A stretch of 64,000 nt of DNA, taken from positions 1,612,001 to 1,676,000 of the forward strand of contig NC_134297.1 of NCBI RefSeq assembly GCF_949628215.1. Direction: 5' to 3'. Positions within the stretch are counted from its first letter, which is position 1. Each line of letters starts with the position of its first letter. A program made the position numbers and the translations under genes. Source of the DNA: Phalacrocorax aristotelis. Taxonomy: Eukaryota; Chordata; Aves; Suliformes; Phalacrocoracidae. A model generated the notes under the pieces. It was not told where the DNA came from, ran no database searches, and saw only the letters and a program-made list of their open reading frames with translations. Below, piece after piece: positions 1 through 64,000 of the stretch.

Positions 1-3000
1 GCTGAAGTTAAGAGAGAGAGCTGTACAGAAAAGGTCTGAATGTCTGAAGTACGCCTTCCAGCCAGTCCTTTCCCCCTTTGGATGATGGCTGCAGCTGCCA
101 CTCTGCAGAACAACTCGAGAGCAGATTATCTCTGTGCAAATCAGGTAAATGCAAGCAGCTCTAGGACCAAAGCTCCAAACACAGCAATCTGCACAGCAGA
201 AATCAATCCAGAAAAATATCCTACTCGTTGTTGTGGAATTGGCATTTAAGGATCCTCCCTAGATTAGAGGACAGCTGAATGCCACTTCCTTGTGATAGCT
301 TTTTCTTTCTGTGCCTGCCCTCGTTGCAAGATATTATTATTCCACAGAGGACTCTTCAGAGTGTCCTCTTTGTTTTACTCGGGACTGGTTACCAAGCAAC
401 ACATGCTATATTATTGATGTTCCAATAGAACATAACTTGAATGGGACACTTTTTGCTTCGGTTTTCTCTTTTTTTAAAGAGAAGATTTATTCTAGGCTAA
501 TTCCCAGTTTCTAATATCCTGCCCCTTTCATACAGTTAGTTGACACTATTGGATGTTATCAAATCACAAGATTACCAGGACCCCAGGTTACACAAATTAT
601 GTCTGATGACAGATATTATTATAATTACCATTTACGTTATCATGCATAGGTCCTCAAAACAGGATCTAGGCTGTCTTGTGTGGGAAAAAAAGATTCCTGC
701 ATTTTTCCATTTTAGCCAAGTGACATTTGAGAACATCTGCCTTTCTTCCTGTCTGACAAGCAGCTTGTGGAGTCACTGATACAGTAAAGCCAGAAGTTTT
801 GGAAACACTCAGCACTCACAGCTGAGTCCAGATTTCTGAAGACCCTTACAACCTGCTTTCTATATTTCAGCTGCAGGATTTTCAGAGCTGGACATAAAAA
901 TCAAGAAAAAAAAAAACAAACCATCCTTTCTGAATAATTAAACCTTTAATGCCTGCTGTCACTCAGCATTTATGAGGGATTTTGGTATCCTAAACCTTTC
1001 AACTTCACTGTCGGAGAAGAGGCAGAAGCAAGAAAAGATCACATGATATTAGCTGTCATCGAGGTCAAATATGTAAAAAACAGACTGATAGTTAAAAAAA
1101 TATATAAAATTGAAAGTCCTACATTTTCCGTATCACATTAGCACATACCCCAACCGCTTTTCTATTATTCCCCTCATCTATCACAAATGCCATCACATGT
1201 AGGAAGAGCAGAGATCAAAGAAGTGCATACATATGGATAAGGCATGAGGAAGTGAACCATGCTGCTTTTAATTCTCGTGTCTCTGCAACTCGGTGAAAGC
1301 AACAATTGTGATCAATGCAGACAAGCTGGGAAACATGCACTGTGCACAACAGGCAGAAGCCTGTCCTTCATGCCTCACTTTCCCTCTCCTCCATCTGCTA
1401 CCTGGAGATTAAAGGGAATAAAATGAACACCAGAGGTTCCTGTCACAAATTTAAGACCCTGGGAGAACACATGTAAAAACAAAAAACCAACCAAAACGCC
1501 CCCCCCAACCAAAAAACCCCCCAAGCTACAAAACCCCTCCTTGGACTTATTTCAGTTACTGCTGAGATTTTGTGTTGTTATTTGGGCTGTTGGATTTTTT
1601 TTTTCCTTTTATTTTTTTAAGCCATTACTAGTACGGGGGGGGAGACCAGTATTCCTGCTGCCAGTCTCATCCATCATCTTGCAGAATTTCAAGCATCACT
1701 GCTAAGAAAAACATCTTCAAAGTGATATTGGAGTAAAAATGTCACACCAAGGGAGAGCTATCTGTCTATGCCTCATACTTCTTTAATGTTATGCCTTTGA
1801 CAGCTTAACAACAGCTAAACAGCTTAGGTCTCAGCAAGACATTTTCAGGCTGTTTGAGTATGAAAAGTATGACATTTTAATTAGAGGCAAAGCTTCCGAT
1901 TGGCTACAAACACCCCTCTGTTTGAGGCTAAGCATGAGGAGTGCTGTTCCTGCAGTACAGCACATGGCATCAGCTGTGGCTGCACGGGTTTGAGTCCTGC
2001 TCTTCCCAGTGGAGCCCCAGGCACCCCTGTGGTCAGCGCTACAGCCGCTAATGGGGCCTGTCCACAGAGAAACCACCTGTTCTCTCCGCCCCACACAGGA
2101 ACCACCGCCGGCAGCAGGCTGTGTTAGAATCATCTTCGTCTTTAACACAAAGGTGAAGCAAAACAGGCCTCACATGCTAACTTCTTCAGCAGCTTCTTTC
2201 TTCTCTCTCCCCCTTGAACCCAGGTCTGTGGATTCTACTGTCTGCCATGTCCTGGGAGCCTCCCAGCAGATGCCTGATGGCTACGAGGCTGACTGGGCCA
2301 CCAGTCTCCCAGGCTCCCTGTTGTTCTGAACTTAAGAGAAAGGATGCTCACTGTGCAACCCTAAGCGCTCTCTGGAGAGCTTTGGAGACAGCATGCTGCT
2401 GCCCAATTGCAATTGTCAATTGCAATTAAGCAGGTTGAAAAAATACTTGCTTCAAAATACTCCTGTTAAATAAAGAAGCTAGGGCACCTCATGAGAATGT
2501 CTGAATGCGAGGTGTTGAAGGATACTTGTATAGGAACAAAGTTTAACTATTTTCATTGGAAGTGTTACTATGCAGGAATCCTTCCCCAGAACATGTGTGG
2601 GATGTTGGCCAGACATCCATTCCCATTTTTGCCATTGCTAATGACATGCAGTACAATTTGCCTTTGGCATGCCACTGAATCCAAGAAGGTAACTATGTCA
2701 TCAGCAAGATGTGTGCAAAGGTATTGTCTTTTTCATTCTGCTGTGACACAAAGCCATCAGAAATAGAAGATATTAGCCATGCATGATACAAGTAATAAAA
2801 CCATTTTGAATGCAGAGCTCATATCAACACACTGAGAAGTACAGAGAGCAGACAGAACAAGAGCTATATAATTTCACAGAGCTCAACAATTTTGACTAGT
2901 TTCAGTGCATGAAATTGCAGGCTTCCCCTGATTAATGAGGAATGGATAACCCCACCCGGGCCTCTCTGTGTGTAAAAGGACCATTGGAGGAGCATGGTGT

Positions 3001-5924
3001 TCCGAGAGTCACCTGGGACCTTGGCACTTCGTCTTGTCATTTAGTCTTCAATTAGCTGTCCTTGGGCACTGACTTAATGCAAAAGTATCATTATCCTTCC
3101 TTCTCCCACTTCAACTGATGAGTAAGAAAAAGCACTAGCAGCAGAACAGCCTCTTTCAAAACACTGCCTGTGTCCATGCCCTGGACTGAAGACAGGGCAC
3201 GTTTAGCAGCCAACACTGGGAAACAGCTCTGGATTTCAGAGCTAGGCTTCAAAGCTAAACAGATGGCTTCAGCTCTTTGGCAGGGAAATACCACAATGGC
3301 TAAAAAAAGAATGGGGACTGTATTGAGCAAATGACGCTCCCCCATCATCTGAAGGGCAATTCTGCAGATGCTCTCTCTGTGGTAGTGCTTCATTCTTCCA
3401 AAAGTGAACATGATCCATGAACAAGAACTAAACTAGGAGTCATCTGAAATAAGCCAGTTTATACGTATGCAATCTTTACATTACAGAAGGAGTCCCTTGG
3501 GGAGATACAATAAGGAGTAAACCTTCCACCACCTGTGCTAATACCTTCTTACTTTCCTTCTTTTCTTTCCCCAGTTGTAGGATGGGTACAAGCTACGCAG
3601 TTCCTTCGTCTCAATTATAGCAACGTCTAATCCCACTCTGTATGTCCCCTTTCCTCCTCCATCCCTTTGAAATCTTACCTCATAAGCTGAATCTGCAAGG
3701 TAGACAGCATGAGTAGGTAGGCAAATACTATGTCCGTTCTCAAGGAATTTTTTAATACCTCAGCCTTGGTTTTGTTACAAAAAAAAGTGTACATTTTTAA
3801 GTTCCTTGCAAAATAAAACCTCACCAGCATTTCAATTCATAACCTGCACAGCTCCTTGCTTCACCAATGGCAAATGCTAAAAAGGAACCATTTTAATATA
3901 AGCTTTTTAAAAAAAAAGACCTAAAGGTTTTGCTTTGGTGTCAAAGCATAGCGAAAAACAGAGCTCAAATATATTAAACATTAATATTTGAAGGTAATGG
4001 AAAAATGAAATTAGTAGAGGTTGGGCTTTTTAACCTTCTCAAGATCTGGATGTTTTCAGGCAGCACTTAAGGAATCACTTCAATTTTTTCCATAAGTAAC
4101 ATCATCCATTTCTCCACAGAAAACACCACCAACTATATCCCTTCATAATGTAATAAAGTTAGCATTTTGTAGATAGCCAGAAGAAAACCTTCTTGGCGTA
4201 CAGAAAATTTGTAAGGTTTCCTTCAAGATTTGAAGGCAGATAATTGCAGGGCCATATTGTGCAGATACTAACTGTGTTCCCGCAGGGCAAGGCAGGGTAC
4301 CGGAGCCCCCATTCAAGCAGGAGGAAAGCCTGCATTCCGAAGACTTCTATGCCCTGCAGTAGGAGGGGAGAGCAAGCTGGGCAGCATCCTGCCTTTGTGG
4401 TTCAGGAAAGCACGCGCATCTGCTGTTCTCCAGAGTTGTGGCTGACCCAGTCCCTCCCACAGAGAAGCGGCCTGCAGCCTGCCCTGGGGGATGCATGCTG
4501 CCCCCTGACTCTATCTAGTTTATAATCATGTCCTCATGACATGTTCAACTGGTCTAACGTCAAAAGGGTAATAAATGCATGGGAAGCAACTAAGAGACTT
4601 TTTGACAGCAGGCACTGTCATTGTAGTCATCCCTCCTGGCCTTTTTGGTGTAGTCCAGAGAGCTTCAGTGGGTTAAAGCTAATCTAAGGAAAAGCATGCT
4701 GTATTAAACAATTAAATACAGTTAAGACTCACACATCACGATATTGCTTAGTTCTCATACAGCATTTTAAACCTGATGTCCTGCTCTGTCCTGATGAAAC
4801 AACTGCCAGCTTTTCCTGGAAAATAGGCGTTTCTCAGACACACCAGGCCTAGAGGAAGCCAATGAACAGAACGTCCCTGTACTAGAGCCACCCTAGTTGT
4901 TGGCCAGAGCTGAAAAGGAACTCCCTTTCGTATGGCATTTACTCTTGTTTGCATGAGGTGAAGAAGCAGTACAACATTTCTGAATGGCTAAAGCACTGAA
5001 GATGGCACTGGAATACCAGCAGAGCAAACAAGAACAATTACTGACGTTCAGCTAGAGGAGACAGTCTCCAGCACAGTTCTATTTCTTTTCAGCCCAAGCA
5101 CAGCTACTGGAGCTTTAACAGCTGTCTGTTCACACCTAGTAAGCCTATTTGTCTGGAGCCCACTATTCTCTCACTGCAGGAAGCAAATTACATGTTTGTG
5201 TTATTGCTTCGGCTTGCTTGCTGGGACCTGAAGTGCACTGCATGCACAAATAGAGTTTTCTAAAGGATAAAAAGCAACACTTGCTAAAGTAATGACTCCC
5301 AGCTAATAATGTCCATCAGGAAAGAGGCATCTTCTCCCTGTAGAGCTGTGGATTATTTGTTTACATTACAGCATCTTTCCAGCTAAGGTGATGAAAGAGA
5401 GCCCTCACCCCAAGCACTTTTTGGAAGTGCTTAGCAAATCATGGTAGGATTGCCATAAGCTGCACAGAACTGCTACTTACTATAACAAAAGAATCAAATA
5501 CATGAAGGCTGTATGCTCTCCAGAAAAGCAATCAAGCTCTAGGACATCTTCCTGATGGAGTTCAAGAATCATTCCCCAGCAGAGACATGACATAAACCTT
5601 GACCTGCAAATAGCCAGTTCTCTTGTGTATGAACTGTTGAGTGGTGACTTTTTTGGGGCTAGAAAGTCTCCTTTGCTTTCCAGCCAGCATCCTGAGTGAC
5701 CTATGCTGCTACCTGACTTACTGTTGAAAAAATACTGATTCTTCACCTCTAAAACCAACCCCAACAAATAGGACCAGACATAAAAATAGGATGCATTTTT
5801 CTTAAAGCCTGTTCTCCTCATCCACACAAACATACACAGAAGCATATTTCCAGCAGAAAATATTAAATTAAGGCAATTGAATTGCTTTCCAGAAGAACCC
5901 ATGTCCTCAAAGACTACTGTCGTG
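1..5924. other. Gene-free stretch at left edge
   Basis: I see no supported exon in these 5.9 kb on either strand. The open frames are short, and the longest (5,480-5,902, minus, 140 codons) resembles no family I know and has no repeated or conserved motif. In human the DRD2 3' end converges on ANKK1 from this side. I looked for the DRD2 C-terminal coding sequence and did not find it; a distal DRD2 3' UTR cannot be excluded. A C-rich and A-rich simple stretch lies at about 1,475-1,525. Confidence 0.5.
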
Positions 5925-6483
5925 CTTTTGGCTGAGAGTTAATTTTCTTCCTAGTAGCTGGTACAGTGCTGTGTTTTGGATTTAGCATGTGACTAATGTT
6001 GATAACACACCAACATCTTAGTTGTGGCTAAGTAGTGCTTACACTAGTCAAGGACTTTCTCAGCCTCCCGTGCTCTGCCAGGTGCACAAGAAGCTGGGAG
6101 GGGGCACAGCCAGGACAGCTGACCCCACCTGGCCAAAGGGATATCCCATACCATGTGACATCACGCTCAGCATATAAAGCTGGGAAAGAAGAGAGAAGCT
6201 GGGGACATTCAGAGAGATGGTGTTTGTCTTCCCAAGTAACCATTACATGTGATGGGGCCCTGTGTTCCTGGACATGGCTGAAGACCTGCCTGCCCATGGG
6301 AAATAGTGAGTGAATTCCTTGCTTTGCTTGCACACACAGGTTTTGCTTTACCTGTTAAACTGTCTTTATCTCAATCCATGAGTTCCCTTTCTCTCTTCTG
6401 GTTCTCTTCTCCATCCCACCACAAGTAGAGTGAGTGAGCAGCTGTGTGGTGCTTAGCTGGTGACTGGTGCTAAACCACAACAA
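5925..6483 (+). mobile_element. Solo LTR of an avian endogenous retrovirus
   Basis: The stretch from about 5,925 (GAGAGTTAATTTTCTTCC) to about 6,483 (GGTGCTAAACCACAAC) matches an LTR type I recognise from many bird genomes. Typical parts are the CTGCCAGGTGCACAAGAAGC segment near 6,077, the GACATCACGCTCAGCATATA segment with a TATA box near 6,158-6,178, and the TTAAACTGTCTTTATCTC segment near 6,355 before a C/T-rich tail. The middle is shorter than in the copies I remember, so some internal sequence may be missing. There are no gag, pol or env frames beside it, so it is a solo LTR. Exact ends and a target-site duplication were not fixed. Confidence 0.75.
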
Positions 6484-6986
6484 CTAAAAGAAGGCTCTTA
6501 GGAGACTAGCCTTTTAAGCCAATACCTACAGCTGATTGTTATAGGCCTCACCTGTCCACTTCCACAGAGTAAGTACCTGCTAACTTTCCCAGCTGCTCAG
6601 TGCTCTTTTAAAAAAAAAAAAGCTATGAGGATTTGAGATAACCCAAATTAGATTCTGCTTTTCTAAGCAGGAGCTCTTTCAACCAGTTTACAAAACTCCC
6701 ACAGTAACATTTTACAGTTAAGACTAGAGGTTATCCCTCATGGCAGGGATCAGGATTCAGAAATGCACCCACTTTTTGTCTTACTCTTAGAAAGTTGGCT
6801 CTAATGACAACCTCAGTGTTTAAAGTCTGAAGTGTGGAGGTCATCAATAAGTAATGTGAATGCTTAGGAAAAAACCTCTTGGTTCTTTTTTTCTGAAGGG
6901 ATGGTGTGGAATTATTCTGGAATGTCTTTTCTCTGTGTTGCATCCATTTAAATATTGTCTACTAGTGATTTTTCTTCCTTCCTTGT
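6484..6986. other. Spacer between LTR and ANKK1 3' end
   Basis: There is nothing recognisable here apart from an A-rich run near 6,607-6,621. It separates the solo LTR from the presumed end of the ANKK1 transcript. Confidence 0.4.
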
Positions 6987-6997
6987 TTTATTTTATT
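6987..6997 (-). terminator. ANKK1: Candidate ANKK1 polyadenylation signals
   Basis: On the minus strand two overlapping AATAAA hexamers (6,987-6,992 and 6,992-6,997) lie about 530 bases past the ANKK1 stop codon. They are the first such hexamers I see downstream, giving a plausible 3' UTR of about 0.55 kb. No transcript evidence is available. Confidence 0.4.
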
Positions 6998-7527
6998 CTT
7001 GTTACAAAAAGGAGATGTCAAAATCTGACACATTGCTGTACCATATGCTTAGTGTCTATTTCCAGCAGCAGGTGAGAATCTCATGATTCAATTCCCACCT
7101 GTGTCAAGGCCACTTTACACCAATCTGCCCTGTAGGAAAACATGGAATAAAAGCAATAAGATCTGTGGAATACATGTATATATGGATTGCTGTGCACCGT
7201 TTCATCATTGCCCATATGAAAAGGGAATATATATGTACATCCATTTCCATCCCTGCATAGTAAGTATTAAAACAGGAAAGCATTGGCTGAAGCTGGCATC
7301 AGCAAGCCAAAATGTTATACCAGCTTGGTCAGACTCTGGAAAATAAGTTGTCAGCTTCCTTCTGCAGCTCCATTTTCTTTTACTCTTTTAGTGTGCATGC
7401 TTAGAAACTTCCATTACAAAACAAAACAAACAAAAAAGTATTTTCCTGTAATCACCAGGTGACAGGATATGCTGGTTTAAGGCATAGCACCCGATATTGG
7501 AAAACTCATTTGCCAGTCTTGATGAAC

Positions 7528-8876
7528 CTACAAATCTGTCCTTCCTGGAACAAATTTGGGTCTTGATATCTTAGCATCACTCACCAGAGTCCTATTTCCT
7601 GATTTATTCATCAACAAGTCCTTGCCTTGAAGCAGTGTAATGATGTTTTCTCTTTGATGTCTAATTGCCAACTGGAGTGCTGTACAGCCAGTGATATCTT
7701 CCACATCAAGCAGAGCACCAGCCTTAATCAAGGTCTTTATAATGGCCATATTGCCTTTGAGAACAGCAAGGTGCAAGGGTGTCCAACCCACTTTGTTCTT
7801 AGCATTGACATCTGCCTTGCACTCCAGAAGATTGATGACAGTCAAAAAGGAGCCTCGTTGGACTGCAAAATGGAGGGGGGCCCACTCTGACTTCTCAGTG
7901 ATGTTGGGATCTGCCCCACATCTCAACAGCTCACAGACTACTGGCTCATCACTGTAGCGAGTAGCCAAGTGAAGGGGTGTCCAGCCCATGCTTCCTTTGG
8001 CATTCAGTTTGGCACGTCTGTCTTTTAGCAGGTGGATTATTTCAATGTGTCCTTTGAAAGAAGCCAGGTGCAGCGGGGTCCAACCTTTGTCTGTCCTCAG
8101 CTCCACATTGGCTCCGTATTTGATGAGTTTCTCGCAGATGAGATACTTCCCCCTCACCACAGCAAGGTGCAGGGCACTGTAATGATTTTGATCCAGGCTG
8201 TTAACAGAGGTCCCATTCTTCAGCAAATAATGGACTACCCTGAACTTCCCCCTCTCCACAGCAACGTGAAGTGGGGTCCTATGGTTCTTCTGCTTTTTCT
8301 CCAGGTCCGCTCCTTGACTGGCAAGCAGTTTCACGAGGCTGACATGTCCAAAGCACGCTGCCACATGGAGAGCAGTTTTCCCATCAACCTCCTGGGTGTT
8401 GGAGTCAGCCTGACGAGATAGCAGTACTCGGGCCACATTCTCAAAGTTGTTCTGTGATGCCAAGTGCAGAGGGGTCCACCCGTCATGCTCTTGAGCATTT
8501 ACCTGTGCCTGGTGGTCCAGCAAGAGGCGTACAATTCTGTCGTCCCCATTCTGAGCAGCGAAGTGAAGAGGTGTCCAACCATCATCATCAGGCAGATTGA
8601 TGTCAGCATCATGCTCTATCAGAACTGAGCAGATCTCTGGCGACCTCTTCTGAACAGCCATAATGAGTGGGGTGTAGCCACAGGCTGCCTGGCTGTTCAC
8701 ATTGGCTTTACAGCTCAGGAGAAACTTCACCTTTTCCACATTTCCCTGGATCACCATGAGGTGAAGCAATGTAAGGCCGTTTTCATGGACTCTACAGATT
8801 TCCTCAGACAGGATGTCCTCTGGACTTCCAACCTCACTGTAAGAAGGTGGTATACGAACCTCCTGATTACCAGTTT
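7528..8876 (-). CDS. ANKK1: ANKK1 exon 8 (terminal, ankyrin repeat array)
   Basis: This exon runs from a TTTAG acceptor at 8,877 to a TAG stop at 7,528-7,530. It encodes residues 336-784. After a linker of about 35 residues come about twelve ankyrin repeats with recurrent GWTPLHxA or GxTPLHxA cores. The whole array sits in one uninterrupted exon, as I recall for human ANKK1. An open frame continues upstream of the acceptor, but that part is intron. Confidence 0.95.
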
Positions 8877-11800
8877 CTAAAGGCAGGGGAAAGAAAATAG
8901 GAGAAAGAGTGTAAAACCAAGTGAAATAGCTTGTGTGCACAAGATGGGAGGGAGAGCATGTGAATCTTCATAGTATGAAATGAAATAAAAGGCATTTTAG
9001 AGATAGGGAATATGAAATGAGGCAAAAACACTACATGCAGTCTCCTAGAAAGCAGTGAGACATTTGGCCTCTCCCTCACGGGAACTATATCTGCTGTTTC
9101 CTGTATAGTTCATTTTCCTTAACTTAGAAAGAAAAGACACCCACATGGAAAACTCTCTTGAGCCACGTCCTTGTCACTGGAGAGCGAGGAAATAGGCTAC
9201 ATTTTTTAGGTTTTCGCCTTCTTCATTTTTGGATTATAAAGGAAGTCCCCTACTTACCACCACTTCTGGTGTCTTGGGGGAAGATGAACTCTTCTGTGTC
9301 ACTCTCATTTGCAGGAAGGGGAAAAGAAAAAGCCATAAGACAAAGTTGCTTATTTGCATTCTATAATGTTTGCACAGAGGAATTCTTCACTACTGCTCTA
9401 GAATTTTGTGTTACCATTTGAGTGGCTTTTGTCCAATCCTGTTATTGCATCCAAAACCCAGCAGAGCAAATCATGATGCTAACAGGAATGTGGGAGCCTG
9501 AAAATTATCCCTGGACATCAACGAGATTTTCCCCCTCTTACTCATTTGCTCCCAGACATACATATATTCTACTTCCTTATTGCAGCACGTGCCCGTGGCA
9601 GCTTCCCAGCTGGTCTTTTTCTTTTTGTACAGGGAACCTAAACACACCCACCTCCTCAGTCCTCTATACTCAGGCATTCTGTTTCTTGCTGACTCCACAA
9701 CCAGGCAAAACTTCAAAATAGTAATAGTTCTGCTACTTCTGCCTGTATGAAGCTGACTTCTAGGCACAGTTACACTCCAGTAGCTGGGCTAAAATTGTGA
9801 GTATCCTGAAACCTGATTTTTTGCTTAGCCAGAGAAACATGGGAATTTAAGAGGCTTTTTTTCTTCTACGAGAGTTGTTTAAACTGGAATGTCCTCAGTT
9901 CATAGGAGCTGGAGAACAATCGTCTGAGCACATATGCCAGTGCTATGAGCAGAACCCCTGTGATTCTGTGTCTGCTTGAGCTTCTTTTAATGAGCGAGGC
10001 CTACATGATAAACGCACTTCACCTGAACAGGTAGAAAGAAGGGTCTTCCTCTGGGACTGTCTATCATTCAGCACACTGGCCAGCTTGCTAGATTTATTAG
10101 CAAGTTTCCTATCCCCATAAATGAATTACAGATGTACAACCTATGCAAACACACTGCACGAAGGTTGCTGAGGTGCCCTTGTCTGATGATAAACAGTCAT
10201 GAGAGAGGAAACACATTCTCAAGAACTGGTAAGAAGAGGGAAAGGACTCAGTGGCTTTTCCTGAGTGGTACTGGGAAGCCTTGCTCACCTGCTGGTTCCC
10301 AGACATGGCAGGCTTGTGGGACATCTTCCTAACAAGGCGCTCATTCTCTGGATCTATTACAAGGCTTTGTATCAGTGACAGCAGCATGTCTGTTTCTACA
10401 GGGATATCTACCAGAGCAAAAAGACTGTTAGCTGAGCAGACTACCCAGACTTCAGAACCCAGTCAGTACCTGAAGTTGTGGAAGTCTTTCACGTATCCTC
10501 CACATGGGGAGGAAGGAAAGAGGGAGAAAGGGGATGTGTTGACAGCAAATGGGTACCAAGCATTTCCAAGGCAACAGGTGATTTAACTGGCAAAGAGTTA
10601 TACACAAGCTTATCCCCCACTTGTTAATCCATGAAGCTGACCCTTGGCTAATCCATATCACAGTCAGCTACTACACCTGTAAAGCTTGGCCTTTGCTTAG
10701 GGTCTTGGTCCCAACACCTCTTCATCAAGTCAACCATCTGCTGGCATTCCCCTGGCCAGTCATTGCTGATGGGTTCTAGGCAGGGCCTCTTTCCTGCTGC
10801 AACTTTGACTATAATGGCCATCATGTTGGCTCCTGAAAAAGAGCAACGTGCATTGGGTTTTTTCTCTGTGAAGATGGCTGTAATAAACATTTAATAAGTG
10901 CAGCGCACATAAGAAGTGTTCATATTTACCTGCATAAGGTTTCTTCTGCATAAGTACCTCCCAAATGACAATTCCAAAGCTGCAGGCAATAAGAGATCAT
11001 GAGCAATCACTCCCATACGTACATGAACTTAAAAAATTCGCTTATTGCTTTCATTTTCTTGAGAAATTGGAGAATTAGGAACTAAGTTCTTCAGGATGGA
11101 AGGACTTAATCCCCCACACCAAAAGGACAAGATCTTATGAATCATCACATATATCTCTGATGTCTCAGCAAAAGGGTTGCTGTAGCAAATGAGTGACTTA
11201 GAACACTTGTCAGGCTCTCAGTGCCTTGTTTTCACTTCATCATTCACATCAGGTTTTAGAGCCCTTGACTAGTGCAGGTTCATGCGGGCATGCAAATCCT
11301 CCTTTGCTTCTTGCCTTGGGTTACTATGTAGTGTAGTGGCTGAGGAGCTGATGAATTGCCAGAAAGTATGTTTGTAGCTTGTATAAGTGGGTTGCAAATC
11401 ACTTTGGCCAAAAGGAAAAAAGTGAAGTTGAAATCTTTTCACCACCTGTTACTGACCAAAATGAAGCTGAACACTAAAGTAGACAAGCAATATTACAGTT
11501 GTTTTAAAATAAAAATGAATCTAAGCAGCGGCTGCTATGAAAGAGCAGACACTGTCTGTTCTGTGCTCTAATCTTGCTCCTACTCCGTAACTTCCAGCAA
11601 CCTAATAGGGTATGATGGAACCTAAGGCAATACAGTCTGCAGGTCACATGGGATCGGTGCTGCACACAGGTGCATCTGGTAAGAGGTAGATGATTATGCA
11701 CAGATAATCCCACTCCCCCTCACTCTCCACCATTGGAGTACCATGTGTTACTCCCAGTCTGTTTCCCACTAAGGACATTATGCAAGGCAGAGAGCCAGAA

Positions 11801-14800
11801 TATAAACAAAATGAGGCAACATGCCAGTCTCACTTGCTCTGCGTAAGAGCCAGGCGGCAACCCTGTGTGACCTCTCAGCAGAAAGGCAGCCCCTACCTGT
11901 ACACATCATATTTGATTCCTGGGGGCTTGCTGTTCTGCAGAAACATTTCTGGGGGGATGTAGCTCAAAGTGCCTCTCAAAGCACAGCTTTCAATATATTG
12001 CATTCGGCTAGACTGCTCCATCCATTTTGATAGGCCGAAGTCTGAGATCTGCAAGCAGGAAAAAACGAGAGTCTCCCCTGTAATGCTCACAGTCTCACCC
12101 CTCCTTATACTAGCTGGGAGTTACCTCCATCCTTCATGATCAGGGATGTGAGGAGGTGCCTAGCAGCTGAAACTTGATAAAACCCTGATAAAACTGTAGT
12201 TAGAGCTTTTCAATGAGTCCAGGAGATCAGCATTTCCTCCTGAGTTGGACCCTGAGGTTCCCAGTTCTGGCACAGATTGCCTGTATGATCCTGAGAATCC
12301 CATGTAATTTGTTTACCAGCTGCTTCTTATAAGCCCCAGTGGTCAATCTTTCATTGAGTGTTCCCGAAGAGCCTAACTTAATAGGATTCTGGACATATGA
12401 GTCAAAAAACAACCTTTCTCTTATTTGAGAAATAACCTGTCCCTACAAACACAGCATTAAGGTCATACCTTGACATGCATATTCCCATCTAGGAGAATGT
12501 TCCCTGGTTTTAGATCTAAGTGCAGCAAAGGAGGTGTCATGCTGTGCAGGAAATTCATAGCCAAGCCCATCTCATGGATAACCCGGAATTTGAGCTGCCA
12601 TGACATTTTGTGAGCGGGCAGTATTTTCTCCAAGGACCCTCTCGCCATGTATTCCATCACTATCCCCAAAGGGTTGTTGCAGACCCCATAGATAGTGACA
12701 ATGTGCTGGAATTTGATTTTCTCCATCTTGGTTGCCTCTTCCATTAGGCAGTTCATACTGGTCCTGGAAAAATACAAAATAAAAATAAAATATCAAAGTG
12801 GAACCAAGAAATGGTATCAGTCAATTCACAGACTAAGTTACTGTATAATGGCTTGGTGATATCCAGCCTTTCCAAGTAGTCCCACTTACCCTGAAAAGAT
12901 TCATTCCAATTTGCCCCTTCAGTTGGTGATAATGCTGGTGATAATACGGTGATCATATACGGATTGCTTGGGCAAATTGAACCACTAAACTCCTAGAGAA
13001 AGAGATCAGAACTTCTGTCTTAGTCCAGCTCTTAGAAGACCTTCAGTGGCCACAGAAAGCCTTGTCCATGTCTTGTTTTCACCCTGGTGAAATTCCCAAG
13101 TGATGCTTTCCTGAAAGCATGATGTCAGGAGCAGGGACACACTTGGTGAGCCATGCCTTTTTCATACAGCACATGTCCACTCAGTGACAGCCTGCACGCT
13201 GCTTGCAGGCAGCCAGGGTCCAATGGCACACTGACATGCTGAGCTTGTGTACAGGGAGGCTTGCACGGCCAGAGAGTGTGCCTTGGCCTTACATACACCT
13301 ACGCCTCTGCCTGCAGCTTTCTGTCCGTGAGCATGGAGAATCTGGTCACAAAGGGAGTCTAGACATTGCCAGTTTTGGCAGACCTGTTTCACTAAATCTT
13401 TACATTTCCCAGCCTGCTGAACAAGTTGGGGTGCCCAGAGCATGCTGACAGCAGCCAAGCGGTAAAGTCACAAAACCGTATTTAAAAAACACGCCCTGGG
13501 AATGAATCTGAGCTTGCAACAACATTATGCCAGGCCGCTAATAGCGCTAAACATAGGCCAGCTAAGCAAATCCTTCTGCCAGACTTCCTCTAGCATGCCC
13601 CCCACAGTAAAACATACCTCTGGATTGAGGAATCACTGGTATTGTCTTTCCCACTGTGGAAGAAAGGCTTAACATGGGAAGACACTGGGAACCGGCAGCA
13701 TAGAGGGTTGCAGATTGATTCTTACCCCTCCCAGGAAAATCACGGGCGTGGAGAAAGAAGTGGCTTCTGTGATTTATGGTTCCCTTCCTGGGACAGAATC
13801 ACTGGCTCAGCCCCTGTCTGCCTCCCTCCCAGGCACCCCAGGGGCTGGTGAGAGCTGACCTGCACAGGTTAGGCTGGATCCTGTGGCGGATGAGCATTGT
13901 GGAGAGTAGCAGAGGGAGTGAGGTTATCCCAGGAGGAGGCATTTGTACGATTAGCACAGGTACATGAGAAGGTACAGCAAGAAGGTGGATGTCAGACAAG
14001 CAGAGGGAGCCCCAAGAAATGAGGCTTGTAAGGGAGAAAAGGAAGAGCCCCAGGCGATTCCCGTGTTAAGAGTCTGAGTGTTTCAGCCCTCTGGAAAATT
14101 CTGTGACTGCATCTGTGGCTGTATTTCCTTTTTCTGTGGGTTCCCTGTGATTTTTTTCTCTCTCCTCAGCCCCAGCAGACCTGCGAACTATGAGCCTTTG
14201 CAGCTGACAGAAGTTGAGGTGAGAGCCATCTTTCAGCCACTCTCTTGCCTTCTCTCAGGTGGTACATAGATGCAGCAGCATTCACTGAGAACCTGCCCTC
14301 CTTGCTTTCATGCACCCACAGGGATGTCTTCTACCATCCCACAAAATCCATCTTCTGTTTTGTCCTGACAAGCAAAGCCATCCAAGGTTAATAAACTTGC
14401 TGGCAATTTGCCTCATCATTTTGAACGAACAGTGTGAAGCAGTCGGTTATGCATCAAGAGCGTGAGCAGATGGAAGGCACCACACCATTGTCTTCATTCG
14501 TAGCTACTGATGAGACACATTTTTTTACAAGCCTACAGACAGGAGTGCTAAGGAACTTTTAAAAATAAGCTCCTCTGAAACTTTTGCCTCCCTTACCAGA
14601 CAACTCTGCTGCTGTGCTTTTTTAAAACCACTGCATGGCCTGGAAGCTTTCAGTTTTGTATTTGGGGCTTGTACTTAGTACTGACAGATAAGCCAGAACC
14701 ATTGTATAATACGCATGTATGTGTATGAGAAGGCTCTGACAGATTCACATACCATGCACTCAGAGATGTTCTCTGTGGGTACGTGCGCATTAGACAAACT

Positions 14801-16433
14801 GCAGACTGAAGACCTGCCTCTCACAAATCTGGAAACCTTCTAAAGCAAGCAGAAATAGCCATTGAACAATTCCCCCCAGCTGCACAGGACTACAGGACCA
14901 ACACCGGCCCTTCTTACAGCCCCCATGGAAAGGAAGGATTTTTGGCACAGCCATAGTACAGGACAGAACAGTCTTGCCTTGTAAACCAGAGCTCACAGGG
15001 CTTACTGAAAAGTATAATATTAGTCAGAGCAGCCTCAAGGCTGTTTGGACATATGTAAGGGGCAGGAAAGTCTTTTATAACACTACATTGGAGCGCAAAG
15101 TTGTTTTCATGACAAACTAGTATAACTTCAGTCCCTAGGCGATCAGTACAGTAACTGTTAAAGGCTATTTTTCCCAAACTCAGATTTTCAGATTTAGTTT
15201 TTCAAATCCTGGTGATTGTAGAAATAGGCGTTTCTTCAAAAGAGAAAAAAAAATCTATGAACATTTCTGTCCACGTTCAACCATTCTTCTGGAGTGTAGA
15301 CTAGCAGCTGAGATAATCCATGAAAGCCATATGATTACATTTCCTAGAACGGATATATGCAGAAGTAAAACTGGTGGACCTGACTCTTTTCTTTTCGCCA
15401 AAAAGAGAATGAAATGCAAACATAACATCTGATGAGCATAAGCAGCGCAAACTAAAGAGGACAGTCACTGTCCAAATTGAACCACCTCAGCTGTTGTCAG
15501 TAACATGACAAGAAAAGCCACATGAGCATGTGATTTTTAACCAGGCAGGATCCTTCCAGCTTGAACGGAATAAAATTCTAGAATAAATGACTTCATTGAC
15601 TCAGTTCGTTTTTTCATCAGGACTGCCTATATCCTATGGGGTATCGGCAGGGGTTGCTATTACCTGGCTTCGTTCTATCTCCAGACCCAAGGTAGTCAGC
15701 AGAAGAGTCTCTGCAGGTGAGAGACAGAGCAAAAAGTAAAGTGAAGGTGCAGGTGCACCATCAAGAGAAAAGAGCATGTCTGGAGGGTAAGGCAAGTGAA
15801 GGAGCAGAGAACTTTGCGAGCCCAGCAAAAGCAGCTGGAAATTCACTGTCCCTCAGCTTTAAACCTGGTGATTTTGATGACTATTTTAGTTTAATTGATA
15901 CCCATTAGTCCCAATGTCCAGCGAAAGCGTCGAATAAGTAATTAGACTGTTTTATCCACATGCCCATGTTTAGTTTAGGATGCCTACTTCAGCCTCCAGA
16001 TATCAACATTAATTGTTCCGAGTAAGCGTTCCTTTCCCACTTGCACATGCACATACACAAATATGAAAGAAAAAGAGGCACAACTCCACATCACTAGTGT
16101 TTTTTCCACTCCGAGTACCCAGAACTCGACTTCCCAGGGAGAAGAAGTCATGTGAACATTTCCTTTGCAGTTTTAGCATCAAATCACCATAGACGGCTCT
16201 AACTGACAGTTTAAACTGCTGAGCTAGCAGAGACCGCATAGTTACCTCTCCATGCTGGAGTCCTGCAGCAGGTACGGAGAGCATTTCACTGCATAAACTG
16301 TTCTCCACCTCTTGTGCTTGACTTGGTACACATGCCCAAAGCCTCCACTGGCCACTTTAATCCAGTCTTCTTCAAAGTCCTCCTTATTAAAGACAGTTAA
16401 GCTGCCCAGTTGCCGGTCTTTCTCCAAAGTCAT
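7528..16433 (-). CDS. ANKK1: ANKK1, ankyrin repeat and kinase domain containing 1 (8 coding exons)
   Basis: Joining 16,433-16,246, 12,763-12,469, 12,048-11,897, 10,979-10,930, 10,832-10,677, 10,407-10,289, 9,303-9,258 and 8,876-7,528 gives 2,355 nt, i.e. 784 aa and a stop. Every join is GT-AG and in phase. Human ANKK1 is about 765 aa and matches along the whole length from memory. The N-terminal half is a RIP-family Ser/Thr kinase: glycine-rich loop at residues 28-35, Lys50 in VYAVK, catalytic HLDLKPGN (Asp146), and DFG at 164-166. The C-terminal half is about twelve 33-residue ankyrin repeats with the TPLHxAxxxG core. The family is presumed cytoplasmic or nuclear; substrates are poorly defined. 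The start ATG at 16,433 gives the same leader length as human. The gene appears intact. Confidence 0.95.
9258..9303 (-). CDS. ANKK1: ANKK1 exon 7 (46-nt micro-exon)
   Basis: This small exon lies between an AATGAG acceptor and a GGTG|GTAAGT donor. It enters in phase 0 and leaves in phase 1, so it bridges exons 6 and 8. It encodes [15 protein letters not shown] in the linker between kinase and ankyrin domains, where human has a similarly acidic stretch. It is assigned by phase and position only. Confidence 0.7.
10289..10407 (-). CDS. ANKK1: ANKK1 exon 6 (kinase-ankyrin linker)
   Basis: The acceptor is CTGGTAG and the donor CAGCAG|GTGAGC. It encodes a helix beginning [15 protein letters not shown], close to human DITIETDILLSLLQS at the end of the kinase domain. 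Confidence 0.9.
10677..10832 (-). CDS. ANKK1: ANKK1 exon 5 (kinase C-lobe)
   Basis: The acceptor is TTTTTCAG and the donor ACAG|GTGTAG. It encodes the C-lobe helices, including [20 protein letters not shown], the conserved CW-x6-RP motif of tyrosine-kinase-like kinases. Confidence 0.95.
10930..10979 (-). CDS. ANKK1: ANKK1 exon 4 (50 nt, kinase C-lobe)
   Basis: The acceptor is TGCCTGCAG and the donor GCAG|GTAAAT. It encodes [18 protein letters not shown], the kinase subdomain IX helix (human SFAIVIWELLTQKKPYSG). Confidence 0.92.
11897..12048 (-). CDS. ANKK1: ANKK1 exon 3 (activation segment)
   Basis: The acceptor is GCTTGCAG and the donor ACAG|GTAGGG. It begins with [12 protein letters not shown], so it carries the DFG motif, the activation loop and the YIPPEMF (APE-equivalent) segment. 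Confidence 0.95.
12469..12763 (-). CDS. ANKK1: ANKK1 exon 2 (kinase N-lobe and catalytic loop)
   Basis: The acceptor is TTTTTCCAG and the donor AAG|GTATGA. It encodes the alpha-C helix ([15 protein letters not shown]), the hinge and the catalytic loop [15 protein letters not shown] in place of HRD is also present in human ANKK1 as I recall it. Confidence 0.95.
12764..16245 (-). other. ANKK1: ANKK1 intron 1
   Basis: This 3.5 kb intron lies between the first two coding exons. I saw no RNA gene, repeat family or nested reading frame that I could support. Confidence 0.6.
16246..16433 (-). CDS. ANKK1: ANKK1 exon 1 (start codon, glycine loop)
   Basis: The ATG at 16,433-16,431 starts [15 protein letters not shown], matching the human LGSLPVF start. 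The glycine-rich loop ASGGFGHV and the catalytic lysine (VYAVK) follow. The donor is GAGAG|GTAACT. Any 5' UTR exon upstream was not identified. Confidence 0.93.
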
Positions 16434-17178
16434 GACAAAAAAGGCAGCCTGGCACTCTGCCTCCTGCTCAGGTGGTATCAGAGAAGAAGAAAGGAGCTCT
16501 TCCTACTTCTGACTTGCATAGGGAGGTAGGGAGTTACCCAACATGAGCCATGTTACTTACTGCCAAGAGGTGGATCCTAAGTATCACTCTCATTTGGTAT
16601 GGAGAAGAGCTGCATTACTTAACTCCAGGCACTCATGCCAGGCTACTGCTCAGAGCTTGGCCAGGCTGGGTATATGTCTACATTTCCATAAGGCTGCCCT
16701 TCTCCCTCGTATTGAGCACTGGGTGGGCAAATGCTGATGGAACACAAGATGAAAAATGGTGCAATGCAACAATCCTTTAGCAATTGCACTGTGCTGAAGA
16801 TGGGATTCCTCACCAGCGGTGTCAGTATACGTTGGCTGAAAGTGAGGCAGATTGATACTTAAAGAGAAGGAAGGACTTACATAGCGAGAAATCCGCAAGG
16901 CTCCTGCGCAGCACTGCGTATGTGAGCTGGATGAAGAACAAAAGTGGAAAACACTCCAGAAAGAAAAAGAACATAGAAGTAGCATGTGGCAAGCATGAGT
17001 GCATGACCCTGACAAAATCCTTCAAGAGAAATACAACAAACATGGTGAGCCAGAGTGGTTACCTCAAGGATAAAGTATGCTGCCGAATGCCCGCAAGGGG
17101 CATTTGAAGAAACAGGCGAGTACTGGAGAGCTGGTCTGAGCAGTTTAACCACTACCACCTGAGCACTAGTAACAGCAC
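16434..17178. other. Immediate upstream region of ANKK1
   Basis: No coding exon is supported here. It presumably contains the ANKK1 5' UTR and promoter on the minus strand, but I see no clear TATA box or CpG island to place the transcription start. Confidence 0.35.
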
Positions 17179-17507
17179 GCATGCTTTTAGTTGCTTTATG
17201 CCTGGACTCCCCCGCTGTAAAACCGGTTTAATGACACTCCTCTGGGTCTTGTGCATGTGTGTCTTTAACGACTTAGCACAGGCACTATCTCTGTAGGTAA
17301 GTCAATGCCAGGTGCAACGTGGTGCTGGTTTCCTCAGCGCTACTGCAATACAAATGATAATTTCTGAAGGGTAATTGTTGTTGAGCCTTGACCTGGAATT
17401 TTTAGCCACATATAAGATCTGGAGAAATTCTTGGAGGAAGACTGATCCAGGTGGAAGCACAAGCTACTTGTGCGTTGCATTTGACAAGAGGTGCTCTGGC
17501 AGTGGCC
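17179..17507. repeat. Duplicated segment, copy A (partner 25,711-26,043)
   Basis: About 330 bases starting CACGCATGCTTTTAGTTGC and ending CTCTGGCAGTGG are nearly identical to 25,711-26,043 in the same orientation. The few differences I saw include CATGTGTG versus CATGTGCG, a missing TTAG, and GCACAAGC versus GCACGAGC. The flanks differ, so this is a recent local duplication or two insertions of one element. Confidence 0.92.
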
Positions 17508-17600
17508 CATCACTCACAACTGCAAGGCTTTAGGGAAAGAAGGAAAAAAGCCAGACAGGCTCTGCAGCCTTTCAGGGGAAAAAAAGAGCATTAGAGCCTG
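17508..17600 (-). pseudogene. Relic of the mucin-ZP gene exon 3 boundary
   Basis: The block CATCACTCACAACTGCAAGG at 17,508 plus the following CTTTAGGGAAAGAAGGAAAA repeats 30,461-30,503, which is the acceptor and first codons of exon 3 of the ZP gene. Weaker similarity seems to continue into intron 2. Here it is joined directly to the 17,179-17,507 duplicate and keeps only the first few codons, so it is a non-coding fragment. Confidence 0.7.
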
Positions 17601-18759
17601 ACTTGTGACTGTTGCTGATTTCCTGCCACTCCCTAAGAGTTGCCCACCAAGTGTGATGCTTCTGGCCCAGGTACCACCCCTGGCCACCTCCACTTGTGCT
17701 CTTTACCAGCAGTCACCTGCCAGCACAACTTTAGGGCCGAGGACAAGCACAATGGGGGTCCACTCCCCCATGTTCGAGCACAGGCCGGTGCCTTACAGTT
17801 TTATTATAGAAAGTTCAGGAGGAGGTGAGGGAGTGGAGAAAAACCACTACATGGTTGCAGAGTTGAAGCTGCTGCTGCTTCACTTCCTCCACAGAGGTTA
17901 CAAGTGTGCTACGTTTGTCAGCAATTACCTCAGGCACATTCCAGGGTCTGTTTCAGCTTTAATGCCATTGAAATAAAAGGTTAAGATGGGTGGCAATCAT
18001 GCTGACCATTTACACCTTTGTTGACAACAACAACTTACACTTCTTGAAGTGAACCTTTCCGGCTTTTGCCCAAACTGGGGAGCAATTTTACCCAAGTCCA
18101 TGCCTTAACTGTAGAAGTGGAGCTCAAACTCACAAGTTTGCAATTGTCACACTTTCTTTTGGATTTCCTAAGGCACAAGCCTGTGGTGCTCCTCTGAGGC
18201 AAAGGGGAACGCTGCAGTTATTGATGACCCTCCTCAGCCTCGAGATGAAGAAGGATGGAGGCTGAGATGGTCAGGGAGGGCTGGGGCCTCGGCTGCTCTC
18301 AGAAACCCAGCCCCAAGTCGCTCTGCACACTGGTCCCTTTGCACAACACATGCAGCCTCACCTCTGCCCCTGAACATCTCCCACCCCCACCCCCTTGCCC
18401 TGAACTAGTACCCTGCCAGCTACAGCTCAGTCCAAAGATGAACCGACATAAAGCACTCCTAAAGCAACACCACCCTACCACCAAGCTTGTTTCTGGAAAC
18501 CGCCACCTGACCTCCCTGAGGTTCCGCTTGCAACCAGCCAGGACCAATACACTGAGCAATAATTCCAGTAGTTGCCGAGGGATAAAATCACATGTGCTGC
18601 AATTTTGCTCCCGTCAGTTAAAGCACAGCTGGACAGGAAAGTAGTGAAACAGGGAACAAACAGCTGGAGAAAGTATTTTATTGGGTACCGCAAGCACTGA
18701 ATAGCTGGGAAAAGGGTGTGCACAGAAGCTGTTCCCAGATAGAGAGGAGAAACACATTC
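17601..18759. other. Gene-free stretch between relic and GC-rich block
   Basis: Short open frames exist on both strands, but none carries splice signals or a motif I recognise. Confidence 0.4.
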
Positions 18760-19100
18760 CACCAGAGGCTGAGGTCCATCAGCTTCCTCCCCCGTGCAGG
18801 TGCTGAAAGAGAAGCACTTCCTTCCACACACAATAGATGCCTCTTCTTCCTTCTCCACCAGCAGCTGCTGCAAAGGCAGGAGGACGCTGTCAGGACTGAG
18901 AAACCGCTGCTTCGCCACCTAGAGGAGGGGGACACTGGGACGGCCCCCAGAGAGGGCTCCCCACAGCACCACCCGGTCCCTGGCCATCCTCCCACACCTA
19001 CCCCCTATCCCCTAACACACCACCCCTCCCGCCCCCCGCAAAGACATCGCTGATCCGATTGGCTTTTCTCACCGAATTGGTGCTCCCCCAGGCGTGACTG
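18760..19100 (+). repeat. GC-rich low-copy repeat, unit copy 1
   Basis: This copy resembles 22,480-22,720. Shared landmarks are a CTCCACCAGCAGCTGCTGC-like segment, a CCCACAGCACCACCCG segment, and GGCTTTTCTCACCGAATTGG followed by TGCTCC (19,060-19,085 and 22,682-22,708). The copies are diverged but colinear. Confidence 0.75.
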
Positions 19101-19625
19101 CTGCCACCTGTGGAGTTCTGGCCGGTGCTGGAGCTGGGCTCGGAGGCGGGCACCCCGGGCAAAGCAAGCTGGGCACGCAAGGCGGCGGCCAAAGAGGCTG
19201 CGCCCCTGCTTACAGGGGGCTCGAGCCGCCGCCTGGACTGCAAAGCGCCCGGGACTCCAGGGCACTGGCCGGGCCCCGGCTTACAGGGCGGCCCTGGTCC
19301 CAAAGGCCCACGGAGGCTCCTTCTCTCCGATTCAGGGGCACCCTAACCCACACCCCACTAACGGGGCGGTCACCCCACGCAGGCTGCCAGCTGAGCACTA
19401 TCAAGTGCTGGGCACTTTCTGCCCTGGAGGCAGGTGAATCAGCAGCGGTGGTTGGTGACTTTGGCAAGGGCTTCTCCTGTGAGGTTTTGGGGGCTTGGGC
19501 GGAAAAACTTCCTGAGGTGGGTTCCTCATCACTTGAGAGAAGCTGCTGCTTCAGTGCGGAGCAGCTGGTTGGAAAGTGGCTGGTGTCTGGGGCCTGCAAG
19601 TGGTGCTTGCCACCCTAAATCTGCT

Positions 19626-19670
19626 GTGCTGCCCTGCCCTGCCATGCCCTGCCCTGCCATGCCCTGGTCC
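19626..19670 (+). repeat. Short tandem repeat of CCCTG/CCATG
   Basis: Repeated CCCTG and CCATG pentamers run for about 45 bases inside the GC-rich block. Confidence 0.7.
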
Positions 19671-19689
19671 CCTTTCCCTCTGCCCTCAG

Positions 19690-20265
19690 CCCCAAAAGCA
19701 GCTTGGGAGAGAGAGAAGCACCAGGGAAGGTGGGAGGCTGGGGGGAAGGGGCCCGTTCCGGGCATCGGGGATGTGCCTGCAAGCAGGGCCCAGGTCCTTC
19801 CCGGGCAGCCCTAGCACTGGGAAGCCCTTTTATTGCCCTGAGCTGGGCCGCCACCCCAGAAGCAGGGCTGGGGCCTCTGCCCTTTAAGCCTCCAGGCTGC
19901 CGGGCACCACAGTGCCCAAGGGTGAGAAAAGCGGGTCTAAGATGGCTGAGCCGGGGGGGGCAGGGGGCGTGGGGGGGAAGGATGGCCGGGGGTCAGGAAG
20001 CGCTGCGGGGAGGTCCCTCCGGGGACCGGCACCACTCTGTCCCCCAGGCGGAGGAGTTGGCGCTTGACTGCGCCCTCCTTCCTTGGCAACAGCTCCTGGA
20101 GAAGAAAGAAGGAAAGAAAGAGGCATCCATTGTGTGTGGAACTGCAGGGCAAGAGCGAGCAAGAGGAGGGGCGGCGGGCTGAAGAAGGGGAAAGAGAAAG
20201 GTGCTCTGGGCAAAGGGACCTCCCTGCCACGGGGGCTGCAGTCACACAAGAGCATCCTTGGCGCG
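19690..20265 (-). repeat. GC-rich low-copy repeat, inverted copy
   Basis: Read on the minus strand this matches two parts of the plus-strand copies. Segment 20,130-20,260 is the reverse complement of the GTGACCACAGTCCC...TCCCTTTGC...GCCTTTCTC region at 21,358-21,425 and 22,367-22,435. Segment 19,690-19,830 is the reverse complement of 21,760-21,900 (GGGGGCCC...CAGCCTCCCGCCTTCC...CAAGCTGCT). It therefore forms a large inverted repeat with the copies to its right. Confidence 0.75.
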
Positions 20266-21180
20266 TCTGGGATGGTTTTTATGCGTCTGGGGGAGGTACC
20301 TGGCTCAATGCCGTTCCCTAGATTTTTAGAATCCTTTCCACTTCTGTGTTAAGAAGACGCAACTTCCAAAAGCAGCGCCAAAGGCGGGACTGCGCCCTCG
20401 GGCACAGCTCTCCCTCAACCTGCACCCTCTAAAGGGCGAGGGAGGGCTTGTTGCTGTTGGCTGGCTAAAGCAGCCTCCCCAGCCCTGCTTACAGGGGGGT
20501 CGGGCTGCTCCTGGGACAGGACAGAGGGCTCCACGGCTCGGGGCTGGCACGCTGGCAGCTCGCCAGCAGGACAGGCAGCCACGCAGGCAGAGACCCAGGC
20601 CCTGACTACAGGCTGGTCGCCTTGCCCGCGCTACGACTAAGCGGCTTCGCTCCGTCCTTAGAGGGAAGGGAAAGGGGCAAGCCCGGACTCCCCCTCCGCT
20701 CGCGGGCTCAGAGGGGACCCCCCTGTTGCTGCACAGAGCCCCTCTTTCCCTCCTGGGGAGTTGAAGCTAAGTACGCTGCAGCACTTTTAACAAGGGCCTA
20801 AACAAGAAGCTCATTCACTCGCTCACTCACATGGATGCAGACACAGACACAGACACGGACTCGGACAGGGAAAACCAGAACTTCCCGGAAGAGAGAGCGC
20901 GAGCTCTGTGCAGCCAATGTCTGGGGAGCCATCCCTACCCCCGAGCAGGAGAGGAGAGCCTCAGACCTGCCCCCTGGGCTGCACGGAGGCCGAGGGGGGC
21001 GGGGGGGCCTCAACGTGCCAAGGGGCCTCACGGGTGGCCAAGGGGCAAATGCCGTGACATGCCCCGACTCTGGGGGGGTCACGCTGGCCAGGCCGCCGGC
21101 AGGCAGAAAGCCGCCGCCGGGGCTGGAGGAGGGGGGCGGGAATACGGCCCTCCCCTGCTTACAGGGTGGGCTTGGGGTCC

Positions 21181-21660
21181 AGCGAGCTCCATTTCCCCCT
21201 CGGGTGCAGAGGCGGTGGCGCTCACCCTCCTTACAGGGTCGCCACTCCCTCCGGGCATGGGGCACCATGGAAAAAGGCCAAAGACCTGAGCCCTGGTTAC
21301 AGGGAGGTCGCCCAGCGCAAAGCTAGCCAGGACACCAAAGGTGCTGGCAATGCTTTTGTGTGACCACAGTCCCCGTGACAGGGAGATCCCTTTGCTCAGA
21401 GCACCTTTCTCTTTCCCCCACTTCAGCCCGCCACTCCTCTTCTCGCTCACTCTCGCCTCGCCGTTCCACACGATGCCTTGTGTTTCTTCTCCAGGAGCTG
21501 CTCCCAAGGAACAAGGGCACAGTCAAGCACCAGGTCCTCCGCCGGGAGGACAGAAGGGTGCCAGTCCCCGGAGGGAGGTCCCCACAGAACTCCCTGACCC
21601 CCAGCCACCCTTCCTCCCTCCTACCTTCTACCCCCCCAGGCTCAGCCATCTTAGACCCAC
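21181..21660 (+). repeat. GC-rich low-copy repeat, unit copy 2
   Basis: This is a direct repeat of 22,190-22,620 about 1.0 kb apart. Colinear shared blocks include GTGCAGAGGCGGTGGCGCTC versus GTGCAGAGACGCTGGCTCTC, TCACCCTCCTTACAGGGTC, AGCCCTGGTTACAGGGAGG and TGTGACCACAGTCCC. Confidence 0.85.
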
Positions 21661-22189
21661 CTTTCTCACCACCGTGGTTCCCCACGGCCTGGAGGGAGGC
21701 CAAAGATCAGAGACCCCAGCCCTGCTTCCGGGGCAATGGCCCAGCTCAAGGCTTTAAAAGGGCTTCCCAATGCCAGGGCTGCCCGGGCAGGAGCTGGGCC
21801 CTACTCACAGGCACTATGCAATACCCGGAGGGGGCCCCTTCCCCCCAGCCTCCCGCCTTCCCTGGTGCTCCTCTCTCTTCCAAGCTGCTCCTGGGGCTGG
21901 GAGCAGAGAGGAAGAGGGCTAGGGCAGGGCACGCCCAGCCCCACACATCTCAGCCCCATGCCTCTGACAGGCCGGGGCCAGGGACACCCGCCTGCTTACA
22001 GGTGGTCCCTCCCAGCACCTCCCGCTGAGCACAGGGGACATGCACAGCCCTACTTACGGGCGGTCCCCCTCGGCTCGGCACTCGCTCCCCACAAGCCCCA
22101 CGGAGCCCAAGGCTCTGACCTGCGCCTGACTTACAGGCTGGCCATCCTGGCTGCAGCACACCACCCACCACCCCCTAACAGTTCAGGAG

Positions 22190-22720
22190 CTCCACTTCCC
22201 CCCCCAGGTGCAGAGACGCTGGCTCTCACCCTCCTTACAGGGTCACCACTCTCTCCAGGCAGCCTAAGCATGGGGCAATGTGGCAAAAGGCCAGCAAAAG
22301 CAAAGACCCAAGCCCTGGTTACAGGGAGGTCGCTGAAGTCCAGAGGTGCTGGTAATGCCCTAATGTGACCACAGTCCCAGTGACAGGGAGGTCCCTTTGC
22401 CCAGAGTGCCTTTCTCATTCCTCCAACTTCAGCCTCCCGGGCTTCCTCCGCTCCTCTTCTCGCTTGCCCTTGCCCCGCAGTGCCACACGATGGATGATGC
22501 CTCCTCCGTCTGCTCCACCAGCTGCTGCCAAGGCAGGAGTACGCGGTCAGGACCAAGAGGGACGCCGGCCCCCGGAGGGAGCTCGCCACAGCACCACCCG
22601 AGCCCCGGCCGTCCTCCCGCCCCTACCCCGTAGCCCCGACGCTCTGCTCCCTCCCTCTCCCCCCAAAAAAGGCTTGCAGATCGGCTTTTCTCACCGAATT
22701 GGTGCTCCGGGGCTCACGAG
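22190..22720 (+). repeat. GC-rich low-copy repeat, unit copy 3
   Basis: This is a direct repeat of 21,181-21,660. Its right part (22,480-22,720) also resembles copy 1 at 18,760-19,100. The open reading frames across it on both strands come from base composition and are not treated as genes. Confidence 0.85.
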
Positions 22721-22852
22721 TGGGAGGGACCCTCTGCTGCTCCGGGCTCCTGGCTGCTCCCGGCAGGGGCAGGGCCCCCCGCACGCCCTGCGGCGATGGC
22801 TGACCGCGCTTCCCCGGGCCGGCGCCGGAGCCACGGCGCTCCCAGACCCCCA

Positions 22853-23395
22853 CAAGGCGATGGGCGACCCCCGCCCGCCCCGAGTCGATCGCGGACGCTC
22901 CCCCAAAGGCGATGGGCGACCCCCGCCCGCCCCGAGGCGACCGCGGACGCTCCCCCGAAGGCGATGAGCGACCCCCGCCCGCCCCGAGGCGACCCCGGAC
23001 GCTCCCCCGAAGGCGGCGCCGGCCCCAGCCCGCCCCGAGGCGACCGCGGACGCTCCCCCGAAGGCGATGGGCGACCCCCGCCCGCCCCGAGGCGACGGCG
23101 GACCCTCCCCCGAAGGCGATGAGCGACCCCCGCCCGCCCCGAGGCGACCCCGGACGCTCCCCCGAAGGCGGCGCCGGCCCCAGCCCGCCCCGAGGCGACC
23201 GCGGACGCTCCCCCGAAGGCGATGGGCGACCCCCGCCCGCCCCGAGGCGACCGCGGACGTTCCCCCGAAGGCGGCGCCGGCCCCAGCCCGCCCCGAGGCG
23301 ACCGCGGACGCTCCCCCGAAGGCGATGGGCGACCCCCGCCCGCCCCGAGGCGACGGCGGACCCTCCCCAGAAGGCGGCGCCGGCCCCCGCCCGCC
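22853..23395 (+). repeat. GC-rich minisatellite, 51/52-bp units, about 10 copies
   Basis: Units begin GATGGGCGACCCCCGCCCGC or the variant GGCGCCGGCCCCAGCCCGCC and end GACGCTCCCCCGAAGGC. Unit starts fall near 22,858, 22,911, 22,963, 23,014, 23,066, 23,119, 23,170, 23,221, 23,273, 23,324 and 23,374. Most units are 51 or 52 bases. A higher-order period of about 155 bases (three units) is visible between 22,963 and 23,221. The long open frames here on both strands are a by-product of the repeat. Confidence 0.93.
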
Positions 23396-23660
23396 CACCC
23401 GCCCCTTCACCAGGCGGGTCCCGCTCCCCGTCCCCTCAGACGGCCACGCGCCCCCTCACAGCCGCGCGCCACCGTCGGCGACAGCAGCGCGCGACGGCCG
23501 CTCCCGCCCGCCCGCGCCCCGACCCCCGCGCGCCGCCCGCGGGAGCGTCACGCGTCCCTGCAGCCCGCGCGCCTCGTCGCCCGCCCCTCAGCGGGGACCG
23601 TCTGCACGCGCCGCCCGGCGGCGCAGCCCCGGCGCGCGGCCGTGAGTTACCCAGCGCGAT
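23396..23660. promoter_or_regulatory. CpG-dense island of unknown gene
   Basis: By eye this is very rich in CG dinucleotides, with no recognised exon. A GTGAGT donor-like site on the plus strand at about 23,642 follows GCGCGGCC and precedes ordinary, less GC-rich sequence. That is the arrangement expected of a non-coding first exon. No downstream plus-strand gene was found, so the assignment is inference. Confidence 0.4.
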
Positions 23661-24466
23661 CTGGGAGCCGCTAGCGTCGGCAAAGACCTCAGGTCTTACA
23701 GTCTTCAACATCTGTTAAAAGAAAGGCCTAGGAGTATCTGCCGTGCTATTGCTACCTTTCCCCAGTGCAATCCTACAGCTTCCAGTAACTCGGTCTGTTA
23801 CTGGAGTTCTCTGGCGGCAGTTACACCTGCTGTAGCTATTCATGCACTACTGGTGGTACAGCTATCTTTTAGGATGAGTTAGTGTCCCGTGGAACCTAGT
23901 AACAGCGTTACCGTTTGTGATCACCGCCTGTATTGCTACTCAGAAAATAGTCTGCTGGTGCACGCGGCTGGGGCCCTACCCCGTGCACACCTGCACCGGC
24001 AGCCCAGCGCGCACCGTCCTCCCAGAGGGACTGAGCACCTGCGCAGAGGGTTTTCAGCGCTCAAACTGTACACAACACACAACCCTTTGGAAACAGCAAG
24101 ATCCTCCCTCTTTCGGTGCACTCGGTACAATCACTACCGGTACAAGGCGCTGGGCAAACACAAGCAAGAATAGGAAAAGTGAATTGGCATCAGTCAGGAG
24201 ATCCAGTCCGGTCTCACAGGAACCTAGCAAAGAAAGGCTCCGCTTTTTAAAATGAGGTTTCATTACACACACGCAGAGGACGAAGGTCTTCATTAACAGG
24301 AATTTCCACATTTAGAACGCGTGCAGGTACTTGCAAGTCCACGCTGCGTTTGTAAGAGGCACTGCAATAACACACAGTGTTAGGTCCAACAAGATGTAGT
24401 TCACGTTTTCCAGACCGGCAACAAGCGCAGATGCTGCTCGAGCACCTGAAAACAACATAGAACGCG
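23661..24466. other. Spacer downstream of the FDX-ACB exon
   Basis: No exon or repeat is supported. On the minus strand this would be the 3' UTR of the FDX-ACB exon, but I did not find a clear AATAAA signal in it. Confidence 0.35.
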
Positions 24467-24817
24467 CTACCGAAGGGTTACACCCAAGCGTTGGTCTATT
24501 TCCATCCGAAAGAGCAGCTGCATCTCTGCCACCTCCTGACGGCTCAGTGCCTTGTCACAGGACTGAAAGGTCAGCCTGTAGCAGAGGCTCTTCTGTCCAG
24601 TCTCCGATTGCTGGAAACTGTCGATTAACTGGATGGATATGACCATTTCACCTGACACCCGCCTAGCAATGGTGTGAAAAGCAACTGCATCAAATTGTCC
24701 TCCATCAGGAACCCAAAAGCTGACGTCACGCACATAGGAAAGTGGACAAAGGGACAACACTTGAAAAGCTGCATGGCAGTTACCCGTAGCCTGTACACTG
24801 ACACCCCTGGACAGTCT
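24467..24817 (-). CDS. FDXACB1-like FDX-ACB domain terminal exon (N-terminal part not found)
   Basis: The exon follows a TTCTTTCAATGCAG acceptor and ends at a TAG stop (24,469-24,467), encoding 116 aa in phase 0. The sequence reads as a ferredoxin-fold anticodon-binding domain. It contains YVRDVSFWVPDGGQFD, AFHTIARRVSGEMVISIQLI, SLCYRLTFQSCDKALS and an end in QRLGVTLR. This closely parallels the C-terminus of human FDXACB1 (YVHDVSFW, LCYRLTYQTCDKALT). The same fold ends mitochondrial phenylalanyl-tRNA synthetase, but the CDKAL version points to FDXACB1. The Rossmann-like N-terminal part was not found upstream. It may be a displaced or partial duplicate, or the last exon of another transcript. 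The frame is intact. Confidence 0.7.
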   Translation of the reverse strand, partial: RLSRGVSVQATGNCHAAFQVLSLCPLSYVRDVSFWVPDGGQFDAVAFHTIARRVSGEMVISIQLIDSFQQSETGQKSLCYRLTFQSCDKALSRQEVAEMQLLFRMEIDQRLGVTLR

Positions 24818-26385
24818 CTGCATTGAAAGAATGAACATCACTCAAGACAAAACTGGCTCTTGCTGCCACAGCCAACCACATGCCAACAGTTGTGCTGCTC
24901 CGTACTCAGCTGAGGAGGTGTCCCACCCCATCCACTGCAGAGCTGCAAGCAAAGCCAGACAGTAAGGAAAATTCTGCTAGGACACTCAAAAGCTTTATAG
25001 TACAACAAAACATCTGCGAAGTGGTAGAAAGCCATACCTCTGCAGTCCGCATAGCACTCTATCTGGTTTATTCATTGAACAAAAGAGGGCAAAATGCTGC
25101 TGCTGACCAACCTCTGGGGTGGCTGCTGACTCTGAACCCCCTCACCCTGAGATCTTGTGTCTGCCCATACTGCAAGATGCATGCTGCACTCCCCTTCCCT
25201 GAGATGCGTGATTACTCTCCCCAAAAAGGCTGTTGCTCATCCCTTTGAAGATGGTTCCTGACCTGCCCCCAGCGATAGCTGCCAGTTCTCATTGCCAAGG
25301 CGATTGCTGACACCTCGCTGCAAGGCGGCTGCTGGCCCCTTCTCTCCCTCCAGCTATGGCCCCCATCGGGTCAGCTGTGGTGTCCAGGACGCAGCACCCC
25401 ACTCTGCCTGTGGCTGTACCTGGGCACCATGCCAGACTCCTCCAGAACCACAAAGTCCTTGTACAGGTATTTCTAAGAATCTGCTGTACTTCAAATGTGA
25501 CTGCATTCCAGGTGCATTTTAGTGCAAAAAAGCAATACGGCTTTTTACATTGTACTCCTTTCACTGCTATTTTGTACAGAATCTGCTGTGTTGGTCTCAG
25601 AGACCCTGTTTACAAACTTACTTCAGGAAAGAGAACAGCCTTTTGGTTAAAGAGCAGGGTTGGGGCACAGGAGAGGTGAACTCCTTCCTGGCTATATCAG
25701 AGTATTGATGTATGCACGCATGCTTTTAGTTGCTTTATGCCTGGACTCCCCCGCTGTAAAACCGGTTTAATGACACTCCTCTGGGTCTTGTGCATGTGCG
25801 TCTTTAACGACAGCACAGGCACTATCTCTGTAGGTAAGTCAATGCCAGGTGCAACGTGGTGCTGGTTTCCTCAGCGCTACTGCAATACAAATGATAATTT
25901 CTGAAGGGTAATTGTTGTTGAGCCTTGACCTGGAATTTTTAGCCACATATAAGATCTGGAGAAATTCTTGGAGGAAGACTGATCCAGGTGGAAGCACGAG
26001 CTACTTGTGCGTTGCATTTGACAAGAGGTGCTCTGGCAGTGGCCGCTTTTCTGCCTGCATTCTGGCAACAACAGTAAGGAAAGTGGACCTACAGGTTGAA
26101 CATGGCGAGCTCTTTTTATGTGCTCTCAAATCCAGCTTACGGACAAAGCTTTTGCATTCTGAACATTCTCCCACTATGTGGATTTTACCAACAGGCAGGT
26201 AGTGGAAACTTGATTCCACTGAAAGTGAGAAAACACCTCCTTAGATGTGACAAAAGCTGTAAAGCCAAGTGGCTGGATCGCTGGAGCTCTTGGGTCCTGT
26301 CCAAGTTCCCAATGAATAAACTTTGGTTTTGTAATTTTTCCTAACAATCCATTCTCCTTGATGGCATGGCTCTAGTCTACAGTGC
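24818..26385. other. Interval between FDX-ACB exon and ZP gene 3' end
   Basis: It contains the duplicated segment at 25,711-26,043. No further exon of either neighbour could be supported. The minus-strand frames here lack matches to FDXACB1. Confidence 0.4.
25711..26043. repeat. Duplicated segment, copy B (partner 17,179-17,507)
   Basis: It is nearly identical to 17,179-17,507 and in the same orientation. On this side the similarity stops at GGCAGTGGCC. Here the sequence continues into GCTTTTCTGCC, whereas copy A jumps to sequence from the ZP exon 3 boundary. Confidence 0.92.
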
Positions 26386-26391
26386 TTTATT
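26386..26391 (-). terminator. Candidate polyadenylation signal of the mucin-ZP gene
   Basis: There is an AATAAA on the minus strand, 88 bases past the proposed TAA stop. It supports placing the gene's last exon at 26,535-26,479. Confidence 0.5.
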
Positions 26392-26478
26392 TTATGTGGC
26401 TCTTCTGCATCATGATTTCCTGTCTGCTTTCCCATTTCTGTGAACAAACTGTGTGCTCATGCTTGCACATATTGCATT

Positions 26479-26535
26479 TTAAGCTCTGCTCTCCCTTATA
26501 GCTGGACCACTACTACACTGCAGTTTGTGGACTTG
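26479..26535 (-). CDS. Mucin-ZP gene exon 7 (cytoplasmic tail, stop)
   Basis: A C/T-rich tract and TGCATGAG acceptor precede 18 codons (QVHKLQCSSGPAIRESRA) and TAA. Phase 0 fits exon 6, and an AATAAA lies just downstream. Other AG sites nearby give different short tails. Confidence 0.5.
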   Translation of the reverse strand, partial: QVHKLQCSSGPAIRESRA

Positions 26536-29500
26536 CTCATGCAGAACCAAAGAAAGGAAGGAGAGATATGCTTAAAGCAGAGATTGGGCATCTTGTTCCC
26601 TGGGTCAGCAGAAGCTTTACGAAAGCAATACAGTATGCAGAGCAAAATCAATTGCTTTTCTGAGCATTGTAGCAGTGGCGTGGGATTTGCAGGACCAGTC
26701 GGCTGCTCGTGGTTCACAGGCCATGGATTTCTCCAAGCTGTGGATAACCTACGGTTTTGGTTTTCTGTCTATGATGCAGCCAAAGGCTTATAAAAGCACT
26801 GCCCAAGACAGCAAAGCCGGTAAGGGATCCCAGCAGAATGGGTACCAGCATGGCAGAATCAGGACCTGGAAAGAAAGAAGGAAGTAATCAAGCAGTGAAC
26901 AGTGTTAAGAAGGGAAGGGAGAAGGGAGAGAAGGTTAAAACCCCCTTTCATCTTTATAGCGTGCCAAGTAGGACGACAAACTTTCTTTCCATAGAGTAGT
27001 CTGAAAGGGCAGTGCCTTTTCAAACACGCTACCTTCTTTGCAGTAAGTTCCCAGCTGTAAAAATTCTTTGCATAAACAAGTAAAGACACAAGAATTTAGG
27101 TGTCTTTCAGGGGTGGTGCCAGTGGATTTAAGAATTCTCTCATGCTCGTGATATGCCAGGTTCAGTGTCACTCCTTTCTAATAGCTGGGCAACATCTAAT
27201 TAACATTAACCATCTGCTGTATTTCGCCTCTGAAGAGAAAGAAAAAAGAAAATGCTCCTGCCTCATGACCAGCTTCATTCTGCACCAGTTAGATTTTTGT
27301 CCAGTTACCTGTGGATGGTATTTCCTTGCTGTAGCAGGTAAACACCTCTAAATATGGGGACTCTTCCTTAAGCTCTGTACAAAAATGACAGCATTGCCTT
27401 TTCATTCTAAAAGCTGCAAAGCTAACAGAAAAAATATACTTAAAAGGGGGCCCTATACCCTGGTTCCTCCTATCTTATCTCACCTAAAACCCAGACACCT
27501 GAAGGAAAGAGTTAGTGGATGTGTCTCACAATTCTTTAAATGACATTCCGCATCCTCAGTCAACATGTTTCATCAAAATACTGCAACATGCAGGAAAATT
27601 CTTCTCAGCTAGAGGACATTCTGCCTTATTTTTCTCCCCCTCTTCTTCTTCTAAAGCTTCAGTTCCCGCAGAGGATACATTTGGGTGTGTCTTCTGTCTG
27701 AAAAATCTATCGGGTCTGAGACTGATTAACCACCATGTTTGGGATTTTGGAAGGCCCAAACAAAGATGAGGAGTTCTTGGGATATAATCTAGTCACGCCA
27801 GAATGCCATCAAGAAGGTTTTAAGAAGTGTACTCCTTTTCTTACAGCAGGAAAGGTTGAACAGAAACTTCTTCAAGAGACAGAGAGAGAGAAGAAAAAAC
27901 AGGAGACCCACCTTCCACACGTTTATATAGAAACCTGTTCTTCATTCTCAAAACTGGACCAAATGAGATCAGGTTGTGCAGGTTTCCATAGCTATTCCAG
28001 TCACTTGGCTGCAGGAGTGGCTCCACACTTTCAAAGCAGTCCTGGAAAGACATATGAAAAACATTTGAAAGTGTACTGGCGGCACCTCAACAGAATCTCC
28101 TGCGCGAGCGACTGTGCCCAGTCCGTAGTAACCACGGTGCTGAACAGAGCAGGTGTCCTTGGATTCCGTTTTTGTCCAGCTCTGCTGTCATTCCAAAAAG
28201 TGCGTCGCCTAATATTTGGACCAGCTTTTCTGTAAATCTGTATGCCCTAATTCCTTTTCCTTAGGGATTAGCACCTATTGCTACAATATCATATCATTAA
28301 CTCGTCTTCCAGACTTCTAACAAAGGCATTGATGAGATATGGGATCACTCTGATGTGGTGACTTTGTAACAGGAGGTGGATGAGTTCTTTCCCAGAGAGT
28401 CTAACTCTCTTTTTAGGCCCAACGGTTGTGTTTGCAGGCCAGGAAGTACTGTCGGAGCAAGCAGGGCATAGGCAAGATGCAGACATTCATCCCTCACGTG
28501 CCCATGCAATTGGCTTTCTAATTCCTGCCAAAGCTTCTTAAAAGCAGGCTCAGCCTGACTGGCTGAATTTTCAGAGCTTTTCTAGCTCTACTGTGCAGCT
28601 CACCCAGTCAAACTTTCATGAATCTCTCTTCTAAAACCATCTCAAACACTTCTTTGCACTACTTTTGTAGTGATGCGTGTTTTAAATCCACAGCATGGCC
28701 TATGGCTAAATATGAGACACTGTGCCAAGTGTTTCACAATAGCCTTATCCCTGAGCCCTCCAAGCTTGTGGAAGCCTGGAAATGTCCATATCTCAGACCC
28801 AGGACAATCCAATATAGAGGTAGACTTGAGCCTTTTCATGTAATTCTAAAATGCAAAGTTATATAGCTCTGCTGAGCCTTTTCCTTGCGGTTCTCCTATA
28901 AGGTTGCTACTTGCTTATTTGTTGATATGCTTCTTATGTTGATTACATAATGCAACAGTAAATTGTTTGTGGTTATAAAGTGAGACTACAGCACTGTGAG
29001 CTCGGTTACCTTAACCAAGAGTAGAAATTCAGCCGGGGCGGGCTTTAGGAGACACAGAGTATGCAGGAGATTAAGGAAGACCTTTATGAGCTGGAAGAAG
29101 GTGGAGCTCTATAATCTACCATCAAGATTCTTTACTGAATCGGCTATACCTGCTGGAAGCATCAAATCTTTCCAGAAGTTCCGTAGGCCAGTGAAAGCGG
29201 ACCCGTCCCACGTACCTGTTCGCACCCTGTTTTGCCTTGCAGACAGACATTAAGCTCACAGTGCAAATAGGCCACTGAATGATTCAGCATCTGGAATAGC
29301 TGGATGGTGAAGCTAGCAGCTCTGGACTTACTGCTCTGCAGTAACTGGATGTGTCTGCATTCAAATGGCAACCTGGCAAGGACAAATGGCAAACAGTTTC
29401 AAACTTCAGCTCTCCCTGACTAAAGGCAGGGAAGAAGGGGATCTGCTGACACAGGTCTGCACAAGTTCTAAGCCAGGTAGCTCTATCTACAGAGTCAGAG

Positions 29501-32500
29501 TCAAACAGAGAACCACAAAATGGCAGCATCTCAGGCTGTACCTGTCCCTGCTCTGGAGGCAACAGTCCTAGAGCAGCAGAATTGTTTCTTGGAGGTTGAT
29601 TTTGCTACAGCCATTACAGTGGCTGCTGTGGTGCAATAATCATTCCCTGACCTAGACAAATTCAGCAGCACTGCAGAGGTGATTTCCTGCTGTAGCTGAT
29701 AGGGGCAGATCAGAAAGGTCTTTTACTGACTAAAATAATGCGTAGCACTTCTAACGCACGTTTCATGCCCCAGTGGTTTTACAAACATCAACTGATGAAT
29801 CCTCCTATTTCCCTGTGCTCAACCCAGACAGGTCAGGCAAGAATAGCCATGAGATGCTGATGGGGGAATGGAGGCCTGGAGAAGCCTGGCTCCCATCGTG
29901 GACCGCTCTGCTCCTAGGCTGTGCCATCCCCTGCAGGAAGTGCAGGAGGATACTGCAACCCTGACACCGGCGTGGAGAAGTGGGCATGCTAATTTACATA
30001 ATTTACATAAGGGAGATTTTTTTCACCTGAGGGTTCTTTGTCTTATCAGGCCCTTAGTGTTAATTACAAGACAGCTAAGGGTCCAGAGCACTCTTGGACT
30101 CATTCTCACTGCTTTGAGCTTACTCTGAACTCAAAGCCACAGGATGCGAGAGGGAGGGTCCTCTAAGGATCAGCCCGTTCCCAGCTGAGGCCCAAAGGAC
30201 CACGTGAAGCTACGCCCATCTCTGCAGCTCTGTGTCTGACCTGCGGAACAGGCAGCACATTGCGCCCGGTCCCCCCGGGCTGGCGGAAGGCGTCACACAG
30301 CACGACCGGATCTGGAGCACGGGCTGGCTGCTGTTACTCTGCACAGCGATCAAAGCCAAGAAAGTCTCCTGGAAGGACGCTGACCCTTCGGCCTCAGGGC
30401 CTGCTTCTGCAGCAGGGCGCAGGCTCATCTGCACGGTGTAGTTACCGGAGCCGCAGACATCATCACTCACAACTGCAAGGCTTTAGGGAAAGAAGGAAAA
30501 AAACTGAGGCCCAGCTAAGCTCCACAGCCTGTTAGAAATAAAACAGCGTTAGGGTGAGTTTCCTCAGTGAAACCAAACATGAAGTTGAAACAAACGAACA
30601 ACATGTAGACCCTGGCATGTCAGAGCCTCCTATGATCAGAACCAACTCCTGCCTCTCTGCACAATCAAATCATTTTAACTGAGGGGACCCTGGAAGTGTT
30701 TCACTGTGTGGGAATATCTACCTTCTTTGCTGGTGCATTTGATCACCTGAGCATTTGATCAAATGCTCCCACTTGCAAAATTGCACATAGATCATTTCTG
30801 GGAGGAGAGGCAGAGAGACGAAGGCTACTGTGAAAAAGAAAACCAGGTCTGAAGGGCAGCATTAATAACCAAAATATGAAATCACCCATTTTTCTAATGT
30901 GATGTCATTGCTGAACGAACGAAGTGTTTTTAAAACCAGAATACAGCGTACTCACGTTAACTGAGCCCATGGAGCAATTTGGATATTAACCCCCCACCTT
31001 AAATCATGCAGCATAAATACACAACAGCAGCTACACTGAGGTAATTACCCATTCAGAATGGCAGCATCTGACAGCAAAACCCTCCTCTCATGTGATTCGC
31101 TCAGCAGCGCACGGGGCTCCGAACCCAGCAGTGTTAGAACAGTTACTAAGCCTTCGGCTGCTTCGTCTGTTACTTCGCTTGTTCTAACCTTCTCTTCTGC
31201 CTCTGTGTTCAAGAACAGCCTTTCAGATTGTCGAGCGTTTGCAACACCCAGCAAGGCATTCGCCTCTGGCGTAAGCACTACCAGACTCTGAGAGGAATAC
31301 AAGGGGCTCTCTGGGATTGGAAGGAACTGGGTCAGATTTCTGGCAAGAAGCACCTCAGCATCATTGACAGCTACTTTTTTCAAGACAGCTGACTGATTAG
31401 TAACCTTATTTACAAGCCTATTAGCAGAGATGGAAAATGCTTTTGTTGTAGATGGCCCAGTGGTATGCATAACAGCGTCAGGGCTAGAATGACCAGCCTC
31501 CTGTCCAAAGTTATCTTCCAGTAATACCCTCTCCAAAGGGTGTCTTGCTGATGCCTGATGCGGTGAAGACACGGTTGCCCGCGTGGGCAGCTGGCTAGCA
31601 GTGGCTGCATCTCCGTTCACTAACATGTCTTCACTCCTCCCGTTTGGTGTAGAGACCACAGTTGATTTGCTCACTCTGGCAACTGTAGGCAACACCATGT
31701 TTGGATCAGATTGGGCAGTTGATGTTGGCAGCAGAAACACTTTTTTATTTGTAAGTGAAGTAGTAATATAATAATTCCTAGCTGCAGAGAGAGAAGTCAC
31801 TGCTAATGGAGGCCGTGATGTGGTCTGTGTCAATTTAGGCTGTCTCTCAAGAGCAATAATAGCTCCTGCAGACACAGGTGGTTCTGCCGGAGTAAAAACA
31901 ACCTTATTTGTAAGAACTGCTGTGGGGGGTTGCTGTGTCCCTGTGTTAAACATAGCTGACAGAGACACACTTGTTCCCAAGAATTTACCACTTCCTGTGT
32001 TTCTTGCACTTTTGCCAGCTGCAGTTGGGTTTGTGTTTTCTCCCATGTTGGCCTGTGTGAACAGTTTAGTAGGGGCTTGATGGATTTGGTCAGGTTTCAT
32101 GGCTGATAGCAGGGGAACATGTGCAGATACAGGTGAAGGTGAGTTTCCAGGAGAGTTGCTATACATCCTTGGATGGGTAACTGTAGCTGTAAGTTTTGCA
32201 GAAAATGTTGTTTCCATGTGGACCTTTGTTGAAAATGGAGTATGTGCTGGTGCTATTATTGGTCTCTCTGTCATTATAAAGGACTTAGGCACAATGGATG
32301 TAAAATCCAAATGTTTAGTAAGATCAGGTTTTATAGAAGGTGTACGGGTCTGTGCTGCTTTAGCATGCACAGTGACTCCTCCTGAACAGGCCATGCTGCC
32401 TGCTGCTGAATCTTTACAATCATTTGCGGCTGGAAGCGCTGAGAAAGCTGATGATGTGCTGGATACAAACTGAACTTGTGATGGCAGCATTTGAAGTGAC

Positions 32501-35500
32501 TCAGTACTCAGGAGACTTTGCCATGTGGACTGCAAAGGCATGATACTTGTGAATGTCTTGAATGGGTATTTTACGGTTCTATCTGCATGCAAGCTCAAGC
32601 ACTCTGTGCATTGTGCATGGACAGAGGAAGGTGTGGTCACTAAGCCGTCGCGATGGCCAGTTGTTTGCAGCATTAGTTTCTTACTGTGCTGAACCTGATC
32701 TACAGTCCCTGTGATAGTAAATGGAGGTTGGGCAGGCATTGGAAAATCAGGGAGTCCCTTTGCTGACCGTAAAGGAATTACAGAAGAAGAATTTGGCTTT
32801 TCAGCAGTGAAAAATACTTCAGGGGAAATAGGGGGGCTATGCTGTGCAGACGCCACTAATAGTGGTGCAGTGGAGGTGAAAGGCGCTGCTAACGTACCCT
32901 TAAGTAAAAGCAAATCCGTCCCCTTGGCCTCTTGGGCACTGGGAGGAGGTACCTGCACCTCTTGAGGCAGCCTGTGCAGATGCACGGCCTGCACTGTAGT
33001 GCTAATCCTCATCCGCGGGTCCAGCAAATGATTGGATGCTGAGGTAACAGCTTGAAACAAACTAGTGATGGCTTTATAATTAGGATTAGTTAGCATTGGC
33101 TGAGAAGTTACTTTTTTTGTCTCTGCTTGTTGATTAGACAGAGTGGAGAGAGTAGTTTCAGGCCTCCAAAACTTACTAGGGGGATAAGAGGAACTAGTTC
33201 TCATTGGGATATCATGGCTGCTCTCAGGGGTACCCAAATTCAGATCTTGCTTGTTTGTGAACAAGAGGGCAGTTTTCTGGTCATCTTCACTGTCGGGAGA
33301 GGGCACCATCTGTAAATCTGGTCTGTCAGTCGACAAAAGGATAAATACAGGCTTAACCAGAATTAAGCTAGAAGGACTCAGATTTTGTAAATTTGCAAGG
33401 TCCAGCACTGAAGAATTTGATACTGCCAGGATTTGCTGAATGGAAACCAGACCCCCAACACTGCTATTTGGGAATTTTGTAGGTCGAGGGGAGTCTTGCA
33501 TGGGCTGCAGGCATATCATGCCATTAGTATGTGTAAGATTAAAGGACAAATATGGGGATGATGGTAGCATTGTAAGTTTACCTCTAAAAGCACTGAGGTT
33601 TTTGGTAGCTGCATCACGTGACATACTGAACTGCTGCACTAGTGCTTGTGCCAGGTGTGCAGGGATCTCATCAGAAACACTGGACACCACCAGTTCAGGA
33701 TGTGCTGTTGTTGAGCTGGACTGGCTTCCCTGTGCATGGAGTGAGGGCAGTTTTGAAGCAAAAGCTGCCAGGCTGCCAGCTTGCTGCATCTGGGAGGCTG
33801 AAGGGGCAAAGCTGTGAAGAGGAACTTTCTGGTTCCCATTGTCATGCAGTCCAGAGGGGCTGGGGACTGGGCTGGCTTGTGGCGTCAGTGGGAGAGAACC
33901 AGTTTTACCTATCTGTTGTGGCAGACTTTTCTTTTTCTTGGCGTTTTCCACTGTGGTCATCTGCAGCATCATAGGGAAGGCTTCCCGAGACACAGGATGG
34001 GCAGAAATGCCTTGAACCTGAGATCCAGAACCAGTAGATGTGGATGAAGGTGGTATGTGAAGTCCTTTCTCAGCCGAGGTGGGGATGCCCATTAGCTGCA
34101 AACCAGCATAAGTAGGAAAAGATGTACCTGATGGCGGAAGCCCTGCATGAGCAAAATCAAAAGTACTTACAGGTTGAAGGGCTGCATTTTCAAAGGTAGA
34201 CGTACTGGGAAAGAGCGCAGATGTTAATTCTTTTAGCTCTTTAGTAGTTAGGGAAAGTTTTAATGTGGGCGTCCATGATTGGCTTAATGAGGATGAATTA
34301 GCAGAAGCTTGGGGGCTCTCAGGGAATCTGGATTTTTCAGGTTTACTTGTCATTGTCTGATGATCAGTATCTCTTTGTAAAACTAGAACTGTGATTTCTT
34401 GAGAGGTCCTGTTGGTTTCTTCAGAAACATGTTGTTTAGTACAGTTGAGCGTCCGTGACAAAGAGAGGGGCTGTTGCCTATCAGTTTTGCTAATGGGCCC
34501 TTGAAATGGAGGTGGAAGTAACTCATCATGAACTAGAGCTTCCAGATGCATCAATAATGAAGAAGAATGTATGTTGCCTTGTGGGAGTGTCTGAAGAGCA
34601 GGCAACAGGCTTGGGTGTCCAGAACCATTTTTTACAGCTGTTGTTGAGTTTCTGGCTTTACTGCCTGTTGTTTCTTGCTTCAGAGATAAAATAGGATAAA
34701 ACTGAATAGCACTTGTTGTTCTGGAATATACTGCATCAAGGTCCCCTGAAGCTGGCTTTTGTAGGAATGCAGAAGTTGTGACTTTAGCGTCCATGCTCTG
34801 AGTCTTCTTCAGGTATGCAGGTGTCACACCAGCTTTGCTGTCAGGCTGGACTTGCAGATTTGTATCTTTTGGCCTTTTGCTGGTGGCAGGTGTTCCTGTT
34901 GGTAACGAATCCACCCTTGCACTTTCTAGAGCAATCTTAACTCTGGTGAGAAGTGGAGATTCTGATATTTCTTTTCTTGGAGGATGAAAATTTACCGTTG
35001 AAGTCAGAAGAGATGTTTTAGGACTTGGCACTTCCAGCTGCTTGATAACAGGAATGGAAGAGACAGCTGTCAATTCGGGAGAGTCCTGATGTGTCCCTCC
35101 ACTGAGAAAGGGCTGAGGCAGCCTAGCGCTAGAGCTGGTAGGACTGAAACCAGCCTCGATAATATTTTCTGGTTTTCCTTGCAGTGATGTGTCTGGCTGT
35201 TCGAGACGCATAGTAGCCTGTGATCCTTGTGTGGAGGCAGGGATGCTTATGCTACTCAAGAGCTTGCTAGGCCATGTGTGCCCATCCTGGGGTTTTAAAG
35301 GTGCTGCTTCTGTGTACAGGTGCTCAGGCACCTCCAAGTTTCTAACCAACTCCTTAGGCAGCACGGCTGTTCTTTTTGCAGCTGTCTGTCTATGGACAGG
35401 AATGAAGTCAGCTCTCGTTTCATTGGTAGGATCAACTGCTGGACTCCGAAAATTAAAGGTCACCTCATCTGAGTTATCGTCTGTAACGAAAAACACTTCG

Positions 35501-37662
35501 CTGGGTGCTGGGCTCCTCTCAGCTCTTGGTTGCGCTTCTCCAGGAAAGCTCAGGCCTAATACTTCACTGACATGATGTTCATTCGTGGAGGCACCTAATG
35601 AACAGAAAACAAGCCCTTTGCTATTCAGTAGTACATGAGCTTTTAACAGCTTGCAGCAGCACTTTGCAACAGGCAGAGCGGGAAGCGGAAAGTTAGGTAG
35701 CCACTGACTCCATTCAGAACCATACAGGAGGGATGATGGGCAGCTCTGGCACTGCCATTCTTACAGTAAGCTGCTATAAATCTGATCCTCTGCTGTTTAT
35801 ATTCAGTGACATATGCAGGATAACACTTCATACTCCTGCCATGCTGATGCAAATCATTAACCAGCCAGAGAGGAACGCTTTATCTTAATTGTGCAAGGAT
35901 ATACATGACAGCCGAAGATGCAGGGAGAATGAAACCCTCACATTGCCCAAGGACAGGCTGGTAGCTCTTTAACAGCAAAGCAAGATTAATGTACACATGA
36001 ATGAGCTCACTCACCTGGCTCTGCTTAACCCCTCTTCCTCCCACAGTATCCCAGTCCTATGATGAGTTTCCTGATTCATACTGGGTGACCAGGCAGGACA
36101 AAGCTGGTTAGTTTTGTGGAAGTGACACACAGCAGACAGAACACTAACTTCTCTACTTTTAACTTCTCAAATCAAAAGCAGAGACAGTCATTTCAAGGGG
36201 CAGGCTTACAGTTTAAAAGGCTATTTTCCAAGCATATTTTCCAAATGATGGACTAAAATATTAATGTACTTTCCTCTCCAAAAACTTTAAGCAGTTTCTC
36301 TTAGCCTCCTTCTAGTAAATACAGGTATCTAAAAGGTAAAAAGTGATTATGCATTTAAATGTTAGGCATTTAAATTGTGGTTTTTTTTGACAAAGGCAGA
36401 GCAGAGGTTTAGCAGTTTTGCTTCAGATGAAATCCCTGAGGTTTGCATCCAAGTGCCTTAAGAGGAGATTACAACTTTGTGGTCATTTGGAGATCCAGTA
36501 CTACTTTCAGTCAACAGTGAGCAGGGTAAGATGATATAAGGGAACCCAAGAAGCTGATGTATTACAAAAAAAAAAAAAAAAGGAAGTTAACAGATGATGA
36601 AGACTGGTATATTAAATCTATAAGATATTTCAACTGTGGTTTTGTATAAACAAATGAAACTCCCATGGTTTGGCCCCAACTCGGCAAAGCAACACCAGCG
36701 ATCTGTCTTTATAGAGAAGCACTTACTGAATCAAGGTCTTGTGTAAAGAAAGCGGTGTAAATATCCACAAATACACCTTGCAGAGGGACAAGGTAATTTA
36801 AAAAAAACATAACAAACCCCACAAAAATAAAAGAATTACTAATTATGTGGAAAATTCTTTTGACACCACCCCCCCAAGTTTATCTTTACTGAAGAGAACA
36901 GCCTGCCTGAAGTCACAAGACTGCTTCTATTAGCCAAGTTAATTTTATGTACACTTGCAGGATATGCTCACAGGCACACAATAAGAGGTTGAAAGCAAAG
37001 ACTGACTGGTTCCCTGCAGTGAGTGACAGCAGCCCTAGGAACTTGCTTGAGGTGTGACAGCATTACAGACTCATCATTGATTTCATGCTGTCAGAAATAT
37101 TTGGCAGGACAGCTGTTCCCAAAGAAAATGCAGAACAATGTGTTACTGCATGGTGAAGAGGGGATATGAGGCAAATCCCCATGCTTAATGTAATAAACAG
37201 TGGTGCCTGGAAAAGTATATTCTGAACAAGGCTTCAGCAGACACGAGTTTGATCCTCAGTTCTGCTATGGACCTACTCTGTGAAAAGTGATTTTATTTTT
37301 CCTTTGCTTTCCCCCACCTGAAGGGAACAATATATTCTGTGGTGAATGGACTATCTCTCAGTTTAGGTAAGTAGCACAGCTGTGTCCTGATTTGGGGCCA
37401 CTGATACTCCTACAGCTGAAACCCTTTAAAGCAAATCTTGAGCCTTTCAGCACAGCTGCGCAGAGAGAAGTTGCTCCTTCATCTCATTGTTGTCACACAC
37501 CTGTGACTGATGGCACAATATTTAGCATAGTTTTTCTGCTCACTGATAACAGAAGAAGAGGCAGAAAGACAGTAATTGTGATTAGAACAAAACACATCAC
37601 TCACCAGATAAATCCAATAGTCCAGCTGCAGTCAGAATAAAGATGGGGAATTTTTCCTGCAT
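26479..37662 (-). CDS. Unnamed mucin-like transmembrane protein with ZP-C-like module (7 exons)
   Basis: Exons 37,662-37,605, 35,594-31,049, 30,480-30,241, 29,372-29,216, 28,041-27,912, 26,865-26,753 and 26,535-26,479 join in phase at GT-AG sites to 1,766 codons plus stop. The predicted order is a signal peptide (residues 1 to about 20), a Ser/Thr/Pro-rich region (to about 1,535), and a ZP-C-like module (about 1,536-1,700) with many cysteines and the strand YLHCELNVC. A basic site (KNRFLYKR) follows, then one transmembrane helix (1,716-1,740) and a short basic tail. ZP modules mediate polymerisation or ligand presentation of extracellular proteins. An apical mucin or receptor role is inference. 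No ZP-N half was found. I cannot name an orthologue, and human lacks a gene here as far as I know. The first and last exons are the least certain. Confidence 0.85.
26753..26865 (-). CDS. Mucin-ZP gene exon 6 (transmembrane helix)
   Basis: The acceptor is TTCTTTCCAG and the donor AAAACC|GTAGGT. It encodes a 25-residue hydrophobic stretch starting MLVPILLGSLTGFAV, then a basic stop-transfer HHRQKTKT, as expected of a type I membrane protein. Confidence 0.88.
27912..28041 (-). CDS. Mucin-ZP gene exon 5 (end of ZP module)
   Basis: The acceptor is GTCTTTCCAG and the donor GAAG|GTGGGT. It starts DCFESVEPLLQPSDWNS, supplying the last cysteine. The basic KNRFLYKR lies about where ZP proteins carry their processing site. 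Confidence 0.85.
29216..29372 (-). CDS. Mucin-ZP gene exon 4 (ZP-C core)
   Basis: The acceptor is TGTCCTTGCCAG and the donor GAACAG|GTACGT. It encodes SFTIQLFQMLNHSVAYLHCE and then NVCLQGKTGCEQ. The F-x-F-x-x-x...V-Y-L-H-C pattern is the hallmark of the second half of ZP modules. Confidence 0.92.
30241..30480 (-). CDS. Mucin-ZP gene exon 3 (start of ZP-C)
   Basis: The acceptor is TTCCCTAAAG and the donor CGCAG|GTCAGA. It encodes CGSGNYTVQMSLRP, FLALIAVQSNSS and LQIRSCCVTPS, resembling the ZP-C pattern of a V-x-M strand, then an L-x-x-C-x-x-T-P turn. The first bases of this exon are duplicated at 17.51 kb. Confidence 0.88.
31049..35594 (-). CDS. Mucin-ZP gene exon 2 (4.5 kb Ser/Thr/Pro-rich exon)
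   Basis: A single uninterrupted frame of about 1,515 codons runs from a TTCATTAG acceptor to an AATGG|GTAATT donor. It is dominated by Ser, Thr, Pro and Ala, with several N-x-S/T sites and only a handful of cysteines, as in densely O-glycosylated mucin-type regions. I saw no exact tandem repeat. The frame extends beyond the first internal start-like codon at 35,496 to the acceptor and joins the signal-peptide exon in phase. Confidence 0.92.
35595..37604 (-). other. Mucin-ZP gene intron 1
   Basis: This 2.0 kb intron shows no additional exon that I could support. In particular I saw no cysteine-bearing ZP-N segment. A poly-A run lies near 36,565-36,581. Confidence 0.5.
37605..37662 (-). CDS. 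Mucin-ZP gene exon 1 (signal peptide)
   Basis: The ATG at 37,662-37,660 starts MQEKFPIFILTAAGLLDLS, with a hydrophobic core typical of a secretory signal. It is followed by TCTG|GTGAGT. The phase 1 end fits exon 2. The 5' UTR and promoter are not defined. Confidence 0.72.
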
Positions 37663-37984
37663 CTTGTGAAGCAGCTCCTGAGTCACCCCAATAACAATAT
37701 ATTCAGACAGGAAGCAGCTCACTACGGAGCCACTGCTGCCTCTTAGCAATGGGCATTTGCTGTGTTTTTCTGGAAGGGCAGAGTATTGGGTTACTTATAA
37801 GAGCTTAGGCCAGACAGCAACCAATAATCTGTTCCAAAAAAAAAAAAAAAAAGCCTGCACCAATTGGAATCGCTTGATATTTTTAACAAAACAAGACAGT
37901 GTGTTCATGTGCATGGTGAAGACGGAAACCGTGATTGTAAACATGAGGGGTTGCCTATGCAAGGTAGCTCTTTATCTCTGAAGA

Positions 37985-38525
37985 AAGAGTTGAAATGCTA
38001 CCTTGAGTGCTGTGTGTAGTTCTGGGTCCCACGATTTTACAAGGATGTTAAGATACTTGAATGCATCCAGAGGAGGGCAACAAAGCTGGTGAAAGTGCTG
38101 GAGGGCATGTCTTACGAGGAATGGCTGAGGACTTTGGGTTTGTCTAGTTTGGAGAAGAGGAGGCTGAAAGGCAACCCCATGGCTCTCCACAGCTTCCAGA
38201 GGAGGGGACATGGAGAGGGAGGTGCTGATCTCTTCGCCCTGGATCCAGCGATAGGACACGTGGGAATGGCTCAAAGCTGCATTGGGGAGGCTCAGACTTG
38301 ACCTGGGGAAGCATTTCTTTACTGAGAAGGTGGTCAAACACTGGAATGGGCTTCCCAGAGAGGTGGTCGATGCCCCAGGCCTGTCAGTGTTTAAGAGGCA
38401 TTTGGACAATGCCCTGAATAACATACTTGAACTTTTGGTCAGCCCTGAAATGGTCAGGCAGGTGGACTAGACAATAGTTGTAGGTCCCTTCCAACTGAGC
38501 TATTCTATAATTCTGTAATTCTAAT
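37985..38525 (+). mobile_element. CR1 LINE, 3'-end fragment
   Basis: The sequence is a classic avian CR1 3' end: CATCCAGAGGAGGGCAACAA, GGCTGAAAGGCAACCCCATG, a GACTAGACAATAGTTGTAGG-like segment, GTCCCTTCCAACTGAGC, and a terminal ATTCT repeat (CTATTCTATAATTCTGTAAT). Open frames through it are remnants and are not functional genes. The internal deletion and the decayed tail suggest an old copy. Confidence 0.95.
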
Positions 38526-41336
38526 TCTACCCAATAAGGGTCAGGTTTTGCCAGTTTGTGCTGAGACAAATATACACAGGGATCAGTCTGGACCCCAGAT
38601 GGAGATGCTTTACTAAAGCAATCCATTTATGTAGGTGTTTGGCTCTGTGAGCCCAAATAAGATGGACATTCTCTCCCTGTGACCAACCGTCCATGTACGG
38701 TTAGGTCACAGAGAAAGGCTGCTAGTGGTGCTGCTTCAATTTTTCTGTCAGACCTAATGGATCCTTTCTTCCCTAGGCCTACAAGCACCTGCAAAGTGTG
38801 TTCTTGATTCAAGAGACACAGAAGACAAGCAACAGTACAGCAACTAACCCCATCTGGCTCAGAGCAGCCTCAACTAACATTTTGGTGAGACAGGAACGAG
38901 GACCATAGTGAAAGAACAAACACGACAAATGCTTAACAAGCACAAAATTTAATCTTTCGTAATAAATGAAGAAGAGACCAGAGGCTTCTTAGGCAAAGCC
39001 ACAGCTACACCCCTTTTACCTTTAACTGTGAGGCCCTAGTGTCCTTGCAAATATTCACCTGAAGATAGTAAGCAGTATACATCAGGCATCTTTTTAGTGC
39101 CAGGCGCTTGCACACATACAAATAGTGAGTGAACCTTGGAGACAGGAAATTTAGAGCAATGCAGGTTAAGGAGATGAGAGAGAACATTATTACATAGCCA
39201 TGACTGTTGCAAATGCAGTGGAAATTCTGTTAAAAAAAAATAAGCAGAATTCAGATAACTAGCATAATGATAGCTCAGAAAAGTACTGCAAAAGACACCG
39301 AGGATGAGGTGATTGCTCTTGAGGGAAATAACAATAAACCATTATCCATCCTTCAGCAAACTGATAAAGTGTAATCTAGTAGATAATACAATAGATTAGG
39401 TGCTGACAGGTATAATTTCCAGCCGTAGCCACGCCACTCACCTGAATGCGGTAACAAGGTCAGGTCACTTCATCTTTTTCCCACTCTGTAAGTTCTCTGG
39501 GAAAGGAAATTATCCTGACTGGCATTTGTACAGCACCTGACACACAAGGGCCCTAATTTCAGTCGGTGCTTCTACCCAAAGCCAGCACACAATAATTTGT
39601 CATGTTAGCAAACACATGAAACACACTCAAGAAGGCTGTTTCCAGAAGTTCTGTCTCCCAATTGTGTTCTGCTTCTTCCACTGGTTGACCGCCTAACCAT
39701 TACCTGGTCTTGTCTTGACACAGCTGACAGTGAGGCTGAGGCCATATCTGTATTGCTGTGTTACCTGTATTAGTACAGATATCCTATTTTTCATCCTAGG
39801 TACTGAGATTGAAGCTTGTGATCTGCAATTCAACCCATGTCATATTGTTTTACGGACAGAAAGTAGCATGACACATCAGCATGCATATCAGAGCTGGTAC
39901 TGTTAAGACTAAACAGCAGGAAACTTTACAATTATAGCTAAAGGAATAATTCTACTAGAAACAGGAGTTAGTACACACATAGTATCTGTGAAAAAGTGAT
40001 CCACAAACCCATGGCAACTCCCAGCTAGGATCTACTGGCAGGTTCTTTGTTCTTCAAATGGGACTATAGCTTGTAGAAGTTCAATGCCCCTTCTGTAACT
40101 GACTGCTCAGGTCCACTTCCCATTCACAAATGGCAATAGTTCCTGCTGGTAACCTGGTGTGCTTGTAAAAATTCTGCAAAAGTAGTTCTTTTTGAGGAGA
40201 ACAATTCAGTTCTCAAACACCTTTTGCAGAGGAAGTTAGAAGCAAGTCTCTTACCTGATCACCATTTTGTTCTGGGGACAATAGCAACTGGTATGTGACA
40301 GGTTCCATTAAGCAAAACCCAGCTTATCAGTCAAAACCAAGATAGATCTTTAGCTTTTTGGCTTTTAAGATGATTTGGACTATCCTGTAATTTTCTGGTG
40401 ACACATTACACCTGCTGTTCCCCTCCTGCCTCTGTAAACACAAGATTCAATAACTTTTTTTTCTTAAGACAATGCTTGGTGTTTGTCAGGTTCAAAGCAT
40501 AGTCCTTATTTGGACTTGGACCCTATACACAGTATTTGTTACATGTTTGTCTAGGCAGGGTGTAACTCAGTGGCAGGAGCTTTAAAGAAAAAAAGACAGT
40601 GAGATTATCAATTGTGTACTTTTCACTGTGAGGGGAGAAAAACAGGTGCAAGAGAATTTCCTTCTTCTGAAGTGGGAAGATGAATCAGATGCTATTTTGA
40701 AAAGGAGATGATATATAATTTGTCAGCTACTGTTCTGAAGGGACAAGATTACTACAGAATAGACACCCACAGGTGTCAAGGAGGCAAGCTGAAGAGCCAT
40801 TTTCAAGTCAAACATGACTGGCCTGTGCTTCTTCATATACATGTAATATGTTCTTTTGTTTCCTGTATTCAAAACCAAGGCAAAAAGAAAAGTAGTATTT
40901 TATTTATGGCCAAAGTCCTTGCCTAGCCTAAGTTCTACAAGTTTTTAGTATAGATTTGTGTCTATATGCACCTCTGTATTTGTGAAGAGGCTATTCGTTA
41001 AATGTGACAGGCTTCCGCTAGCAGTACTGTAGCTGCTGTTCTGTTAGCACCAGCACCAGAGTCCTTGACAGATATGCTTTCCAGAAGCATCTTAAACTGC
41101 CTTTTGGAAGAACACATAAGAGGTAAGAGCAATGCGTTACTGCCTTTCTTTTCAAATTACATTTGCCATTAGCTGTAATCAATTTTTGACCTCTCCAGAA
41201 AACACTGAAGCTAGAAGGATGTGCCACCTGTGTTATTGTTTAAAAAACAAGTAACTGTAGAGGAGATTGGAGATGAACACAAGGGGCCATGAGAAAGGAC
41301 TTAACATCAGGAAGGTCAACTACTGTTCTTGCTCCA
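38526..41336. other. Gene-free intergenic spacer
   Basis: This lies between the CR1 copy and the TTC12 3' end. I saw no supported exon, RNA gene or further repeat family. Confidence 0.45.
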
Positions 41337-41400
41337 CACAGAATCACAGAACGGTAGGGGTTGGAAGGGATTTCTGGAGATCTTGTCCAACCATGAAGGA
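41337..41400 (-). mobile_element. CR1 LINE fragment, reverse orientation
   Basis: ACAGAATCACAGAACGGTAG followed by GGGTTGGAAGGGATTTCTGG is the reverse complement of a CR1 3' terminus (CCTTCCAACCC...ATTCTGTGATTCT). Only about 60 bases are recognisable. Confidence 0.8.
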
Positions 41401-41955
41401 CCAAGGGATATCACTAAATTTATAGAGATAGTTAAGTGTGATACTACTAAAATAAACATCCCATAATTCATAAACAAACCTCGTTATCATAAGTTATCAC
41501 TAAGATTGAGTGCTTAGTGAAATTAAGACCAACATATTTAAGCAGGTAAGTATGAGGTTTAAGCAAAATGTGAGGCGACATCACGCATGTGATACTGAAT
41601 CATAATTTAGCCACCAGAGGACACCAATGGGGGGAAAAAAGGATTCTTCAAAGTCACAACTCAGTTTATTTCTGTTTTCTTCTAGTATGCTGGGTACTGG
41701 CCCCAAACTTGGAAGTAGACTAAACGAGCCATTGGTCAATGAATAAAGAGCAAGCAACTTGCCAGTAAGAAACGGCAACATCATTTATTAAAGCAAAGAC
41801 AAGTTCTATGCAAGCTGTTATTTCAGTTCTTAGCCTAGATAATAAAGTAAATTCTTTCTCCCAATACTTATATTGACATTGTTTTACTGGCTTCTATGGA
41901 GGACAGGCAAACACTTTGAAAAGGGATTGAAAAGATGATGTGCTTTGAGTTAAGT

Positions 41956-41961
41956 TTTATT
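41956..41961 (-). terminator. TTC12: Candidate TTC12 polyadenylation signal
   Basis: There is an AATAAA on the minus strand 64 bases past the TTC12 stop codon, giving a very short 3' UTR. Confidence 0.5.
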
Positions 41962-42024
41962 AAAGAAGAAAATACTCAACAGCAAGAGATATTAACAGCA
42001 TGTTTCAAAGCTGTCTTGCAAACT

Positions 42025-42100
42025 TCACATGCTATGCACATATTTCATAGAGGAGTTCAGGATGGCCAGTCCATTAAGTTTCCGCAGTTGGAAAACATGC
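42025..42100 (-). CDS. TTC12: TTC12 exon 21 (C-terminus)
   Basis: The acceptor is GTCTTTTCAG. It encodes [19 protein letters not shown] and ends VHSM with TGA (human LRKLHGLEILNSTMKYISDS). Confidence 0.93.
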
Positions 42101-45100
42101 CTGAAAAGACAACAGAAAGGTTGCTGGGGGAATATAAGACAACTAACAACAAAAGTTTTAAGCTTCCACTGCTCTGCTATATTCCATGCCCAAACTGCCA
42201 TGGATGTTTAATGCTACATTTGATAAACTCCTCCTAAAGTAGCAGGAGAAAGAGTTTCTAGAGTACTATTCCCCACAAAAACGAAAATGAAAGTTCTAAA
42301 TAACTGACAAGTGTTTAAATAGGTGACATTTCAAATTAACAACACTAAGAGAATAAAGTGTTTCCCTTTCATGTCTCTGGAGTGTTTTGCAAATCTTAGA
42401 GCTGATACTTTCTCTACTGGTCACTTGGGATCTCCAACAGAAGCAAGGTTCTTAAACTTTTGGAACCTAAGCATTATCCCTTGCTTTCTGCAGTAGTTCA
42501 GGATGTACACTAACAAGCAGAACTCAGTTCCTCTGTCTGGAACACAGTTCAAGATCCAGCTGACAGTCTGCAGCTTGCTAGAGCTTGGCATACTCTCGGC
42601 AGGCAGCAGCAGACATTCTTTGCTGACATTTGTGCTTTTGTTTTGCTTTCATTATGGCTCTGATCTCTACGAACTTATAACATCACTCCTCCTCCTTCCA
42701 TTCTTCCAGCACAGGTAACATCAGAAAGCAAAATGAGCTCCCTGAAACACATTAAGACAGACAACTAACAACACAGGAACCCTCCAGCAACAACACAGGT
42801 ACCCTGGGGACAATACCAAAAGTGGGAATTCTAGCTGGAGGAAGGGTGATAGATTTCACGGGATATTTATATAAACTAATCATCTGTCCTGTACCTGCTT
42901 GCTCTATGAATAGAATCGACTTACACTGGTCAGTTTTTCAAGATTTATCTCCTAATAGCAACCACATGGTGCAGAAGAATGATAGTCTTCTTTACAATAC
43001 CTTGGTTCAGCGACACACAGCTTCCCCAGAGCAATTGCTGCATTCTCCTGCACCGAAGTTCTTGCAGCATCGCCACCAGCGTGTTTCAACAAAATCATCA
43101 CAACATTGGAATTCAGTAAGGATGTCGCTGCTCCGGGAACTGCAAGGCACTGGCCAAGGCAGAAAGCAGCATTTCCCACAATCATTTCATTCTCTGAGTC
43201 CAAGAGGTTTAGCAGCACACTGAACCCTGGGAGAAGGAGAGATTAATTGCACAGAATACACATGGATTTGTTCCAAGTAGCACTGATGTTTTTCTCTTGT
43301 CTTTACTTAAAACTCCTGGGGAGCAAGCATTTTTCCATGTTGGAAATTCTTCTAGAAAACCTGGAGGAGCAACAGAATTTCAGGGCAAGGTTCAGGATCC
43401 AGAGTGCTGTCCCAGCTTCACCTGCATAGATGTCTTTCTCAGAAAACTGAATCTACACTCCAAGAGGTTCTCTAGCATGGAGCTTGCGTTTCTGCATTTG
43501 CTTAATATTTCTCTGAAGGTGAACATGCCACCTTTGCTGCTTGCAGGATCTTGCACTGGCCTCTCACCCTACCATACTAGCAGGGCAAGCACAGAGTAGA
43601 GCACCTACAGTGCTGAGCTAAATGTTTAAGACAGAAATGCCATTGTGGAAGGAATAGCTGAAAAAAGGAATATTAAAAAGCTTTCTATATATCCTTAGCT
43701 AACACAAAGCAGCTAGCTCATCTACTTCTGTAACCTATACTAATGTACAGCGGCAGAGTATTTTGCCTATACTCTTGACGCAGAGTTGTGTAGGTCTTGC
43801 TGGCATCTGTAAGCAGCAGCAGCATCTCAGGCCACAGTATCTGGAAATATTTAGATAGACTGCCTTCTAAATAAAATACAGCACGGCTTTCACATGCATG
43901 AAGTTTCCTTGGGGGCTGCATAAGTTTGCTTTGGTTTTCTTTCATGGTCCCATCTGTTCTTGCAGATCACATCCCACCTTTTCTGCTGCAATAATGTCTT
44001 TGGAAAAGGCAGTGCTGCTCTAGACAGCAACAGTGGCTGGTGTAGAAGCTGCACTAAGTGGCCCAGCTGGAATGCAATTTAATGTCACAGGACTACAGCT
44101 TGATGCCACCAGCCTCCTAGCAACAGGGCAACGTCTGGGTTGGCAAACAGAGATGACAAATATAAGGAGTGGTGACTTCTCACCAGATTAATGCCCAGAC
44201 TTTTGGTGGAAAGAATGAGAGTGAGGTGTTTTTGCTAATTTGAGGAAATGAAAGCTTCATCTACAGATGACAGTGAAACTAATATGGGATGTACAAAAGG
44301 AAGATGATGCTCTGAGATGCTTTTAATGAGTGGAAATCCTTAGGGTTCAGGTTGAACTACATGAGCTGACAGTTTCTTGACAGGTTCAACCATTTAGATA
44401 AAACTTAAGTATTCTCTGTTGTGGTTACATTAGCATTAATTGAACCTGGATTTTAAAGTGATCTAAGTAGTGTTTTACTGCATGACTAGAGCAAATATGC
44501 TCAAAAATACTCTAATACACCTGGTCTGATATCATCACTCTGTCTCAACATCCGTTTCCTTTTAATACCAGGCCAAATATCCACAAGTAAATTGAAGGAA
44601 ACTATAAACAGCCTCAGCCTCTGGAAATCAGATGCATAAAAGAAGTTTCTTATTTTAGCCACTAACTTGGGGAAATACAACCCAATTCAGTTATGGTTTA
44701 CAAGCACATTTTTAAAAATATATATATTTCTGGCTCTGAAAAAGCATATCAAGCCATTTTACTAGAGTAAAGCGCAGTTTCTCTAACTCAGACTCATTAT
44801 CTGTTTTGCCTATTTCCATCCTCACACAGAGCTAAGGCTCATTAAACTCCATTTCAGGAGGTAAAACAGCACATTACTCAGAAAACATGGCTAAAGTCTT
44901 GCAAGAGTAAAACCCAGTGTTCAATTCTGTTCTAGAGGATCATCTAGAGGATGATACTGAGATCACACCTCCGCATTCAGTCTCTAATTAGTGAAGTTGT
45001 CACTTACTTTTATCTGACTTCACTAGATCTTCTTGAGCTTGGCTATTACTTCTGGTGCAGATGGAAAGGGTCTTTATACCATAATTGGATGTGGTCTGTC

Positions 45101-48100
45101 CTCCAGCCTAGATTTCATCAGAATAAAGGATGCATTAACAAACATACAATTCATAGCACAACTTACTCAAGGTTACAGAATAGCTTAGGTACCATGGTGA
45201 TATAATTAGGTATTCCTCATGCCTAAGCCCAAATACCAAATTAAGACCTTTGCAGAGTGTACATCTCAAGATGAACACAGGCTGAAAGGGACATAAGAAC
45301 CGTCTCTTTCCTGCCCGCAATGAACATACAGAAGTCCCTGAATCTCTGGAGCCCAGCTCCTTTCAAACTATTAACTCCTCTGATGCTTGCTACTTACACA
45401 AGCCAAGCTGAGTGCCACCACCTTGTTCTAGAATGATTTTATCTGCATCATAGCAAATCCCCAGAATCCACATCCAGCTGGGTGGATACACATTCTGCTA
45501 GATACACAGATATACAGCAAAACAGTGTCTACAGATGCATTATTTAGGGAAGAATTGCTCCAAGATTGATTCAGCTCCATTGCTTTTCAGTGGTCCAAAT
45601 TAGATCACACCAATTTTAAGCTTTAATCCTCCAGCCGGGCCTGAAGTAGTGGATTCTCAAATTTGCATATCTCTGCAAGCAGAGCTGTGCACGGGCATCT
45701 GGCTCATACGGAAACAAATGAAAAAGCTGGGCTACAGACCAGACTACAGAAGGCAGTCCAGTCTCCAATCTGGCTACTGAGCTTAAAATTAAACTTGAGA
45801 GCACTATTACAACAGACAGCACAGATGCAGACACATGCAGCCACAATGACTGCACAGGTCTTTCTCCTAGGGAAAGGAGGCTAGACAGAGGGGCAACTAT
45901 GGTTTTCTTAAGGTACAATACAAGCAGAAATAAAGTGAAATTTGTTAAATGAATTTACTTTCAAGAATTTGATCATTTTCTTCACCACCCCTCCTTTCAC
46001 TACTTCGTCTACCGCCGAGGAGGATGCTGCCAGGATGCGACTTAGCACTCCAATGGCTCTCTTAATTAGAAAACAGTGTGAGAGAAGAAAAAAAAAGTTT
46101 ATTTGTCCAGACAACTTTAAGGAGTTTTCAAATTATTTTCTTTTTTGCAGAATAAAAACAAAGTAATTCAAGTGATAAAAGTTTACAGAAATATAATGAA
46201 GAACATCTTTAGGACATGGCTCTTGTTATTGCTTATAGGAAACTGAGCTCAGTACAGCTTCTAAAGACTCAGTGGAGAGAGATGAGACCAAACTGAGATA
46301 AGGACAACTCCCTGTATGTTTATCTGTCAAACCAAATTCCTAGTAGAAACCAGCCCAGCACTGCTGGTATTGAGTCAAGTAAAACAGATCAGAACAATTT
46401 ATTTGAGTTCAGAAATGTGAACGGACTCCGAGTCCACATCTGCTCCTACCCATGTGCCTTGAACAACTGCTCTTTGTGGGAGTCACACCCACTAATAGGA
46501 GTACAGTCTTCTAGGTATGATTCACATACAAGAACTGTAAAAAGAAACAGCTCCTAAACACCCAAATCGTTCGTGTTCCTTTGCTCCTAGATTGATTTTT
46601 AAAGAGTTTTATATTGAAAACCATCCTAAGGGTGGAATGATTTGTAAGAGTTTCTGTTAAGTAGATTTCAGGAGAACATTGAGAACCTCTTGCATCAAAC
46701 AATATAAAAAACTGAATAAGTGGTATATGATTTCTTTACTGCTAATAATTATGAATGTTTTAGGCTTCAAAGCTTAAGGTACAGACTTGCACAGGGCAGC
46801 AGTTTGCACTGAAGTCGTCAGGTCAGGTCAGTTAATACAATCTTTCATTAGTCCACTGATATCCCACTTACTGTCACAATCCTTCCATCCTTATTCCTGA
46901 GGAGAGACATGCACCTGCCACTTATGTCCACAGCGAAGTACTGAAACAACAATGTGAAACGCTCAGGTGCAGCTGATTGCGGAGGAGTGTTACAGCAGAA
47001 ATGGGTTATAGACAGTACTCTCCAACAAAGAACCCAGTGGAGATCAGGGCACACATGGCAGTAAGTTACTAACACTTCAGCACCCAGATGTTAACTTAAA
47101 GAATTTTTCCTTCCTGATGGAATCATTAGTTTTATATAATTTTGGAATGTGCCAAGCATCTAAGAATATGCCGAAATTAGAGAGTGAGGCCAAACAAAAC
47201 ATTTAAACCACTATGGAAAGGTACTGTATGTGCTTTATACTGTATTTTTCTCATAACTGTGTGTATATGTGGGGGGGTGGAGGAAAAAAGTTTGTAAATT
47301 TTTTTGCTTTTTAGCTTACTGAAATTGACAGCTACCCTTAATGATAACCTTAGTCACCAATAAAAATTAAACATCAACTGAACAGCAGCAAAATCCAAGG
47401 TTGGCAGCCCTTAAATGCTTCAGCATGCTTGATGTGAAAGAGGGCTCTAAATCCATCTAACACAGTCAAGCTCTTTTCCCCTGTAGAGGCTGCAAGGTCA
47501 CAATATTCCCTCACCTATTCTGTTTACATGTTCTGGTATGACTTCAGTGACTTGCATCAGGCCCATTTACAGCAACAAGGAGGATGATGCTCTGACTGCT
47601 CAAGCAATGCTGAACCTCTGAGGAAGTGATTACAAGAAGAACACTACTACCAAAAAATGTTCACAGATTTGTATACCTGGATGATCACATTTGATTCAAG
47701 CAGTAAGTTCATCATTAGGCCCAGCACTGCAAACAAACACTCCTGGTATTTGGGCATGCTGACATAAAAGCAGTCATCCTGCATACAAAGAACAGAATAA
47801 TGCAATCAGTTCAGAGGTTCAGAATATGCGCTTCCTCAGTCTTCTGCGTGCTTACTTACTCAGAAGGAAGAAGTCATGTGAGCACCAGCTTTTTTGATAT
47901 AGATTCGTCCTTATGTTTGTTTCACTTTGGTATCTAAAGCTGCACGCTCCAAACTCCTGACATTTAGGCCATTAACAACATCCTTTCCCACCCTCTGAAT
48001 TCTTTCGTTTCTGAGGACTGAGTTCGTACCGCATTTTTACCCTGAAAGGGGCCACTTAAAATAAGGGACCACACACTCTCCCCCTCACCCATTTATCAAT

Positions 48101-51100
48101 CCACAACTTATGTGAACAACGGACCACTTTGACACCTTTATCCAACTCCCAGATTTGAAACATCTCAGTCAAGAGTTCAGAGCTATTAGGGGAGGCAGAC
48201 AAACGTGATCACAGAAGTGCCACTTCCACAGCAGGTAGGGCTGAAACCACTATTCTAGGGAGCCATCAAGTTTCTTTACCACCAGCTTTAAGCACGCTTG
48301 CCAGCATTCTTTGGACTCAGCCATCTGCGTTCGAATGACTACATCTGCACACAGATTCCCCATGATGCCAATGCAATGGGCAAGGGCTGCCTCGTTCACC
48401 AGCTTGGCAGAGGTCTAAAAACAGGAGAGAGTGGAATAACAAATTAAGAACAAATGACAAGGAAACAACAGATACATGTTCCTATCCCTCTGGCAATGGA
48501 AAATGGCATTCCAGAATCTCTCTAACCTATGTTAAATCCCAACTGTCCAAAGTTTGCAAATCACCCTCATTTTCACAGTGACTCTCCTGATGACATTTTA
48601 AGCAATCTGGGGAAAAAACGACTGGATTCTGTGGTCCCTAACCTCAGACTGAATGTTTCCTACTATCACTTACTTAGGTCAGAAAACAGACCAGCCTCTG
48701 CTGCATCTGTAATTCCAGTAAGGTATGTTCAAAAGGAGAGAGCAACAAGCAATGGGGAAATGCTGTAATTCTTGCATTGTCTTGGTGCTCGTTCGGAGAA
48801 GTGGAGGTATTTTACATTCCAGCTATATCTGCCATTCTGCAACAGAACCAATCTCCCCTACCATCTTGCCTCTTCATGAGGACAGGTTGCTGTACCAACA
48901 GTATTGTAGGTTTGCAGTTTAAATAAACGATAACCAGGAAAGGGACCTGAACCACTAAACAAATTTACCTTGTGACCTAATGTAATCTATTCACCCTGAT
49001 CTCTCGGATTAGAAAGAAACAGAAAAAGTCATTATCCAAGATATAACCAGTAGGTGATAGTGGACTAAAGCCACATTCACAAGAGCGTAACACAAAGCTG
49101 AGGGTGAAGTCCTGGCCTGACAGATTACCAGTGGGAATCTGCAACCAAGTCCAGAGTTTTCACTGAATATAAAACTAGTAACGTGTAGAAACCGAGCACT
49201 AAGCACTGGAGACTGAGAACATTTTCCTGAGGAAAGTATATGACAAAACTGGATTTCTAACACCTACAAAACTAGAGACATGGTAACTACTGTAGTTCTA
49301 CCAGAAAGGGGTTCTCTCTAGGAACAACTGGCTGTAAAACTGTCAAGAGGGGTCATAAGACATGCTACACAAAAGTAAACCAGAGGTATAGAAACGGAGA
49401 TCTTTCATACCAGCAACTGGGTGAATAAAGGTAAAACACCTGTGGAAAGCATGACACGACACTGGGTTTTGAACCTGTTAAGGGATAAAGAAAGCCATAC
49501 TTGGACACTTAAAGCTTTAGACAAAATCACAGATAAAGGCAACACAACAGCAACATAAAGCCAGGCAGACAGCAGTTAGCAAGGTACCCTCACAGCAATG
49601 GCGGCCAACAGCCTCTATCAGTAGCTCATTTAGCACGTTTCAAAGTACAACTTTATAAGAAAGAAGGTAGAAGTATAAGTTACCTTTCCTCTTCAGTTAA
49701 ATGAGATAGTATGTTCATGGCACTGCTAGCCCTGGCATCAGTGCTGTTGACAAACTTCATCAAAATCTGCAGCCATCTGTTATTAAAAAACCCCCGACAA
49801 TTTTGTGTCAGCTTTGGATTAATTATTAAAGATCAAAGTCATATTTTAAGTGCACTGACACAATTTGTCATCTTAAACTCCTTTGTGTTCAGTAGGGTTT
49901 TGACAAAGCTGGATATACTAGGCCCTCCAAACATACCCAGTCACCTCACTGCCATTAGAATAATATTTTGGCACTAGATTCTCTGCAATATTGTCCCTCT
50001 TTGAACAAGTACTGTGATTTCAACACATGTACCAATCCCTGTCAGCATTAGAACATTTGATCAGCATGTAAGCTTCACAGACATTTGAAGCCAAACTGCT
50101 TTGCTGCTGGTGAACATCTTCAGGACAGACAAGTAGAATGCAAGTCAGGACCAAGAACACCATCAGCAAAGCCCAGGACTGAACAGCGTCAACAGGTTGT
50201 AAAGACTTGCAGGGAATGTCAGTGGTGATGCTTGCGTGGCTTAAAAGGGCGTGCTAAGCAAACCCAACAGTCTTTGGAGGGGTTTAACTAAAAGGCTTTA
50301 TAGTAGTGAAGAAAGTGTCATCTCCTGCCTGAATAAAAAGAAAATCATACCATTCCCCTTTCGAGCTTTTGGAACAGTGTGTGCGTGTGGCTGTGGGATT
50401 TGAACTGCAGGCAATTCACAGGACTTCAGACTGTGAACTCTGCCAAACAGTAAGTACATCTGCAGACATGTGCTGGGGTTTCCACACGCTCCTCTACTGA
50501 GCTGAAATTCTCTGCCACTTTCCTCCAACTTTGTAGCACAGTAAGAGAATCTATAGTCTTGTCTCTTTTTGACGATGAGCCCAACTGCAGAGAAGATCAA
50601 TATCTGCAACTTTACCATCTGAACACCCTAACTCTTTTCAAGCAATCGGGTCCAGGATATCTCTCAGAAGTTGACAGAAGATTTTTCAGGCTCCTGATAT
50701 TTCGAGCCATAGTAATATCATCTGCCCTTTTTAAGCATCCTCTCAGATGTGGCTCATTTCTTTAACCTATCCTCCAGGGAAAAACATCTCTGGGTTTATG
50801 TTGTGAAGTGTGTAAAACTGTACGTTTTGCTCATCCATTACCTCAAACCATGTAGTGCAAACCAATAAAGTGAAATGTCTCCTCTGCTTAACTCGAGAAG
50901 AAAATAGTAGGACAATAGGATAAAGGTAATAGACTGCTGTTTATGTCCTCACTCAGTGAGTCATGGCAACACTGAATAATCATAAATACCGATTACCAAA
51001 TGTGGAGAGAGTCACAGCTTGAAACCATAAGATATTAAGAGACAAATGATTGTGCGCTAGACAAACACACACTTACTGGTTTAAAAAACTGGGTTAAACT

Positions 51101-53620
51101 ATGCCTCAAAATTACATGAATAACCTCAGGAATAAGCCCTTTCTACTTAATTTCACAGACATCTTCAGACACAAAGTTTACTGTAGCTTTCCCTACACAC
51201 CTAACTTTTACTTTGGTTTAGCTAAGCCTGTTCCTCAAGGGCAGAAGTCTCAGTGTCATTATGTTCCTTTCAGAAAGCCTGTCACCTTAGTGCTAGTGGA
51301 ATGAGTTCTGAAAATCTGTGAACCCAGGCATTAAGGAAATTTTTCTGAGGTGCAGTAGTGTTTATTACTTGGTTAGGTCCTGGTGCCTGACTAGCAGTCT
51401 CCTCCCATTCTCATTCTCTGAGTAAAGAGAAATCAGTGCCAATGTCTCCTTTTGGATCTCTGATACCCCAGAAGAAAGCAGTTTTGGCAGCTGTGCATTC
51501 ACATCAGGGTGAGTCAACAGAAGACGCTGATTCTCTTCTGAAAAAAAGAAAAGATCTAAGAGCAATGTCACACATAACGGCATCCCCATTACTCTCATGA
51601 TTTTTTTCCCCTAGGTGCTGATTTAACAAGTTTAATGTCTTTCTTTAATCCACTAATGATGTCATTCACTCTGATGTGTTCATCTTGCATAACACCCCTG
51701 CAGAGCAATGGTAAGGTAGAACACCCACTCATCTTCTCTCAGCTCCATTACTTCAACACATACGCTGGTGTTTGGATTTCTACTCTCACTAGCAACGTGC
51801 TGGCTTCTCAGGCACCACGTGCTTCTTCAAACAAAGAGAGACCAGAATTGTGAGCACAAAGTGCTGCTCGTGTCATCAGCTGCCTGCACACTGCTAGGGT
51901 CCAGGCTGTTCAGGCACAACAGTACACTGCCCTGCCAGGCACAAACACGTAAGCTACATAGGCCTGCACATTACTCTCTATTCACTGCTAATTACCTACA
52001 GGGAGAATATAAAACAGGTTTTCCCTTTACCTTGCAGCATGAATATTCTCTTGGGCATCAGCTGGATCCCATGATATACAAGTCAACACAGATGCTGACA
52101 CCACGCATTCTGCATTTTTCCTGTGTGGCACTCTGCACTTTACCACCCACCATCACCTCAGACCATTTTTCACCTATGTGTATACTCCCTAGAAACAGAG
52201 ACAGGGGCTACCTGCCCAATGACTACTTGGTTGTGAATACCAGTGGAATTCAGGCACTTGTATAAAACCCTGCTTAACTGCTTAAAAAAGACATTATGAT
52301 ACAAGTGATATTACCTTCAAAGCAGCAATAAACACAGGGAATTTACTTCCCCCTCCTTCAGTAGATTTAAAACACTCACAGAAACAGGCTGGAAACTTCA
52401 TCTCATGATGCACAGAACCACCAAAATGGTGGTTACTGCTAGCAGTATACCTCCACCACTTGTACCTGACCTGTAAAACTTCAGTTACAATAAGGTCCAG
52501 ACCCAAGTGCTCTGGGGAAGTGATGTTCATGTCAAACAACAGTTTTAAACACAGTAAGTGCTGTATTAACCGTACATTAACAATGATTAATGTTGATTAC
52601 ATAGTTTTACCATTCCCAGCGCAGACAGTTTGCCAAAGGGAGAGAAGAGAAACAGACAAATCCACTTCAGCAGTGTTTTTCCTCTCTGCATGGAAGCCCC
52701 TAAATTAGGAATATTAGCTTGTAAAAAGAGCAAAGGACAGATCAAACAATTAGCTCTTTGGCTAGGGAAATCAGCAAAGTCCCACAGAGATGGGGATCTG
52801 CCACATGAATGCTTAAGCTCGTAAGCTCTAAACTCAGCTCATTGGTTAAACATTTTTAGGACTATCAGACTTGTTTTCCAGAGGACCTGCCCTGACACCA
52901 GATTTATGATCTAGCTCTACTCTACCCTCAACACACAGAGAGCCTATACGAGCATTACACAGCACAATATAGTTCTGCACTGAGAGACTTGTGAATAGCC
53001 AGGGCATGAAAAGCTTGTGCAAACTTGAAAGTGCTTCATCTCTTAAATCTGTTTACAGCCAACCCAGAATACTGATGAACTGTAAAGAAGTCTCTGTGCT
53101 GCAGTCCCACTGACAAGCTTAAAGAATCGCTGTCCTGCCTAGTTCAACCAGATCGTGTTGTCCTGAACCAACTCAGTTGTGCAAAATTTTCAAATTGCAT
53201 CTTTTGCATGTCTTACTTGTTTCCATTATCTAACTGAACCTGACTCAAATACACATTCAGACAAAAGATCCCTTTAAAGGCAAAGGTTAAAAAGCAATAC
53301 AGATAAAATATTAGCCAGATTTGTTTCTTGGTTACCGAAACACAATACAACAGCAGCCAAGAAAATACAGCAGCAGAAGATACAGGTCCCCAGAGACAAC
53401 CTTCTTCCTCAATTACAGGATTAGAGAGTTTCACAGGTTACATTACAAAGCTATAAGGCCAAATATTTTCTGATGGCAATTAATAGCACCAGGGAGTCTG
53501 GCCAGGTATACTTAAAGCAACTAAGTGCTTTCAGATGATCTTTTATATTAAGGTGTTTCTTTGGAGGGGGCGGGTTGGGTTTGGGTTGTGGTTTGGTTGT
53601 TTTTTTTTTTTTTTGTTTTT

Positions 53621-53665
<45 letters not shown>

Positions 53666-56600
53666 CCTGCTCTCACCATGATAGGAGAACTGTACAGAAA
53701 TAGGAGACAGAAGCAGAAATTCATTAATTCTATTCACTGCATCTAAGAGAGCACTGTTTGTATAAGAGTCAGGTATAAGTCAGTCCATTCAGACATTAAA
53801 ATCTGTTATTAACATTATCTTTTGATCATTTCATCTGCATTTCAAGAGGCGATCATGTTTCTTGAAAACAGTATTTTCATTTCCTCATGCTGTAACACCC
53901 CACTGTTTTGCTTTGGAGAGCTCTTACCGTCTTACAATCTCGTTGTCATTGAGGATACTGAATCCATTGTTTGCTCTAAATAAAGTTTGCTCAGTGCCTG
54001 AAAAATTCAGAGATAAACAAATTAGCTCTACGATCCATCTGGCTGATGTATCATTGTGAAGAGAGACTCCTGCTGTTCTGTAACACTGTGTTATAAAGAA
54101 AAGGTCACTGGATCAACAGCTGTGGAGAAAGAACATCATTAAAAGAGGGGAAAAACTCCAAGAATGCTACCTGAAGTAGAAGCAGCTTTGAAGCTGAAGA
54201 CCACTCTAATTCATGCCTGGTGCTGTAAAGAACAATTGACTTCAAGTTAAAGGCTTTTTAAGAAGATTGAAACATGAGACTGGTTTTGCAAATAAATACG
54301 CTTTAACAGAGAACTACAAATATTTCTAAACAAATGAAACAGCTTTTAAGAGACCAAAATCTGTAAGAAGTCTTAACAGCTCAGCTACAATACTGGTCTA
54401 ATTCGAAAAAATATATGTAAATATCTATTGGCCATAAATTTTGAAATTGCTGATTTTATGTTCTAAATATAGGAACAGTTTTTCTGTTCCTTCAGAAACT
54501 ACTCCTCCTGTATTCACCTACTTGGATTACAACTCTTACCATCAACAAGCTTTGCGTCAGACACTTACAGTCTTTCACGGCTTCTGTCAAAAGCCTGATC
54601 CCTCCTGTGTAGTAAAGGATATTCTGATCAGGCCTATCAAGTTTCTGCAGCAGTTCTTCTATGCACAGAGCAGCAAGCTTTCCAGACTGAACTTCCTTCA
54701 CTGCTCTCTCTTCATCTCTCATTTTTTTTTCCTCCAGGTTTACCTCGCTCATACAATCTTGGAAATCAAAAGAAAACAAAGCATGGCAATTAAATGTTTT
54801 GATATGATCAAGTTTCAAGTGAAAAATGAAGTTGACTCCATGACAGAGAGAGCACTACCTTTTACATCCAGAGGTACAGAATGACACATGGCTCTGGTGA
54901 GTGAAACAGAGCTTAAAGAAGAAACAATCAGAAACAGAAGCTGCATGAAGAGACTCCATCAAAGGTTCTGAAGAGCAGAACAGTGGTTTCGATTAAGTTC
55001 CATCTTGATCAGAAAACAAGGAACAACAGTGTAAAAATTTCTATTTCTTACCTTTAAATAGGCTTTCCTTTTGGGGATCAATTTGTAAGATCTTCTCATA
55101 ACACTGCCTGGACTTAACAGAGAAAAGAAACGGGCTCTCAATTTAGAAAACAAATGGGAAGATGATAAAAATTATATCCTAGTCAGAGCCATCCTGTTTA
55201 AGCTCAAACGTTCTTGGGCTGCGGTACTTACTACGTGTGACAAATACAATTTATGAAGACACACAAGTCAAAACTTTCATAAGTAAAAGTGTGAGCTGAA
55301 TATTATTCCCAGTCCCTACATCTGCCTGCTAGTTCAAATTAAAAGGAAAAGTTCAAGTACAAACCTAGGAACGTACTAGTAGGAAGAAAAAAGCAAAGTT
55401 CCAGTGAGAAAACAGAAAATGAGGCATAGCATTAAATTTGCAGGAACCGTAACTATCATCAGGGATCAGACATGTGCATCTTGTATCTTTAACTTCTGTT
55501 TGTGCATTTTGTGTATCTCGGGCATGTGCTCAGAATTAAACTGATCACCAGGCTTGTGACAGGGAAGAACCTTCTGCACAGATCAAGCTGCCAAGAACCC
55601 CTCAAGGTGAATTTCATGCAGACTTGTATTGCCCATGGTCTACAGTTATTTCTAGAAGTTGTTTCTGACAGGATCAGAAATACTTTTGAGCTTGCCTGCT
55701 CTCACCTTCAGACTCTTTATTATTTTTGAAGATGAAGGGCCAGGGTTGTACTAAAATATCTGGCAGTTTATTTCAAACCCAAGTATTTGTTAATAGGACG
55801 TTCCATTATTTTAACAGTATTTATGCTTCCATTAGGTTTTCACACATGAAATGCAGAATTAGATCTTTTGTTTGACATTCATTTCACTAGGATCTTGAGG
55901 AAAACAGTGATATCGCTCTCACTAGCATCTTTCATCTTAACAGTTCACTTAATGTGAAATATGTAGAGGTTTTTCTCATCCAAAGGTGATGTGCAATCAT
56001 TTCTTAGTTATATGCAACAACAGTTTAATAACACCCACCGCACAGAGCTATTTAGGATAGAAAAGTGAAATACATTTTACTTAATTGTCTCTTTGGGGGA
56101 AATGTAGTCACTGCTAGTAGACTGCAATCACAAGAGTCTGCAGTACCTGACAAGGACACTCCTTCATTCTGATCCTTATTCGAGCTGAAATAGGGCACTG
56201 CCAGCACTACCACTTCCCTGAGCACATGTTGCTAATACCAGTCTTGAAGCACTTCAACAGAAGTGCCAAACATGGGATTCTCTGAGCATATACACAATCC
56301 TTGCAGACTCCCCAAACGGTCACGCGGTCTAGACTCAAGCCTCACAGCACCAGAGTAAAGCTTGCTGTCTCGGTGTCCGGCAGCCAAGTCGTGATAAATT
56401 CCCACCAGATAAACCATAGGTACTGAATAGAAAATTCCCTCATTCTTTTGAGGCTGATTACAGTACAGATTGGCACAGCTACACGGAAGTGTCCTCCTAC
56501 ATTTTGTGTGTACCCAAGTAAAGGATACCTGCTATTTTACTAAGATGTGGAAAGAAGACTTGATTTTAGAATCTTTGCAAAGCACAGAAAATTTCTCTCA

Positions 56601-59600
56601 TGCCTAAGGGTTCAACATACTTTCATTTGTCCAGTTTTCAAGATCACAAATTTCTCCCTCTCACCCACAACATCGTGTCAAAAGCAGAACGAATCATGGT
56701 CCCATGGCCACAAGATGTACTCAACTTACCTCACTGTAGTGCTTAAGTGCCAGTTGAGCTTTCCCCATTAGAAAATAGGCTTTAATATATTTTTCATTGC
56801 ACTGTGTTAAAAAAAGGAATTGTTAATTATGTGTTTATAATTTTAACCTTTTAATATTTTTTCAAGCCTTCTGATTAAAAGTTACAGCTGTCCAAAATAA
56901 CTGTAAGGGCAGAAGAGGTATTCATATCACCTACTAGAGGCATCTAAAGTTTATATGCTGAGTTGTTACCTCCAAGTACCAACTTCCCTTTCTTATGTAT
57001 GGAACATAGGCTTTGGTCTGGTTACAGGTGGAAAGCAGCTGGTGCTAATATCCTTCCCAGAAAACTGTACTTCAGGCAATTCAAGCAGACTCTCATGCAA
57101 TTAGGTAATGTTAAGGCCTGCAGCAACAAGTCTACAATTGCAAAACTTTTACAACAACAGAATTTCCATATGTCTTTTGATTAGTTCTGCCAGGAATGAA
57201 ATAAGTACTAATTTTCATTAGCTGTGCAGGAAAAAAAAACAAACCAGAGGAAACAGGTAGCTCAACACTAACAGATTAGATTACTTTTTCCGGTTCGATT
57301 ATTTGTCAAAAATAGTGATTTCTTGAAATTATGCTGCCAGTATTATTAAAAATCTTTAGTTATTCTATTAGATCTGTTAATTGTGTTGTAGTCATGGGCA
57401 TCACTAATGTAACACAACTGAATTTGGATTCAGCTATCTGGCATTTTATATATTCTTTACCATTCCCATCAGATCTAATCTTCGTGAGCTTGAAGAGTCC
57501 CTTTTCCCTTTTTAGAAGGATGAGGAAGATATTGTGTGCCAGTATGTGCAGTTAACAGCTTATTATTACTTATAACTGTTCAAGTTAACTCAGAATGCAG
57601 GACCCTGCAACACCACCATATTTTTTCATTTCCATTACCAGGTTGTCTCCATATCATCAGTTACACACAAACCTGCCTTCCAGGAGCACTCGACCTGATC
57701 ATAAAAGACAGAGTCCTGAAGTTACCTTTAATGCCCATTCACAGTCACCAATGGCTTTTTCATACTCATGCAACTTCAGGTAGGCCTGAAATGAAACCAA
57801 GAGATTCCAGGCAGAAGAATTAGAATACTTCAAACAAATTTCACTACCTATTGTACAAACAATAGCTAAATAAAAAAAAAAAATTAGACTGTTGATAGTC
57901 CGGTCACTGATTTTGAAAGACAATTACCAGCTGTTTCTTAACTTGTCTTCCATCTCCTTGGATTTTGTAATTCAGAATAAATTTAATAAAACAAAGTTTG
58001 AAACACACATATGGTTTATACAAGGCAAGTAGAGGATACAAGGCAAATGTTAATGTTCTACAATTGTAGAAGTGTTCCCTAAAAAAAAATTTTTTAAAAA
58101 ATCAGTGCATTTAAATAAACCTATGAACTAGAATTATTTCCCTTCCCCACTTATTCTGAAGTAGCAGGGTTCACCTGTGCCACATGCAAGAGGAAAGAGA
58201 CATGAACACTCCCTCAGGAAGGGCTAGCCACAGCAGAACTAAAGCTTCTGAGGAATTCAGATATGTTGATCACCTCTAACGATCTTCTTTGTGCAATTCT
58301 TTCATTAAGTTTATGAAAAAATTAAAACCTTCAGTCTGCACTGTCTTGCTGTTAAGTTCTAGCCACAGTAAAAATTTCCTGTTGATAATATGGCAGCAAA
58401 GCAGAACTCATTGTGAAAGACGGCCAGGAAAAATTGTTTGCTCCCTTTTTTAAGCTCTCAGTAATGCAACATATACTACCTTTTATGAAATTCACTTACA
58501 TAATAGAACAATCCTTTTTGGGTTCTTATCCTGGCAAAGTAACACTAAAAGCACTATAGTGGTAGCTCATCTCCACATGCTGACCTGTGCTCTGTTTGTA
58601 TAAAGCTCCTGCTTGTCTTTCAGTTTTTCCAGACCTTCAGTGTATCTCTGAACGGCTATGACATAGTCTCCTTTCCTGAAGGCATCGTTTCCCTTCTCTT
58701 TCAGAGCTGCAAAACAACAGACATGCATTCAAAACAACGTTTGCTTTTTACTTCCCCAAATAGTGACTGAGGAAACAGAGGCCATATTCTCCTGTTGGAA
58801 TAATCACCAAAATTCCAGTCCAGCTCCACTGCAGCTGCCTTCATTAGCCATTATTTGCAAGGGACTTCTGAGCATTTGCCCAGCCCAACTCTGAAACACT
58901 CAAACTCGCTGCCTCCATCCCAAACCTTTATCGTAAAGAGGGTAGTATAGAGAAGAGCAGGTTGCAACAGCTCTGTGAAGTATATAACCCTGTTATATCC
59001 AGCTAATCAATGCTGTGGACAAGATTGTTGGTCTGACAACCAAAGCACTGTCTCAGTGTGCATAAGAATGGCAATAACAGAGTAGCTCAACAGCCTCTTA
59101 AGTCAGCCCAGTTCCTACTACCTAGCTTTTGAAGGCATTAGCTAGAAAAGCCTTTAGTAATTACCATTTGCTAATTGTTCGTTTTTCTTCCTTCGTTTAG
59201 CTCGTTCTTTTGCATCCTTTTCCAAAATTGCCAGAAAGCCATCTTTGAGCCAGGAGAGTCGGTGGTATTTTAGTTAACAAAAACAAACAAACAACAACAA
59301 AAACAAACACACACAACAACAAAAACAAACCCAAACCAAAACAAACAACAACAACAAAAACAAACCAGGCTTCATTAAAATCAATCTACCGATGGGAAAA
59401 AAAGTAATTTCTAAGGTATTTCTGAGTCATTTCTCTACAAAGAATATATTAAGGGGTCATTTCAACAATTAAACAGGAACATGAATAACAAGCTAATACA
59501 CATAAAGGCCATGCTACCACTCAGGATTCGCATACTTGCCTCGAAGTATCTAATCTCTAGAGAAAAACTTTTAAATTCAGAATACTAACTTTTTAGAAGA

Positions 59601-61174
59601 GAAGCCAGAATATGATAACAAACTACACCAACAAGCTTCCTACCTACAAACAAATACAGCCATACAGGTAAGATCTCTGAGTGTGTTCCTAGATCCGACT
59701 GAATTTTGATTAAAGTCACTAGAAAAGTTAGCTCTGACTTTGGCAGGAGCAGATTTAGGGCTTGCATGAAGCAGCAGCAATCCTTACTCCATTGCCGCTA
59801 AAACAGATGCAAGAGATGCTAAGCACTAGAGGGAGCACTGTCCTACCTGCGTTCACTGCTTCTGCATTTGCCACGTCCTAAAAAAGAGAGACAGCACATG
59901 CATGTACACATACAGACGCTTCAGTAAAATCCACAGCAGCAAAGGAACACTTGGTTAAGTTGTTCAAAGCTACAGAGTGTTTGAAGTACCCAGATTGATG
60001 CATACTGGGAATATCAAATTAACATTTAAACAAAGGATGGTAAGGACCTAATAATTTTTGATATTACTAGAAAGCTTCCATTTCCCTCTTCAGTGAGGCA
60101 AGTCACTGAAATCCAAACCCTACTGCAGGAATCAAAGCCTAATGAAATTAACGAAGGAATTCTTCTGTCTTCAACTAGTTTTGCTCAAGCTCCTGAAGCG
60201 CAGGTAAAAGCTGCAAGTTATGGCACCTCAGTGCTTGCATCCAACTCGGATAAATCCAGCAGAAGTATTCTGCATTATTAGCAGTCTTAAGACAAAGACA
60301 ACATGATATCGAGTACTTCCCAATAAGCTAACCAGTAAAAAAATTAAAGTTACATTCAGAACATGCTTGTAAGTATTGCTCAGAAATTTTTCTCCTGGGC
60401 AGGGAATGTGAATTAGTGTTATTTAAAAGATGCCAAAAGCATACAGGTTTAACTTCAAAGGGGGGGGGAAAAAACCCTTACAGAAACTTGCGTGCTAATG
60501 ACTGTTCTGTTCACCACAGTCTTGCTTTCTTTCTCCTTGCTAACTTCTTCATCATGGAGCCTTTTCTCTGCTTCAGCAATGGTTTTTTCCTTGACAGCCG
60601 GGTCTGTGGAGTTCAAGCCTTGCACTAAATTGGCTAAAAAGGGGTTTAAAAAAAAAAGAGAGAGATAGAGAGACAGACAACGCGACTCTAGGTGATCCTG
60701 GAGGCACCAGGAATTCAGCTGTGCCTCTGATGACACATGCTTTTGAGGGCACTGGTGACCAGGACGGCGTTTATAAATGTAAACATTTACGGATACAATT
60801 TCATCTCACTTCCAGGCGCTACCCGCAGCTTCTGCATTATCCACATTCCTGGATCTAGAAAGCAACTCTTGTCATCTACAAAACCGCGCGACGCCTGAGC
60901 TCACAAAGAGCCTTCATGTAACTCAAATTCGGAACGAGGGGCGAGAATTTTTCTCTTTCCCGTTGCTCTTACTGCCTGCCCTTTTTTTTTCCCGTCCCTG
61001 GTACCCCACCTGAAGAAAACGGGGACCTCCGGCCGCCTCCGCCCCCCGCCGCGGGCGGCACCGCCCCACGCCCGGCTGGGGGCGGCCAGCCCCGCCCGGG
61101 CCCCGCTTACCGATGTCGTCCACGCGGCGGAGGAACCGCTGGAAATCGTCTTCCTGCTCCTCGTCGGCCAGCAT
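42025..61174 (-). CDS. TTC12: TTC12, tetratricopeptide repeat domain 12 (21 coding exons)
   Basis: The exons listed separately join in phase to 2,139 nt (712 aa plus stop; human about 705 aa). Residues from about 108 to 210 form three TPR helical pairs ([46 protein letters not shown]). The rest, up to the C-terminal MKYVHSM, is a string of armadillo/HEAT-like helices such as [10 protein letters not shown] and [11 protein letters not shown]. The family acts in the cytoplasm in preassembly of axonemal dynein arms, and human loss causes primary ciliary dyskinesia. The start ATG lies in a CpG island and matches the human N-terminus ([11 protein letters not shown] versus LQRFLKNVDEI). The only weak join is exon 19 to 20. 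The order TTC12 then ANKK1 on one strand matches human. Confidence 0.95.
43001..43219 (-). CDS. TTC12: TTC12 exon 20 (armadillo-like repeats)
   Basis: It encodes [19 protein letters not shown] through [13 protein letters not shown] with a CCAAG|GTATTG donor. The 5' edge is either after GGTTCAG (43,219, used here to fit exon 19) or after CTCCCAG (43,226); both keep the downstream frame. Confidence 0.9.
45641..45762 (-). CDS. TTC12: TTC12 exon 19 (provisional, GC donor)
   Basis: After a GATTGGAG acceptor the frame reads [17 protein letters not shown] and [16 protein letters not shown]. This aligns in spacing with human TGGETASRYAIKILAICT and HEAREEVIRLDKKL. No GT donor exists before the stop; the phase-matched end is TTCAG|GCCCGG, a GC-type donor with a poor consensus. 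Boundaries are therefore tentative. Confidence 0.5.
45959..46060 (-). CDS. TTC12: TTC12 exon 18
   Basis: The acceptor is CTAATTAAG and the donor TTGAAA|GTAAAT. It encodes [10 protein letters not shown] and [16 protein letters not shown] (human AAGVLSRTL, RAGVVKKMMKFLK). Confidence 0.93.
46872..46940 (-). CDS. TTC12: TTC12 exon 17
   Basis: The acceptor is TTGTTTCAG and the donor GTGACA|GTAAGT. It encodes [20 protein letters not shown] (human WAVEVSRRCLSLLNSQDGG). Confidence 0.92.
47677..47778 (-). CDS. TTC12: TTC12 exon 16
   Basis: The acceptor is TTGTATGCAG and the donor ATCCAG|GTATAC. It encodes [19 protein letters not shown] (human EVIYTLLGLMMNLCLQAP). Confidence 0.92.
48280..48414 (-). 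CDS. TTC12: TTC12 exon 15
   Basis: The acceptor is CCTGTTTTTAG and the donor CTGGTG|GTAAAG. It encodes [19 protein letters not shown] (human ALCQCIAIMGNLSAEPTTR). Confidence 0.93.
49411..49474 (-). CDS. TTC12: TTC12 exon 14
   Basis: The acceptor is CCCTTAACAG and the donor TTGCTG|GTATGA. It encodes [20 protein letters not shown] (human RFQVWFQANLPGVLPALTG). Confidence 0.9.
49684..49776 (-). CDS. TTC12: TTC12 exon 13
   Basis: The acceptor is TTAATAACAG and the donor GAAAG|GTAACT. It encodes [20 protein letters not shown] and ends LSHLTEEER, matching the human FLDFSDKEANTAM stretch in position. Confidence 0.9.
51369..51537 (-). CDS. TTC12: TTC12 exon 12
   Basis: The acceptor is TTTTTTTCAG and the donor ACCAA|GTAATA. 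It encodes [20 protein letters not shown] to [13 protein letters not shown] (human EENQRVLVIHHD, GRSLIINHLDLTR). Confidence 0.93.
52611..52699 (-). CDS. TTC12: TTC12 exon 11
   Basis: The acceptor is CCTAATTTAG and the donor GGAATG|GTAAAA. It encodes [19 protein letters not shown], aligned without gaps to human EEMVCVSVLKLWQAVCSRN. Phase 2 in and phase 1 out match both neighbours. Confidence 0.88.
53598..53660. repeat. Poly-T tract in TTC12 intron 10
   Basis: Nearly 60 T bases interrupted by a few G run on the plus strand, so poly-A on the TTC12 sense strand. It follows a G/T-rich stretch at 53,562-53,598. It could be the tail of a decayed insert, but no body is recognisable. Confidence 0.85.
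53928..53997 (-). CDS. TTC12: TTC12 exon 10
   Basis: The acceptor is ATTTTTCAG and the donor AGACG|GTAAGA. It encodes [20 protein letters not shown] (human TEQTLFRMHNGFSIISDNEV). A second GTAAGA overlaps 8 bases upstream. Confidence 0.93.
54569..54757 (-). CDS. TTC12: TTC12 exon 9
   Basis: The acceptor is GATTTCCAAG and the donor AGACT|GTAAGT. It encodes an acidic helix ([16 protein letters not shown]), then [20 protein letters not shown] (human [20 protein letters not shown]). Confidence 0.93.
55052..55112 (-). CDS. TTC12: TTC12 exon 8 (end of TPR domain)
   Basis: The acceptor is TCTCTGTTAAG and the donor TTTAAAG|GTAAG. It encodes [20 protein letters not shown] (human RECYKKILEINPKLQ). The next AG downstream would open a stop codon, which fixes the acceptor. 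Confidence 0.9.
56730..56801 (-). CDS. TTC12: TTC12 exon 7 (TPR)
   Basis: The acceptor is GTTAACACAG and the donor AGTGAG|GTAAGT. It encodes [20 protein letters not shown], one TPR helix pair. Confidence 0.93.
57726..57785 (-). CDS. TTC12: TTC12 exon 6 (TPR)
   Basis: The acceptor is TTTCATTTCAG and the donor TTAAAG|GTAACT. It encodes exactly [20 protein letters not shown], matching human [20 protein letters not shown]. Confidence 0.95.
58585..58706 (-). CDS. TTC12: TTC12 exon 5 (TPR)
   Basis: The acceptor is GTTGTTTTGCAG and the donor GCACAG|GTCAGC. It encodes [19 protein letters not shown] and [20 protein letters not shown], the first TPR. Confidence 0.95.
59165..59242 (-). CDS. TTC12: TTC12 exon 4
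   Basis: The acceptor is CTGGCTCAAAG and the donor AAATG|GTAATT. It encodes [20 protein letters not shown] (human [20 protein letters not shown]), a basic coiled helix before the TPRs. Confidence 0.92.
59276..59366. repeat. A-rich (CAAA/CAA)n low-complexity repeat
   Basis: Irregular AACAAAC and AACAAC units run for about 90 bases in TTC12 intron 3. On the sense strand this is T/G-rich and lies just upstream of the exon 4 acceptor. Confidence 0.85.
59847..59877 (-). CDS. TTC12: TTC12 exon 3 (31 nt)
   Basis: This small exon lies between a CTCTTTTTTAG acceptor and a CGCAG|GTAGGA donor. It encodes [10 protein letters not shown] (human AMKSAEEINS) and is phase compatible with both neighbours. 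Confidence 0.8.
60482..60633 (-). CDS. TTC12: TTC12 exon 2
   Basis: The acceptor is CCCCTTTTTTAG and the donor GTTTCT|GTAAGG. It encodes [20 protein letters not shown] and [13 protein letters not shown] (human NLIQEMNSDDP, TTLNKTMISPPQ). Confidence 0.92.
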
Positions 61175-61720
61175 GGCTAGGCGGCTAGGCGGCTAGGCCG
61201 CTCGGCCGCCGGGGGGACGCGCAGCGGCGCCGCCGTTGCCGCGGTGACCGCGCCGCCGTCGTCGTGGTGACCGCGGCGCCGGCCACGCTCTTGGCGCAGA
61301 ATCAGGGGGAGGGGCGATTCAGGACGCGACTACGCAAACGGAGAAGCCGTGCCGTGCTGGCCGCCATTTCGCGGAGAGCCGGCAGGCACCGGCTGTCCGA
61401 GCGGGAGCGGGGGCGGGGGCCGGAGCCCGCGGCCGCCCCAGCCCGCGGCCTCGGACCAGCCACGGCCGCTGCGGGAGCTGACCCCGGCCGCCACCCGGGC
61501 TGGGCTGTCGGAGGCTTCCGAGCTCCCCTCGCCCCGCAGGGTGCAGCACGGGGGCCCTCTCTTGGCCCCGCTGTGCCGATGCCGTGCAAAATCCCGCTCG
61601 CACCGCGCAGCGCGGCCCCTCGCTCCGCAGCCCCGGGAGGGCCGGTCCCCGCCGCGGAGCGGGGGCCCGGGCGAGGAGTAGGGCTGTGCCGCGGGAGCTG
61701 CTGCGATGTGCCCGTCCGAG
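60980..61720 (-). promoter_or_regulatory. TTC12: CpG island promoter of TTC12
   Basis: This is dense in CG dinucleotides and spans TTC12 exon 1, with more than 0.5 kb upstream of the ATG. Direct repeats of CGGCTAGG occur just upstream of the start (61,180-61,205). Open frames on both strands across 61,264-61,799 are composition-driven. Whether transcription is bidirectional cannot be told from sequence. Confidence 0.8.
61111..61174 (-). CDS. TTC12: TTC12 exon 1 (start codon)
   Basis: The ATG at 61,174-61,172 starts [20 protein letters not shown]. The donor is CATCG|GTAAGC. It lies inside the CpG island. Confidence 0.93.
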
Positions 61721-61799
61721 CTTAGCCACGGACGCCCAGACCTCGCTCGCCCTTACACAGTATCTTTCTGCGCTGCCTAAGCGCCAGAGTAGAAATTAA

Positions 61800-64000
61800 G
61801 CACCTGAATCTGTAACATAACATCACGCTTTACTGAGCACAAGGTAAAGACAAATCTACAGAAAGGGCACTCCTAGCTCCTCTTTTCGCAGAATGCCCTT
61901 TTAGAGCTATGCTACTATGGGAAAAAAGTATGCTTTTATGTTTGCAACCTATGTCAGAGCATTGAGTAGGTGACTTCTTTTCTTCCTCCTAATTACTCAC
62001 AGATAAAATCCCTTTGATGGCAGTTACTGATTATATTTTTACTGCAGCAGAATGCCTGGCCTGATGGGCTAGAGAGGCCCCAAAGGCCTTCCAGGCAAGC
62101 CATGGGGAAATGTCTACAGCACAGCAGAGAGGCTCCTAGTCCAGAGCTGGTTGAGGGCCACTATCTTCATCATGGCTTTCCTTGCTTAATTTCTGCCTTG
62201 AGATCTCAGAGAAATGCTTCATGCATTGCTGAGCTGAATATGCTCCTTTTCTCTTTGCTAAACAAGTCAGCCTTTGCCCTGCAGCCCGAACAGATGCAAA
62301 ACCAGAAGTGAGATTGCCTGCCACTGCTCCCCTCCTGCTTGTTGTTTTATCAAAGCACACATCTGGGTTTGATTTGGCAGAGCGAGGAGGCAAGCTGCCC
62401 TGCTGGCAGCTAACAGCAGGGAGCCTATCAGCAGAGGCACAGGCATATCATTTCTGCAAGGAGCATTTAAGATCTTTTTGGTCTGGCTTTTTTAATGCCC
62501 AAAGTCATCTTCTGTTCATACGCAGGGTAAAGGAATAAATAGCACGGGCAAAAAATCAGTGAAAGGGACTTCTTTGGCTAATACAAAGATTAGTTGAACT
62601 GAAGTTTAGCAGACCTACCAACAGGTAGAGGGAACCTGAAGAAAGGAACATGAATGCTCATCCGCCACCAATACCCTCTAGGCCCTGTTGCCCTGAATTT
62701 CATACCAGATTTTGAGGTTTTTTTTTTTTAGATATCCTTTAAAGACTGGGGATTTCTCAATCTTTGATTGGGAAGGAGAGAGACTGGAGTCAGGTGAGGG
62801 TTAAACCCTCATTCAGAATGGGCACTTCTTCCCTCCATGTTAACAGGTTCAGACGGTCTCAGCAGTGTCTGAGAAGTGGCCACTTGATAGCAACGATTTC
62901 TGTATCCTCTGTGCTATCAGACAAGGAGGTGTGTCCCTGGGAGGGTGCCCAGGTCAGTAGGTTGCAGGGTCTGGGGGCGTCTGGTGCCCAGGGAGGCTTC
63001 ATGCCACTCCCGGGAGCCGGCACAGCCCCTCCCGAGGTGGGCCATACAGCCTGTCATCTGTGAGACAGCCGGAGGGTGGCACCATCCTCCAGAACGAAAA
63101 GCGGCTGGCCAGCTGAGAGCCAAGCTGTGATTTCAGGCCTTTTCCTGCTTTGTCGCCTGTGTCGCCAAACCAGCCCCCATGCTCCCGCCAGCCAGGCTTG
63201 TGTGCGGCGTATGTTGCCAAATCCGAGCTACCCACGCAGTGTGCTGTGGATGCATGATCTGTCCAGGTGGATGAAGCCGCAGGAAAAGAAACACGGGGGC
63301 TGGCTGATCTCCAGCAGCACGTGCAATGGCCCAGAGATAAACCTCTCAGCCTTCTTGGGCTCTGAGGGCCAGCTGCCCTTGCAAGAGAATCCTAGCGCTC
63401 CTTTACACCATGTGGCCGTGCTGGGATGTGTCAGGCTCGTGGTCCAGAGCAGTATCTGCATCCAGCTTCCCCTCACAGTAGCACTTCACACAGAGCATGT
63501 CCCCATCAGGACATGCACACGCACATACATGGCTCCAACGGCCAGCTGGGTCCTTGTCACCACTCTCAAGAGACGCTTTAGGGCCATGTTTTCAGAGCCA
63601 GAAGATTGGAGGTGGCAGTTAATGGAAGCTGTCAGCCACCAAAGGGAGTCAGAGCTGCACTGCCAGGATATTTTAATTCCAGACACATTCTAACCCAGGC
63701 GCCTCGGGAGAGGAAGGCGAGAAACAGAGAGAGCGGTGACATGACAAGTCTCCTGAAAGCAGCAGCGTTGCCTAAGGTGTGGGATATCAAGAAGGACAGA
63801 CCACTATAGTCTCTGCTGGGTGTGAAATTAGAAATCTCACTGTGAAGTTACAAACTGCAGCTACATTCATCTGCCTACTCTTCAATATCCCACCACACTG
63901 CCTGGGAGAAGAAATGCTCTCCTGGGCCATGTGTGCCAACAAGGCATGGAGCTGCCTGACTCCACAGGCAGTGAGGATCTCCTGTCCTTTCCAGTCCCTT
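61800..64000. other. Gene-free right edge upstream of TTC12
   Basis: No exon is supported on either strand. By human synteny NCAM1 would lie further right. Frames at 63,076-63,693 (plus) and neighbours have no recognisable motif or splice structure. Confidence 0.45.

Follow-up and report, generated by a model that had tools for sequence, protein, structure and literature searches.

A ZP-C domain gene between TTC12 and ANKK1 in Phalacrocorax aristotelis, predicted to encode a type I membrane protein and conserved from sturgeon to birds

The interval between TTC12 and ANKK1 in Phalacrocorax aristotelis contains a real, uncharacterised and widely conserved gene, already present in the predictions of annotation pipelines. 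It is almost certainly an old gene of bony vertebrates, encoding a type I membrane protein that carries a ZP-C domain. The best overall explanation, that of an old bony-vertebrate protein of this type acting as a tether, is evenly balanced, and the tether mechanism taken by itself has just under an even chance. The analysis was performed on a window of 64,000 nucleotides, the whole stretch of DNA considered here, located at C22:1612001-1676000 of the 1.28-Gb genome.

Gene model and locus

The gene consists of six exons on the minus strand, extending from 37662 to 26714 (Table 1). Every intron is bounded by GT-AG, the phases are compatible across the six exons, and their translation gives a predicted protein of 1760 aa whose single stop is terminal. 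A preliminary description of this DNA had proposed seven exons in one consistent phase, spanning 37662 to 26479 and ending near an AATAAA. Its splice sites and phase hold for six of these exons and its start is exact; the coding sequence stops at 26714, and the likely poly(A) signal is found at 26391, neither of them at 26479.

The seventh piece, of 42 bp, had been taken for a real exon because it keeps the frame (14 aa, phase 2 on both sides). Its peptide is absent from all 62 homologs described below. The junction between exons 2 and 3 is readable in 30 of 46 homologs, 29 of which join the stalk exon directly to '..AVVSDD.CGSGNY'; the thirtieth, Corvus P0037, displays an intron-like read-through without the 14-aa peptide, and the same is observed in three later passerine models (P0054, P0055 and P0057). 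Judged by these alignments, the piece is spurious, at best a private cassette. Conservation among homologs shows the splicing of the six remaining exons.

Table 1. Features of the locus, in coordinates of the 64,000-nucleotide window
Feature	Position	Length	Strand	Basis
Exon 1: start codon and probable signal peptide (MQEKFPIFILTAAGLLDLS)	37605..37662	58 bp	-	N-terminus similar in ostrich and alligator models
Exon 2: Ser/Thr/Pro-rich stalk, without direct repeats	31049..35594	4546 bp	-	Aligns with bird homologs
Stalk block, residues about 660-800, with Cys 714	33253..33675		-	Shared by birds, crocodilians and a lizard
42-bp 'exon' of the preliminary description, outside the conserved gene	30956..30997	42 bp	-	Peptide in 0/62 homologs; junction skips the piece
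Exon 3: ZP-C domain, first part	30241..30480	240 bp	-	Pfam PF00100 match
Exon 4: ZP-C domain, second part (SFTIQLFQMLNHSVAYLHCELNVCL)	29216..29372	157 bp	-
Exon 5: last ZP-C cysteine, juxtamembrane stretch, hydrophobic patch	27912..28041	130 bp	-
External-hydrophobic-patch (EHP)-like strand NLISFGPVLR, residues 1690-1699	27946..27975		-	Motif conservation, GP2 alignment, strand in Rhea homolog model
Exon 6: transmembrane helix, short cytoplasmic tail, stop codon	26714..26865	152 bp including stop	-
AATAAA, likely poly(A) signal	26386..26391		-	Sole AATAAA in 26714-25900
TTC12 matches (flanking gene)	43000..60637		-	tblastn with TTC12 parts of emu and Phrynosoma models; below 45006 Phrynosoma only
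ANKK1 matches (flanking gene)	7531..16424		-	tblastn with ANKK1 part of Mergus model
ANKK1 ankyrin exon	7528-8967		-	Pfam Ank

The position between TTC12 and ANKK1, proposed earlier, is borne out by tblastn: the three genes follow one another on the minus strand in the order TTC12, this gene and ANKK1, all in the same orientation. Five homolog records are fused with a neighbour, namely with TTC12 in emu (P0025) and Phrynosoma (P0046) and with ANKK1 in Mergus (P0041), Eudromia (P0060) and Pangshura (P0062). Through these mis-fused records the same neighbourhood can be recognised in a lizard and a turtle as well as in birds. The gene is single copy in the genome at the tblastn sensitivity used, the best match outside its own exons being a UMODL1-like locus (E 7e-4).

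Two other elements were observed nearby. Long reading frames on both strands at 22854-23396, between this gene and ANKK1, are due to a GC-rich minisatellite (52-bp unit, 10.5 copies, 87% matches). Reading frames at 37972-38466, just upstream of exon 1, resemble the terminal part of a reverse transcriptase from a CR1-type LINE, and a similar frame is present at C1 98672334-98672978.

Homologs and their distribution

At least 62 distinct homologous proteins were collected, at least 42 in a first search, 4 new ones in a second and 16 new ones in a third, with length windows of about 976-3104, 965-3070 and 325-1032 aa, a limit of 8000 candidates in the first search and a requirement for shared 5-residue words. 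Among the matches listed, the best are bird proteins, with up to 81% identity, and the ibis Theristicus is the closest in the ZP-C/transmembrane part (93%). Birds are represented by palaeognaths (ostrich, emu, kiwi, rhea, tinamous), waterfowl, a quail (Galliformes) and many Neoaves, and the other sauropsids by Alligator, Crocodylus, the lizards Phrynosoma and Anolis, Gekko and the turtle Pangshura. Homologs are also found in two fishes, the sturgeon Acipenser ruthenus (4e-43) and the livebearer Gambusia affinis (7.5e-25), so that the restriction to birds or reptiles envisaged earlier does not hold. The absence from mammals, also envisaged, agrees with the data: no mammal or amphibian occurs among the 57 named of the 62 homologs (five, of 'lgn' source, are nameless), in a protein-level search that would miss a copy in mammals if it were very short, very long or without annotation. 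This distribution suggests a gene that is widely conserved and old in bony vertebrates, and that mammals may have lost.

In a midpoint-rooted tree of 22 ZP-C/transmembrane sequences, fish, crocodilians, squamates and palaeognaths form starred groups. Birds (87/97), Galloanserae (93/93) and Neoaves (80/68) are recovered as expected, none of them starred; 8 of the 19 inner branches are starred in all.

Annotation pipelines already predict the gene in dozens of genomes under conflicting names: mucin-17-like, mucin-5AC-like, proline-rich protein 36-like (PRR36-like), streptococcal hemagglutinin-like, uromodulin-like 1, TGFBR3-like or uncharacterized. The earlier qualification of the gene as unrecognised consequently stands for its function and for the lack of an agreed name, and falls as regards its prediction. 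No paper on this gene was found by title or abstract among the open-licence papers listed. Two individual records deserve mention. In the low-quality turtle record P0062 (Pangshura), the beginning of ZP-C is missing and one ZP-C cysteine is replaced by Arg (HAGRERNC), which may reflect decay in the turtle or a bad model; the Limosa record P0024 includes a fused phenylalanine-tRNA ligase domain (PF03147) and is probably a misbuilt model.

Architecture of the predicted protein

The succession of signal peptide, mucin-like region, ZP-C domain and transmembrane helix given in the preliminary description is recovered. The Pfam search for a ZP family returned PF00100 (ZP-C) at 27.9 bits, above the curated cut-off of 24.6, and hydropathy peaks at 1.95 at residue 1720, in the transmembrane segment. 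Six of 7 homologs also exceed the PF00100 cut-off; the exception, Alligator (18.5 vs 24.6), is a model that seems to include intron read-through. A whole-genome PF00100 scan listed 23 matches, the exons of this gene not being among them. By the sequence criteria tested, the protein is a member of the ZP-C family.

The Ser/Thr/Pro region, described earlier as huge, is real but moderate, and weaker than in classical mucins (S+T+P = 32.5% over 1508 aa). Its reading frame is not a product of chance, because 16 of at least 42 homologs of the first search align over 100% of the query, open stalk included, with 54-79% identity. The long stalk is probably unfolded and glycosylated. Neither direct DNA repeats of at least 24 bp (0 families) nor a tandem array was found in exon 2, and the candidate assignment to the repeat mucins, defined by tandemly repeated PTS sequence, was rejected on these results and on the S+T+P content. 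A probable signal peptide, a long Ser/Thr/Pro-rich ectodomain and one transmembrane segment are shared with transmembrane mucins, from which the protein differs by the lack of direct repeats, the lack of a SEA or EGF match and a modest S/T/P content. PF00100 was the only Pfam family found, without any match to SEA, EGF or WAP, in the stalk, the C-terminus or 7 homologs; the UMODL1 arrangement, in which WAP or EGF and ZP are combined in one gene, was not encountered there.

Several local features of the stalk can be distinguished. The conserved block of Table 1 was recognised in a six-protein set in Alligator (5.4e-19) and Phrynosoma (4.3e-15), and not in sturgeon (0.22); it matches no Pfam family, gives no confident fold (mean pLDDT 47.1) and carries the strand-like motif SSLILVKPVFILL. 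A CxxC at residues 1015-1018 is present in the window protein and in 15/15 aligned birds. The sturgeon stalk also has a CxxC, which may lie at a different site. Several songbirds (P0037, P0042, P0054, P0055, P0056) possess long SHPLE(E/N)VS-like repeat arrays in the stalk that are absent from P. aristotelis.

ZP-N yielded no match in 7 homologs at E<=10 nor in the window stalk at E<=1, and the 300 residues preceding ZP-C contain at most 2 cysteines in 13/13 proteins listed. Past the last ZP-C cysteine, an EHP-like motif is found in 48 of the 49 ZP-C ends, P. aristotelis included, and reads KLISLGP in the 49th, from the hoatzin (63 sequences were considered, 14 of them without a ZP-C end by pattern). 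In a profile alignment this motif pairs with 'VLDLGPIT' of GP2. It forms a strand in the predicted structure, which also contains the transmembrane helix; this model is that of the Rhea homolog, not of the window protein (mean pLDDT 60.2, pTM 0.50). The fold of its ZP-C is closest to that of uromodulin, betaglycan also being matched, and in sequence ZP-C is nearer uromodulin/GP2 than betaglycan. A dibasic RR or KR between ZP-C and EHP occurs in 2 of 48 proteins, those of sturgeon and Anolis, and is absent from the window protein; the sturgeon has MRRSG directly before EHP. Many birds keep a single Arg there (PSDRNSYG), replaced by Trp in this bird, and a non-dibasic cleavage site may exist. 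The classification as a complete ZP module was rejected, ZP-C and EHP being found without ZP-N or a basic cleavage site.

A possible membrane tether and competing explanations

In uromodulin-type proteins, ZP-N is followed by ZP-C, then by a cleavage site and by an EHP strand, which keeps ZP-C locked as long as no cut is made (PMC7456536, PMC7665627). The cut before EHP frees this strand, whereupon the ZP-N/ZP-C subunits polymerise. The protein described here resembles uromodulin (UMOD) and GP2 in ZP-C sequence, in fold and in the EHP-like strand past the last ZP-C cysteine, but differs by its transmembrane helix, its giant stalk, the lack of a recognisable ZP-N and the mostly missing dibasic site. 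UMOD and GP2 have a GPI anchor and their own domains upstream. Since ZP-N is missing and a dibasic, furin-type site before EHP occurs in hardly any homolog, the protein is not expected to polymerise by the known uromodulin route, and its ZP-C should remain closed and attached to the membrane. The protein would be secreted through the ER and held by its one transmembrane helix, with ZP-C close to the membrane and the long stalk, probably glycosylated and unfolded, standing out into the glycocalyx. EHP would close the ZP-C fold while the protein stays on the cell.

Such a protein could serve as a tethered anchor of the glycocalyx or apical matrix, whose ZP-C would bind another matrix or ZP protein, much as LET-653 acts via ZPc, without forming filaments of its own. 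The linker of this C. elegans protein is predicted to be heavily O-glycosylated, and ZPc alone can localise and function in the apical matrix (PMC7665627). The same paper reports that cleavage is required, which counts against a simple analogy. LET-653 combines PAN domains with ZPn and a furin site and lacks a membrane anchor, whereas the present protein has a transmembrane helix. An apical or egg-coat placement is a guess, and an egg-coat filament protein is disfavoured because no ZP-N could be recognised and most homologs have no dibasic site.

Standalone ZP-C families of nematodes mostly lack a predicted cleavage site (3-30% of members have one), and two of the three tend to end before the EHP strand, according to a 2020 survey, which presents them as the first isolated ZP-C domains and adds that other phyla might share them (PMC7456536). 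The present protein differs by its EHP and its transmembrane helix and, with the EHP strand retained, does not reproduce the nematode solution. A tentative reading, somewhat short of an even chance, is that of an uncleaved ZP-C-only membrane family on a mucin-like stalk, going back at least to the common ancestor of sauropsids and ray-finned fish and since lost in mammals, in which the EHP lock was kept and the polymerising half lost, ZP-C being the working part as a surface anchor or receptor.

The retention of EHP is hard to explain if this strand is never displaced, and this observation, together with the sturgeon MRRSG and a fold closest to polymerising uromodulin, speaks for a shed protein of matrix or egg-coat type. 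Uromodulin is cut by hepsin; a hepsin-like or other non-furin protease would here cut past the last ZP-C cysteine and ahead of EHP, and the mucin-like ZP-C part so released would join an extracellular coat, perhaps capping or branching the filaments of other ZP proteins. Shedding of this kind is unlikely, however, in view of the 46 of 48 proteins without a dibasic site, the lack of ZP-N and the good conservation among birds of the transmembrane segment and tail (0.81 mean identity).

Betaglycan (TGFBR3) and TGFBR3L also have a membrane-bound ZP-C near the membrane. TGFBR3L may be a ZP-C-only vertebrate protein. It is described as homologous to betaglycan ZP-C. By analogy, the ZP-C face could bind a TGF-beta-family ligand and present it to signalling receptors; the fold match and the TGFBR3-like name of the Prinia record are the points of likeness. 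Such a growth-factor co-receptor is nevertheless improbable: the sequence similarity is lower than to uromodulin/GP2, no orphan domain was seen, and the large mucin-like stalk is no hallmark of co-receptors.

That the gene is an artefact or decaying, as a chance reading frame or exon chain or a pseudogene, could be argued from the one wrong exon of the earlier chain, the anomalies of turtle P0062 and the several misfused or partial homolog models, but is very improbable: birds, crocodilians and sturgeon have long open homologs that share the junction and almost all of the cysteines. Identity with UMODL1 (olfactorin) has a negligible chance: although this name was borrowed by 3 of the 16 homologs of the third search (kiwi, rhea, Pogoniulus) and the nearest other ZP locus by sequence is UMODL1-like, this last is a separate locus at C1, about 98.68-98.72 Mb, with WAP, two EGF-like (one under cut-off) and ZP-C frames, which we take to be UMODL1 from its domain make-up, while no WAP or EGF was found in the stalk or C-terminus of the present gene or in 7 homologs.

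The gene provides, by sequence, a vertebrate ZP-C case from sturgeon to birds in which the EHP strand is kept without a recognisable ZP-N (TGFBR3L may be a second), and makes the action of the ZP-C domain alone directly testable. The scattered names (mucin-17-like, PRR36-like, UMODL1, TTC12 or ANKK1 fusions) could be corrected. The locus also represents a candidate mammalian gene loss beside ANKK1 and DRD2.
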